Positions 1-34,200 of a DNA stretch of 34,200 nucleotides are shown here, piece after piece (the first letter of the stretch is position 1; each line of letters opens with the position of its first letter). This stretch comes from a virus, in the IMG/VR virus record IMGVR_UViG_3300008116_000467, positions 1 to 34,200 of that record. The stretch is one strand, 5' to 3'. A program made the translations under genes and the position numbers. The notes beneath the pieces were generated by a model that saw nothing but the letters and a program-made list of their open reading frames with translations, ran no database searches and was not told the DNA's origin.

Positions 1-1
1 T

Positions 2-484
2 GCAAATCATTCTAGCAATAGTTCTAATCATTCTGCTAACATTTCTAATTTTGCAAACAGTAGCTCTAACTCTGCAAATGCTTCTGCTGCAAATGCAGCT
101 GGAGTAAGTGCTAATGCTAATGCTGCCGCAAATTCTGCAGCAAATAGTTCTAACTTTGCAAACAATTCTAGCAATAGTGCTAACACATCAGCAAACCACG
201 CATCAAATTCTAGTAACTTTGCTAACAATAGTTCTAATAGTGCAAATACATCTGCAAATCACTCTGCCAATTCATCTAACTTTGCAAACAATAGTTCTAA
301 CAGTGCTAATACATCTGCTAACCATGCAAGCAATTCATCTAATCATTCTGCTAATTCTAGTAACTTTGCTAACACATCTAGCAACCATTCAGCTAACTCA
401 TCAAACTTTTCTAACAATTCTAGCAACTTTGCTAACACTGCTAGTAATGCAGCTAATGCGGCTAACGCTGCAAGAGATGCTGCT
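2..484 (+). repeat. 21-bp (seven-residue) Asn/Ser/Ala tandem repeat
   Basis: Twenty-three in-frame heptads of the type S-N-x-A-N-x-S. Heptads 8-16 (149-337) form a higher-order unit of three heptads present three times. The protein repeat is nearly exact, while the DNA alternates AGT/AGC with TCT/TCA serine codons and GCA with GCT, so it is conserved at protein level. The low complexity also keeps other frames open on both strands. Confidence 0.85.
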
Positions 485-709
485 TTAACAGCGGCTGACA
501 ATTTTGATGATACATATTTAGGTGCTAAAGCAAGTGATCCAACATTAGATAATGATGGTGGTGCTTTGAATGCTGGTGATCTTTACTTTAACTCAACTTC
601 TAGTGTATTGAAATATTATACAGGTTCTGCTTGGTTAACTGTAGAAGCTACTGATACAAGTACTTTTGCAACTAAAGGATTTAGTATTGCAATGTCAATC
701 GCATTATAA
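2..709 (+). CDS. Tail fibre protein, C-terminal part (5' end outside window)
   Basis: Open from the first base to a TAA at 707-709, 235 residues visible, start outside the window. Residues 1-161 are 23 uninterrupted seven-residue repeats rich in Asn, Ser and Ala, which suggests a trimeric coiled-coil-like shaft. About residues 168-215 form a motif often seen in tail fibres of marine podo- and myoviruses (FDDTYLGAKASDPTLDNDGG, then an LYFN and a YTGSAWLTV segment), probably a small beta domain. The protein ends in a short Ser/Ala-rich tail. It opens a run of virion genes on the same strand, all adhesion or decoration types. If the genome is circular or terminally redundant, its N-terminus would follow the giant protein cut at the other end of the window. 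Fibre assignment is good; receptor specificity is unknown. Confidence 0.8.
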   Translation, partial: ANHSSNSSNHSANISNFANSSSNSANASAANAAGVSANANAAANSAANSSNFANNSSNSANTSANHASNSSNFANNSSNSANTSANHSANSSNFANNSSNSANTSANHASNSSNHSANSSNFANTSSNHSANSSNFSNNSSNFANTASNAANAANAARDAALTAADNFDDTYLGAKASDPTLDNDGGALNAGDLYFNSTSSVLKYYTGSAWLTVEATDTSTFATKGFSIAMSIAL

Positions 710-721
710 TAAGGAATATAT

Positions 722-1045
722 ATGGCACAAGATTTCACAAGATATAAAGCTAGACTGACTGGAGTTTCAGCAGCTACTTTATTTACAGCAAATTCAAACG
801 ATACAATAGTTGGTATATCAGTAGCAAATGTAACTGCAGGTTCAGTTAATGCTTCAGTATTTATTAATGATGGTACTAACGATTTTTATTTAATCAAAGA
901 TGCACCAATACCTTCAGGATCTGCTTTACAAGTTTTAGATGGTGGTGCTAAAGTTGTAGTTCAATCTGGAGATATTTTAAAAGTTGTTTCAAATACAGCT
1001 TCATCTTTAGACACTTGGATTTCAACTGTTGATGCAATTTCTTAA
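722..1045 (+). CDS. Small virion-associated protein, predicted beta-sandwich
   Basis: 107 residues, ATG preceded by AAGGA at about 8 nt. No transmembrane segment or catalytic motif. Alternating hydrophobic/polar strands with Thr/Ser/Val-rich segments, a DFYLIKDAPIPSGSALQVLDG turn and a QSGDILKVVSNTA strand are typical of small beta-sandwich structural proteins that marine phages encode beside tail fibres. Its place between two fibre genes supports a role in the neck or fibre, such as a minor decoration protein. The family resemblance is from memory; no function is proven. Confidence 0.6.
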   Translation: MAQDFTRYKARLTGVSAATLFTANSNDTIVGISVANVTAGSVNASVFINDGTNDFYLIKDAPIPSGSALQVLDGGAKVVVQSGDILKVVSNTASSLDTWISTVDAIS

Positions 1046-1057
1046 CAGGAGAATTAC

Positions 1058-2314
1058 ATGGCTTTCGTAGGAAGAAAACCAACCAATGCACCTTTAACAG
1101 CAGACGATATACCTAATGGTATTATTGGTGCTGCAGATTTAGCATCTGGAATATCAGGATTAATTACTTGGCAATCAGTTCAAACAACTGGTTTTACAGC
1201 TGTTGCTGGTAGAGGTTATCCTTGTAACACAACTTCAGCTGCATTTACAGTAACACTACCTGCAACTCCTTCTGTTGGAGATACAATTATATTATTAGAT
1301 TACGCAGGAACTTTTGACACTAATGCTTTAACAATAAATCCTAATTCAAATAAAATAGAAGGTGGAACAGCTAATTTACAATTAACTGGTGAGAGAGAAG
1401 GAACAAGTTTAGTTTATATAGATTCAACACAAGGTTGGTTAGCAAGTTCAGGAATTAATGAAGGAACAGATGCTTTATCACCAACACCTTATTCAGTAGA
1501 TTTTTTAGTAATCGCTGGAGGTGGTGGAGGTGGTTCTAATATTGCAGGTGGTGGAGGAGCTGGAGGATATAGAACATCTACTCAGTCTGTTCAGATAGGA
1601 ACAGTAATTACAGTAACAGTTGGTGATGGTGGTGCTGGTGGAACTTCTAATGGTAATGGTTCTCAAGGAAGTTCATCTTCTATTTCAGGAACAGGATTAA
1701 CAACTATAACCTCTGCTGGAGGTGGTTTTGGTAATGGGCAATCATCAGGCTCAGCTGCAGGTTCTGGTGGATCTGGTGGTGCTGGTTCAAATGACGCAAC
1801 TTATGGAGGAACTGCTGGTTCAGGAAACACTCCAAGCACATCTCCAAGTCAAGGAAATAATGGTGGAACTTTTAGAGGTGGTGGTGGTGGAGCAGGTGGA
1901 ACAGGCTCAAATGGAAATCCAAATTCTAATGGAGGTAATGGATCAACAGGCGGTGCTGGTGGAACAGGAACAGCTTCTTCAATAACAGGTTCTTCAATTA
2001 CAAGAGCAGGTGGAGGAGGCGGAGCAGGATATAGAGCTGCAGGAGGAGCAGGTGGAACAGGTGGTGGAGGTGCTGGTGCTACATCTGTTGGTGAAGATGC
2101 AGTTGCTGGAACTGCTGGAACTGCAAATACTGGTGGTGGTGGTGGAGGTGGTACTATTAATGCTGCAGCAGGTGGGGCAGGTGGTAAAGGAGTTGTTATA
2201 TTAAGTATTCCAACTGCAAGTTACTCAGGAACAATAACTGGTTCACCTACAGAATCTACATCAGGAAGTAATAAAATTTTAGTATTTAATGGCTCAGGAA
2301 CTTATACAGGATAA
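1058..2314 (+). CDS. Tail fibre/adhesin with long Gly-rich domain
   Basis: 418 residues, strong Shine-Dalgarno (CAGGAGA) 6 nt before ATG. Residues about 1-140 are a beta-rich module common in marine phage fibres (YPCNTTSAAFTVTLPA, then GDTIILLDYAGTFDTNALTI). Residues about 148-395 form a Gly-rich domain with clusters such as GGGGGGSNIAGGGGAGGY, with Ser, Thr, Asn and Ala between glycines. It ends in a strand-rich tail (VVILSIPTAS, then ILVFNGSGTYTG). Gly-rich domains of this kind occur in phage receptor-binding tips; packed polyglycine II helices are known for Salmonella phage S16 gp38. A receptor-binding role is likely by analogy. The repetitive GGT/GGA codons make the stretch a good target for slippage and recombination. 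Confidence 0.75.
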   Translation: MAFVGRKPTNAPLTADDIPNGIIGAADLASGISGLITWQSVQTTGFTAVAGRGYPCNTTSAAFTVTLPATPSVGDTIILLDYAGTFDTNALTINPNSNKIEGGTANLQLTGEREGTSLVYIDSTQGWLASSGINEGTDALSPTPYSVDFLVIAGGGGGGSNIAGGGGAGGYRTSTQSVQIGTVITVTVGDGGAGGTSNGNGSQGSSSSISGTGLTTITSAGGGFGNGQSSGSAAGSGGSGGAGSNDATYGGTAGSGNTPSTSPSQGNNGGTFRGGGGGAGGTGSNGNPNSNGGNGSTGGAGGTGTASSITGSSITRAGGGGGAGYRAAGGAGGTGGGGAGATSVGEDAVAGTAGTANTGGGGGGGTINAAAGGAGGKGVVILSIPTASYSGTITGSPTESTSGSNKILVFNGSGTYTG

Positions 2315-2317
2315 ATT

Positions 2318-2710
2318 ATGGCATCATTTGCAAAAATAGGATTAAATTCAAAAGTAATAGAAGTTCTTTCTGTAGTTAATGAAATTCTTCATGACTCAAA
2401 TGGAATTGAACAAGAAGTAATTGGTATAGATTTTTTAACTAAACTTACAGGTTATCCTGTTTGGAAACAAACATCATATAACACTCATGGTGGAGTTCAC
2501 TCATCTGGTGGAACACCTTTAAGAAAAAATCATGCAGGAATAGGATATACTTATGATGAAACAAGAGATGCTTTCATTCCACCTAAACCTTTTAACTCTT
2601 GGATATTAAACGAAGATACTTGTCGTTGGAATGCACCAGTTGCTTATCCTTCTGACAATGGTAATTACAAATGGAACGAAACTAATTTAAACTGGGAAGA
2701 AATAATTTAA
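2318..2710 (+). CDS. Conserved marine phage virion/tail protein of unknown function
   Basis: 130 residues, ATG 3 nt after the previous stop and last codon overlapping the next ATG (TAATG), so translation is probably coupled. Contains a Trp/Asn/Tyr-rich C-terminal half with the recognisable string RKNHAGIGYTYDETRDAFIP followed by KPFNSW, then a W-N-A-P-V-A-Y-P segment and W-N-E-T-N-L-N-W. Proteins of this type sit in fibre modules of cyanophages and pelagiphages and are normally listed as hypothetical. No signal peptide, membrane helix or enzyme motif. Location suggests a fibre accessory or receptor-contact protein. Confidence 0.6.
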   Translation: MASFAKIGLNSKVIEVLSVVNEILHDSNGIEQEVIGIDFLTKLTGYPVWKQTSYNTHGGVHSSGGTPLRKNHAGIGYTYDETRDAFIPPKPFNSWILNEDTCRWNAPVAYPSDNGNYKWNETNLNWEEII

Positions 2711-3042
2711 TGCCATACATTGGAAAAGATCCCACATTTCTTTACACATACACATTTGGTACAGACACAGGTGATGCTTCAACAACAGCATTTACAATAA
2801 CTTCAGGTAGAACAGTTGAAGATGTATTGGTATTCGTAAATGGATTTCAATTAACACCTACAACAGACTACACAATTTCAGGAACTACATTAACTTTTGT
2901 AACTGCACCAGGATCATCAGCTGAAATTACTTATAGATATTTACCAACAACAGATTATACAATTAGTGGAACAACTTTAACATTTATTGCCGCACCTGCT
3001 AACCTTGCAGAAATTACTGTAAGATACCTAAGGTTAAACTAA
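2710..3042 (+). CDS. Small fibre-like protein with duplicated beta module
   Basis: 110 residues, start overlapping the upstream stop (TAATG). After an N-terminal segment (MPYIGKDPTFLYTYTFGTDT) comes a motif seen in phage fibres, VLVFVNGFQLTPTTDYTISG followed by TTLTF and a strand ending EITYRYL. The unit PTTDYTISGTTLTF through to the strand ending RYL is then repeated immediately (about residues 53-79 and 80-107). The second copy is a tandem duplication, close in DNA as well. Likely a small beta-prism or beta-sandwich piece of the tail fibre. Function beyond that is not visible. Confidence 0.6.
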   Translation: MPYIGKDPTFLYTYTFGTDTGDASTTAFTITSGRTVEDVLVFVNGFQLTPTTDYTISGTTLTFVTAPGSSAEITYRYLPTTDYTISGTTLTFIAAPANLAEITVRYLRLN

Positions 3043-3707
3043 TGGGTGCTATAGCTAGAGCCGCAGCAAATAATATTACAACAAGTGGAGTATTTACTTC
3101 TGGTGCTATTGCCAATTCTTCTGTAACTGGAATAACTGTACTTGCAAATGCTAGTGATGGTATTACTTTAATATCTTCGCAAACTGCTAGTTCTTCTGCA
3201 ACCATTTCTTTTACAACTGGAATAGATTCAACTTATAAAGCATATAAGTTTGTGTTTGTTAATATTCATGGATCTATTCAAGATAATAGTGATGGTATAG
3301 AATTTCAATTTAACATGAGTACTGATGGTGGTTCTAACTACAACGTAACTAAAACTACTACTATGTTTCATGCGTATCATAAAGAAGATGGTACTGATCC
3401 AACTTTAACTTATCAACCTAGTTACGATTTAGCACAATCTACTAATTTTCAAAATTTATTTATTGTTGCTGGTAATGATGGGACAGATGAATCTGGATCA
3501 GGATCTTTAATTTTATTCAACCCAAGTTCTACAACGTATGTAAAACACTTTATATCTAACAATAATTTTTATTCTTACCATGATTATTCATTTAATATTT
3601 TTGTATCTGGATATGGAAACACAACATCTGCTGTTAATGCTATTCAATTTAAAATGTCAGCAGGTAACATAGACGCAGGAACAATCTATATGTATGGTAT
3701 AAAATAA
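3042..3707 (+). CDS. Tandem fibre paralogue 1 (putative receptor-contact protein)
   Basis: 221 residues, start overlapping the previous stop. First of three adjacent paralogues. Shared frame: N-terminal M-G-x-I-x-R-x-x-x-N-N-I-T-T-x-G-V, a SSQTASSSATISFTTGIDST block at about 47-66, a STDGGSNYNVTKTTT block, an FNPSSTTYVKHFI block and an ending built on GNTTSA, NAIQFKMSAGNIDAGTIYMYG. All beta-strand-like, no membrane or catalytic motif. The C-terminal half resembles proteins common in marine phage fibre loci (memory). Likely trimeric fibre tip or decoration subunits; divergence between copies lies mostly in the middle. Confidence 0.65.
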   Translation: MGAIARAAANNITTSGVFTSGAIANSSVTGITVLANASDGITLISSQTASSSATISFTTGIDSTYKAYKFVFVNIHGSIQDNSDGIEFQFNMSTDGGSNYNVTKTTTMFHAYHKEDGTDPTLTYQPSYDLAQSTNFQNLFIVAGNDGTDESGSGSLILFNPSSTTYVKHFISNNNFYSYHDYSFNIFVSGYGNTTSAVNAIQFKMSAGNIDAGTIYMYGIK

Positions 3708-4369
3708 TGGGATCAATTACTAGAGGTTTATCAAATAACATTACAACTGGTGGAGTTATACTTCCTGCTGGAATTACAAATGCTTCAGTAAGTGCTGTAA
3801 CTTCTTTTGCTAATGCTAGTGCTGGAACATTAATATTATTATCTACACAGACAGCTTCTAATAGTGCTACGATTTCTTTTACATCTGGTTTAGATAGCAC
3901 TTATGATGAATATATATTTAAGTTTATTAACTGCCAACCAGCTACTGATGATGTTGGATTTGAATTTAATGGCTCAACTGATAGTGGTAGCAACTACAAT
4001 GTAACTAAAACAACTACAAATTTTACTGCTAATCATTTAGAAGATGATTCATTTACTACACTAGCATACCAAACTACACAAGATTTAGCACAATCTACTG
4101 CTTTTCAAAAATTATCTCATCATCAATTAGGTAATGGTGCAGATGAATCTTTTGCAGGAACATTAACAGTATTTAATCCAAGTTCTACGACTTATGTTAA
4201 ACATTTCATAGCATCAGGTAGCACTTACTATTCTGGTGATGGAGAATTAAATACTTATGTTGCTGGTTATTTTAATACAACTTCAGCTATTAATGCTATA
4301 AGATTTCAAATGAGTTCTGGTAACATAGATGATGGAATTATTAAACTATATGGAGTGAAAAAATCATAA
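3707..4369 (+). CDS. Tandem fibre paralogue 2
   Basis: 220 residues, ATG overlapping the stop of paralogue 1 (AATAATGG). Keeps the common blocks (STQTASNSATISFTSGLDST, STDSGSNYNVTKTTT, FNPSSTTYVKHFIA, GNIDDGIIKLYG). It differs from copy 1 in the central region at about residues 95-165 and at the start (GSITRGLSNNITTGGVILPA). The pattern fits gene duplication followed by diversification of exposed loops. No independent promoter or terminator is visible, so the three genes are probably one transcript with coupled translation. Confidence 0.65.
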   Translation: MGSITRGLSNNITTGGVILPAGITNASVSAVTSFANASAGTLILLSTQTASNSATISFTSGLDSTYDEYIFKFINCQPATDDVGFEFNGSTDSGSNYNVTKTTTNFTANHLEDDSFTTLAYQTTQDLAQSTAFQKLSHHQLGNGADESFAGTLTVFNPSSTTYVKHFIASGSTYYSGDGELNTYVAGYFNTTSAINAIRFQMSSGNIDDGIIKLYGVKKS

Positions 4370-5025
4370 TGGGAACTATTACAAGATCATTCGCAAACAA
4401 CATAACTACAAGTGGTGTTCTATTACCAGCTTCATTGACTAACAATTCTATTGCCAATGTAACTGCTTACAATGCCGCAGTTGCTACTGGTAACATGGTA
4501 TTAATAAGTTCGCAGACAGCTTCTGCTTCTGCATCAATTAGCTTCACAACTGGAATAAATAGCACTTACAAAGAGTACCAATTTTATTTTATAAATGTTA
4601 GACCAGCTACTGATAACGCAAATTTTTCTTTTAATTTAAGTACAGATTCAGGAAGTAATTACAATGTAGCCAAAACAACAACTTATATAGTAACATACGC
4701 TAATGAAGCTAATAATGACACTGTACTTGCTTATGATACAGCAAAAGACTCAGCACAAGATACTGGTTTTGCAAATTTTGTAACCAATCAAGGAAATGGT
4801 GCAGATGAATGTTTTTCTGGTTCAATGCAACTTTTTAATCCTGCATCAACTACTTATGTAAAGCACTTTATAACAAATACAAATGGTTATTTATCAAGCG
4901 ACTATTCAGTAGAAAATTTTATAGCAGGTTATGGAAATACCACTTCTGCTATTAATGCTATACAGTTTAAATATACTTCAGGTAATATAGCTGATGGAAC
5001 AATACTTATGTATGGCATTGTATAA
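4369..5025 (+). CDS. Tandem fibre paralogue 3
   Basis: 218 residues, ATG overlapping the stop of paralogue 2 (TAATGG). Same architecture as the two preceding genes: GTITRSFANNITTSGVLLPA start, SSQTASASASISFTTGINST block, STDSGSNYNVAKTTT block, FNPASTTYVKHFI block and GNTTSAINAIQFKYTSGNIA near the end. It carries a cysteine (NGADECFSGS) where copies 1 and 2 have serine. Presence of three full-length intact copies argues for retained and probably distinct binding roles rather than decay. Confidence 0.65.
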   Translation: MGTITRSFANNITTSGVLLPASLTNNSIANVTAYNAAVATGNMVLISSQTASASASISFTTGINSTYKEYQFYFINVRPATDNANFSFNLSTDSGSNYNVAKTTTYIVTYANEANNDTVLAYDTAKDSAQDTGFANFVTNQGNGADECFSGSMQLFNPASTTYVKHFITNTNGYLSSDYSVENFIAGYGNTTSAINAIQFKYTSGNIADGTILMYGIV

Positions 5026-5094
5026 ATGAATTTATCCAATGAAACTAAAGTAGCATCGTATAACTTGACTAATTCAATTAACAATAATAAATAG
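5026..5094 (+). CDS. Possible 22-residue peptide
   Basis: ATG directly abuts the TAA of the upstream gene (TAAATG), so it could be reached by reinitiation. It reads MNLSNETKVASYNLTNSINN then NK and a TAG, followed by AGGAG for the next gene. No motif. It may only be a spacer open by chance. Confidence 0.3.
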   Translation: MNLSNETKVASYNLTNSINNNK

Positions 5095-5102
5095 GAGATA
5101 AT

Positions 5103-5390
5103 ATGGCAGAACATAAACTAGTAGATGGAATACAAATTCCCCTTAGTGCTGAGGAAATAGCTCAACGTCAGGCAGATGAAATTGCTTGGAACAATGGAGC
5201 ATTTGATAGATCATTAGCTTCATTAAGAGCTAAACGTAATTCATTATTAGCTGCAACAGATTACCTTGCTTTATCTGATAATACTTTATCTGCTGCTATG
5301 TCTTCTTACAGACAATCACTTAGAGATTTGACTGAAGGTTTATCAACAGTTGAACAAGTTAATTCAATAGTATTTCCAGTTAAGCCATAA
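5103..5390 (+). CDS. Tail-assembly-chaperone-like protein
   Basis: 95 residues, strong Shine-Dalgarno (TAGGAGATAAT). The C-terminal two thirds carry a pattern familiar from tail fibre assembly / phage tail assembly chaperone proteins: LRAKRNSLLAATDYLALSD, a YRQSLRDLTEGLST block and a final F-P-x-K-P. The N-terminal part has a short substrate-like loop (DGIQIPLSAEEIAQRQ). In the family such proteins help fold or mount fibres and are encoded just downstream of the fibre gene, as here. It probably serves the fibre and adhesin genes at 2-5025. Similarity is motif-level only. Confidence 0.55.
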   Translation: MAEHKLVDGIQIPLSAEEIAQRQADEIAWNNGAFDRSLASLRAKRNSLLAATDYLALSDNTLSAAMSSYRQSLRDLTEGLSTVEQVNSIVFPVKP

Positions 5391-5396
5391 TATAAA

Positions 5397-5413
5397 ATCG
5401 TTCATACAACGAT
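5397..5413 (+). promoter_or_regulatory. Hairpin overlapping the glycosyltransferase start codon
   Basis: Perfect 6-bp inverted repeat ATCGTT-CATAC-AACGAT. The AU of the AUG start (5412-5414) lies in the 3' arm. No Shine-Dalgarno is visible upstream, so the stem could modulate initiation. Confidence 0.35.
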
Positions 5414-6167
5414 GAACATTCTTATAGCAATACCTTGTTTTGGTGGCAACATCAGTAACATGACATTCCATTCATTATTTAATTGCATCAAACCTTTAAA
5501 TGATATGGGACACAATCTTAGAATAGAAACATTACCAACTGAATCATTAATCAATCGTGCTAGAAATAAGTTTGTAACTAAGTTCTTAGATAATAAAGAA
5601 TTTAATGGAACACACTTATTATTCATTGATGCTGACATTGGATTCACATTGCAGAATCTTTTAAGAGTTATAGAGTTTAATAAAGAAGTTGTTACATGCA
5701 CATATCCTGTCAAAGGTTTTTACTGGCAGCAATTACTAGATCGTATCAAAGAAAATAATAATATAGATGAACAAACAATGCGTGATTATCTTTTGCAGTT
5801 CAATGTTAATCTATATCCTAACACAGAATTTAAACAGGGATTCGCAAGGGTAAAGGAAAGTGCAACAGGTTTTATGATGATTAAACGTGAAGTCTTTACT
5901 ACTATTATGGATAAGTTTCCTCAGCTTAAATACAAACCAGATCTAAGAACAGGAATAGAAAATTCTCAGAATGCGTTTGATTTTTTTCCAGTTGGCTGCT
6001 ATAAAGAAAAGGATGGAGTAACCAGGTTCTTATCTGAAGACTATTACTTCTGTAGATTAGCTGAAGAATGTGGCTTTGAGATCTGGACAGATTTATCTAC
6101 ACCAATTACACACTTGGGTTCTACCGAGTATCATGGTATGTTTATGACACAACTAAACAAGAAATAA
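5412..6167 (+). CDS. GT-A-fold glycosyltransferase-like protein
   Basis: 251 residues. N-terminal MNILIAIPCFGG is a first strand and nucleotide-sugar loop typical of GT2-type transferases. INRARN (47-52) and LLFIDADIGF (69-78) follow; D-A-D at 73-75 is the likely metal-binding DxD. Later blocks GFMMIKREVF and SEDYYFCRLAEECGFEIWTD, plus the HLG near the end, match the pattern of phage proteins that add sugars to DNA, protein or lipid. No membrane helix, so cytosolic. The acceptor is unknown. Its place right after the fibre locus would suit virion-protein glycosylation or modification of host surface glycans to exclude other phages. Start chosen as the first ATG; it lies inside a hairpin and lacks an SD. 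Confidence 0.7.
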   Translation: MNILIAIPCFGGNISNMTFHSLFNCIKPLNDMGHNLRIETLPTESLINRARNKFVTKFLDNKEFNGTHLLFIDADIGFTLQNLLRVIEFNKEVVTCTYPVKGFYWQQLLDRIKENNNIDEQTMRDYLLQFNVNLYPNTEFKQGFARVKESATGFMMIKREVFTTIMDKFPQLKYKPDLRTGIENSQNAFDFFPVGCYKEKDGVTRFLSEDYYFCRLAEECGFEIWTDLSTPITHLGSTEYHGMFMTQLNKK

Positions 6168-6168
6168 T

Positions 6169-6273
6169 ATGATTACACTTATTATTGGTTTACTAGCTGG
6201 AGGTTTCATTGGTTACGCTTATAAAGATGAAATCAGTAACGCTATTGAATCTATCAGATCTCATTTAAAATAG
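6169..6273 (+). CDS. 34-residue single-span membrane peptide
   Basis: ATG begins 2 nt after the previous stop. It reads MITLIIGLLAGGFIGYAYKD and then a short charged tail (EISNAIESIRSHLK). Residues 2-18 form one hydrophobic Gly-rich helix with positive charges after it. Too short to assign; it could be a phage membrane micro-protein. The following sigma70-like promoter starts just past its stop, so it is likely the last gene of the upstream transcript. Confidence 0.5.
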   Translation: MITLIIGLLAGGFIGYAYKDEISNAIESIRSHLK

Positions 6274-6275
6274 AC

Positions 6276-6304
6276 TTGAAATTTGTTGCACTGCAACATA
6301 TATA
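6276..6304 (+). promoter_or_regulatory. Sigma70-like promoter
   Basis: TTGAAA (6276-6281), 17-bp spacer, TATATA (6299-6304), followed 26 nt later by the ATG at 6331 with a GGAG site. Spacing and both hexamers fit the sigma70 consensus. It lies in an intergenic gap directly after a stop codon. Confidence 0.6.
6284..6298. promoter_or_regulatory. 15-bp perfect palindrome in the promoter spacer (candidate operator)
   Basis: TGTTGCA-C-TGCAACA, seven-base arms around a single central base. It fills most of the spacer between the -35 and -10 boxes at 6276-6304. A dimeric repressor there would block RNA polymerase. The binding protein is unknown; the window's Cro-like and LexA-like proteins are candidates. 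Confidence 0.5.
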
Positions 6305-6311
6305 GTTTCCA

Positions 6312-6325
6312 TTAACCAATGGAGA
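6312..6325 (+). promoter_or_regulatory. ACCAATGG leader motif (copy 1)
   Basis: TTAACCAATGGAGA immediately before the ATG at 6331. The same 14 bases occur at 21657-21670 before the capsid gene, and the core ACCAATGG also at 18336-18343. Here it is additionally part of a CCATT-AACC-AATGG stem (6309-6322) next to the ribosome-binding GGAG. Confidence 0.4.
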
Positions 6326-6330
6326 ATACT

Positions 6331-6453
6331 ATGTTAGATTATAAATCTTTCAGAGAATACTGGACTAAGTTTTATGCAGATGCTTTTGAAGATGTTAAAA
6401 CATTTTGGAAAGATTATGCTAAAAGTGTAGAACAGTTCTACAATAAAAAATAA
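6331..6453 (+). CDS. 40-residue aromatic, amphipathic-helix protein
   Basis: Start supported by GGAG 6 nt upstream and by the promoter at 6276-6304. It begins MLDYKSFREYWTKFYADAFE and continues to FYNKK. Aromatic residues (Y, F, W) recur every three to four positions with lysines and acids between, the pattern of one long amphipathic helix. No enzyme motif and no hydrophobic span. It may bind a membrane surface or a host protein. It is the first gene after a regulated-looking promoter, so possibly an early or intermediate host-interaction protein. Confidence 0.55.
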   Translation: MLDYKSFREYWTKFYADAFEDVKTFWKDYAKSVEQFYNKK

Positions 6454-6519
6454 ATTATATTTATAATTCAATAAGTTATAAAAAATAATTTTATTTACTT
6501 ATTATTCAATTAACACTAG

Positions 6520-6533
6520 TTGGCTTTTGCCAA
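6520..6533 (+). promoter_or_regulatory. Small hairpin upstream of the acidic protein gene
   Basis: TTGGC-TTTT-GCCAA, 5-bp stem, within an A+T-rich gap (6454-6553) and 20 nt before the ATG at 6554. No U-tract follows, so it is not a classical terminator; it may be an mRNA 5' stem. Confidence 0.25.
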
Positions 6534-6553
6534 ACCAACTAATAGGAGTTAGC

Positions 6554-6709
6554 ATGGCAAAAAAGAAAATTAAATCAGCTGAAGATATTATCTATGAGAT
6601 TAAAGATCTCCTTGATGATCTTGAGCTAAAAATAAATCCAGAAGATTCTTATGATGATGAATCAGAAGATGAGGATCTTGATATAGACGAAGAAGAAGAC
6701 GAAGACTAG
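6554..6709 (+). CDS. 51-residue protein with highly acidic C-terminus
   Basis: Start placed at ATG 6554 because AATAGGAG lies just upstream; an in-frame ATG at 6527 has no SD and sits in the hairpin. The N-terminal half (MAKKKIKSAEDIIYEIKDLL) is a basic-then-amphipathic helix. The last 20 residues are almost all Asp and Glu. Short proteins with an acidic tail often mimic DNA or bind basic host proteins, which would make this a possible inhibitor, but nothing specific identifies it. A hairpin terminator follows. Confidence 0.6.
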   Translation: MAKKKIKSAEDIIYEIKDLLDDLELKINPEDSYDDESEDEDLDIDEEEDED

Positions 6710-6720
6710 TCTATACAATA

Positions 6721-6746
6721 GGGGTGGTGAATAGCCACCCTTATTT
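6721..6746 (+). terminator. Candidate rho-independent terminator
   Basis: GGGTGG (6722-6727), 7-nt loop, CCACCC (6735-6740), then TTATTTC. The stem is G+C-rich against an A+T-rich background and lies 12 nt after the stop of the acidic protein. The U-tract is short and interrupted, so termination may be partial. Confidence 0.6.
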
Positions 6747-6762
6747 CAAACACAATCTATAA

Positions 6763-6790
6763 TTGACTTTTTATCCACAACCACTATAGC
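6763..6790 (+). promoter_or_regulatory. Sigma70-like promoter of the lysis cassette
   Basis: TTGACT (6763-6768), 16-bp spacer, TATAGC (6785-6790). It lies directly after the terminator at 6721-6746 and before the genes at 6797-9053. Predicted transcription start is near 6797, which is the ATG of the next gene, so that mRNA may be leaderless. Confidence 0.5.
6771..6779 (+). promoter_or_regulatory. Perfect DnaA box (TTATCCACA)
   Basis: Exact match to the high-affinity bacterial DnaA box consensus TTATNCACA, located between the -35 and -10 elements of the promoter at 6763-6790. The phage itself encodes a DnaA domain IV protein (9048-9572, minus strand). Bound protein here would overlap the RNA polymerase footprint. 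Confidence 0.55.
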
Positions 6791-6796
6791 TTGTGT

Positions 6797-7024
6797 ATGA
6801 AGAGAAAAAAAACAGCTACATCTGCTACCTCAGTTCGTTTATCTGCTCACGAGAAATTATGTGCAGAAAGAATGAGTACACTTATTAAAACAATAGATGA
6901 ACTACGCAGTGATGTTAAACAATTACACTCAGACATGAATAAAGGAAAAGGCGTTATAGCTTTTCTTGTAATCATAGGTGCATTACTAGGTTCTGTTCTT
7001 GCTATTCTTAAGTTCGTTAAATAA
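6797..7024 (+). CDS. XhlA/holin-accessory-like small membrane protein
   Basis: 75 residues from ATG 6797; a TTG two codons upstream is possible but would lie before the predicted transcription start. Basic N-terminus (KRKKTATSA), then VRLSAHEKLCAERMSTLIKT and a coiled-coil stretch, and a C-terminal hydrophobic helix (about residues 55-72, VIAFLVIIGALLGSVLAIL) ending K-F-V-K. This layout (HExxCAER coiled coil plus one C-terminal membrane span) is typical of haemolysin XhlA-like and related phage proteins that assist lysis. Lysis-cassette context (endolysin at 7342, holin at 7806) agrees. There is no SD, consistent with a leaderless transcript. Confidence 0.6.
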   Translation: MKRKKTATSATSVRLSAHEKLCAERMSTLIKTIDELRSDVKQLHSDMNKGKGVIAFLVIIGALLGSVLAILKFVK

Positions 7025-7039
7025 ACAATAGGATAATTT

Positions 7040-7345
7040 CTGATTAAAAAGTCAGACAAGGGTTTAATATCAGAAGCACTAGCTCAAGCACACTTTGCTA
7101 AAGATCCAAACTTAATTGTATTCACAGCTCTAGGCGGTGTGGGTCCAATAGATATCGTAACTTATCACACTAAAACAAAAGAATATATTAACTACGATGT
7201 TAAGAGTGTATCATATAGAAAGTCAGCCACTAAGTACGCACACAAAAAGAATGATCGTATCAATAGATCACCTTCTAAAATACAAAAGAATTTAAACGTA
7301 AAGATTGTTTATGTATATGAGGATGGTAAAATAACAATCAAATGA
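7040..7345 (+). CDS. PD-(D/E)XK-type nuclease-like protein with non-canonical start
   Basis: The conserved reading frame runs from an in-frame TAA at 7034 to the stop at 7343-7345. It contains KGLISEALAQAHF, a beta strand, G-G-V-G-P-I-D-I-V and Y-D-V-K-S, the D...(D/E)xK order of PD-(D/E)XK endonucleases (GPID ... DVK), then a basic region and VKIVYVYEDGKITIK. About 100 residues, resolvase-like size. The only canonical start in frame (GTG 7139) would delete helix 1 and strand 1 and begin inside the active-site motif. An AGGA at 7030-7033 sits 6 nt before CTG 7040 and 9 nt before ATT 7043, so initiation at one of these is likely. Substrate unknown (branched DNA or host DNA degradation). Its stop overlaps the endolysin start (ATGA). 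Confidence 0.6.
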   Translation: MIKKSDKGLISEALAQAHFAKDPNLIVFTALGGVGPIDIVTYHTKTKEYINYDVKSVSYRKSATKYAHKKNDRINRSPSKIQKNLNVKIVYVYEDGKITIK

Positions 7346-7806
7346 AACTATCAGAAAATTTTACATTAGAAGAATTAACTTATTCTAAAACTGCTGAAGA
7401 TAAAAAGATAAGTAACATTCCTAAAGTTGAGCATATTAAAAATCTACAATCATTGTGCGATAATGTATTGCAGCCAATTAGAGATTCATTTAATATGTCT
7501 GTTAAAATTTCTTCTGGTTATAGATCTCCGGAGCTGTGCCTGGCTGTTGGTTCAACTATTAAGTCTCAACATACCGAAGGTAAAGCAGCAGACTTTGAAA
7601 TAGATGGTATTCCAAATCTTCAATTAGCTAACTGGATTTATAAGAACCTAGACTTTGATCAATTAATATTAGAGTTCTGGAATCCTGCTGAAGACAACTC
7701 AGGATGGGTTCATTGTTCCTACAATGGTAATCAAAATAGAAAAGAGTATTTGAAAGCAATACGAATAGATGGTAAAACTGTGTATCCAATAATGGAGATA
7801 GAATAA
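7342..7806 (+). CDS. Endolysin, peptidase M15A-like (zinc D-Ala-D-Ala/L-Ala-D-Glu peptidase)
   Basis: 154 residues, ATGA overlap with the upstream gene. N-terminal FTLEELTYSKTAEDKKISN is the usual start of M15_3 endolysins. SSGYRS (57-62) is followed by SQHTEGKAADF, giving zinc ligands H77 and D84 in the HxxxxxxD pattern. GWVHCS supplies the third ligand H124. It should cleave peptide cross-links in peptidoglycan. No signal peptide, so it depends on the holin at 7806. Complete catalytic set and expected length; high certainty. Confidence 0.92.
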   Translation: MKLSENFTLEELTYSKTAEDKKISNIPKVEHIKNLQSLCDNVLQPIRDSFNMSVKISSGYRSPELCLAVGSTIKSQHTEGKAADFEIDGIPNLQLANWIYKNLDFDQLILEFWNPAEDNSGWVHCSYNGNQNRKEYLKAIRIDGKTVYPIMEIE

Positions 7807-8228
7807 TGTTACCTATGTTAGGAGCAATAGCTCCACTTGCTAAGATACTGTTTTCTACAATAGAGAAAGCTGTACCAGATAGAGATTTACAAGATAAATT
7901 AAAAGCACAACTAAACGAACAATTACTTAAATCTTCTACTGAAGAATTAAAAGCAGCTGCATCTATCGTTGAAGCTGAAGCAAAAGCAGGATGGTTCACT
8001 GCAAGTTGGAGACCCCTTTTAATGTATGTATTAATATTTATTCTTGTATGGAACTATATATTGGGACCAGTTATAAAAATAATATTTGGATCTGTAATAA
8101 CATTTGAACTTCCAGGAGATGTCTGGACATTGTTGCAAATAGGTTTGGGTGGATATGTTGTTGGTAGATCAGGAGAAAGCATAGCAAGAACATTAGTTAA
8201 TAAAACTGTAATTAATAAAAATGAGTAA
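7806..8228 (+). CDS. Holin of the 3-TM family
   Basis: 140 residues, start overlapping the endolysin stop (TAATG). A long helical cytosolic part (about 1-65, with EKAVPDRDLQDKLKAQL) is followed by AGWFTASWRPLLMYVLIFIL. Hydrophobic spans lie at about 72-93 and 108-123, ending in IGLGGYVVGRSGES. The SWRP and G-G-Y-x-x-G-R-S-x-E motifs are those of the 3TM holin family found next to endolysins in phages and gene transfer agents. It should form lesions in the inner membrane to release or activate the peptidase encoded just upstream. Confidence 0.85.
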   Translation: MLPMLGAIAPLAKILFSTIEKAVPDRDLQDKLKAQLNEQLLKSSTEELKAAASIVEAEAKAGWFTASWRPLLMYVLIFILVWNYILGPVIKIIFGSVITFELPGDVWTLLQIGLGGYVVGRSGESIARTLVNKTVINKNE

Positions 8229-8334
8229 TCAAATACAAACAGCATTCGCAATGAAGTATAAGAAGAAAGCAATTAACAAAGACTACAATGGCAAAAAAAA
8301 ATCTAGAAAACAAACATATAAGAAAACCGCCTAA
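8221..8334 (+). CDS. Tiny basic protein overlapping the holin end
   Basis: 37 residues, ATG inside the last codons of the holin gene (AAAATGAG). It begins MSNQIQTAFAMKYKKKAINK and ends KKTA, with about one third Lys/Arg. Its 3' part overlaps, in another frame, the start of the next small basic protein (8288-8334). No domain; a nucleic-acid-binding peptide is conceivable. Supported mainly by tight packing, moderately confident. Confidence 0.45.
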   Translation: MSNQIQTAFAMKYKKKAINKDYNGKKKSRKQTYKKTA

Positions 8335-8413
8335 GAAAAGAAAAGGTAGGCATACTAAAAGAGTTAATAAAAACAAAACGTATAAACCATACGTGGGACA
8401 AGGTAGAGCATGA
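8288..8413 (+). CDS. Small Arg/Lys-rich conserved phage protein
   Basis: 41 residues, reading MAKKNLENKHIRKPPKKRKG then RHTKRVNKNK, a short linker and YVGQGRA. The KKRKGRHTKR core and terminal YVGQGR are features I associate with tiny proteins of marine phages (memory, unchecked). The strong positive charge suggests DNA or RNA binding. Its stop overlaps the next ATG (ATGA), and its 5' third overlaps the preceding small gene out of frame, so both peptides share 47 bp. Confidence 0.55.
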   Translation: MAKKNLENKHIRKPPKKRKGRHTKRVNKNKTYKPYVGQGRA

Positions 8414-8679
8414 GAAAAGAACATAAGAACCCAAAGGGTGGATTAACAGCTGCAGGTAGAGCTTACTTTAAAAGAACCGAAGGATCTAACTTAAAAGCTC
8501 CAGTTAAAGGTGGTTTAAACCCACGTAGGATCTCTTTTGCCGCTAGGTTTGGTGGTATGGCAGGTGCCATGAAGGATAGTAAGAATAGACCCACTAGATT
8601 GGCTTTAGCGCTAAAAGCATGGGGGTTTAGAAATAAAGAATCTGCTAGAGCTTTCGCTGCTAGACATAAAAAATCGTGA
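8410..8679 (+). CDS. DUF6321-like basic protein
   Basis: 89 residues, ATGA coupling with the upstream gene. Recognisable pattern: NPKGGLTAAGRAYFKRTEGS, N-L-K-A-P-V-K, then RRISFAARFGGMAGAMKD and RPTRLALALKAWGF. This matches a domain of unknown function widespread in phages and some marine bacteria (DUF6321, from memory). It is very basic with conserved Gly, Arg and Trp, fitting a nucleic-acid-associated role. No enzyme motif. Located after the lysis genes. Confidence 0.65.
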   Translation: MRKEHKNPKGGLTAAGRAYFKRTEGSNLKAPVKGGLNPRRISFAARFGGMAGAMKDSKNRPTRLALALKAWGFRNKESARAFAARHKKS

Positions 8680-8894
8680 AAAGAAAAAAGAAGTTATCTA
8701 TATTTCGTTGTGGGTTCTGTTTTATTTGTAATAAAGAATTGTTGTCAAACATGGGTGGTTGGGTTATTAATGCTGAGAAGCTGCGATTTTGTCATGCAGG
8801 TGATGGTGATTGCTTTGATAGATACCACCAGGATAACCTGAGACGTAGAGCTGCTGAACAAAAAAAAGAAATAAGTTATAAAACTAACTACTAA
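8676..8894 (+). CDS. Small Cys-rich putative zinc-binding protein
   Basis: 72 residues, GTG start overlapping the preceding TGA (GTGA). Four or more cysteines are arranged as C-G-F-C-x-x-C and later FCHAGDGDCFDRYH. This is a plausible zinc-binding pair of knuckles with a histidine, followed by a charged helix (RRRAAEQKKE). No catalytic residues known. Could be a DNA- or RNA-binding adaptor. The GTG choice is based on overlap and on the N-terminal basic stretch KRKKK. Confidence 0.5.
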   Translation: MKRKKKLSIFRCGFCFICNKELLSNMGGWVINAEKLRFCHAGDGDCFDRYHQDNLRRRAAEQKKEISYKTNY

Positions 8895-8906
8895 AAGGAA
8901 AGTAAA

Positions 8907-9053
8907 ATGGAACGCAAAGGTTTATATTATAATATTAATAAACGTAAAGAAGCAGGAACTTCAAGATCTAAAAAAAATTCTACTATATCTGCTGCAGCAT
9001 ATAAAAATATGCAAGCAGGTTTTCCTAAAAAGAAAAAGAAAACTATTTTATAG
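8907..9053 (+). CDS. 48-residue basic conserved phage peptide
   Basis: ATG 8 nt after AAAAGGAA. It starts MERKGLYYNINKRKEAGTSR and ends in a Lys run (GFPKKKKKTIL). The block GLYYNINKRKxAGTSR...AYKNMxAGFPKKK is a pattern I associate with pelagiphage and cyanophage small proteins (memory). Last plus-strand gene of this module. Its stop lies inside an A+T-rich stem and its end overlaps the end of the convergent minus-strand gene by 6 bp. Confidence 0.6.
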   Translation: MERKGLYYNINKRKEAGTSRSKKNSTISAAAYKNMQAGFPKKKKKTIL

Positions 9054-9055
9054 TT
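9041..9055. terminator. Possible bidirectional terminator at the convergent junction
   Basis: AACTAT-TTT-ATAGTT stem covering the two opposing stop codons. Read on the minus strand it is followed by a T-rich run (complement of 9023-9040). On the plus strand it is followed by CGTTATTTATTTCTT. The stem is short and A+T-only in the loop-proximal part, so it is weak. Confidence 0.4.
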
Positions 9056-9572
9056 CGTTATTTATTTCTTCGTAGATATTCCAGATTTCATTCTGCGGTT
9101 TCCAATAACCGATCTTTAAATTCTTTTGGTTATGGTGATACATAATAGTTGTATGATTTCTTTTACCAAGAACATTGCCAACGATTGTATAATTCATACT
9201 AGCTCTCTCTAGCATTATATTAATAGCTATAGTTCTTGCATAAACAAACTTCTGTAGTCTGCTTGGAGATTTAATCTCATCAATAGATACATCAAATCTT
9301 TTACATATCTTCTCCAGGATATGATTAACCTCTGGAAATATACTAATTATAGTAGCTTTCTTTGTTGGTTCTTTAATTGAATATAATTTCTTTTTAGAAA
9401 TAACTGCATAGTATTTTGCTTTATATTTATTAACTTCACTATTTAAGAAATCCCAAACAAGTCTGGACCCAGTAATAAAACCTTCTCTATATTCTTTATT
9501 GTTAATTGTTTTAGTTCTTCCTTTAATAGAAGTTTTTAATCTTATGATTGCGGCTTTTGTAAAATCACTCAC
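9048..9572 (-). CDS. Stand-alone DnaA domain IV (DNA-binding) protein
   Basis: 174 residues from a GTG start at 9570-9572, chosen because AAGGA lies 8 nt upstream and it overlaps the stop of the preceding peptide. An ATG 15 codons earlier lacks an SD. Residues about 79-152 match DnaA domain IV: RFDVSIDEIKSPSRLQKFVY, A-R-T-I-A-I-N-I-M-L, then VGNVLGKRNHTTIMYHHNQK. The signature RDHTT appears as RNHTT (138-142), with His and Thr of the base-reading loop kept and Asp replaced by Asn. There is no AAA+ ATPase domain; the N-terminal 75 residues are Lys-rich and unknown. Such a protein should bind DnaA-box-like sites without oligomerising on ATP, acting as a regulator or origin competitor. Last gene of the minus-strand operon. 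Confidence 0.75.
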   Translation of the reverse strand: MSDFTKAAIIRLKTSIKGRTKTINNKEYREGFITGSRLVWDFLNSEVNKYKAKYYAVISKKKLYSIKEPTKKATIISIFPEVNHILEKICKRFDVSIDEIKSPSRLQKFVYARTIAINIMLERASMNYTIVGNVLGKRNHTTIMYHHNQKNLKIGYWKPQNEIWNIYEEINNEL

Positions 9573-9681
9573 TCGTATTTCCTTGATCAAATTGAAATAT
9601 ATAATTAGCAACATCATAAACTAATAATCCTGCTGCTATAACTATAAGGATCTGCATTAACGTAACTATGTATGTAAGCAT
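9565..9681 (-). CDS. 38-residue membrane peptide coupled to the DnaA-domain gene
   Basis: ATG at 9679-9681 with AGGAGA 5 nt upstream. It reads MLTYIVTLMQILIVIAAGLL then VYDVANYIFQFDQGNTSE. One hydrophobic helix spans about residues 4-22. Its stop overlaps the GTG of the DnaA-domain gene, and its 3' end supplies that gene's AAGGA. Function unknown. Confidence 0.5.
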   Translation of the reverse strand: MLTYIVTLMQILIVIAAGLLVYDVANYIFQFDQGNTSE

Positions 9682-9702
9682 ATTATCTCCTGTTGTTAAA
9701 AT

Positions 9703-9789
9703 TTATTTAAAAAAAATCCACCAGATATAACTAATAACTATAATAATTATTATATACCACAAACCAATTTCTGCTATTAATTCAATCAT
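9703..9789 (-). CDS. 28-residue very hydrophobic peptide
   Basis: ATG at 9787-9789 overlaps the stop of the zinc-ribbon gene (ATGA). It reads MIELIAEIGLWYIIIIIVIS and then YIWWIFFK. Almost the whole peptide is one Ile/Trp-rich membrane helix with a C-terminal lysine. It resembles phage membrane micro-proteins in form; function unknown. Confidence 0.45.
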   Translation of the reverse strand: MIELIAEIGLWYIIIIIVISYIWWIFFK

Positions 9790-9985
9790 TAATTCCTACC
9801 CATTCATTTTCGCATTTAACGCATCTGAATAATGCAGGTTCTAGATCTTCTATGATATCCTTAGTTGTAATATTTGGAGTGTACCACTCTTGAGTTAATT
9901 CACTTTGTAAATATACCAAGTTCTTTTTAACTGCTATGTAGTTAATCCTGGCGCTGTTACAGTCTGCGCATCTAATTACTTTCAT
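9782..9985 (-). CDS. Small zinc-ribbon-like protein
   Basis: 67 residues, ATGA overlap with the preceding 54-residue gene and an SD of GAGGAGG type upstream. Two knuckles, C-A-D-C near residues 6-9 and C-V-K-C near 55-58, frame a beta-rich middle (YIAVKKNLVYLQSEL, then a W-Y segment). Typical of a single zinc ribbon able to bind nucleic acid or a protein partner such as RNA polymerase. No other domain. Role as a phage transcription modulator is only a guess. Confidence 0.55.
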   Translation of the reverse strand: MKVIRCADCNSARINYIAVKKNLVYLQSELTQEWYTPNITTKDIIEDLEPALFRCVKCENEWVGIND

Positions 9986-10146
9986 TGTGTTACCTCCTCT
10001 AGTTTAAGTTGATCATCATCAGCTTTAAACAACATCTCAACATATTGAGTGTAATAAAAGTCTGATAATGTTGGATCTTTTTCGTCTAATGATTTTTGTA
10101 AGAATGATTGTGCAAGTACATATTTGTCTTTAATAAGTTTATTCAT
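9982..10146 (-). CDS. 54-residue helical protein of unknown function
   Basis: ATG at 10144-10146 overlaps the preceding gene's stop. It begins MNKLIKDKYVLAQSFLQKSL and is acidic at the C-terminus (KADDDQLKLEEVTQ). Amphipathic helix pattern, no motif. The last codons contain the GAGGAG site of the zinc-ribbon gene. Similar helical small proteins follow one another here. Confidence 0.5.
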   Translation of the reverse strand: MNKLIKDKYVLAQSFLQKSLDEKDPTLSDFYYTQYVEMLFKADDDQLKLEEVTQ

Positions 10147-10352
10147 AGTGATGCTACCTCCATTTCATATTGATCTTCATTAACTTTAAAATCTAAAAGA
10201 CTTCTTCTATCTAGTTCTTGTTTAATTGCTTTTAGATTAAGTAGAGCTGTTAAAGTTCTAACAGGCATACTGTTATAATAATCATATTTATTTAATAAGA
10301 TCTCATCAGTAGATCTTCTTATTAAATCTAGTTGAGTTTTATTAATGATCAT
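10143..10352 (-). CDS. 69-residue helical protein of unknown function
   Basis: ATG overlapping the stop of the upstream 59-residue gene (ATGA). Helix-rich, with MIINKTQLDLIRRSTDEILL, an aromatic segment (NKYDYYNSMP), then LLNLKAIKQELDRRSLLDFK and an acidic tail. No hydrophobic span, no cysteine. An SD (GGAGGTGGC) lies upstream within the previous gene's last codons. Probably a small regulator or inhibitor, not assignable. Confidence 0.5.
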   Translation of the reverse strand: MIINKTQLDLIRRSTDEILLNKYDYYNSMPVRTLTALLNLKAIKQELDRRSLLDFKVNEDQYEMEVASL

Positions 10353-10528
10353 GCCACCTCCGAATAATGAAAATCTTTTGAAGGAAAAACTGGTTCTGCT
10401 TTTGGAAACACAGTTAAAAGATTTTCTAATGCTTCTTCTTTAGTTGCTCCGGTTCTGCTTACTTGCACCTTTACAGAATAACCTGCTTCTATAGCTCCAG
10501 TGCATTTAAACTTTTCTGTATTTTTCAT
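10349..10528 (-). CDS. 59-residue protein of unknown function
   Basis: ATG at 10526-10528 with GGAGACAGC upstream, overlapping the end of the 88-residue gene. It starts MKNTEKFKCTGAIEAGYSVK, continues VQVSRTGATKEEALENLLTV and ends FHYSEVA. A beta-hairpin followed by a helix (TKEEALENL) is suggested. Its last codons carry GGAGGTGGC, the ribosome site of the next gene. Coupled translation is clear; function is not. Confidence 0.5.
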   Translation of the reverse strand: MKNTEKFKCTGAIEAGYSVKVQVSRTGATKEEALENLLTVFPKAEPVFPSKDFHYSEVA

Positions 10529-10791
10529 GCTGTCTCCTTTTGTTGGTTAAGTTTTGATGGTGTTAATTCGTACATTACAAAACCATCATCACTTGGTATT
10601 TTTTTGAAACCAATTTTTTCAAGTGTTGAAAACTTATTTTTTTGAGCTGCTTTACTATCTCCATAAGAAATAGAACCAAGTTCTATTCTTGGAATATCTA
10701 TTATATTTTCCTTTACAGGTAATGATAAAAGAGTTTTTGTTTTTTGAGTTTGCTTTTTCACTTGTTTTCCTTTCTGTGATTTGTTTGGCAT
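10525..10791 (-). CDS. 88-residue basic protein of unknown function
   Basis: Starts at ATG 10789-10791. A Lys/Gln/Thr-rich basic N-terminus (MPNKSQKGKQVKKQTQKTKT) is followed by a compact domain: IDIPRIELGSISYGD, then FSTLEKIGFKKIPSDDGFVM. The basic arm suggests nucleic-acid contact. Upstream, 10792-10865 is a gap holding two GTCTAG hexamers 13 bp apart (10809-10814 and 10822-10827) and no convincing promoter. This is one of the few gaps in the operon. Confidence 0.5.
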   Translation of the reverse strand: MPNKSQKGKQVKKQTQKTKTLLSLPVKENIIDIPRIELGSISYGDSKAAQKNKFSTLEKIGFKKIPSDDGFVMYELTPSKLNQQKETA

Positions 10792-10865
10792 AACCTATAT
10801 ATGACATAGTCTAGCCAATATGTCTAGATATCTACACAAAGAAATAACGTAGATAAATCAATAAC

Positions 10866-10991
10866 TTATTCTGAATCTTTTATTTTAATTAAAGTTCTTA
10901 CGACTTTTATATTATCAACTTTATAAATTGATTTGTTTGTTGGAGATGAAGTTTTGGCATCTTCCAAAGATTCATTTTTATACTTATCCAT
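10866..10991 (-). CDS. 41-residue peptide of unknown function
   Basis: ATG at 10989-10991 overlaps the end of the MazG-like gene. It reads MDKYKNESLEDAKTSSPTNK and ends VVRTLIKIKDSE. Charged, without motif. Supported by overlap and by the absence of room for another gene. A 74-bp gap follows. Confidence 0.4.
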   Translation of the reverse strand: MDKYKNESLEDAKTSSPTNKSIYKVDNIKVVRTLIKIKDSE

Positions 10992-11277
10992 TGTCTTGCA
11001 TCAGAGCGTGAAGTTTTTGTTTTAACTTCCTGTATCTTTCAATAGCAATTTCTAAATAATTTATTAAGTCTATTGCTTCTTCTTGAGCTTCCAATAACCA
11101 CTGATCTACATCCTTTGGATTGTCGTGCATTGTAACTCCAAATTTACTCATACCACTAATTGATCTATGAACTATTTTATTAATTACTTTTTGAGTAATC
11201 GGATCTCTAGTAATATCTGATAAACTTATTTTATCAGTGTCATGCTCTTGCATTTGCCTATCTTCGTTGTAATCCAT
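10984..11277 (-). CDS. MazG-like / nucleotide-pyrophosphohydrolase-motif small protein
   Basis: 97 residues. Start at ATG 11275-11277, with AAAGGATAGAGG directly upstream. The core reads GMSKFGVTMHDNPKDVDQWL followed by EAQEEAIDLINYLEIAIERY. This KFGVTM...WLxEAQEExxDLxxYLE pattern is widespread in phages and resembles the EExxxD metal site of all-alpha NTP pyrophosphatases, but the second acidic motif is not obvious. It could trim dNTPs or a signalling nucleotide. It overlaps the LexA-like gene by 52 bp, unusually long for this genome, although an SD supports this start. Confidence 0.5.
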   Translation of the reverse strand: MDYNEDRQMQEHDTDKISLSDITRDPITQKVINKIVHRSISGMSKFGVTMHDNPKDVDQWLLEAQEEAIDLINYLEIAIERYRKLKQKLHALMQDNG

Positions 11278-11441
11278 CCTCTATCCTTTAGTTGATTAAC
11301 ATAATTATATACAGAATTTTTAGATTTAAGGTTAACCCCTCGCATGATTTTTTCATACGAGGGAGCTTCCTTATTTTTCTGAATATAGCTCTTTACAAAA
11401 TCAAAAATCTTTTTTTGTTTTTTTGTTAAGCTATATTTCAT
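11226..11441 (-). CDS. LexA-like winged-helix DNA-binding protein (no protease domain)
   Basis: 71 residues. LTKKQKKIFDFVKSYIQKNK, EAPSYEKIMRG, then LKSKNSVYNYVNQLKDRGWI align with the N-terminal winged helix of LexA (LTxxQxxIxxFI..PSxxEI...LxSxxxVxxxLxxLxxRGxI). The C-terminal Ser-Lys protease/dimerisation domain is absent, so it cannot be self-cleaved by RecA activation. It could bind SOS-type or phage operators as a constitutive repressor. Located in the minus-strand recombination operon, just after the putative OB-like gene with an SD of AGGAGATAAGT type. Confidence 0.7.
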   Translation of the reverse strand: MKYSLTKKQKKIFDFVKSYIQKNKEAPSYEKIMRGVNLKSKNSVYNYVNQLKDRGWITTKIGKCKSMTLIK

Positions 11442-11443
11442 AC

Positions 11444-11737
11444 TTATCTCCTGTAGGGTTGCTTTTGAAAAGTGCCTGCAGGTTTAGCTGCGGCAGCTCC
11501 ATCTTTAGCTGGTTTAACAGAATAGATAGACAAGAACTCTGTGCCTTCAGGCATAGACTTTCCTGCTCCAACTACTTTTTTATAACCACCTATATATAAC
11601 TTTGATGATGCACTTGCATCAGCAACTAGCTTATAACCAGCTAGTATTGCTGTACCTGTGAAATCAAAGTCTGTTTCTTTTTCTTTAGTTGAAGGATCTG
11701 TAAAGAATATCCCTCCACTGTTTTTAGCATCAGCCAT
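11444..11737 (-). CDS. Putative single-strand DNA-binding/OB-like accessory protein
   Basis: 97 residues, very strong SD (AGGAGG) 5 nt before ATG, start overlapping the ERF gene end. Beta-rich: NSGGIFFTDPSTKEKETDFD, FTGTAILAGYK, KLYIGGYKKV, then PEGTEFLSIYSVKP and a flexible Ala/Pro/Gln tail ending QPYRR. The layout (Gly-x-hydrophobic start, KE, D-F-x-G, a Gly-Tyr strand and FLSIYSVKP) recalls small phage OB-like proteins. Position beside an annealing protein and an exonuclease agrees with a ssDNA-binding partner. No sequence signature proves it. Confidence 0.45.
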   Translation of the reverse strand: MADAKNSGGIFFTDPSTKEKETDFDFTGTAILAGYKLVADASASSKLYIGGYKKVVGAGKSMPEGTEFLSIYSVKPAKDGAAAAKPAGTFQKQPYRR

Positions 11738-12245
11738 TAAAACCTCCTATTTTGGTTTGGTTGATTATGTTTGTTCTTGCAGAGCTTTGTGAAAACTTTG
11801 AAATTGGTTCTGGTTTTAGATTGTGAAGTTCACTCTCTTCATCATCACCTATTTCAAGCATAAAAGTTTTTAGCAAAGCATATTTAGTTGCATAACTAAT
11901 TGCCTTACCTATTCCTTTATCTGATGGATCAACTCCATATCCAACAAATCCCTGCGCTGTGTAACTATCTTTTGGATCATCTACGTTCATAAATTTCATG
12001 TCTATAGACACCATTGTAAAGTTACCTTCTCTTGAATGATTAGACACAGAAGGAATTGCAATAATTCCCTGCTTAATCATCTCAGTCTTGATGGTGTTAT
12101 TTACTTCATTGTGAGTTACAATTTTGTAAGGAACTCCACCACGAGCTGTCTCTTTTGTTACAGACTTAGCATTCTTCATTACATTATACATACGTATAGC
12201 TAATGAAGGCAGATCTACGTCTTTAAACATTTCTTTATTTGTCAT
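11730..12245 (-). CDS. ERF-family single-strand annealing protein
   Basis: 171 residues. The defining ERF block is present: TAQGFVGYGVDPSDKGIGKA followed by ISYATKYALLKTFMLEIGDD (about 96-135), with the earlier LAIRMYNVMKNAKSVTKE and the GNFTMVSIDMKFMNV strand. ERF proteins of the P22 type anneal complementary single strands during recombination and genome circularisation or concatemer formation. It is paired with the exonuclease at 12433-13410 and a putative OB-like protein, a complete recombination set. Shorter than P22 Erf (about 204) but within the family range. Confidence 0.88.
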   Translation of the reverse strand: MTNKEMFKDVDLPSLAIRMYNVMKNAKSVTKETARGGVPYKIVTHNEVNNTIKTEMIKQGIIAIPSVSNHSREGNFTMVSIDMKFMNVDDPKDSYTAQGFVGYGVDPSDKGIGKAISYATKYALLKTFMLEIGDDEESELHNLKPEPISKFSQSSARTNIINQTKIGGFNG

Positions 12246-12436
12246 TATATCACCTTTATTGTTATTGCCTGGAGAATGGCTTGCACACTCTCCAGGTTAT
12301 TTAAAATCAGACATAAAAGGGAGAACAAAATAAAACCAACTATAGTGTTTTTTATTTTATTAACGAATTGTCTGCTTTTAAATTTATTAATTTCACAAGT
12401 TGGATTAACAACAATCATTTCAATAGTTCTCTTCAT
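12245..12436 (-). CDS. 63-residue single-span membrane protein
   Basis: ATG overlaps the end of the exonuclease gene (ATGA) and its stop overlaps the ERF ATG (TAATG-type). N-terminal basic region (KFKSRQFVNKIKN), then a hydrophobic helix at about 33-46 (IVGFILFSLLCLIL), then an amphipathic stretch (SVQAILQAITIKVI). Type unknown. Its placement inside the recombination operon is curious; it might anchor replication or recombination to the membrane or block superinfection, both speculative. Confidence 0.5.
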   Translation of the reverse strand: MKRTIEMIVVNPTCEINKFKSRQFVNKIKNTIVGFILFSLLCLILNNLESVQAILQAITIKVI

Positions 12437-13410
12437 TTAGTAAAACCCCATAATTGCATTGCTTTGTTTTTGTATTGAGATCCAATGTTCCAGGCATAAG
12501 GATGATCAAAGTCTGGGTCCAGATCAGTAAAATAACTATGCTCACCATTGTGTCTCGCCATTAATCTTTCTCTTCTGTAAGCAACTATCTGCGCTTGATT
12601 AACATACAAGTTTAAATTTTCAGGTTGTAACTGCTCACAGTTTTCAGGTGTAAATAATTTGTATTGATCTTTAGTTACATATAATAAATAAGGTTTTTTC
12701 TTCGTTGCATGCCAATAGATTGCAACTTGTAATAAATGATTAGCATCAATATTATCGTTGATTGTAACATTATAAAAAGAAGTTGTTCCATCTTTTTTAG
12801 GTTTAGGAGCTTTCCTTCCCCATTTAGTTTTTAATTCCAGGAATGATGTTTCGTCTTCAAAATCTATTCTACCAATAATTGGCAGCACACAATTTTTTAA
12901 TTTAACTGCAATAGTTCTCTCACAATGAACTGGTTTTTTAAAACCTACTTCACTGAATGCTTTAAAAAATGTTTTAATTGTTTCTGTTAAATTTTCTCTG
13001 TTGTTTTGGAATTGCTGACGATCTAAATCATTTACAGGTTTGTATTCCATGTAATAAGTCTCAGCTTGTTCGTATACTTTTTGAAATATGCTATCGTTAA
13101 TCTCTGGATAAGGTTTGTGAATAACATGTTTATCTCCTACCCATTCTACATCTGCATATAATAATATTCCTGCTTTACCTACAGCATTGCCGGCTTGCAT
13201 CTTAGAATTAATATCAAACTCTCTGCGATCCTTCTCATCACAATATAAATATTTAAAACTCCATACTCCATCTTTTTGATTTAACTGCGATGGTGAGAAA
13301 TGATCTATATTATATTTTTGGGACCAGATCGGAAGCAGCTCTTTTTTTTTCTTAGTTGCAAAATAATCAGATAAAACTTTATCTGGTAAATAGTTTGATA
13401 ATGTTTCCAT
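12433..13410 (-). CDS. PD-(D/E)XK exonuclease (RecB/Cas4-like)
   Basis: 325 residues from ATG 13408-13410; a TTG three codons upstream is also open. Order of motifs: HFSPSQLNQ (about 37-45), the usual N-terminal helix of RecB/Cas4-type nucleases; GRID at 180-183; E-L-K at 192-194 (the (D/E)xK pair); and LLQVAIYW at 226-233, the Q-x-x-x-Y motif IV. All catalytic elements of the RecB nuclease family are visible. With ERF it forms a two-component recombinase: strand resection then annealing. First gene of the minus-strand operon, next to the divergent control region. Confidence 0.8.
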   Translation of the reverse strand: METLSNYLPDKVLSDYFATKKKKELLPIWSQKYNIDHFSPSQLNQKDGVWSFKYLYCDEKDRREFDINSKMQAGNAVGKAGILLYADVEWVGDKHVIHKPYPEINDSIFQKVYEQAETYYMEYKPVNDLDRQQFQNNRENLTETIKTFFKAFSEVGFKKPVHCERTIAVKLKNCVLPIIGRIDFEDETSFLELKTKWGRKAPKPKKDGTTSFYNVTINDNIDANHLLQVAIYWHATKKKPYLLYVTKDQYKLFTPENCEQLQPENLNLYVNQAQIVAYRRERLMARHNGEHSYFTDLDPDFDHPYAWNIGSQYKNKAMQLWGFTK

Positions 13411-13514
13411 ATCGTTCAATACAGCTTATGAATTAATGTAGAACAAATAACAATAGAATAGTTATTGACATTGTTCATAAGTTAACCAGTTGTATTAATA
13501 GTTTATTTGGCTAT
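13411..13514. promoter_or_regulatory. Divergent control region with nested inverted repeats
   Basis: 104 bp between the minus-strand exonuclease gene and the plus-strand Cro-like gene. CTTATGAA (13425-13432) pairs with TTCATAAG (13474-13481). GAACAA (13441-13446) pairs with TTGTTC (13471-13476), and AATAAC (13446-13451) with GTTATT (13461-13466). A TTGACA at 13465-13470 has no good -10 at 17 bp. Overall a plausible operator/promoter region for both operons. Confidence 0.5.
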
Positions 13515-13724
13515 ATGTATTCAGCTATGAAGTTATTAGATTTTAAAAATAAGAATAACCTTACATACAGTGGATTGGCAAAGCTGTTAGAAATTAAAGG
13601 AACAAACCCAACAGCTACAGTTCGTAAATGGTGTTTAGGTGAAAGAATCCCACGCAGCTCTAACATTATTAATATTCAAAACAGAACAAGCAATAAAGTT
13701 AAAGCGCAGGATTTTTATGGTTAA
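13515..13724 (+). CDS. Cro/CI-like helix-turn-helix regulator
   Basis: 69 residues; a second ATG (13527, giving MKLLDFKNKN) is equally possible and neither has an SD. Pattern LLDFKNKNNLTYSGLAKLLE, a turn, T-V-R-K-W-C-L-G-E-R-I-P-R, then IINIQNRTSNKVKAQDFYG. This is the HTH plus the WxxGxRxPR and TxxxVxxxDF ending typical of Cro/YdaS-like repressors. The divergent position opposite the early minus-strand operon is the classic place for such a switch. It probably binds the inverted repeats at 13425-13481. Confidence 0.7.
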   Translation: MYSAMKLLDFKNKNNLTYSGLAKLLEIKGTNPTATVRKWCLGERIPRSSNIINIQNRTSNKVKAQDFYG

Positions 13725-14013
13725 TAGAAAAGAGAAATCTAAAAAGTATAAAAACTCAGCTATAGATTTTACTCGCTATGTTGTAACCTGGAGAGACATT
13801 GTATCAGACAGCTCCTGGCAGACTATTGACGATGCTACAAATCAGAAAACAGCTATTGTTAAAAGTCTTTGTCATATTTTAAAGAAAACAAAAACAGACA
13901 CAATAACATTTGCTGACTACAGTATTGATAATGATGATGATACTAATGTTGAGATTGCTAATACAAATATTATTCCAAACTCAGTTATCATTAGTGTTGA
14001 AAAGACTAAATGA
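13717..14013 (+). CDS. 98-residue protein of unknown function
   Basis: Start set at ATG 13717, which overlaps the Cro-like gene end and follows GCAGGA; an upstream in-frame ATG at 13639 would lie inside that gene. Basic N-terminus (VNRKEKSKKYKN), then IDFTRYVVTWRDIVSDSSWQ, a helix, and an Asp-rich segment (DYSIDNDDDTNVEIAN) before a beta strand SVIISVEKTK. The pattern (W-x-D-I-x-S-D-S-x-W) looks like a small phage protein of unknown role. The stop overlaps the next ATG. Confidence 0.55.
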   Translation: MVNRKEKSKKYKNSAIDFTRYVVTWRDIVSDSSWQTIDDATNQKTAIVKSLCHILKKTKTDTITFADYSIDNDDDTNVEIANTNIIPNSVIISVEKTK

Positions 14014-14213
14014 AAATAATTTTAACAATTATTATGATGAATGGTGTGCTAGTTAATTACGAATATAAGGTTGACAAATATAATCCTTATTTCTGTGATG
14101 CTGCATTTAAAAAATTAACTTACTCCGGAAAAGTAAGAGGCAAGAAATCTACACAAATGGGTACGTTTTATAAAAGCAAGGAAGTTTTTGCCTATACTTG
14201 TAGCATAGCATGA
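14010..14213 (+). CDS. 67-residue protein with hydrophobic N-terminus
   Basis: ATGA overlap with the previous gene. MKIILTIIMMNGVLVNYEYK could be a signal peptide or membrane anchor, though short and interrupted by Asn. Two cysteines (FCDAAF and YTCSIA) may pair if exported. Ends in a lysine/tyrosine-rich region. If exported it would act in the periplasm, for example as an exclusion factor; evidence is thin. Confidence 0.5.
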   Translation: MKIILTIIMMNGVLVNYEYKVDKYNPYFCDAAFKKLTYSGKVRGKKSTQMGTFYKSKEVFAYTCSIA

Positions 14214-14398
14214 ACCAAAACATATCTGAAGATAGTGTTGCTGCATTAAGATTTTGTTTGGAACAAATTATTAATGATCAGAAGGGTTGTATTGAAAGGC
14301 AGGAATTTATAATTTTAGATTTAAAAAAAAAGGTAGATATTTTAACAGAAGAACTACAAGTAAATCAATTACAAATTTCTAAATTATTAAAAAAATAA
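14210..14398 (+). CDS. 62-residue coiled-coil protein
   Basis: ATGA overlap upstream and TAATG overlap downstream. Nearly all helical with heptad hydrophobics (LRFCLEQIINDQKG, then IILDLKKKVDILTEEL and QLQISKLLKK), so a dimeric coiled coil is likely. No other motif. Probably a small adaptor or regulator. Confidence 0.5.
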   Translation: MNQNISEDSVAALRFCLEQIINDQKGCIERQEFIILDLKKKVDILTEELQVNQLQISKLLKK

Positions 14399-15048
14399 TG
14401 TATTTAAATGCTAATATACCATTAATTGAGTGTTATGTACGAGGAAACTATTTAAGAGATCAACAAGATTCTCACGATAAATATTTTTGGTGCGTAGTGT
14501 TTGGAGTTACAAGTATTCCCAAGCAAGTTCCTTTATTTAATTTTGTAATGGAAGATGGTGGTATTTGGTGGCGATCACCGATCTCAGCATTTTGCCAGGA
14601 TGAAGGGGTGCCAGAGCAGCCGCTTGCAGAATTATGTTTATGGGATTCTTTTTCATATAATATTTCAGTAACAACATTTCATCAGTTAGCAGGTGCAAAG
14701 ATACAATTTTTACAACGAGATAAAACTCCACAATTAGGCAAGTATATGTTTACACTAGACTGGTCTGAAGGTGATTTTAATGAATTAGATTTTGGTTATG
14801 CAAGCAAGCCAGATCAACACAAGTGTGGACATGTTATTCAAATGGATAATGGTAACTTTGCTATACAGCCGAATAATAGAATGAGAGTATTTGATTCTAA
14901 TATGGGTGTAAACTGGAGCGAACCACCTTTGATTAATAGATTAGTTAATACAAAAGTTTGGAGTGTAGAGGATGAACCCAAGTGGACAACAACAGAAACA
15001 GAAATTGGACAATATAATTACGAGTATAAAAATACAGAAGATAAATAA
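14398..15048 (+). CDS. Conserved phage protein of unknown function
   Basis: 216 residues, TAATG overlap upstream and downstream. Characteristic pieces: MYLNANIPLIECYVRGNYLR, MEDGGIWWRSPISAFC, LCLWDSFSYNISVTTFHQL, TLDWSEGDFNEL, then PDQHKCGHVIQMDNGNFAIQ followed by PNNR. I recognise this arrangement as a family shared by cyanopodoviruses and other marine phages that has no assigned function (memory). Beta-rich, with conserved Trp, Cys and Asn; probably cytosolic. Its location with DNA-metabolism-type genes rather than virion genes suggests an early/middle role. Confidence 0.6.
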   Translation: MYLNANIPLIECYVRGNYLRDQQDSHDKYFWCVVFGVTSIPKQVPLFNFVMEDGGIWWRSPISAFCQDEGVPEQPLAELCLWDSFSYNISVTTFHQLAGAKIQFLQRDKTPQLGKYMFTLDWSEGDFNELDFGYASKPDQHKCGHVIQMDNGNFAIQPNNRMRVFDSNMGVNWSEPPLINRLVNTKVWSVEDEPKWTTTETEIGQYNYEYKNTEDK

Positions 15049-15437
15049 TGGCACGAGATAATTACTACAATGAAGGCGATAAGTATTCACAATGGCATCG
15101 TTATGCTTCTGATAATTTGGGAATGATAGATTTAGATCAGGTTGAAATATGCAGGAAGTGCTACGAACCTTTATTTCTTGCCGAGACTTGTTACGATAAA
15201 AACCAAGCATACAAAACATCTACCACAACGCGCAGGTTAGCTGAGAGAGCTAAGTTGGATGCTTATCTTGTATTTTATCAGTACGATGAAATTAAGGGTG
15301 CTGTTGTCGGTTTTAGGGTACAGAAAATAGCACCATTCAAATCGCAGATGTTCCAGTTGACGACTGATGATTGGATCAAGACAATGGTTGAGTATCATGT
15401 TAATCATAAGAAGTTTTGTATTAAGGAAACAGGTTAA
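15048..15437 (+). CDS. Conserved phage protein with paired cysteines, function unknown
   Basis: 129 residues, TAATG overlap. A short N-terminal acidic region with W-H-R-Y-A is followed by C-R-K-C-Y-E-P-L-F-L-A-E, then TSTTTRRLAERAKLDAYLVF and FRVQKIAPF. CxxC, an E after a hydrophobic strand, a K-x-T-x-x-T stretch and V-F-Y-Q-Y might fit a small alpha/beta nuclease-like fold, but no canonical D...(D/E)xK set is convincing. It travels with the preceding gene; role in DNA metabolism is a guess. Confidence 0.5.
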   Translation: MARDNYYNEGDKYSQWHRYASDNLGMIDLDQVEICRKCYEPLFLAETCYDKNQAYKTSTTTRRLAERAKLDAYLVFYQYDEIKGAVVGFRVQKIAPFKSQMFQLTTDDWIKTMVEYHVNHKKFCIKETG

Positions 15438-15444
15438 ATCATAA

Positions 15445-15969
15445 ATGAGCTTGTATCATAAGTTAGATCCTGTGATTATGAGACATGATAAGTTATCCCC
15501 ACAATCTAAACTGGTTTATTATGCGCTAGTTACGTTTTGGAATGAGAAGACGAAAAAATGCTTCCCCAAGATGAAAACTATCAGTTCGCTAACAGGTTTA
15601 TCATATTCAACTGTAAGACGTTCCATTGCGGAGCTTGCTAGACTAAAGGTTATTATTGTGCATCGTCTAAGATCCACGCAATCTTATACATTACCGCTTC
15701 AAAACAAGATGTGCCTCACAGAACACTCAGATGTGCCTCACAGGCATAATAATAAACTAGATATATATAACTATAATAGTAGATATAAAAATTTTAGTAA
15801 AAACCCAACTCAGTTTAATCCCAGATCCCCCATCCCTATGGATGATAAATACTTAGTTAAATTTAAACCTATTGGTATTGAGGGGGAATTTGTGTGCGTT
15901 GAGGAAAGAGCTTCAGGCAAGAGGTTTAAAATACACAGGTTCAAAAAACAAGAACCAATACCGGATTAG
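15445..15969 (+). CDS. HTH_36-type DNA-binding protein (possible replication initiator)
   Basis: 174 residues. An N-terminal winged-helix region, KLSPQSKLVYYALVTFWNEK, then C-F-P-K-M-K-T-I-S-S-L-T-G-L-S and YSTVRRSIAELARLKVI, is the HTH_36 pattern (xLSxxxKLVYxAL...CFPSxxxLAxxxGxSxxTVxRxIxxLxxxGxI). Such domains occur in phage replication proteins and regulators. The middle (75-130) is Asn/Ser-rich and unstructured; the C-terminal FVCVEERASGKRFKIHRFKK is a small beta unit. It could recruit host replication proteins. No DnaC-like ATPase or helicase domain follows. Confidence 0.7.
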   Translation: MSLYHKLDPVIMRHDKLSPQSKLVYYALVTFWNEKTKKCFPKMKTISSLTGLSYSTVRRSIAELARLKVIIVHRLRSTQSYTLPLQNKMCLTEHSDVPHRHNNKLDIYNYNSRYKNFSKNPTQFNPRSPIPMDDKYLVKFKPIGIEGEFVCVEERASGKRFKIHRFKKQEPIPD

Positions 15970-15981
15970 TGTTTATAACTT

Positions 15982-16308
15982 ATGTGTTGCAATAGGTTGT
16001 ATGTTCGCTTAGATAATCCACAAGATATGGTTGGGAAACCTTTACATAAGATTCAGTGCGATAGTATGACGAGGGGTAGTAAATACACTGTGAGATGTAA
16101 GGCAAAAGGTTACCTGATGAAGTCTGGTTTTTATAGATGTAAAAATCATGGTGGGATGAGTGATTGGAATGCTAAGACGATTGAAGGTAAACTCAAAGCA
16201 TTACGTAACTTAAAGTTTTTAAAACATTTAACTGAAGATGAACTCAGAGCAAAATACATTAAGCAGCGAGATCCAGGAGAAGACAGCTCAACAATTAATA
16301 ACACTTGA
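15982..16308 (+). CDS. HGGxS/KT-EGK phage protein upstream of TerS
   Basis: 108 residues. C-C-N-R near the start, then CDSMTRGSKYTVRCKAKGYL, F-Y-R-C-K-N-H-G-G-M-S and TIEGKLKALRNLKFLKHLTE. The motif C(x)NHGGxS...KTxEGK...LRN is common in phage proteins beside terminase genes; the cysteines and histidine suggest zinc binding. Role is unknown, perhaps DNA packaging or recruitment of the small subunit. The end overlaps the TerS reading frame by 71 bp. Confidence 0.6.
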   Translation: MCCNRLYVRLDNPQDMVGKPLHKIQCDSMTRGSKYTVRCKAKGYLMKSGFYRCKNHGGMSDWNAKTIEGKLKALRNLKFLKHLTEDELRAKYIKQRDPGEDSSTINNT

Positions 16309-16687
16309 TAAAATCTCTACTGAGTTAGAGAAGGGGATTCCACTCACTAAAATTTGTAAAGATAAAACAATGCCAAGTTTATCTACAGTTTACAAATGGA
16401 TGCGTGAAGACGATAAGATTTATTTAACAGTAATGAAAGCAAGAAGGATTGGTGCATTCACTTTGCTTGATGAGATTAACGAAGAGTTAGCAAACCCCAA
16501 GAGTAATCAGGAGATGATGTATTGGCGAGAGAAGTTAACGCATGTACGTTGGATGGTTAGTAAATTGATATCAGATATCTTTGGTGAGAAGTCTAAGCAA
16601 GAGATTAAACAGGATAACACAATCACAATACGTTGGGGTGGAGAGGTTAAGAAAACAATACAGGTTGATGCTGATAATGTGGAATAG
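16238..16687 (+). CDS. terS: Terminase small subunit, Sf6-gp1-like
   Basis: 149 residues from the first ATG, which overlaps the upstream gene by 71 bp. No SD is visible and the true start may lie up to about 15 codons later. Conserved block: QLITLDKISTELEKGIPLTK, I-C-K-D-K-T-M-P-S-L-S-T-V-Y-K-W-M-R, the helix-turn-helix of the Sf6/P22-type TerS, then a helical oligomerisation part (YWREKLTHVRWMVSKLISDI) and a C-terminal segment (ITIRWGGEVKK). It recognises the packaging site and hands DNA to TerL, encoded at 17051. A G+C-rich gap follows that may carry that site. Confidence 0.8.
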   Translation: MNSEQNTLSSEIQEKTAQQLITLDKISTELEKGIPLTKICKDKTMPSLSTVYKWMREDDKIYLTVMKARRIGAFTLLDEINEELANPKSNQEMMYWREKLTHVRWMVSKLISDIFGEKSKQEIKQDNTITIRWGGEVKKTIQVDADNVE

Positions 16688-16859
16688 TTGGTTAATGTAT
16701 ACGTTGACACACAGTCTTGCGCGCGCGTTATGGAGTTCTTTCTATCCTGGATTTTGGCGAACAAACCAAGAACATTTGGGGGGGTATACCCAAGCAGGCA
16801 GGCGCGAAAATTATTTATATCTATATTGGGAATTAGACACACACAGCCACACACTCACC
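16688..16859. other. G+C-rich gap between terS and terL: candidate pac/cos region
   Basis: 172 bp with no convincing gene. An open extension of the next gene's frame covers it but encodes low-quality sequence. Contains GCGCGCGCG (16719-16727), a seven-G run (16778-16784) ending in the palindrome GGGTATACCC (16782-16791), and GCAGGCAGGCGCG (16794-16806), all atypical for this A+T-rich genome. A TTGACA (16704-16709) has only a poor -10 (TTATGG) at 18 bp. Confidence 0.45.
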
Positions 16860-17051
16860 ATGCCTAAAGACGAAGACGCATTAATTACAGCTTTGTTATT
16901 TGTAAATGAAGATAGTAATTCTTTAGTCATTCATTTTAATGGTTTTGAAGATAGCGATCATATGGATAAATTTGCAAACAAGATTTTAAAAAAGATTGGA
17001 ATTGATTATCATAAAATAGATGATATTTCTGACATGCCAAAGATACACTAA
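16860..17051 (+). CDS. Small conserved protein before terL
   Basis: 63 residues from ATG 16860; the frame is open further upstream but that part reads as non-coding. Two beta strands (ALLFVNEDSNSLVIHFNGFE) are followed by a helix (HMDKFANKILKKIGIDYH). Small alpha/beta proteins with a similar strand-F-x-G-F-E-x-x-helix layout often precede the large terminase in podoviruses. Function unknown. TAATG overlap with terL suggests coupled expression. Confidence 0.6.
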   Translation: MPKDEDALITALLFVNEDSNSLVIHFNGFEDSDHMDKFANKILKKIGIDYHKIDDISDMPKIH

Positions 17052-18328
17052 TGATAGTTGATATACCCTACGATCCAAGACCCCAACAAAAAGAACTGCA
17101 CGAAAAGCTAAAAGAGTTCCGATTTTCTGTACTTGCTTGTCATAGAAGATTTGGCAAGTCAGTAATGTTAATTAATCATTTACTTATTGAGGCACTGCTA
17201 AACACAAAAAAGAATCCTAGATATGCCTACATCGCTCCAACCTATCGCCAGGCGAAAAACATTGCTTGGGATTATTTAAAACAATATGCCGGTGTTATTC
17301 CTGGAGTTAGATTTCACGAAACAGAATTGAGATGCGATCTACCCAATGGCGCTAGAATAACCCTGCTATCTTCTGAAACACCTGATAGTATTAGGGGTAT
17401 ATTTTTAGATGGAGCTTGTTGCGATGAGATGGCGCAAATAGATCCAACACTTTGGAATGAAGTTCTTAGACCCTGTTTATCAGACAGAAAAGGATGGTGC
17501 GTTTTTATTGGAACACCTGCCGGAATGTCAAATCAATTTTATGAATTATATCAGTATGCATTAACCCATGATGATTGGTTTGCTTATACAGCTCCAGCAT
17601 CCAAAACAAACATAGTTGATGAAGGAGAATTAAAAGCTGCAAGAGAGCAAATGGGAGAAGAAAAATATCAACAAGAATTTGAATGCTCCTGGATAGCAAA
17701 TATATCAGGATCTATTTTCGGATCTATTATTAAAGATTTAGAAGATAAAAAACAATTAACTAGAGTTCCTTACAATCCGGCATACCCAGTTAATACATCT
17801 TGGGATATTGGTGTCGGAGATTCTACAGCTATAATATTCTACCAACAAATTGGAGCTGCAATTCATATAATAGATTATTACGAAAACAACAAAGAAGGTT
17901 TACCGCACTACTGCGATATTGTTAGCAAGAAAGATTATTTTTATAAAACGCATTATGCACCACATGATATAGAAGTTACTGAATTTTCTTCTGGCAAGAC
18001 TAGAAGAGATGTAGCTTATCAGCTAGGTATTAATTTTAAAATTTTGCCGAAGCTGCCGCTGGAAGATGGAATACATTCAGCTAAAATGATTTTACCTAGA
18101 TGCTGGATTGACATGGATAATTGTAAACATCTAGTTGATGCATTAAGACACTACCATAGAAAATATAACGAAAAGATGAAGATATTTCATAGCAAGCCAG
18201 TACATGCTTGGTCTTCTCATGCTGCAGATGCATTTAGATATTTAGCATTGTCTGTAAATGAAGTGCTAAATAAAAGCACCTCTATGCCTAGAGCTACAGA
18301 TTCTGAGTATAAGATATTTTCTAAATAA
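17051..18328 (+). CDS. terL: Terminase large subunit
   Basis: 425 residues. ATPase: Walker-A-like C-H-R-R-F-G-K-S (30-37), A-P-T-Y-R-Q-A-K (62-69), Walker B GIFLDGACCDE (116-126, catalytic E126), coupling motif I-G-T-P (153-156). Nuclease: SWDIGVGDSTAI (D252), Y-A-P-H-D (302-306) and the C-terminal HAADAFRYLAL (390-400). A full-length and intact packaging motor/nuclease that cuts concatemers and pumps DNA into the procapsid through the portal at 18876. Overlaps the preceding small gene at TAATG. Headful versus cos cutting cannot be decided from the protein. Confidence 0.95.
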   Translation: MIVDIPYDPRPQQKELHEKLKEFRFSVLACHRRFGKSVMLINHLLIEALLNTKKNPRYAYIAPTYRQAKNIAWDYLKQYAGVIPGVRFHETELRCDLPNGARITLLSSETPDSIRGIFLDGACCDEMAQIDPTLWNEVLRPCLSDRKGWCVFIGTPAGMSNQFYELYQYALTHDDWFAYTAPASKTNIVDEGELKAAREQMGEEKYQQEFECSWIANISGSIFGSIIKDLEDKKQLTRVPYNPAYPVNTSWDIGVGDSTAIIFYQQIGAAIHIIDYYENNKEGLPHYCDIVSKKDYFYKTHYAPHDIEVTEFSSGKTRRDVAYQLGINFKILPKLPLEDGIHSAKMILPRCWIDMDNCKHLVDALRHYHRKYNEKMKIFHSKPVHAWSSHAADAFRYLALSVNEVLNKSTSMPRATDSEYKIFSK

Positions 18329-18330
18329 GC

Positions 18331-18349
18331 TATTTACCAATGGCAAATA
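18331..18349. repeat. 19-bp near-perfect palindrome after terL
   Basis: TATTTACCA-A-TGGCAAATA, eight of nine arm positions pair. It begins 2 nt after the TerL stop, contains the ACCAATGG octamer (18336-18343) also found before 6331 and 21678, and is followed by TATAAT (18351-18356). No T-tract, so an operator or RNA stem is more likely than a terminator. Confidence 0.45.
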
Positions 18350-18367
18350 ATATAATATGGATTTAAC

Positions 18368-18403
18368 ATGTTACAAAACTTAACAAAATTTTTAGGAGAA
18401 TAG
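18368..18403 (+). CDS. 11-codon leader ORF ending in L-G-E
   Basis: ATG to TAG, MLQNLTKFLGE. The last codons (TTT TTA GGA GAA TAG) contain the AGGAGA ribosome site for the gene at 18406. The genes at 18406 and 18626 end in K-T-L-L-G-E and K-T-L-L-G-A and use the same arrangement. It may be a remnant of a third paralogue or a leader peptide. Confidence 0.3.
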   Translation: MLQNLTKFLGE

Positions 18404-18405
18404 TT

Positions 18406-18624
18406 ATGGGATTTTTAATGCCTAAAGCTCCAGCTCCGCCACCACCTCCGCCGCCGCCAGCTCCTCCGCCTGCTTATGATGACAAAGCGCGAGCAGAAGA
18501 AGTTGCTGCACAACAAGCTGAGATTAGACGTAAACGTAAAGGAAGATCATCTACAATCTTAACTGGCGCGCAAGGATTAACAGAAGAAGAAACTTTGCAG
18601 AAAAAAACTTTATTAGGAGAATAA
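18406..18624 (+). CDS. Small Pro-rich virion-module protein (paralogue A)
   Basis: 72 residues, SD AGGAGA provided by the leader ORF. N-terminal run of prolines (APAPPPPPPPPAPPPA, about 8-23), a charged helix rich in Ala, Glu and Gln, then RKGRSSTILTGAQGL and the terminal TLLGE. The GRSxTILT...TLLG element is found in short proteins preceding the portal in podoviruses. It shares this with the next gene. Possibly a minor head or head-completion protein; function not established. Confidence 0.55.
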   Translation: MGFLMPKAPAPPPPPPPPAPPPAYDDKARAEEVAAQQAEIRRKRKGRSSTILTGAQGLTEEETLQKKTLLGE

Positions 18625-18625
18625 T

Positions 18626-18874
18626 ATGGGTGGAGCAAATCCAATAAAAATAATAGCACCACTTTTTGGAGGAGGAGCAAAACCATCTACACCACAAGTT
18701 GATGCTCCAAAACCACAACCTATTTCATCACCAACTCAAGCAGAAGTTGATCAGGGAGAAGCATCAAGATTAATTAAAGCAAAAAGAAGAGGAAGATCTA
18801 TGACTATACTTACATCACCTTCTGGTGTAAGCGATCAGACTACTCTTTCTACTAAAACTTTATTAGGCGCATAA
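18626..18874 (+). CDS. Small virion-module protein (paralogue B)
   Basis: 82 residues, ATG 1 nt after the preceding TAA, SD within that gene's last codons. N-terminus Gly- and Pro-rich (IIAPLFGGGAKPS, PQPISSP), helix, then RRGRSMTILTSPSGVSDQ and terminal STKTLLGA. The C-terminal part is homologous to the upstream gene, showing a tandem duplication with divergent N-terminal halves. The last codons again end next to the following start. Function unknown. Confidence 0.55.
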   Translation: MGGANPIKIIAPLFGGGAKPSTPQVDAPKPQPISSPTQAEVDQGEASRLIKAKRRGRSMTILTSPSGVSDQTTLSTKTLLGA

Positions 18875-18875
18875 T

Positions 18876-20474
18876 ATGGCAATGAATCCAAAAGCAAAAT
18901 TGGTATTGGATAGATACCAAAGTTTAAATACTCAACGTCAAACTTGGGAAGAACATTGGCAAGAAGTTGCGGATTATATGATGCCGCGAAAAGCAGATAT
19001 TACAAAAAAAAGATCTAAGGGAGACAAAAGACACGAACTAATTTTTGATGGTACAGCAATTCATTCTTTAGAATTATTGTCAGCATCATTACATGGAATG
19101 CTAACTAATATTGCATCACCATTTTTTTATTTAAAATATAGAAATAATCAACTTGATAAAGATGATGAGGCAAAAGAATGGTTAGAATCTTGTACAGATA
19201 TTATGTACAAAGTTTTTTCTTCATCTAATTTTCAACAAGAAATATTTGAACTATACCATGATTTAATTTCTTTTGGTACCGCAGCAATGTTGATTGAAGA
19301 AGATATTAATGACGATCTAAGATTTAGAACTATTTATATTGCAGAAATTTTTATTACCGAAGATGAGCGAGGTATGGTGGATAGTATGCTTAGAAAATTC
19401 TATCTACCTGCTAGAACAGTAATGTTAAAATTCGGTGAAGCAAACTTACCAAAAAATTTAAAAGACAAAGCAAAATCATATCCACATGATGAAGTTCCAA
19501 TATTACATTTAGTAATGCCAAATGAAGAATTTGGAATTGCAAAGGGTAATAAAGGTAAACCTTATTATTCAATTTATGTAGATCCAGATAGTGGAGCAGT
19601 TTTAAAAGAAGGTGGTTATGAAGAGTTTCCTTATGTAGTTCCTAGATACTTAAAAGCATCTAACGAAATTTATGGAAGATCACCTGCGATGAATGCTTTA
19701 GCAGATGTTAAGATGTTAAATACAATGTCTAAAACAACTATTAGAGCTGCACAAAAACAAATAGATCCTCCGCTGCTTGTACCTGATGATGGTTTTCTTT
19801 TACCAATAAGAACTATACCTGGAGGATTAAATTACTATAGAGCTGGAACTAGAGATAAAATTGAACCAATGAATATTGGAGCTAACAATCCATTAGGTTT
19901 AAATATGGAAGAACAAAGACGTAAAGCAATTAGAGAGAATTTTTTCGTTGATCAATTAATGACAAGCACTGGTCCACAAATGACAGCAACAGAAGTATTA
20001 CAAAGAACAGAAGAAAAAATGAGATTGTTGGGTCCAGTTCTAGGAAGACTACAATCAGAATTATTACAACCATTAATTACTAGAGCTTTTAATATTCTAT
20101 TAAGAAATAAAAAATTTCCACAACCACCAGAATTTTTGGGAAATCAAGATATTGAAATAGAATACGTATCACCATTAGCTAAAGCTCAAAAGACTTCAGA
20201 GTTATCCTCAATTATGAGAGGTGTTGAAATATTTGGTTCTTTACAAAATATGGCACCTGTGTTTGATCACATAGATATAGATGGTTTAGTAAGATACATA
20301 CAAGATATTTTAGGAATACCAGCTAAGGTTATGAAATCAGATGTTCAAGTACAACAAATTCGCTTGCAAAGGGAACAAATGCAACAACAGCAAATGGAAA
20401 TGCAACAACAAATGCAAGTTGCTGAAGCTGCTGGAAAAGCTGCTCCTGCACTTAAAGCGATAAATGAACAGTAA
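18876..20474 (+). CDS. Portal protein (T7 gp8-like head-tail connector)
   Basis: 532 residues. Starts NPKAKLVLDRYQSLNTQRQT, W-E-E-H-W-Q-E-V-A-D-Y-M-M-P, typical of podovirus head-to-tail connectors. It continues with SLELLSASLHGMLTNIASPF, GRSPAMNALADVKMLN, then the MTATEVLQRTEEKMRLLGPV block and a C-terminal helix that is Gln/Met-rich (QMQQQQMEMQQQMQ). This matches the family in order and length (T7 gp8 is 536). Twelve copies would form the channel through which TerL packages DNA. The stop overlaps the next gene's start. Confidence 0.93.
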   Translation: MAMNPKAKLVLDRYQSLNTQRQTWEEHWQEVADYMMPRKADITKKRSKGDKRHELIFDGTAIHSLELLSASLHGMLTNIASPFFYLKYRNNQLDKDDEAKEWLESCTDIMYKVFSSSNFQQEIFELYHDLISFGTAAMLIEEDINDDLRFRTIYIAEIFITEDERGMVDSMLRKFYLPARTVMLKFGEANLPKNLKDKAKSYPHDEVPILHLVMPNEEFGIAKGNKGKPYYSIYVDPDSGAVLKEGGYEEFPYVVPRYLKASNEIYGRSPAMNALADVKMLNTMSKTTIRAAQKQIDPPLLVPDDGFLLPIRTIPGGLNYYRAGTRDKIEPMNIGANNPLGLNMEEQRRKAIRENFFVDQLMTSTGPQMTATEVLQRTEEKMRLLGPVLGRLQSELLQPLITRAFNILLRNKKFPQPPEFLGNQDIEIEYVSPLAKAQKTSELSSIMRGVEIFGSLQNMAPVFDHIDIDGLVRYIQDILGIPAKVMKSDVQVQQIRLQREQMQQQQMEMQQQMQVAEAAGKAAPALKAINEQ

Positions 20475-20688
20475 AGATATAAAAAATTTAAACACAAGTT
20501 ATAAGATTTGTTTTGGATCTGAGAATGGAGAAAAAGTTCTTGAGGATCTAGAGCGAAGATGTAATGCTAACGTAACTACTTTTGTTAAAGGAGATAGTTA
20601 TGAAAGCGCATATTTAGAGGGACAAAGATCTGTCTATCTATTTATTAAATCAATGATCAACAAAAAACATGGAGGAAATAATGAGTGA
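20464..20688 (+). CDS. Bbp19-like small structural-module protein
   Basis: 74 residues, start within the portal gene's last codons. Pattern: C-F-G-S-E-N-G-E-K-V-L-E-D-L, T-T-F-V-K-G-D-S-Y-E-S-A-Y-L-E-G-Q-R-S-V, then a helix ending KKHGGNNE. This is the Bbp19-like domain (FxTxxGxxVLxDL...TTF...EGxRxVxLxI) that lies between portal and scaffold in Bordetella-type and other podoviruses. Role unknown in the family. The 3' end overlaps the scaffold start. Confidence 0.7.
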   Translation: MNSKDIKNLNTSYKICFGSENGEKVLEDLERRCNANVTTFVKGDSYESAYLEGQRSVYLFIKSMINKKHGGNNE

Positions 20689-21532
20689 TCAACAGGCAGT
20701 GGTAGAACAAGTAGTTCAACCATCTGGAAGTCCAGCGACTTCTCCAGTAAATAATAATGTTACAAGTGTAGTTGAACAAGCTGCAGTAGATTGGAAAACA
20801 AGTATTGCAGAAGACATCAGAGCAGATAAATCTTTAGCACCTATTAAAGATATTAATAGTTTAGCTAAAAGTTATATTCATGCACAAAAATTAGTTGGGG
20901 TAGAAAAAATACCACTACCTAATAAACATGCAACTGAAGAAGATTGGAATGTAGTTTATGATAAACTAGGAAGACCCAAATCTCCGGAAGAATATAAATA
21001 TAATATATCTGAAGATGCAAACATTGATGAAGGCGCTTTAAAAGTATTTTCTGAGCAAGCTCATAAATTAGGTTTATTACCACAGCAAGCAGATGGTGTT
21101 GTTAAATTCTATAACGACATGATGTCTGAAAATTTAAAAAGTTTAGATGCTGCTGCTGAAACAGCTCGTGTTGAAAGTGAACAACAACTTCGTAAAGAAT
21201 TTGGTAGAGCTTTTGAACAAAAGATAACTAAAGCATCACAATTAGCTAGAGAGTATGTTGGAGAAGATGTTCTTAACATGAATTTAGAAAGTGGTGTTAA
21301 ATTAGGTGATCATCCACAAGTTGTTAAAGCATTTGCTAAATTAGCTGAAATGGTAGGAGAAGATAGCTTTGTAGCGCAATCTGGTCCAAACTATTTAACT
21401 CCTAATGAAATAGAGGGTGAGATAGCTAAATTGCAAGCTCCAGGATCTGCTTATTGGAATAAATCACATCCAAACCATGATAAAGCTGTTCAAGAAGTTT
21501 TCGCTTTACGTCAGCAGTTAACTGATGTATAG
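20681..21532 (+). CDS. Capsid scaffolding protein
   Basis: 283 residues; ATG 20681 chosen because GGAGG sits 5 nt before it (an in-frame ATG at 20669 does not fit). The N-terminal 40 residues are flexible (Gln, Val, Ser, Asn). Then come WKTSIAEDIRADKSLAPIKD, INSLAKSYIHAQKLVG, the P-L-P-N-K-H-A-T-E-E-D-W and R-P-K-S-P-E-E-Y blocks, and long Ala/Glu-rich helices. This is the pattern of podovirus scaffolds (T7 gp9-like). It directs procapsid assembly with the coat protein encoded at 21678. Position just upstream of the coat agrees. Confidence 0.82.
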   Translation: MSDQQAVVEQVVQPSGSPATSPVNNNVTSVVEQAAVDWKTSIAEDIRADKSLAPIKDINSLAKSYIHAQKLVGVEKIPLPNKHATEEDWNVVYDKLGRPKSPEEYKYNISEDANIDEGALKVFSEQAHKLGLLPQQADGVVKFYNDMMSENLKSLDAAAETARVESEQQLRKEFGRAFEQKITKASQLAREYVGEDVLNMNLESGVKLGDHPQVVKAFAKLAEMVGEDSFVAQSGPNYLTPNEIEGEIAKLQAPGSAYWNKSHPNHDKAVQEVFALRQQLTDV

Positions 21533-21584
21533 AGCAAATCACTAGGATAATCTTTTAGACCCTACTGGCATTTGGAAAAGACAA

Positions 21585-21670
21585 ACATCTACGAAGATGT
21601 AAAACTCTAGAATAGATCCACGTTGTGGAAAATCCATTCGTTTATTTTAATTAAACTTAACCAATGGAGA
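21585..21670 (+). promoter_or_regulatory. Structured 5' leader of the major capsid gene
   Basis: Within the 145-bp gap 21533-21677: ACATCT-ACGA-AGATGT (21585-21600) and TCCAC-GTT-GTGGA (21617-21629) perfect stems, then an A/T run and TTAACCAATGGAGA (21657-21670), the same 14 bases as before the ATG at 6331. The GGAG at 21666-21669 serves the ATG at 21678. Likely translational or stability control of the most abundant protein. Confidence 0.45.
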
Positions 21671-21677
21671 TGACAAT

Positions 21678-22550
21678 ATGTCAAATCAAATAACAACTGC
21701 TTTTGTACAGCAGTACAGTTCAAACGTACAAATGCTATCTCAACAAATGGGATCGTATTTAAGAAGCGCTGCGGATGTTGAAACAATCGTTGGCAAAAAT
21801 GCTTTCTTTGATCAAGTAGGAAAAACTACTGCTGTTCTAAGAACATCGCGCCACTCGGACACACCCCAGATAGATACTCCACATAGTCGTAGACGAGTTA
21901 GTCTTGGAGACTATGAGTGGGCTGATCTAATAGACAATGCAGATAAAGTTAGAATGCTAATTGATCCAACTTCTTCTTATGCAAAAGCTGCGGCTGCTGC
22001 TATGGGAAGAGCGATGGATGATGTAGTAATCGCTGCTTTAGGTGGAACGAGTTTTACAGGAGAAACAGGCGGTACTTCCGTTGTTCTTCCTGCTGCTCAA
22101 AAACCTTATAGTTCATCACAAGCTGATGGTTTAACTATAACTAAATTGTTGGAAGCTAAAAAAATCCTAGATGTAAATGATGTTGATCCATCTATACAAA
22201 GATACTTTGTATGTGGACCAAAACAAATCTCTGATTTATTAGGAACAACACAAATCACATCTGCTGATTTCAATACAGTTAAAGCTCTAGCTCAGGGTCA
22301 AGTAGACTCTTTCTTAGGTTTTAAATTTATTGTTAGCAATAGATTAGCATTTGATGCAACTAACACTGACGACAGACTATGTTATGCCTTTACAGCAGAT
22401 GCTATTAAATTAGCTATCGGTAAAGATGTTATGGCAAGAATTGACGAGAGAGCTGACAAATCTTACAGCACTCAAGTTTATTACTGCATGAGCATTGGCG
22501 CAACTAGAATGGAAGAAGAAAAAGTTGTTCAAATAGCGTGCGACGAATAA
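21678..22550 (+). CDS. Major capsid protein (HK97-fold)
   Basis: 290 residues, GGAG 8 nt upstream of ATG. Conserved order of podovirus coat proteins: a helical N-arm (AFVQQYSSNVQMLSQQMGSY), F-F-D-Q-V-G-K-T, RHSDTPQIDTPHSRRRVSLG, E-W-A-D-L-I-D-N-A-D-K-V-R, a long spine helix (AKAAAAAMGRAMDDVVIAAL), then Y-F-V-C-G-P-K-Q-I and the C-terminal SIGATRMEEEKVVQIACDE. Matches in length and architecture the HK97-fold coats of small marine podoviruses. It follows scaffold and precedes the decoration gene, the standard order. Confidence 0.9.
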   Translation: MSNQITTAFVQQYSSNVQMLSQQMGSYLRSAADVETIVGKNAFFDQVGKTTAVLRTSRHSDTPQIDTPHSRRRVSLGDYEWADLIDNADKVRMLIDPTSSYAKAAAAAMGRAMDDVVIAALGGTSFTGETGGTSVVLPAAQKPYSSSQADGLTITKLLEAKKILDVNDVDPSIQRYFVCGPKQISDLLGTTQITSADFNTVKALAQGQVDSFLGFKFIVSNRLAFDATNTDDRLCYAFTADAIKLAIGKDVMARIDERADKSYSTQVYYCMSIGATRMEEEKVVQIACDE

Positions 22551-22576
22551 TAACTAACTAAAAAGGAAAAAATATA

Positions 22577-23041
22577 ATGGCTACATTATACTCAACACAA
22601 AAGACTAAATGGTCGCAAAACGTACCTTCTGAAAAGATTGATGCGAATGAGCAAAGTGGAAAACTTAGAGTTGCATTTGCGGATGTAACTTTAGCTTCTG
22701 CTTCAATAGGCGATGTTGTGGAAATGGTAAATTTACCAAATGGTGCAAGAATCATTGATGGTTATTTATCAAATGCTGCATTAGGAGCTTCTACAACTTT
22801 ATCAGTTGGATATGCTGCTTATAAAAATGCTGCAGGAACAACTGTTGCTTTATCAACAGCTGGTTACTTAGCTGCTACAAGTACATCTTCTGCTGCTAGA
22901 ACAGATATATTTGCTACACAAGCATTAGGATCTGGATCAGTAGTTGATGCAAACCAAGATGGATTACCAATTAGCATTACGCTAGCTGGTGGATCAGCAT
23001 CTGGTCTTGTTCAATTAATCGTAAGATACGTAGTAGAATAA
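22577..23041 (+). CDS. Head decoration/virion protein
   Basis: 154 residues, SD AAAAGGAAA. Beta-rich and low in charge: KIDANEQSGKLRVAFADVTL, MVNLPNGARIIDGYLSNAAL, TTLSVGYAAYKNAAGTTVAL, then GLPISITLAGGSASGLVQLI and a terminal R-Y-V-V-E. Ala, Thr, Ser and Gly dominate, as in capsid decoration or spike proteins encoded next to the coat gene in marine podoviruses. Probably trimeric and exposed on the head. A terminator hairpin follows, so it is the last gene of the highly expressed capsid unit. Confidence 0.65.
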   Translation: MATLYSTQKTKWSQNVPSEKIDANEQSGKLRVAFADVTLASASIGDVVEMVNLPNGARIIDGYLSNAALGASTTLSVGYAAYKNAAGTTVALSTAGYLAATSTSSAARTDIFATQALGSGSVVDANQDGLPISITLAGGSASGLVQLIVRYVVE

Positions 23042-23055
23042 TACTACTTTAAATG

Positions 23056-23084
23056 GTGGGGACTAAAAATCCCCACTGTTTATT
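23056..23084 (+). terminator. Terminator-like hairpin after the capsid genes
   Basis: GTGGGGA (23056-23062), loop CTAAAAA, TCCCCAC (23070-23076), then TGTTTATT up to the next ATG at 23085. Seven perfect pairs with five or more G-C. Place after coat and decoration genes parallels T7's main terminator, and partial read-through would set tail-gene levels. Confidence 0.65.
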
Positions 23085-23288
23085 ATGAAGAAGACTGACA
23101 ACGTAAAAACAATTTTACATTTACAAAATAAAGATTATATCTATCGCTATGTTCTAGTTGATAGATTTAAACATACATCAACTGCACATCATGGTTTTGA
23201 TAAAAGTCTAGAACTAACAGAGGCAGAGATATTTGCTAAAGTTAAACCTAGACAATTAAGACGTAAATATATAATAAAAAAAGATTAG
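23085..23288 (+). CDS. 67-residue basic protein of unknown function
   Basis: ATG directly after the terminator hairpin, no SD. Basic, beta-rich first half (VKTILHLQNKDYIYRYVLVD), then LTEAEIFAKVKPRQLRRKYI and a Lys tail. No motif. Between capsid and tail-tube genes; it might be a head-completion or adaptor piece but this is unsupported. Confidence 0.45.
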   Translation: MKKTDNVKTILHLQNKDYIYRYVLVDRFKHTSTAHHGFDKSLELTEAEIFAKVKPRQLRRKYIIKKD

Positions 23289-23289
23289 T

Positions 23290-23871
23290 ATGGCATCAGT
23301 TGTAGAAATTTGTAATAATGCATTAAACCAGCTTGGTGCTTCAACAATACTTTCACTTACAGAAGATTCTAAAAATGCAAGACTTTGTAATGCAAGATAT
23401 GAAAGCATTCGTAATGCAGTATTTAGATCTCATGCCTGGAACTGTTTAATGGCAAGACAAGAGCTTGCAGCAGATACAGCAACTCCTGCTTGGGGTTGGA
23501 CTAATCAATTCACATTACCTGCAGACTGTTTAAGAGTTATTACAATATCTGATTATGATTATGATTATAAAGTTGAAGGTAGAAAAATAATGGCAAATAT
23601 ATCTCCAATAAAACTTCAATATGTTAAATTAGTTACCGATCCAAATGAATATGATACATTACTAGCTGAGACAATTTCAGCTGCTTTAGCTGCGGATATT
23701 TGTTTTGCTGTTACTGCTAATGCTACATTAGTAACATCAATGAAAGAAATTTATAAAGATAAAATGGGTGAAGCTAAACACGTTGATGCTACAGAGGGTC
23801 AAAACACAGATCCTAATATGGGTCAAGTTGATGTAATATTATCAGACGAATTTATTAACAGTAGGTTTTAA
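23290..23871 (+). CDS. Tail tubular protein A (T7 gp11-like)
   Basis: 193 residues. Opening V-V-E-I-C-N-N-A-L-N-Q-L-G-A is diagnostic for the tail-tube gatekeeper, followed by SKNARLCNARYESIRNAVFR, S-H-A-W-N-C, FTLPADCLRVITI and a helical C-terminal part (SAALAADICFAVTANATLVT). Length equals T7 gp11 (196). Forms the ring that links the portal to the nozzle protein encoded next. All family elements are present. Confidence 0.9.
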   Translation: MASVVEICNNALNQLGASTILSLTEDSKNARLCNARYESIRNAVFRSHAWNCLMARQELAADTATPAWGWTNQFTLPADCLRVITISDYDYDYKVEGRKIMANISPIKLQYVKLVTDPNEYDTLLAETISAALAADICFAVTANATLVTSMKEIYKDKMGEAKHVDATEGQNTDPNMGQVDVILSDEFINSRF

Positions 23872-23873
23872 TT

Positions 23874-26147
23874 ATGGCAAGAGTATCAACAGCTCTTACT
23901 AACTTTACTGGGGGTCAGTTATCTGATCGTATGGAAGGAAGAACAGACTTCCAAAAATATTTTAGTGGCTGCAAAACTTTAGAAAATTTTATAGTTCAGC
24001 CGCATGGTTCGGTTACACGAAGACCAGGAACTACCTTTGCAGCAGAAGTTAAAACATCTTCTTTAAAAACAAGATTAATCCCTTTTGAATTTTCAACTGA
24101 ACAATCTTATGCTTTAGAATTTGGAAATGAATATATTCGTTTTTATAAAGATAATGGAGCTGTATTAGAAGCTAACAAAACTATAACAGGTATTACACAA
24201 GCTAATCCTGGTGTTGTTACATCTACATCACATGGTTTTTCTAATGGAGATACAGTTGTTATTACTGGTGTTGTGGGAATGACACAAGTTAATGGTAAAA
24301 GATTTAAAGTAGCAAGTGTTGCAGCTAACACATTTGCATTACAAGATATAGATGGTGTTAATGTTAACACAACTTCTTACACAGCTTATACATCAGCTGG
24401 TATTGCAAATAGAGTTTATACATTAGTAACAACTTATCTAACTGCAGATTTATTTGAAATTAAATATGCTCAATCAGCAGATGTAATGTATTTATGTCAT
24501 CCTGATTATTCAGTTAAAAAATTATCAAGAACTGGACATACGTCTTGGACTATTACAGAAGTAGATTTTACAAGTGGTCCCTACCTAGATGATAATATTA
24601 CAACTACAACATTTACTATGTCAGCATTTACAGTTGGAGCTAGCAGAACATTAACAGCATCCGCTGTAACTGGAATTAATAACAATACAGGTTTTCAATC
24701 TACTGATGTTGGTAGACTTTTTCGTTTTAGAACTGGTCATGGAGAGATCACAGCTATTACCAGCACAACAGTTGTAACAGCAACAGTTATAAAAGACATG
24801 ACTTCTTCAACTGCTTCTACTGACTGGGCATTAGGAGCTTTCTCAGACACTACTGGTCATCCTTCTTGCGTAACATTTTATGAACAAAGATTAGTATTTG
24901 CAGGAACTACTGATCAACCTCAAACATTATTTTTTTCAAGATCTGGTGATTATGAAAACATGGATGAGAATAGAGGGGGAACTGTTGCTGCAGATGATGC
25001 AATGATTTATACAATCGCATCAAACCAAGTAAACGTCATACAATCTTTAAAGGCAACAAGAACATTAATTATATTAACATCAGGTGGTGAATTTACATTA
25101 AACTCAGATTCTACCGGAACTGCAGTATCGCCTACAAATATTAATATTAAAAAACAATCTAATTATGGAGCATCAAATATAGATGCACTATCAGTTGGTA
25201 ATGCAACTTTATTTGTTCAACGTGCTAAAAGAAAATTAAGAGAACTTGCTTATAATTTTGACACAGATGGATATGTAGCACCAGACATGACTATCCTAGC
25301 CGAAGACGTTACCTTATCTGGATTAGATGAATTAACATACCAACAAGAACCTCATAGTATTATTTGGGGAATTCGTGGAGATGGAGTTTTAGTTGGTTTA
25401 ACTTATCAAAGATCAGAACAAGTTGTCGCCTGGCATCAACATAAATTAGGTGGATCTTTTGGAGCTACAGCTCATGGTATAGTTGAAAGTGTTATTTCTA
25501 TTTCTGGAAATTCTTATAATAGAAGTGATGAAGATCAAATATGGATTATTGTTAAACGTACTATTAATAGTGTAACAAGACGTTATGTAGAATATCTTAC
25601 ACCATTTGAATTTGATAGTTCACTTACACAATTTCAATTTGTAGATAGCGCATTATCTTATTCTGGATCTTCAACTTCTACACTTACAGGATTAGATCAC
25701 CTTAATGGACAAACAGTTAGCGTAGTAGCAAATGGATCAACACATCCTGATGAAGTTGTGGCTTCTGGATCTATTACATTAGATAGAACTACAACTGCTG
25801 CAAAAGTAGGTTTAGCATATACATCAAAATTGCAAACAATGAGATTAGATGTTGGATCACAAGATGGAACTTCACAAGGAAAAACAAAAAGAATATTTGA
25901 TGTTACATTAAGATTTTATGAAACAGTTGGAGCTAAAGTGGGTCCAGATACTTCTAACTTAGAAGAAATACCATTTAGATCTTCTGCTGCATCTATGGAT
26001 GTTGCTGTGCCACTTTTTACTGGAGATAAGAAAATTGAGTTTAGAGGTAACTTTGAAACTGATGGTTATTTATTTGTAGTTCAAGATCAAGCATTACCAA
26101 TGACATTATTATCATTATATCCAAGATTGATTACTAATGATGGATAA
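23874..26147 (+). CDS. Tail tubular protein B (T7 gp12-like nozzle)
   Basis: 757 residues, ATG 2 nt after the tail-A stop. N-terminal TALTNFTGGQLSDRMEGRTD, F-Q-K-Y-F-S-G-C-K-T-L-E-N-F-I, PHGSVTRRPGTTFAAE and R-L-I-P-F-E-F-S match the start of gp12-like tail-nozzle proteins. Later come FYEQRLVFAGTTDQPQTLFF, SRSGDYENMD and LTSGGEFTLNSDS, a beta-propeller-type region. Contains a mostly beta N-terminal insertion (TNPGVVTST-like repeats at about 100-190). Forms the tail nozzle and channel. High certainty. Confidence 0.92.
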   Translation: MARVSTALTNFTGGQLSDRMEGRTDFQKYFSGCKTLENFIVQPHGSVTRRPGTTFAAEVKTSSLKTRLIPFEFSTEQSYALEFGNEYIRFYKDNGAVLEANKTITGITQANPGVVTSTSHGFSNGDTVVITGVVGMTQVNGKRFKVASVAANTFALQDIDGVNVNTTSYTAYTSAGIANRVYTLVTTYLTADLFEIKYAQSADVMYLCHPDYSVKKLSRTGHTSWTITEVDFTSGPYLDDNITTTTFTMSAFTVGASRTLTASAVTGINNNTGFQSTDVGRLFRFRTGHGEITAITSTTVVTATVIKDMTSSTASTDWALGAFSDTTGHPSCVTFYEQRLVFAGTTDQPQTLFFSRSGDYENMDENRGGTVAADDAMIYTIASNQVNVIQSLKATRTLIILTSGGEFTLNSDSTGTAVSPTNINIKKQSNYGASNIDALSVGNATLFVQRAKRKLRELAYNFDTDGYVAPDMTILAEDVTLSGLDELTYQQEPHSIIWGIRGDGVLVGLTYQRSEQVVAWHQHKLGGSFGATAHGIVESVISISGNSYNRSDEDQIWIIVKRTINSVTRRYVEYLTPFEFDSSLTQFQFVDSALSYSGSSTSTLTGLDHLNGQTVSVVANGSTHPDEVVASGSITLDRTTTAAKVGLAYTSKLQTMRLDVGSQDGTSQGKTKRIFDVTLRFYETVGAKVGPDTSNLEEIPFRSSAASMDVAVPLFTGDKKIEFRGNFETDGYLFVVQDQALPMTLLSLYPRLITNDG

Positions 26148-26589
26148 CATTAATATTATTCCTTTTAAAAAGGAACATGCACATCATATTATTAGCAATC
26201 CAATGAATGATCCTGCTATTCAGATTGCACCGCAATTTAAAAAATATGCATTATTTTTAGAAATACCAGGAATGTCATTTACTGCTATTAAAGATGGAAA
26301 GATTGTGGTATCAGGCGGTATTGGTATATTATGGGATAATGTTGCTGAGGGATGGGTTTTGGCAACTAATGATGTATGGAAGAATCCTATATCTATTGCA
26401 AGACACGTTAAAAAAAAACTAGATATTTTAACAAAAACTTATAAAGTGAAAAGATTACAAACCGCTGTAAAAGCAGATTTTGTTTTAGGGATAAAATTTG
26501 CTGAATGGTTAGGTTTAAAATCAGAGGGTTTAATGAAACATTATGGACCAGATGGTGCTGATTACATAAGGTTCGCAAAGATTTATTGA
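26137..26589 (+). CDS. GNAT-like gp13-slot virion/assembly protein
   Basis: 150 residues, ATG within the end of the tail-B gene (ATGATGG; either ATG possible). Pattern MDNINIIPFKKEHAHHIISN, a SFTAIKDGKIVVSGGIGILW strand pair, W-V-L-A-T-N-D and KTYKVKRLQTAVKADFVLGI resembles the GNAT-fold proteins in the position of T7 gp13. In T7 this is an internal virion/assembly protein without proven acetyltransferase activity. The acetyl-CoA R/Q-x-x-G-x-G/A loop is not clear, so a structural role is more likely. Confidence 0.65.
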   Translation: MMDNINIIPFKKEHAHHIISNPMNDPAIQIAPQFKKYALFLEIPGMSFTAIKDGKIVVSGGIGILWDNVAEGWVLATNDVWKNPISIARHVKKKLDILTKTYKVKRLQTAVKADFVLGIKFAEWLGLKSEGLMKHYGPDGADYIRFAKIY

Positions 26590-26590
26590 T

Positions 26591-27037
26591 ATGTCATTCG
26601 TAGGTGATCTAATAACTGGACAGTCGCAGAAAAAAATAGCTAACGCTAATGCTGCTTTATTAGAACGAGATGCTGTTGTTTTAGAACAAAAAGCGCAGCA
26701 AGGATATAAAGTTTATGAAAAATTTGATCTACCACAAATTTATGCACTAGAAACAAAATCAACTGGAGACATTAGAACTGGTTATGCAGTAAGAGGAGTT
26801 ACAGAAGAAGGAACTGGTTTAAGAGTATTTATGGACAATGCTCTAAACTTTGCAAGAGATAGAGATATGCTAGAATATAATGCTCTTGTTAAAAAAGAAC
26901 AATTAGAAAATGAAGCTGTAATGAGAAGAGCTGAAGCAAGAGTTGAAAGATATCGTGGACAAGTTGCTGAAACTGTAAGTTACTTTAAAGCCGGAGCATC
27001 TTTGTTAGGCAATTACCAAACCGCAACAAAAAAATAA
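26591..27037 (+). CDS. Internal virion protein B-like (T7 gp14-like)
   Basis: 148 residues, ATG 1 nt after the previous stop. Ala/Gln/Glu-rich helices (KKIANANAALLERDAVVLEQ and KKEQLENEAVMRRAEARVER) with an R-G-Q-V-A-E-T and a C-terminal small hydrophobic segment (YFKAGASLLGNY). This composition, size and position match T7 gp14, which after ejection forms the outer-membrane part of the DNA translocation channel. Function by analogy. Confidence 0.7.
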   Translation: MSFVGDLITGQSQKKIANANAALLERDAVVLEQKAQQGYKVYEKFDLPQIYALETKSTGDIRTGYAVRGVTEEGTGLRVFMDNALNFARDRDMLEYNALVKKEQLENEAVMRRAEARVERYRGQVAETVSYFKAGASLLGNYQTATKK

Positions 27038-27043
27038 TAATTT

Positions 27044-29167
27044 ATGGCAATTAAAATTTATCAATCTCAAATTAGACCCACAGAAGAAATAGGCGCTGTA
27101 CAAACAACTCCTGGTATGAGAGTTAGTATGGAAACAGCATCAGCTCTTGGAGCTGCCTCATCTAAATTTACCGGAGCTGTTACAGATTTTATTATAGAAA
27201 AAGAAAAAGTAAAAGCCGATACAGAAATTTTAGAGAAAAAAGAAAAGATATATAATGGCGATGAAAATATTCCAGGTTTATCTAAAGTTAAAGAAGATGC
27301 ATCTAAAATGGAAGATCCTGATCAAGCAGATAAATATTATAAAGAAGAATTTAAAAAGATTCAAGATTATCATTCACAAACTACTAAAAGTTTTTTAGCT
27401 AAAAGATCACTTGAAGCATTTCTTCAAAAACAAGCTGTAGAAGATTCTATTCTTATTAGAAACTCTTCTACTAATAATTTATTAGAAAGAAATAGACTTG
27501 CAGTAGAAGCAAATACTGATCGTTTAAAAAAATCTATTGTTTATGGAAAGACTGATCTTGAAATATCTAATGCACAAAATGAACTTAATACTATTTTAGA
27601 ATCTGATGTTTATAATAGAGTTTATGGGAAAAAAGCTGCAGAAGAAAAAAACAAAGTTAGAGAAGATGTAGATTATTATAAAGGTTTAAGAACACTTGAT
27701 CGTGATCCAGCAAAGATTAATGATGTTGTTGCAAATTCTGCTTTACCTATAGAAAAGATTGAAAAGTTAAGATCTCATGCAAAACTATCAGCTCTTAAAA
27801 TAGATGAAACATCAGGCAATAACTTAAAAGATTATGAAGCTCAAATTGATAAAGGCAATGATCCAGGAATTAATGCTCTTAATGCTGCAAAAGAAAGATC
27901 TATAGCAGTTGATAATTTTGATAACGCAAGAAAGATTGATGCTCTAATTCAAAAAAGAGATATTATTTTAAACATTAGAAGTAAATCGCTTTCAGAAATG
28001 GATGCAGAAATTAGTAAAATGGAAACAATGATTACTACTGCAAAAGCTGAAAACAAAGATGTACCTATTGCTGAATTAAAAAAATATGAAATAGTTAAAA
28101 AATTTAAAGCAGATTTACAAACAGATTTAGAAAAAGATTTATTAAGAACAGCATCTGAAAGAAACATTGTTACTTTAAATAGTATTAATTTTAACGATGT
28201 AATGATTAATCCATCTGAAGAAAATAAAAAACTATTTACAGAAAGTCTGGCAGCAAGAAAAAATTCAGCAACTACTGCTGGTAAATATTATAACTTACCT
28301 ACAAGATTTTTTACTGATGCAGAATCTAAACAATTAAAAGCTATTGTTGAAAAATCTACAGATAGTAAAATGTTATTACAATTAGCATCAAACATAACAA
28401 ATGGTTTTGGCGCTGATGCTCCAGCTGCATTTTCTGAAATCTCTAAAGAGAATGCATTATTTGCGCATGTTGGTGGTATTACAATGTTTAATGGTGGAGT
28501 TCCAACTAAAGGAGCTGCAGATGCTATTGATGGTTATTTATTAAGTAAAAATAAAAATATTAAATTAGAAAACTTTAGAGAAAAAGATAAATCATCTATT
28601 ATATCAGGTTACCAAAAAGCATTTACAGGAGTTGGAGCTGAAACATTTAACAGAGTTATTGAAACAGCTGATAATATTTATTTAAAAAGAACTTATGATG
28701 CAAATGAATTAAACAAATCATTTAGTTCATCAAGATATACAGAAGCATTAAATGAAGCAGTTGGTTCATTAAAAGTTAATGGAAAAGAATATGGAGGATT
28801 TGATAAATATAATGGTTTAGATGTTGTTGTTCCTGCTTATGTTAAAAAAGGTAACTTTAATAATATTATTGATTATTTAGAAAAAAATGAAAATGTTTTA
28901 AAAAAATCTGGTTCATATACTGATCCTCAAGGAAACGCAGTTGAAACATTACCATTAGATAGAAATGGAAAAGAAATTAAAATATTCTCTGAAAAGTTTT
29001 TTGGTGATCCTTACTTTGTAACAGTGGGTCCAGGAAGATATAAAATATCTTTATCAAAACCTTTTGGTTCAAATGTACAACCTGAATATTTGTTAAATAA
29101 AAATGGCGGTTATTTTATCGTAGATCTTAATAAGATTAAAGGAGATCTAGGAACAGTAAATAAATAA
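27044..29167 (+). CDS. Large internal virion/ejection protein (T7 gp15-like slot)
   Basis: 707 residues, no SD. Mostly alpha-helical and lysine/glutamate-rich with long Ala/Asn runs: starts YQSQIRPTEEIGAVQTTPGM, has FTGAVTDFIIEKEKVKADTE and many coiled segments to about residue 430, then a mixed C-terminal part (SSRYTEALNEAVGSLKVNGK, KIFSEKFFGDPYFVTVGPGR). Position and length agree with T7 gp15 (747), which lines the periplasmic channel. No lytic transglycosylase motif is evident. Sequence identity to T7 is not expected. Confidence 0.7.
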   Translation: MAIKIYQSQIRPTEEIGAVQTTPGMRVSMETASALGAASSKFTGAVTDFIIEKEKVKADTEILEKKEKIYNGDENIPGLSKVKEDASKMEDPDQADKYYKEEFKKIQDYHSQTTKSFLAKRSLEAFLQKQAVEDSILIRNSSTNNLLERNRLAVEANTDRLKKSIVYGKTDLEISNAQNELNTILESDVYNRVYGKKAAEEKNKVREDVDYYKGLRTLDRDPAKINDVVANSALPIEKIEKLRSHAKLSALKIDETSGNNLKDYEAQIDKGNDPGINALNAAKERSIAVDNFDNARKIDALIQKRDIILNIRSKSLSEMDAEISKMETMITTAKAENKDVPIAELKKYEIVKKFKADLQTDLEKDLLRTASERNIVTLNSINFNDVMINPSEENKKLFTESLAARKNSATTAGKYYNLPTRFFTDAESKQLKAIVEKSTDSKMLLQLASNITNGFGADAPAAFSEISKENALFAHVGGITMFNGGVPTKGAADAIDGYLLSKNKNIKLENFREKDKSSIISGYQKAFTGVGAETFNRVIETADNIYLKRTYDANELNKSFSSSRYTEALNEAVGSLKVNGKEYGGFDKYNGLDVVVPAYVKKGNFNNIIDYLEKNENVLKKSGSYTDPQGNAVETLPLDRNGKEIKIFSEKFFGDPYFVTVGPGRYKISLSKPFGSNVQPEYLLNKNGGYFIVDLNKIKGDLGTVNK

Positions 29168-32100
29168 TGTCATTCTTTTTTGAAGAAGAAAAATCTACTA
29201 ATGTTTTACTAGAACCTAAAGAAAATTTTTACGCAAAAAAAGAAGCTCCTCCTGAACAAGAACAATTAGGTGGTGTTGAAGCTAGAGCTAAAGGAAGAGA
29301 AAAATACTTTACAGCAAAAGAATATTTAGAAAACTACAACGCATCAAGACAATCCTTTGATAAATCTAAATCAGAAGTATCTGAGATTAATAATCTTGAT
29401 AATGCCTGGAGCGAAATCACTGATATTATGATTAAAAATAATGTTCAGTTTGATAATCCAATGCCAGATCTGGATTTTTATAAAACAGAATTTGGACTAG
29501 AAGGTTATGAAACAAGACACGAAAGAGTTACTAGAGCTTTAACATTATTACAAGAAGAGCAAAATAAAAATGAAAATTTAAAACTAGAATTAGAAAACAA
29601 ATCATTAAATAATTTAGATGCCATTCTAAAAAAGATTAGTGTTGATGCAAAAGACTCTGAAGCATACGCAAATGAACTTTTTGAAAATACAAACTTTTCT
29701 GGCAAAGTAGGTAACCTTGCAGGAAACGCAGTTAGTTATTTAAGAGAACCAAGTGTGTTTACTACATTACCTCTTGGTTTAGCTTATGGTTTTGGAAGAA
29801 CAGCATTAGGGACATTTTTAAAAACAGCATATTATGAAGGAGTTTTGGGAGCAGGATCTGAAGCATCAAGACAATTAAATGTTCAACCTTATAGAGAAAA
29901 ATTAGGATTTGAAGGAGCAGGTTTTGAAGCTGGAGCTAAAGAAGTTGCTTACTCTGCAATTTTCGCTGCAGGTATTGGTGGTGTATTAAACACAAGTATT
30001 TTTGGAATATCTAAACTATTTGCAAATGCCACACCTGATATGCAAGTAAAAATGATTGCTAAAATTCAAAATAATATTGAAAATCTAACTGATGAAGATT
30101 CTTTAAAAATTTATAAAGAAAACTTTCCAGAACAATTTAAAACAAAAGATACTGATGCTGCGGCTGAATTTATAGAAAATAGAGTTTTTGAAGAAAAACA
30201 AAATCCAATGGTGGATAATGTTAGAAGCAGAGATTTACATAATGAAAGAGCTGCAGAAGCAACTTTAAAATTATTAAATGATGAACCAATTACAATACCT
30301 GATGAATTACCACAAAAATTAAAATTTGAAGATATTCTTAAAGGAGCATCTATAGAAGAATTTAATATTAATAAATTAACAACAGACGCAAAGACTTTTC
30401 AATATAAATCAGAAACAAATGAATTTGGTATATCTCAAAAACTTATGGATGTTACTAAATGGGATCAGCCAAGCGCAAGCACTCTTTTAGTTTATGAGTT
30501 TAAAGATGGTAGATTAGCAGTCGTTGATGGACATCAACGATTTGGATTAGCAAAAAAATTAATAGATCAAAAACCTAGATTATATGGATATAGAATTAAA
30601 GAAGTAGATGGTTATGTACCAGATCATGCAATGCTTCAAGGTGTTGCAATTAATCTAAGACAAGGAACAGGTACTGCTATTGATGCCGCTAAAATGATGC
30701 GTGTTAAAAATTTTGATATTAATGCAATCATGGCAAGTATGCCAGTTAAATCAGAAATAGTTAAAGTTGCACAAGGTTTAACAAAATTATCTAACGATTC
30801 ATTCTCAATGGTAGTTAATAAATTTATTGATTACAAAGTAGCATCTAGAGTTGGTGAATTATTACCTGATAAAGAATTGCATGCATCTGCATTAACAATA
30901 TTAAAAAAACAAAAATTTGATAATATGCAGCAAGTAGATCTTATTCTTAAACAGATTAGAGAAACTCCTTCTGTTAAAATGAAGGAACAAACATTGTTTG
31001 GAGTTGAAGAATTTAAACAATCTTTAATTGTTGAAAAATCAATATTATTAACAAACTTTGCAAAAAGCACAAAAGACAAGAAAAAGTTATTCTCACTTGT
31101 TGTAAGTAAAGATGAATTATTGACTTCTGCCGGCAATAAGCTAGATAATATTAATAACGAAAAAATATTAACACAAAATGCGAAGATCCAAGAAAAAATT
31201 GAAATCCTTGCAACCAGAGTTGGACAACTCTCTACAGATCTCACAGAAGCAGCCAGACTCTACCAAGCAGGAAACAAAGCAGAAGCAAGAAAATACTTTG
31301 CCGACGCTGTCGATCGAGCAGCAGAAAGAGGCGATTTTGATGGGATCAATGTTAGCGGATCACCAGACAATAATGCAATTAAAACTGAAATACAAACAAG
31401 CACTGCAGGAAGCAGACCAGAATCAGAAAACATAAGTAATAAGTTATTTGACGAACCAGGTGGAAAAGGTTCAGTTGAGCAAAGTCAATCATTAAAAAAC
31501 GAAATACTATTAGATACAGAAGTTCCTACTGCTAAACCTACACAAACAGATTTAACTAATTCTTTAAATGCAGAAAACAAAATTCTTAATTTAGAAGAAC
31601 AAAGAATGGTTAATGATATTGAGCAAAGAATAAATTCAGGCGCTGCAACAAAACAAGATGTTATTGATATTGAAAACAGTAATCTAGTTAAAAAAATAAT
31701 AGAAGATCAAGATGCTTATTATGAAATTAATCGTACTGATATTGAACCTAATTTTGTTAATGGAAGATTTACAGAAGAATACTTAAATAATAAAATTTAT
31801 AAATTGGGACAAGATGAATACAAAGGAATAGAGACAGTATTAAATGCTGTATATAAAACAGGATCTGAAACAAAAGATCGTATTGCTGTAATTATAACAG
31901 GAGTACCTGCTTCTGGGAAATCAAAATTTACAAATGAAGTTAAAGACGTTACTAAAGGAATGGTAATTGATTCTGATGATTATAAAAAATTAATACCTGA
32001 GTATAAAAATGGTATTGGCACATCATCAGTACACAACGAAAGTAAAGAATTCTTTAAAAGAATGTTAAAAAAAACCATTACTAATGGAGATAATATTATT

Positions 32101-32658
32101 ATTCCAACACTTGGAAGGAACGAAGAACCATTAACTAAAATAATTAATTCTTTAAAAAGCAAAGGATATGGAATTGCTATGATAAGAGTTGATGTTCCTC
32201 TTGCTGTTGCCGAGTTAAGAAACATTAAAAGAGCTATAAAAACAGGCAGATATGTTGATAGTCAAATCATTACAAAAGAAGTTGATAATAATATTAAAAC
32301 AATTTACAATAAACTAACAAAGGAACAAATAAATGTCAGAGCTGAAATTGATGGCACAGTTGAAGACACCATCAGATACATTAGTGGATCAAAAGAAGAA
32401 ATTGCACAAAATTTACGAAGATGGAGAGAATTACGAGCTGAAACTCCTGAAGGAACTGGAGCAAGAGCTATTGTTAGAGAAGAACCAATAGTTACTATTG
32501 GCGATGATACTGCAAGTATTTTAGATCAAGAATTTTCATTAAGCACTAAATTAGATGATGTTAATGAAATTGTTCCAGAATTAAAAACTATGAGACAAAT
32601 TCTTGATGAAGAAAATCAAACTAATTTATTTATTAACAGATTGGCAGACTGCGTATGA
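29167..32658 (+). CDS. Giant virion ejection protein with ParB-like and Zeta-toxin-like domains (polyvalent protein)
   Basis: 1163 residues, TAATG overlap with the gp15-slot gene. (1) 1-175 charged, helical. (2) About 180-290 Gly/Ala-rich hydrophobic (SYLREPSVFTTLPLGLAYGF, KEVAYSAIFAAGIGGVLNTS), a possible membrane-inserting part. (3) About 390-510 ParB-like: VVDGHQR at 452-458 after LLVYEFKDGRL, then VAINLRQGTGTAIDAAKMMR. (4) Helical linker about 660-770 with distinct codon use. (5) About 880-1080 P-loop kinase resembling Zeta toxin: Walker A G912-VPAS-GKS919, D-S-D-D-Y (935-939), and AELRNIKRAIKTGRYVD. Zeta toxins phosphorylate UDP-N-acetylglucosamine; ParB-like folds can be CTPases or nucleases. 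Injected with DNA, such domains could act on the host at once. Assignments are motif-level; activity unproven. Confidence 0.75.
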   Translation: MSFFFEEEKSTNVLLEPKENFYAKKEAPPEQEQLGGVEARAKGREKYFTAKEYLENYNASRQSFDKSKSEVSEINNLDNAWSEITDIMIKNNVQFDNPMPDLDFYKTEFGLEGYETRHERVTRALTLLQEEQNKNENLKLELENKSLNNLDAILKKISVDAKDSEAYANELFENTNFSGKVGNLAGNAVSYLREPSVFTTLPLGLAYGFGRTALGTFLKTAYYEGVLGAGSEASRQLNVQPYREKLGFEGAGFEAGAKEVAYSAIFAAGIGGVLNTSIFGISKLFANATPDMQVKMIAKIQNNIENLTDEDSLKIYKENFPEQFKTKDTDAAAEFIENRVFEEKQNPMVDNVRSRDLHNERAAEATLKLLNDEPITIPDELPQKLKFEDILKGASIEEFNINKLTTDAKTFQYKSETNEFGISQKLMDVTKWDQPSASTLLVYEFKDGRLAVVDGHQRFGLAKKLIDQKPRLYGYRIKEVDGYVPDHAMLQGVAINLRQGTGTAIDAAKMMRVKNFDINAIMASMPVKSEIVKVAQGLTKLSNDSFSMVVNKFIDYKVASRVGELLPDKELHASALTILKKQKFDNMQQVDLILKQIRETPSVKMKEQTLFGVEEFKQSLIVEKSILLTNFAKSTKDKKKLFSLVVSKDELLTSAGNKLDNINNEKILTQNAKIQEKIEILATRVGQLSTDLTEAARLYQAGNKAEARKYFADAVDRAAERGDFDGINVSGSPDNNAIKTEIQTSTAGSRPESENISNKLFDEPGGKGSVEQSQSLKNEILLDTEVPTAKPTQTDLTNSLNAENKILNLEEQRMVNDIEQRINSGAATKQDVIDIENSNLVKKIIEDQDAYYEINRTDIEPNFVNGRFTEEYLNNKIYKLGQDEYKGIETVLNAVYKTGSETKDRIAVIITGVPASGKSKFTNEVKDVTKGMVIDSDDYKKLIPEYKNGIGTSSVHNESKEFFKRMLKKTITNGDNIIIPTLGRNEEPLTKIINSLKSKGYGIAMIRVDVPLAVAELRNIKRAIKTGRYVDSQIITKEVDNNIKTIYNKLTKEQINVRAEIDGTVEDTIRYISGSKEEIAQNLRRWRELRAETPEGTGARAIVREEPIVTIGDDTASILDQEFSLSTKLDDVNEIVPELKTMRQILDEENQTNLFINRLADCV

Positions 32659-34200
32659 GTTATAAAGATTGTATTACAAATGGTATTGCAGAAGGTAATG
32701 TTACCAAAAATCAAGCTGATGAACAGATAAAGTTATTTGATGAAAAGGTAGAAGAATATTTAGCTAAAGGAATGTCGCAAGCCGATGCTGAAAAACAAGC
32801 AGCTAAAGATTCATTTGATATTTTTAAATACGAAGCAGCAGAAAAAAAACGTAGAGAATTATTAACTCTTAAAGCTCAACAATCAATATCAAAACATTTT
32901 AAAACATACAGAAATATGAATGGAGAAGTAGATTATGGAAATGCCGGTATTTCTATTTTATCTCCTGATGACTATTCACCATACGTTACTGTAGAAAACC
33001 AAGTTAAGGTTATTAAGGGACAAGCTCATAAAATATTAGTTGATGTATTAGATACATTTAAACCTGGCATTGGTGGTTATACAAGAAATAAAGCTACACT
33101 AACTATGTTAGTTAGAGAAATTATTGAACCTGGTTCAACTACAAATCAAGCAGCAAAAGAAATGGCAGAAGCATGGAAAGCATCTTCTGAATTTTTAAGA
33201 TTAGAATTTAATAAATATGGTGGAAGAATACCATCTAGAAAAGATTGGGGACTACCACAAATACATGACACTTTAGCAATTAGAAAAACAAATAAAGAAG
33301 ATTGGATTAATTATACTATTGATAGACTAGATCCTGTTAAAATGATTAATGAAAAAACCAAACTTCCATTTAATGAAAAGACTTTAAGATTAGCATTATC
33401 AGATGTTTATGAAACAATAACTAATGAAGGTTTTAATAAAGTTAAAGCTACACAAAGAACTTTTGGAAGTAATCTTGCATCACGTTATACAGATCATAGA
33501 TTTTTAGTTTTTAAAAATGCACAGTCTTGGATTGAATACCAAAATAGATTTGGCAATAATAATGCATTTCAGGTGATGATGGATCACATTAATAAAATGT
33601 CTAGAGATATTGCATTAATGAAAGTTCTTGGAGCAAATCCTGATGCTACTATTTCTTACATGACTACTCTTATTAAAAAACAAGCTCAAACAGATGTTAC
33701 TAAACAAGTAAGACTTCCTGTTGCTAAACAACAATTAGAAGAAGCAAAAGCATTACTTGCTAAATCTACTGATCCTGTTGAAATTGAAAAACTTAATAGA
33801 CAAGTAAGTCAATATGCTCAAGATATTTCTGATGCTGAAAAATTTAATAGAAAGTCAATAGCTCAATTTTTTGGTTCATTAGAAGAAGATAGAGCTAATA
33901 CCAAAATAGAATTAATTAAAAATTTATATGGTTATCATAAAGGTGCTTTAACAAACCCAGTTGATGGGTTTGTAGCAAGATCTTTAGCAGGATTAAGACA
34001 TATATTAACATCAGCTCAATTAGGATCTGCATCAGTTCTTGCATTAACAGACTTTAACTGGAGTAGAGCTGCTTCAGCTCATATTGGTTTACCTCAACAC
34101 AGAACAGCACAAAATAGTGTTAAATTATTATTTGATCCACTTGATAAAAAAGGTAAAGCAAAACTTGCAATTAGACTTGGTTTAGTTGCTGAACATTGGA
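32655..34200 (+). CDS. Giant virion-associated protein, N-terminal part (runs off window)
   Basis: ATG overlaps the stop of the ParB-Zeta gene (ATGA). The frame stays open to the window end, about 515 residues. Opens MSYKDCITNGIAEGNVTKNQ, helical and Lys/Glu-rich to about 120, then PGIGGYTRNKATLTMLVREI, WGLPQIHDTLAIRK, SRYTDHRFLVFKNAQSWIEY, NNAFQVMMDHINKMSRDIAL, M-K-V-L-G-A-N-P and a more hydrophobic part (LRHILTSAQLGSASVLALTD). This pattern occurs in very large internal virion proteins in the gp16 slot of non-T7 podoviruses. No lytic transglycosylase motif is seen yet. Probably another ejected protein; domains beyond 34200 unknown. Confidence 0.65.
   Translation, partial: MSYKDCITNGIAEGNVTKNQADEQIKLFDEKVEEYLAKGMSQADAEKQAAKDSFDIFKYEAAEKKRRELLTLKAQQSISKHFKTYRNMNGEVDYGNAGISILSPDDYSPYVTVENQVKVIKGQAHKILVDVLDTFKPGIGGYTRNKATLTMLVREIIEPGSTTNQAAKEMAEAWKASSEFLRLEFNKYGGRIPSRKDWGLPQIHDTLAIRKTNKEDWINYTIDRLDPVKMINEKTKLPFNEKTLRLALSDVYETITNEGFNKVKATQRTFGSNLASRYTDHRFLVFKNAQSWIEYQNRFGNNNAFQVMMDHINKMSRDIALMKVLGANPDATISYMTTLIKKQAQTDVTKQVRLPVAKQQLEEAKALLAKSTDPVEIEKLNRQVSQYAQDISDAEKFNRKSIAQFFGSLEEDRANTKIELIKNLYGYHKGALTNPVDGFVARSLAGLRHILTSAQLGSASVLALTDFNWSRAASAHIGLPQHRTAQNSVKLLFDPLDKKGKAKLAIRLGLVAEHW

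Follow-up and report, generated by a model that had tools for sequence, protein, structure and literature searches.

Polyvalent-type proteins in the internal-virion slot of pelagiphage relatives share a constant frame, an exchangeable enzyme slot and a lone tail cysteine

Polyvalent proteins with DdrB-like ParB domains, zeta-like kinases and RelA/SpoT domains were reported in 2017, and the accessible part of that paper already describes domain shuffling in the polyvalent proteins of Helicobacter prophages (Iyer et al., 2017, PMC5512222). There, zeta-like kinases are assigned to conjugative elements and to MuF fusions, and Pelagibacter is not named; an exchange of zeta and RelA domains in one orthologous carrier, a Pro/Leu acceptor pocket or a cysteine pair were not found in it. 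A single protein with both domains is on record as well, gp114 of the halovirus HCTV-5, annotated as 'zeta toxin and ParB nuclease domain protein'. Thus, the idea of a polyvalent protein with ParB and zeta domains is known, as is a gene bearing both names. What goes beyond prior work is the slot exchange, the loss of most UDP-GlcNAc contacts and a pair of lone cysteines, which are presented here for a protein termed P0001 and its relatives.

The window, i.e., the whole analysed stretch of 34,200 nucleotides, stems from a virus of SAR11-type water bacteria that is related to the pelagiphages HTVC010P/HTVC035P. The P0001 reading frame has exactly the position and length of the original prediction. 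Its features and those of the adjoining genes are, with predicted domains given as such:

26137..26589, plus strand: 150-aa protein, phrog_4177, phrog_308 internal virion protein
26591..27037, plus strand: internal virion protein, 148 aa, phrog_418
27044..29167, plus strand: internal-virion protein, 707 aa, cysteine-free; first 220 residues related to HTVC035P gp49
29167..32658, plus strand: P0001, predicted polyvalent internal-virion protein, 1163 aa, ATG start
29167..30306, plus strand: N-terminal region, residues 1-380, largely helical, hydrophobicity peak at about 255-285
30349..30966, plus strand: predicted ParB/sulfiredoxin-fold domain and following helices, residues ~395-600, from Foldseek and a conserved block
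30520..30540, plus strand: VVDGHQR core, residues 452-458
30967..31401, plus strand: continuation of the constant core, helical, residues 601-745
31744..32421, plus strand: predicted zeta/PezT-fold kinase, residues ~860-1085, payload in the exchangeable slot
31900..31923, plus strand: Walker A GVPASGKS, residues 912-919
31975..31977, plus strand: Asp937, counterpart of zeta Asp67 (proposed catalytic)
32104..32118, plus strand: P980-T-L-G-R984, Pro and Leu at the positions of zeta Glu116 and Thr118, Arg120 equivalent retained
32524..32655, plus strand: constant C-terminal tail, residues 1120-1163
32650..32652, plus strand: Cys1162, the sole cysteine of P0001
32655..34200, plus strand: next virion protein, phrog_684, running off the end of the record
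32670-32672, plus strand: Cys6 of the phrog_684 protein, the only cysteine in the part present

The gene order is family-wide: portal, scaffold, capsid, TTA, TTB, the 150-, 148- and 707-residue proteins, the P0001 gene and phrog_684. It agrees with the block of HTVC035P, in which the P0001 slot is occupied by gp48, annotated as 'putative internal virion protein'. As in T7, where gp15 and gp16 follow tail tubular B, P0001 lies in an internal-virion block behind that gene. T7 gp15 and gp16 are cysteine-free, yet the T7 block has neither the cysteine pair nor an effector enzyme of the P0001 kind; the phrog_684 protein was considered as a gp16 homologue and rejected because no relation was detectable. 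In cultured pelagiphages, HTVC035P gp48/gp47 and Greip gp6/gp5 share slot and gene order, although gp48 and gp6 are shorter than P0001 (489 or 421 aa). The N-terminal region of P0001 has a weak profile match to gp48 (residues 166-271). No ParB or enzyme domain is seen in gp48, because its match to the family core is weak and confined to the N-terminal region.

P0001 resembles the polyvalent proteins of Iyer et al. in being long, multidomain and encoded near virion genes, and in joining a ParB/Srx fold to an effector enzyme. It contains at least two functionally unrelated domains, the predicted ParB/Srx fold and the zeta kinase, and the label 'Large polyvalent protein associated domain-containing protein' is borne by several of the viral proteins nearest to it in structure. 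The predicted assignment to a polyvalent-type protein in the internal-virion slot is thereby borne out. The reading frame overlaps both neighbours, by 1 base at 29167 and in an ATGA at 32655-32658, so that no antitoxin gene lies directly beside it, as had been anticipated. Both adjoining genes encode virion proteins; an epsilon/zeta or PezAT pairing was not found among them.

A ParB-like domain around VVDGHQR had been proposed, and the motif stands at residues 452-458. Across 34 aligned relatives D454, G455, H456, Q457 and R458 never change, whereas positions 452 and 453 are V, I or A. Foldseek with the predicted fold of residues 1-745 finds Noc, ParB-CDP, KorB and sulfiredoxin (best E 1e-3, probability 1.00), at a modest model confidence (pTM 0.37 overall). 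The hallmark of DdrB-like ParB domains is present, i.e., an Srx fold with arginine at 458 (34/34) and, at the end of strand 2, Asp (28) or Asn (6) at position 447. Pfam ParB and ddrB-ParB models, PF18763 and PF02195 included, gave no match in P0001, and sequence searches of the PDB with whole P0001 and with alignment A5 returned no ParB. The assignment of residues ~395-600 to a ParB/sulfiredoxin-fold domain therefore rests on predicted fold and conserved motif. The PF02195 match of a canonical ParB partition protein is not found, a ParA partner did not come to notice in passing, and a direct kinship with P1 DdrB was rejected (hhalign probability 0.2).

Between the constant core and the tail lies the exchangeable slot. 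Of 51 family clusters, 30 have a zeta kinase there, 17 a RelA/SpoT-like domain (Pfam RelA_SpoT, 4e-12) and 4 neither; both were never found together. Core and tail are common to all members, whichever enzyme is present. The tree requires at least eight switches of slot content, forced by the starred branches. The breakpoints of the exchange are sharp: L140, with a zeta kinase, and L164, with a RelA-like domain, show 92-100% identity across residues 401-700, are unrelated beyond that point and have the tail in common again. Even with an empty slot the protein is complete, as in L114 (808 aa) and L156 (878 aa). L007 was excluded from the alignments because of a frame break in the P0001-type gene on its contig. 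Between the window and L004 the kinase figure is 64% and that of the ParB region 95%. At fourfold sites the values are 69% and 89%, which fits allele replacement, but these sites are few and a faster divergence of the kinase is not claimed. The presence of RelA/SpoT-like domains in the same slot suggests that both kinds of enzyme alter a nucleotide signal or pool. Judged from sequence, loss of activity is possible in the more divergent RelA-like group, as the motif H and R look lost, and a common nucleotide theme is therefore uncertain.

That the kinase belongs to the Zeta/PezT family, as predicted, is confirmed by Pfam Zeta_toxin (PF06414) on residues 901-1054 (E 8.6e-17, 61.7 bits, cut-off 22.3) and by the structure model, which matches zeta 3q8x/1gvn at E ~1e-10 (3q8x 1.2e-10). 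Thus both folds for which the structural search was proposed, ParB and zeta/P-loop kinase, were matched beyond chance. A family profile search lists zeta at the top (1.8e-18), then PezT, Pnkp1 and AvrRxo1. The predicted motifs are all present: Walker A with K918, DSDD at about 935-938, and NIKR...TGR with R1022 and R1028. K918 and D937 correspond to zeta K46 and D67, and an R158 equivalent and a further C-terminal arginine are retained as well. The Walker lysine and the catalytic Asp occur in 81/81 aligned rows, the R158 equivalent in 80/81. P0001 thus shares with the Zeta/PezT toxins a predicted fold, Walker A, catalytic Asp and C-terminal arginines, and the catalytic residues are intact. It differs from them in lacking an antitoxin partner beside the gene and most of the UDP-GlcNAc contacts.

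Of the residues by which zeta holds UNAG, only Asp67 and Arg120 (R984) have equivalents in P0001. T118 is replaced by L982, T128 by I992, E100 by K968 and E116 by P980, and the T121 equivalent is lost as well; among E100, T118, R120 and T128 only R120 is retained, in a low-identity pairwise alignment in which E100 and T128 are less securely placed than T118 and R120. The proline at the E116 position is common to 41 of 81 aligned rows. Some proline-type relatives still possess the Thr at the T118 position (e.g., L127, PTTG). HCTV-5 gp114 has a kinase motif of the Asp type, P0001 one of the Pro type; moreover gp114 has the reversed domain order (zeta at ~168-299, ParB motif at 588) and belongs to an unrelated virus group.

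The original prediction missed the exchangeable slot and, likewise, a pair of lone cysteines, the more surprising features of this locus. P0001 contains a single cysteine, located in the C-terminal tail. A lone tail cysteine is found in 59/60 and in 50/50 proteins, and the downstream protein has an N-terminal cysteine and none past residue 10 in 55/55 and 50/50. The cultured phages HTVC035P, Greip and DVV SI2 display the same pattern, e.g., gp48/gp47 and gp6/gp5, where the first protein has its only cysteine in the tail and the second has its only one at the N-terminal end. Conservation of the tail extends beyond the cysteine. A DNA-level signal was rejected as the cause of the cysteine conservation: TGT and TGC are both used and the distance to the stop varies. 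HTVC204P gp40, a cysteine-free protein of 1253 aa from the single reading frame in the slot, was considered as a natural fusion of both proteins; homology was undetectable, and it is therefore no test of a cysteine link. The pattern was not found in the literature on disulfides or cysteines in ejection proteins or on pelagiphage internal virion proteins.

The explanation which we favour, and hold to be reasonably probable, is that P0001 is an ejected carrier with a constant frame and a swappable enzyme, here a kinase that does not act on UDP-GlcNAc, linked via cysteines to the next protein. The frame would consist of an N-terminal scaffold, the ParB/Srx-fold domain and the short tail, and the protein would enter the host along with the phage DNA. 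The kinase would have retained ATP binding and phosphoryl transfer with a rebuilt acceptor pocket, and would act in the first minutes of infection, most likely on a small nucleotide-type molecule that belongs to the host or to a host defence signal. A cell-wall or nucleotide kinase had been predicted. As Thr118, Thr128 and Glu100 are replaced, the former is weakened and a nucleotide-type acceptor is favoured.

Could the domain nevertheless be a true peptidoglycan-precursor kinase, with UDP-GlcNAc or UDP-MurNAc as its substrate upon entry and a weakened or stalled wall as the outcome? Zeta and PezT are the best matches in sequence and fold, the Asp67 and Arg120 equivalents persist, ng_zeta1 demonstrates that zeta enzymes can accept other UDP-sugars by another binding mode, and such a role was proposed for zeta-like domains by Iyer et al. 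(2017). Yet the T118, T128, E100 and T121 equivalents are gone, and in relatives the slot is taken by RelA/SpoT-like domains, whose action is not on the wall. A cell-wall role appears unlikely because Thr118 is Leu here and a Thr to Val exchange at that site renders PezT nontoxic; on balance we rate it as quite unlikely. An unlikely reading, though less so, is a kinase for polynucleotides or RNA ends, brought in so that ends of incoming DNA or defence-cut tRNA are processed or repaired. The next-best matches include the bacterial polynucleotide kinase 4gp7 as well as Pnkp1, PHROG 505 'polynucleotide kinase' matches P0001 at 2.4e-8, and the ParB fold in the same protein is DNA-related; however, zeta and PezT score better, neither a ligase nor a phosphatase partner was recognised beside the gene, and small molecules are the more natural substrate of a slot shared with RelA/SpoT-like domains. 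Its position implies synthesis with the late structural genes, and P0001 might act late in the producing cell, against superinfection or on the nucleotide pool before lysis, the gene position reflecting late expression and assembly, not delivery. This is very unlikely in view of the annotated internal-virion slot in cultured pelagiphages, the extreme cysteine avoidance in the block, which resembles T7 gp15 and gp16, and a core and tail that stay constant while the enzyme varies. Least credible is a kinase fold as a non-catalytic structural or binding module: the complete proteins with empty slots speak for it, the near-invariant catalytic residues against it.

With respect to the cysteines, their sequence pattern suggests that a covalent or redox latch connects the two predicted ejection proteins. 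T7 gp16-N binds the C-terminal region of gp15 (PMC8954989), and a contact between the P0001 tail and the N-terminus of the next protein thus has a precedent. That the two cysteines serve separate roles, e.g., as metal ligands within each oligomer or, in the tail, as a packaging signal, with the proteins unjoined, has in our view an even chance. The conservation of the tail beyond its cysteine fits this; against it argue the T7 contact and the fact that every pair examined has both cysteines, at the ends where the neighbouring gene products face each other. Under the favoured explanation the tail cysteine and the downstream N-terminal cysteine probably join the two proteins. Phages assemble in a reducing cytoplasm. 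A disulfide would therefore have to form after release, and the simplest link would be one made extracellularly and undone by reduction in the cytoplasm. A wider proposal, which we regard as rather doubtful, is that in a large group of aquatic podoviruses two adjacent ejection proteins become disulfide-joined end to end via their sole cysteines once released into oxic water, and that reduction in the new host frees a ParB carrier with either a swappable zeta-fold kinase not directed at the wall or a RelA/SpoT-like synthetase.

Knowledge of what phages carry into the cell on entry is poor, and poorest for the viruses of the most abundant water bacteria. At least eight switches between two unrelated enzyme families indicate that selection acts strongly on the first minutes of infection; the slot-swapping carriers are ready-made natural variants for comparison. 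With a zeta subfamily in which a conserved proline replaces an acidic residue, the substrate becomes a biochemical question. The redox latch, if true, would be a mechanism absent from the review of ejection proteins (PMC8954989), and one that is approachable in cultured pelagiphages.

The open reading frame of P0001 (1163 residues; window 29167-32658, +) and its named motifs are exactly as the original prediction gave them. The zeta-like kinase claimed there is borne out by a Pfam Zeta_toxin match (residues 901-1054, 8.6e-17), and a structure model of residues 840-1163 (mean pLDDT 86) lies closest to substrate-bound zeta toxin (3q8x, 1.2e-10), with PezT and polynucleotide kinase next. The ParB models of Pfam do not match P0001. 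For residues 1-745 the model is poorer overall (pLDDT 67, pTM 0.37), yet every one of its top PDB hits is a ParB-type structure (Noc at 1e-3, ParB with CDP, KorB), sulfiredoxin ranking lower, which argues for the predicted ParB-like domain. D454, G455, H456, Q457 and R458 are invariant across 34 relatives. Several of the best viral structural matches of P0001 bear the name 'Large polyvalent protein associated domain-containing protein'.

The structural genes of this 34.2 kb viral record resemble those of cultured pelagiphages of the HTVC010P/HTVC035P kind (HTVC035P against a 16.7 kb query: 72.7% identity, 24% of the query covered). Thus, a SAR11-type bacterium is the likely host. P0001 is preceded by tail tubular protein B and internal-virion genes and followed by a phrog_684 virion structural protein. 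The 150-aa internal-virion protein (window 26137-26589, +) is 44% identical to HTVC035P gp51, a 'putative acetyltransferase', and also matches internal virion protein phrog_308. The internal-virion region of HTVC010P (6530-11651), as deposited, is broken into several ORFs that lie in different reading frames, which may reflect frame breaks in that record; in HTVC204P it is a single 1253-aa ORF. Elsewhere in the window a 216-aa protein (14398-15048, +) matches PHROG 3704 'ferredoxin' (auxiliary metabolic gene and host takeover category, E 9.3e-55), and a protein fragment (2-709, +) has a long repetitive Asn/Ser/Ala-rich stretch ahead of a tail-fibre-like end. An Erf-like single-strand annealing protein adjoins a 'CRISPR/Cas system associated' PHROG match (8.1e-6), perhaps a nuclease (11730-12245, -, and 12433-13419, -).

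Sequence comparisons indicate that the kinase slot of the P0001 family, located between the ParB core and the C-terminal tail, is exchangeable. The best 80 of 460 relatives found with the ParB core, ParB-bearing proteins from the zeta search and close relatives formed 51 clusters at 90% identity: zeta kinases are present in 30 of them and RelA/SpoT-like domains in 17; 4 contain neither, and no cluster has both. Close relatives are over-represented in this sample, so these proportions should not be read as population frequencies. Of 16 C-termini without zeta, 7 are recognised by Pfam RelA_SpoT (best 4e-12). The other RelA-like group was joined to these by profile comparison (probability 96.8, trimmed region), and its active site may have been lost. 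RelA/SpoT-type domains occupy the kinase slot of otherwise orthologous internal-virion proteins in these relatives' loci:

L104, 11006-12100: RelA/SpoT-type domain
L108, 3948-5039: RelA/SpoT-type domain
L120, 6195-7319: RelA/SpoT-type domain
L123, 10206-11294: RelA/SpoT-type domain

In a ParB-core tree of 45 rows the zeta label requires 9 changes and the RelA label 8, all forced by starred branches. The zeta-bearing L140 and the RelA-like L164 are 92-100% identical at residues 401-700, then unrelated up to a common tail; their DNA similarity ends near residue 711 and returns close to the stop codon. L156 resembles L135 minus the payload, as though this had been excised in frame. Both enzyme types are also found in ParB proteins from prokaryotic genome assemblies. 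The variable region upstream of the RelA-like domain seems to contain a second ParB-like stretch in two loci (L164:11000-12697, L148:11042-13015), and in alignment A7 a single member gives a PF02195 hit (0.0013).

In zeta toxin Asp67 is the proposed base, Arg120 binds phosphates, Thr118 binds the beta-phosphate (PezT with Thr changed to Val is nontoxic), Thr128 contacts uracil and Glu100 ribose (PMC3062530). P0001 keeps the equivalents of Asp67 and Arg120 (D937, R984) and replaces Thr118 by Leu982, Thr128 by Ile992 and Glu100 by Lys968. None of the 81 aligned rows, which include the window and its close relatives, lacks the Walker lysine or the catalytic Asp; this intact core argues against a dead kinase domain. 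The altered pocket argues for an acceptor other than UDP-GlcNAc, so that P0001 probably does not encode a UDP-GlcNAc kinase. The Glu116 position, Pro980 in P0001, separates two clear subtypes (Pro in 41/81 rows, Asp in 38/81). Within the proline subtype the pocket varies, since some members retain Thr at the Thr118 position. That the zeta fold accepts other substrates is exemplified by AvrRxo1, a zeta-fold kinase reported to phosphorylate NAD (PMC5491322); AvrRxo1 is among the matches of the kinase profile.

The sole cysteine of P0001 is Cys1162 (window 32650-32652), and that of the downstream protein, as far as it lies within the window, is Cys6 (32670-32672). The 707-, 148- and 150-aa proteins encoded ahead of P0001 have none; the internal-virion block holds 2 cysteines versus about 24 predicted from other window genes. 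Irrespective of payload, 59 of 60 distinct complete relatives have exactly one cysteine, within the last 12 residues; the exception, L167, has none and appears cut short. Each of the 55 downstream proteins carries a cysteine close to its N-terminus, and residues past position 10 are cysteine-free; a second one in 10 of them arises because mechanical start choice extended upstream of the ATG. A search starting from the downstream gene gave the same pattern in 50/50 pairs, a set not independent of the first as contigs are partly shared. The pattern extends to distant phage records, cultured pelagiphages among them: HTVC035P (gp48 Cys485 of 489 aa, gp47 Cys5), Greip (gp6 Cys417 of 421 aa, gp5 Cys6) and DVV SI2 (Cys790 of 792 aa, Cys6 in the next protein). 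The downstream proteins of the P0001 family and of the distant phage group are homologous at 21% identity. T7 gp15 and gp16 lack cysteine. Their facing ends interact, the N-terminal region of gp16 binding the flexible C-terminal region of gp15 (PMC8954989), which sets a precedent for two ejection proteins meeting end to end; this review of ejection proteins mentions neither cysteine nor disulfide. The simplest reading of the residue pattern is a candidate disulfide joining the P0001 tail to the downstream N-terminus.

Iyer et al. (2017, PMC5512222) describe polyvalent proteins with DdrB-like ParB and RelA/SpoT domains and zeta-toxin-like kinases, and propose that the latter weaken the cell wall. 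The annotation of halovirus HCTV-5 gp114 likewise names zeta and ParB domains. Hence the original idea belongs to a known kind; its observation on P0001 is confirmed, its interpretation partly supported. No record in the phage collection covers 80% of P0001 or of two relatives, i.e., at that sensitivity no phage in it has the whole architecture.

From the observed architecture, folds, synteny, exchange and residue pattern we infer a functional sequence. Carrier and neighbor would be packaged with their facing ends linked; upon entry the carrier would move into the cell, and the link would then be reduced. The carrier's enzyme may target a nucleotide-type small molecule, with the ParB-fold domain binding an NTP or the incoming DNA. 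P0001 would be a new variant among polyvalent ejection proteins, and what would surprise a specialist is the exchange of enzymes within one carrier, together with the cysteine pair.
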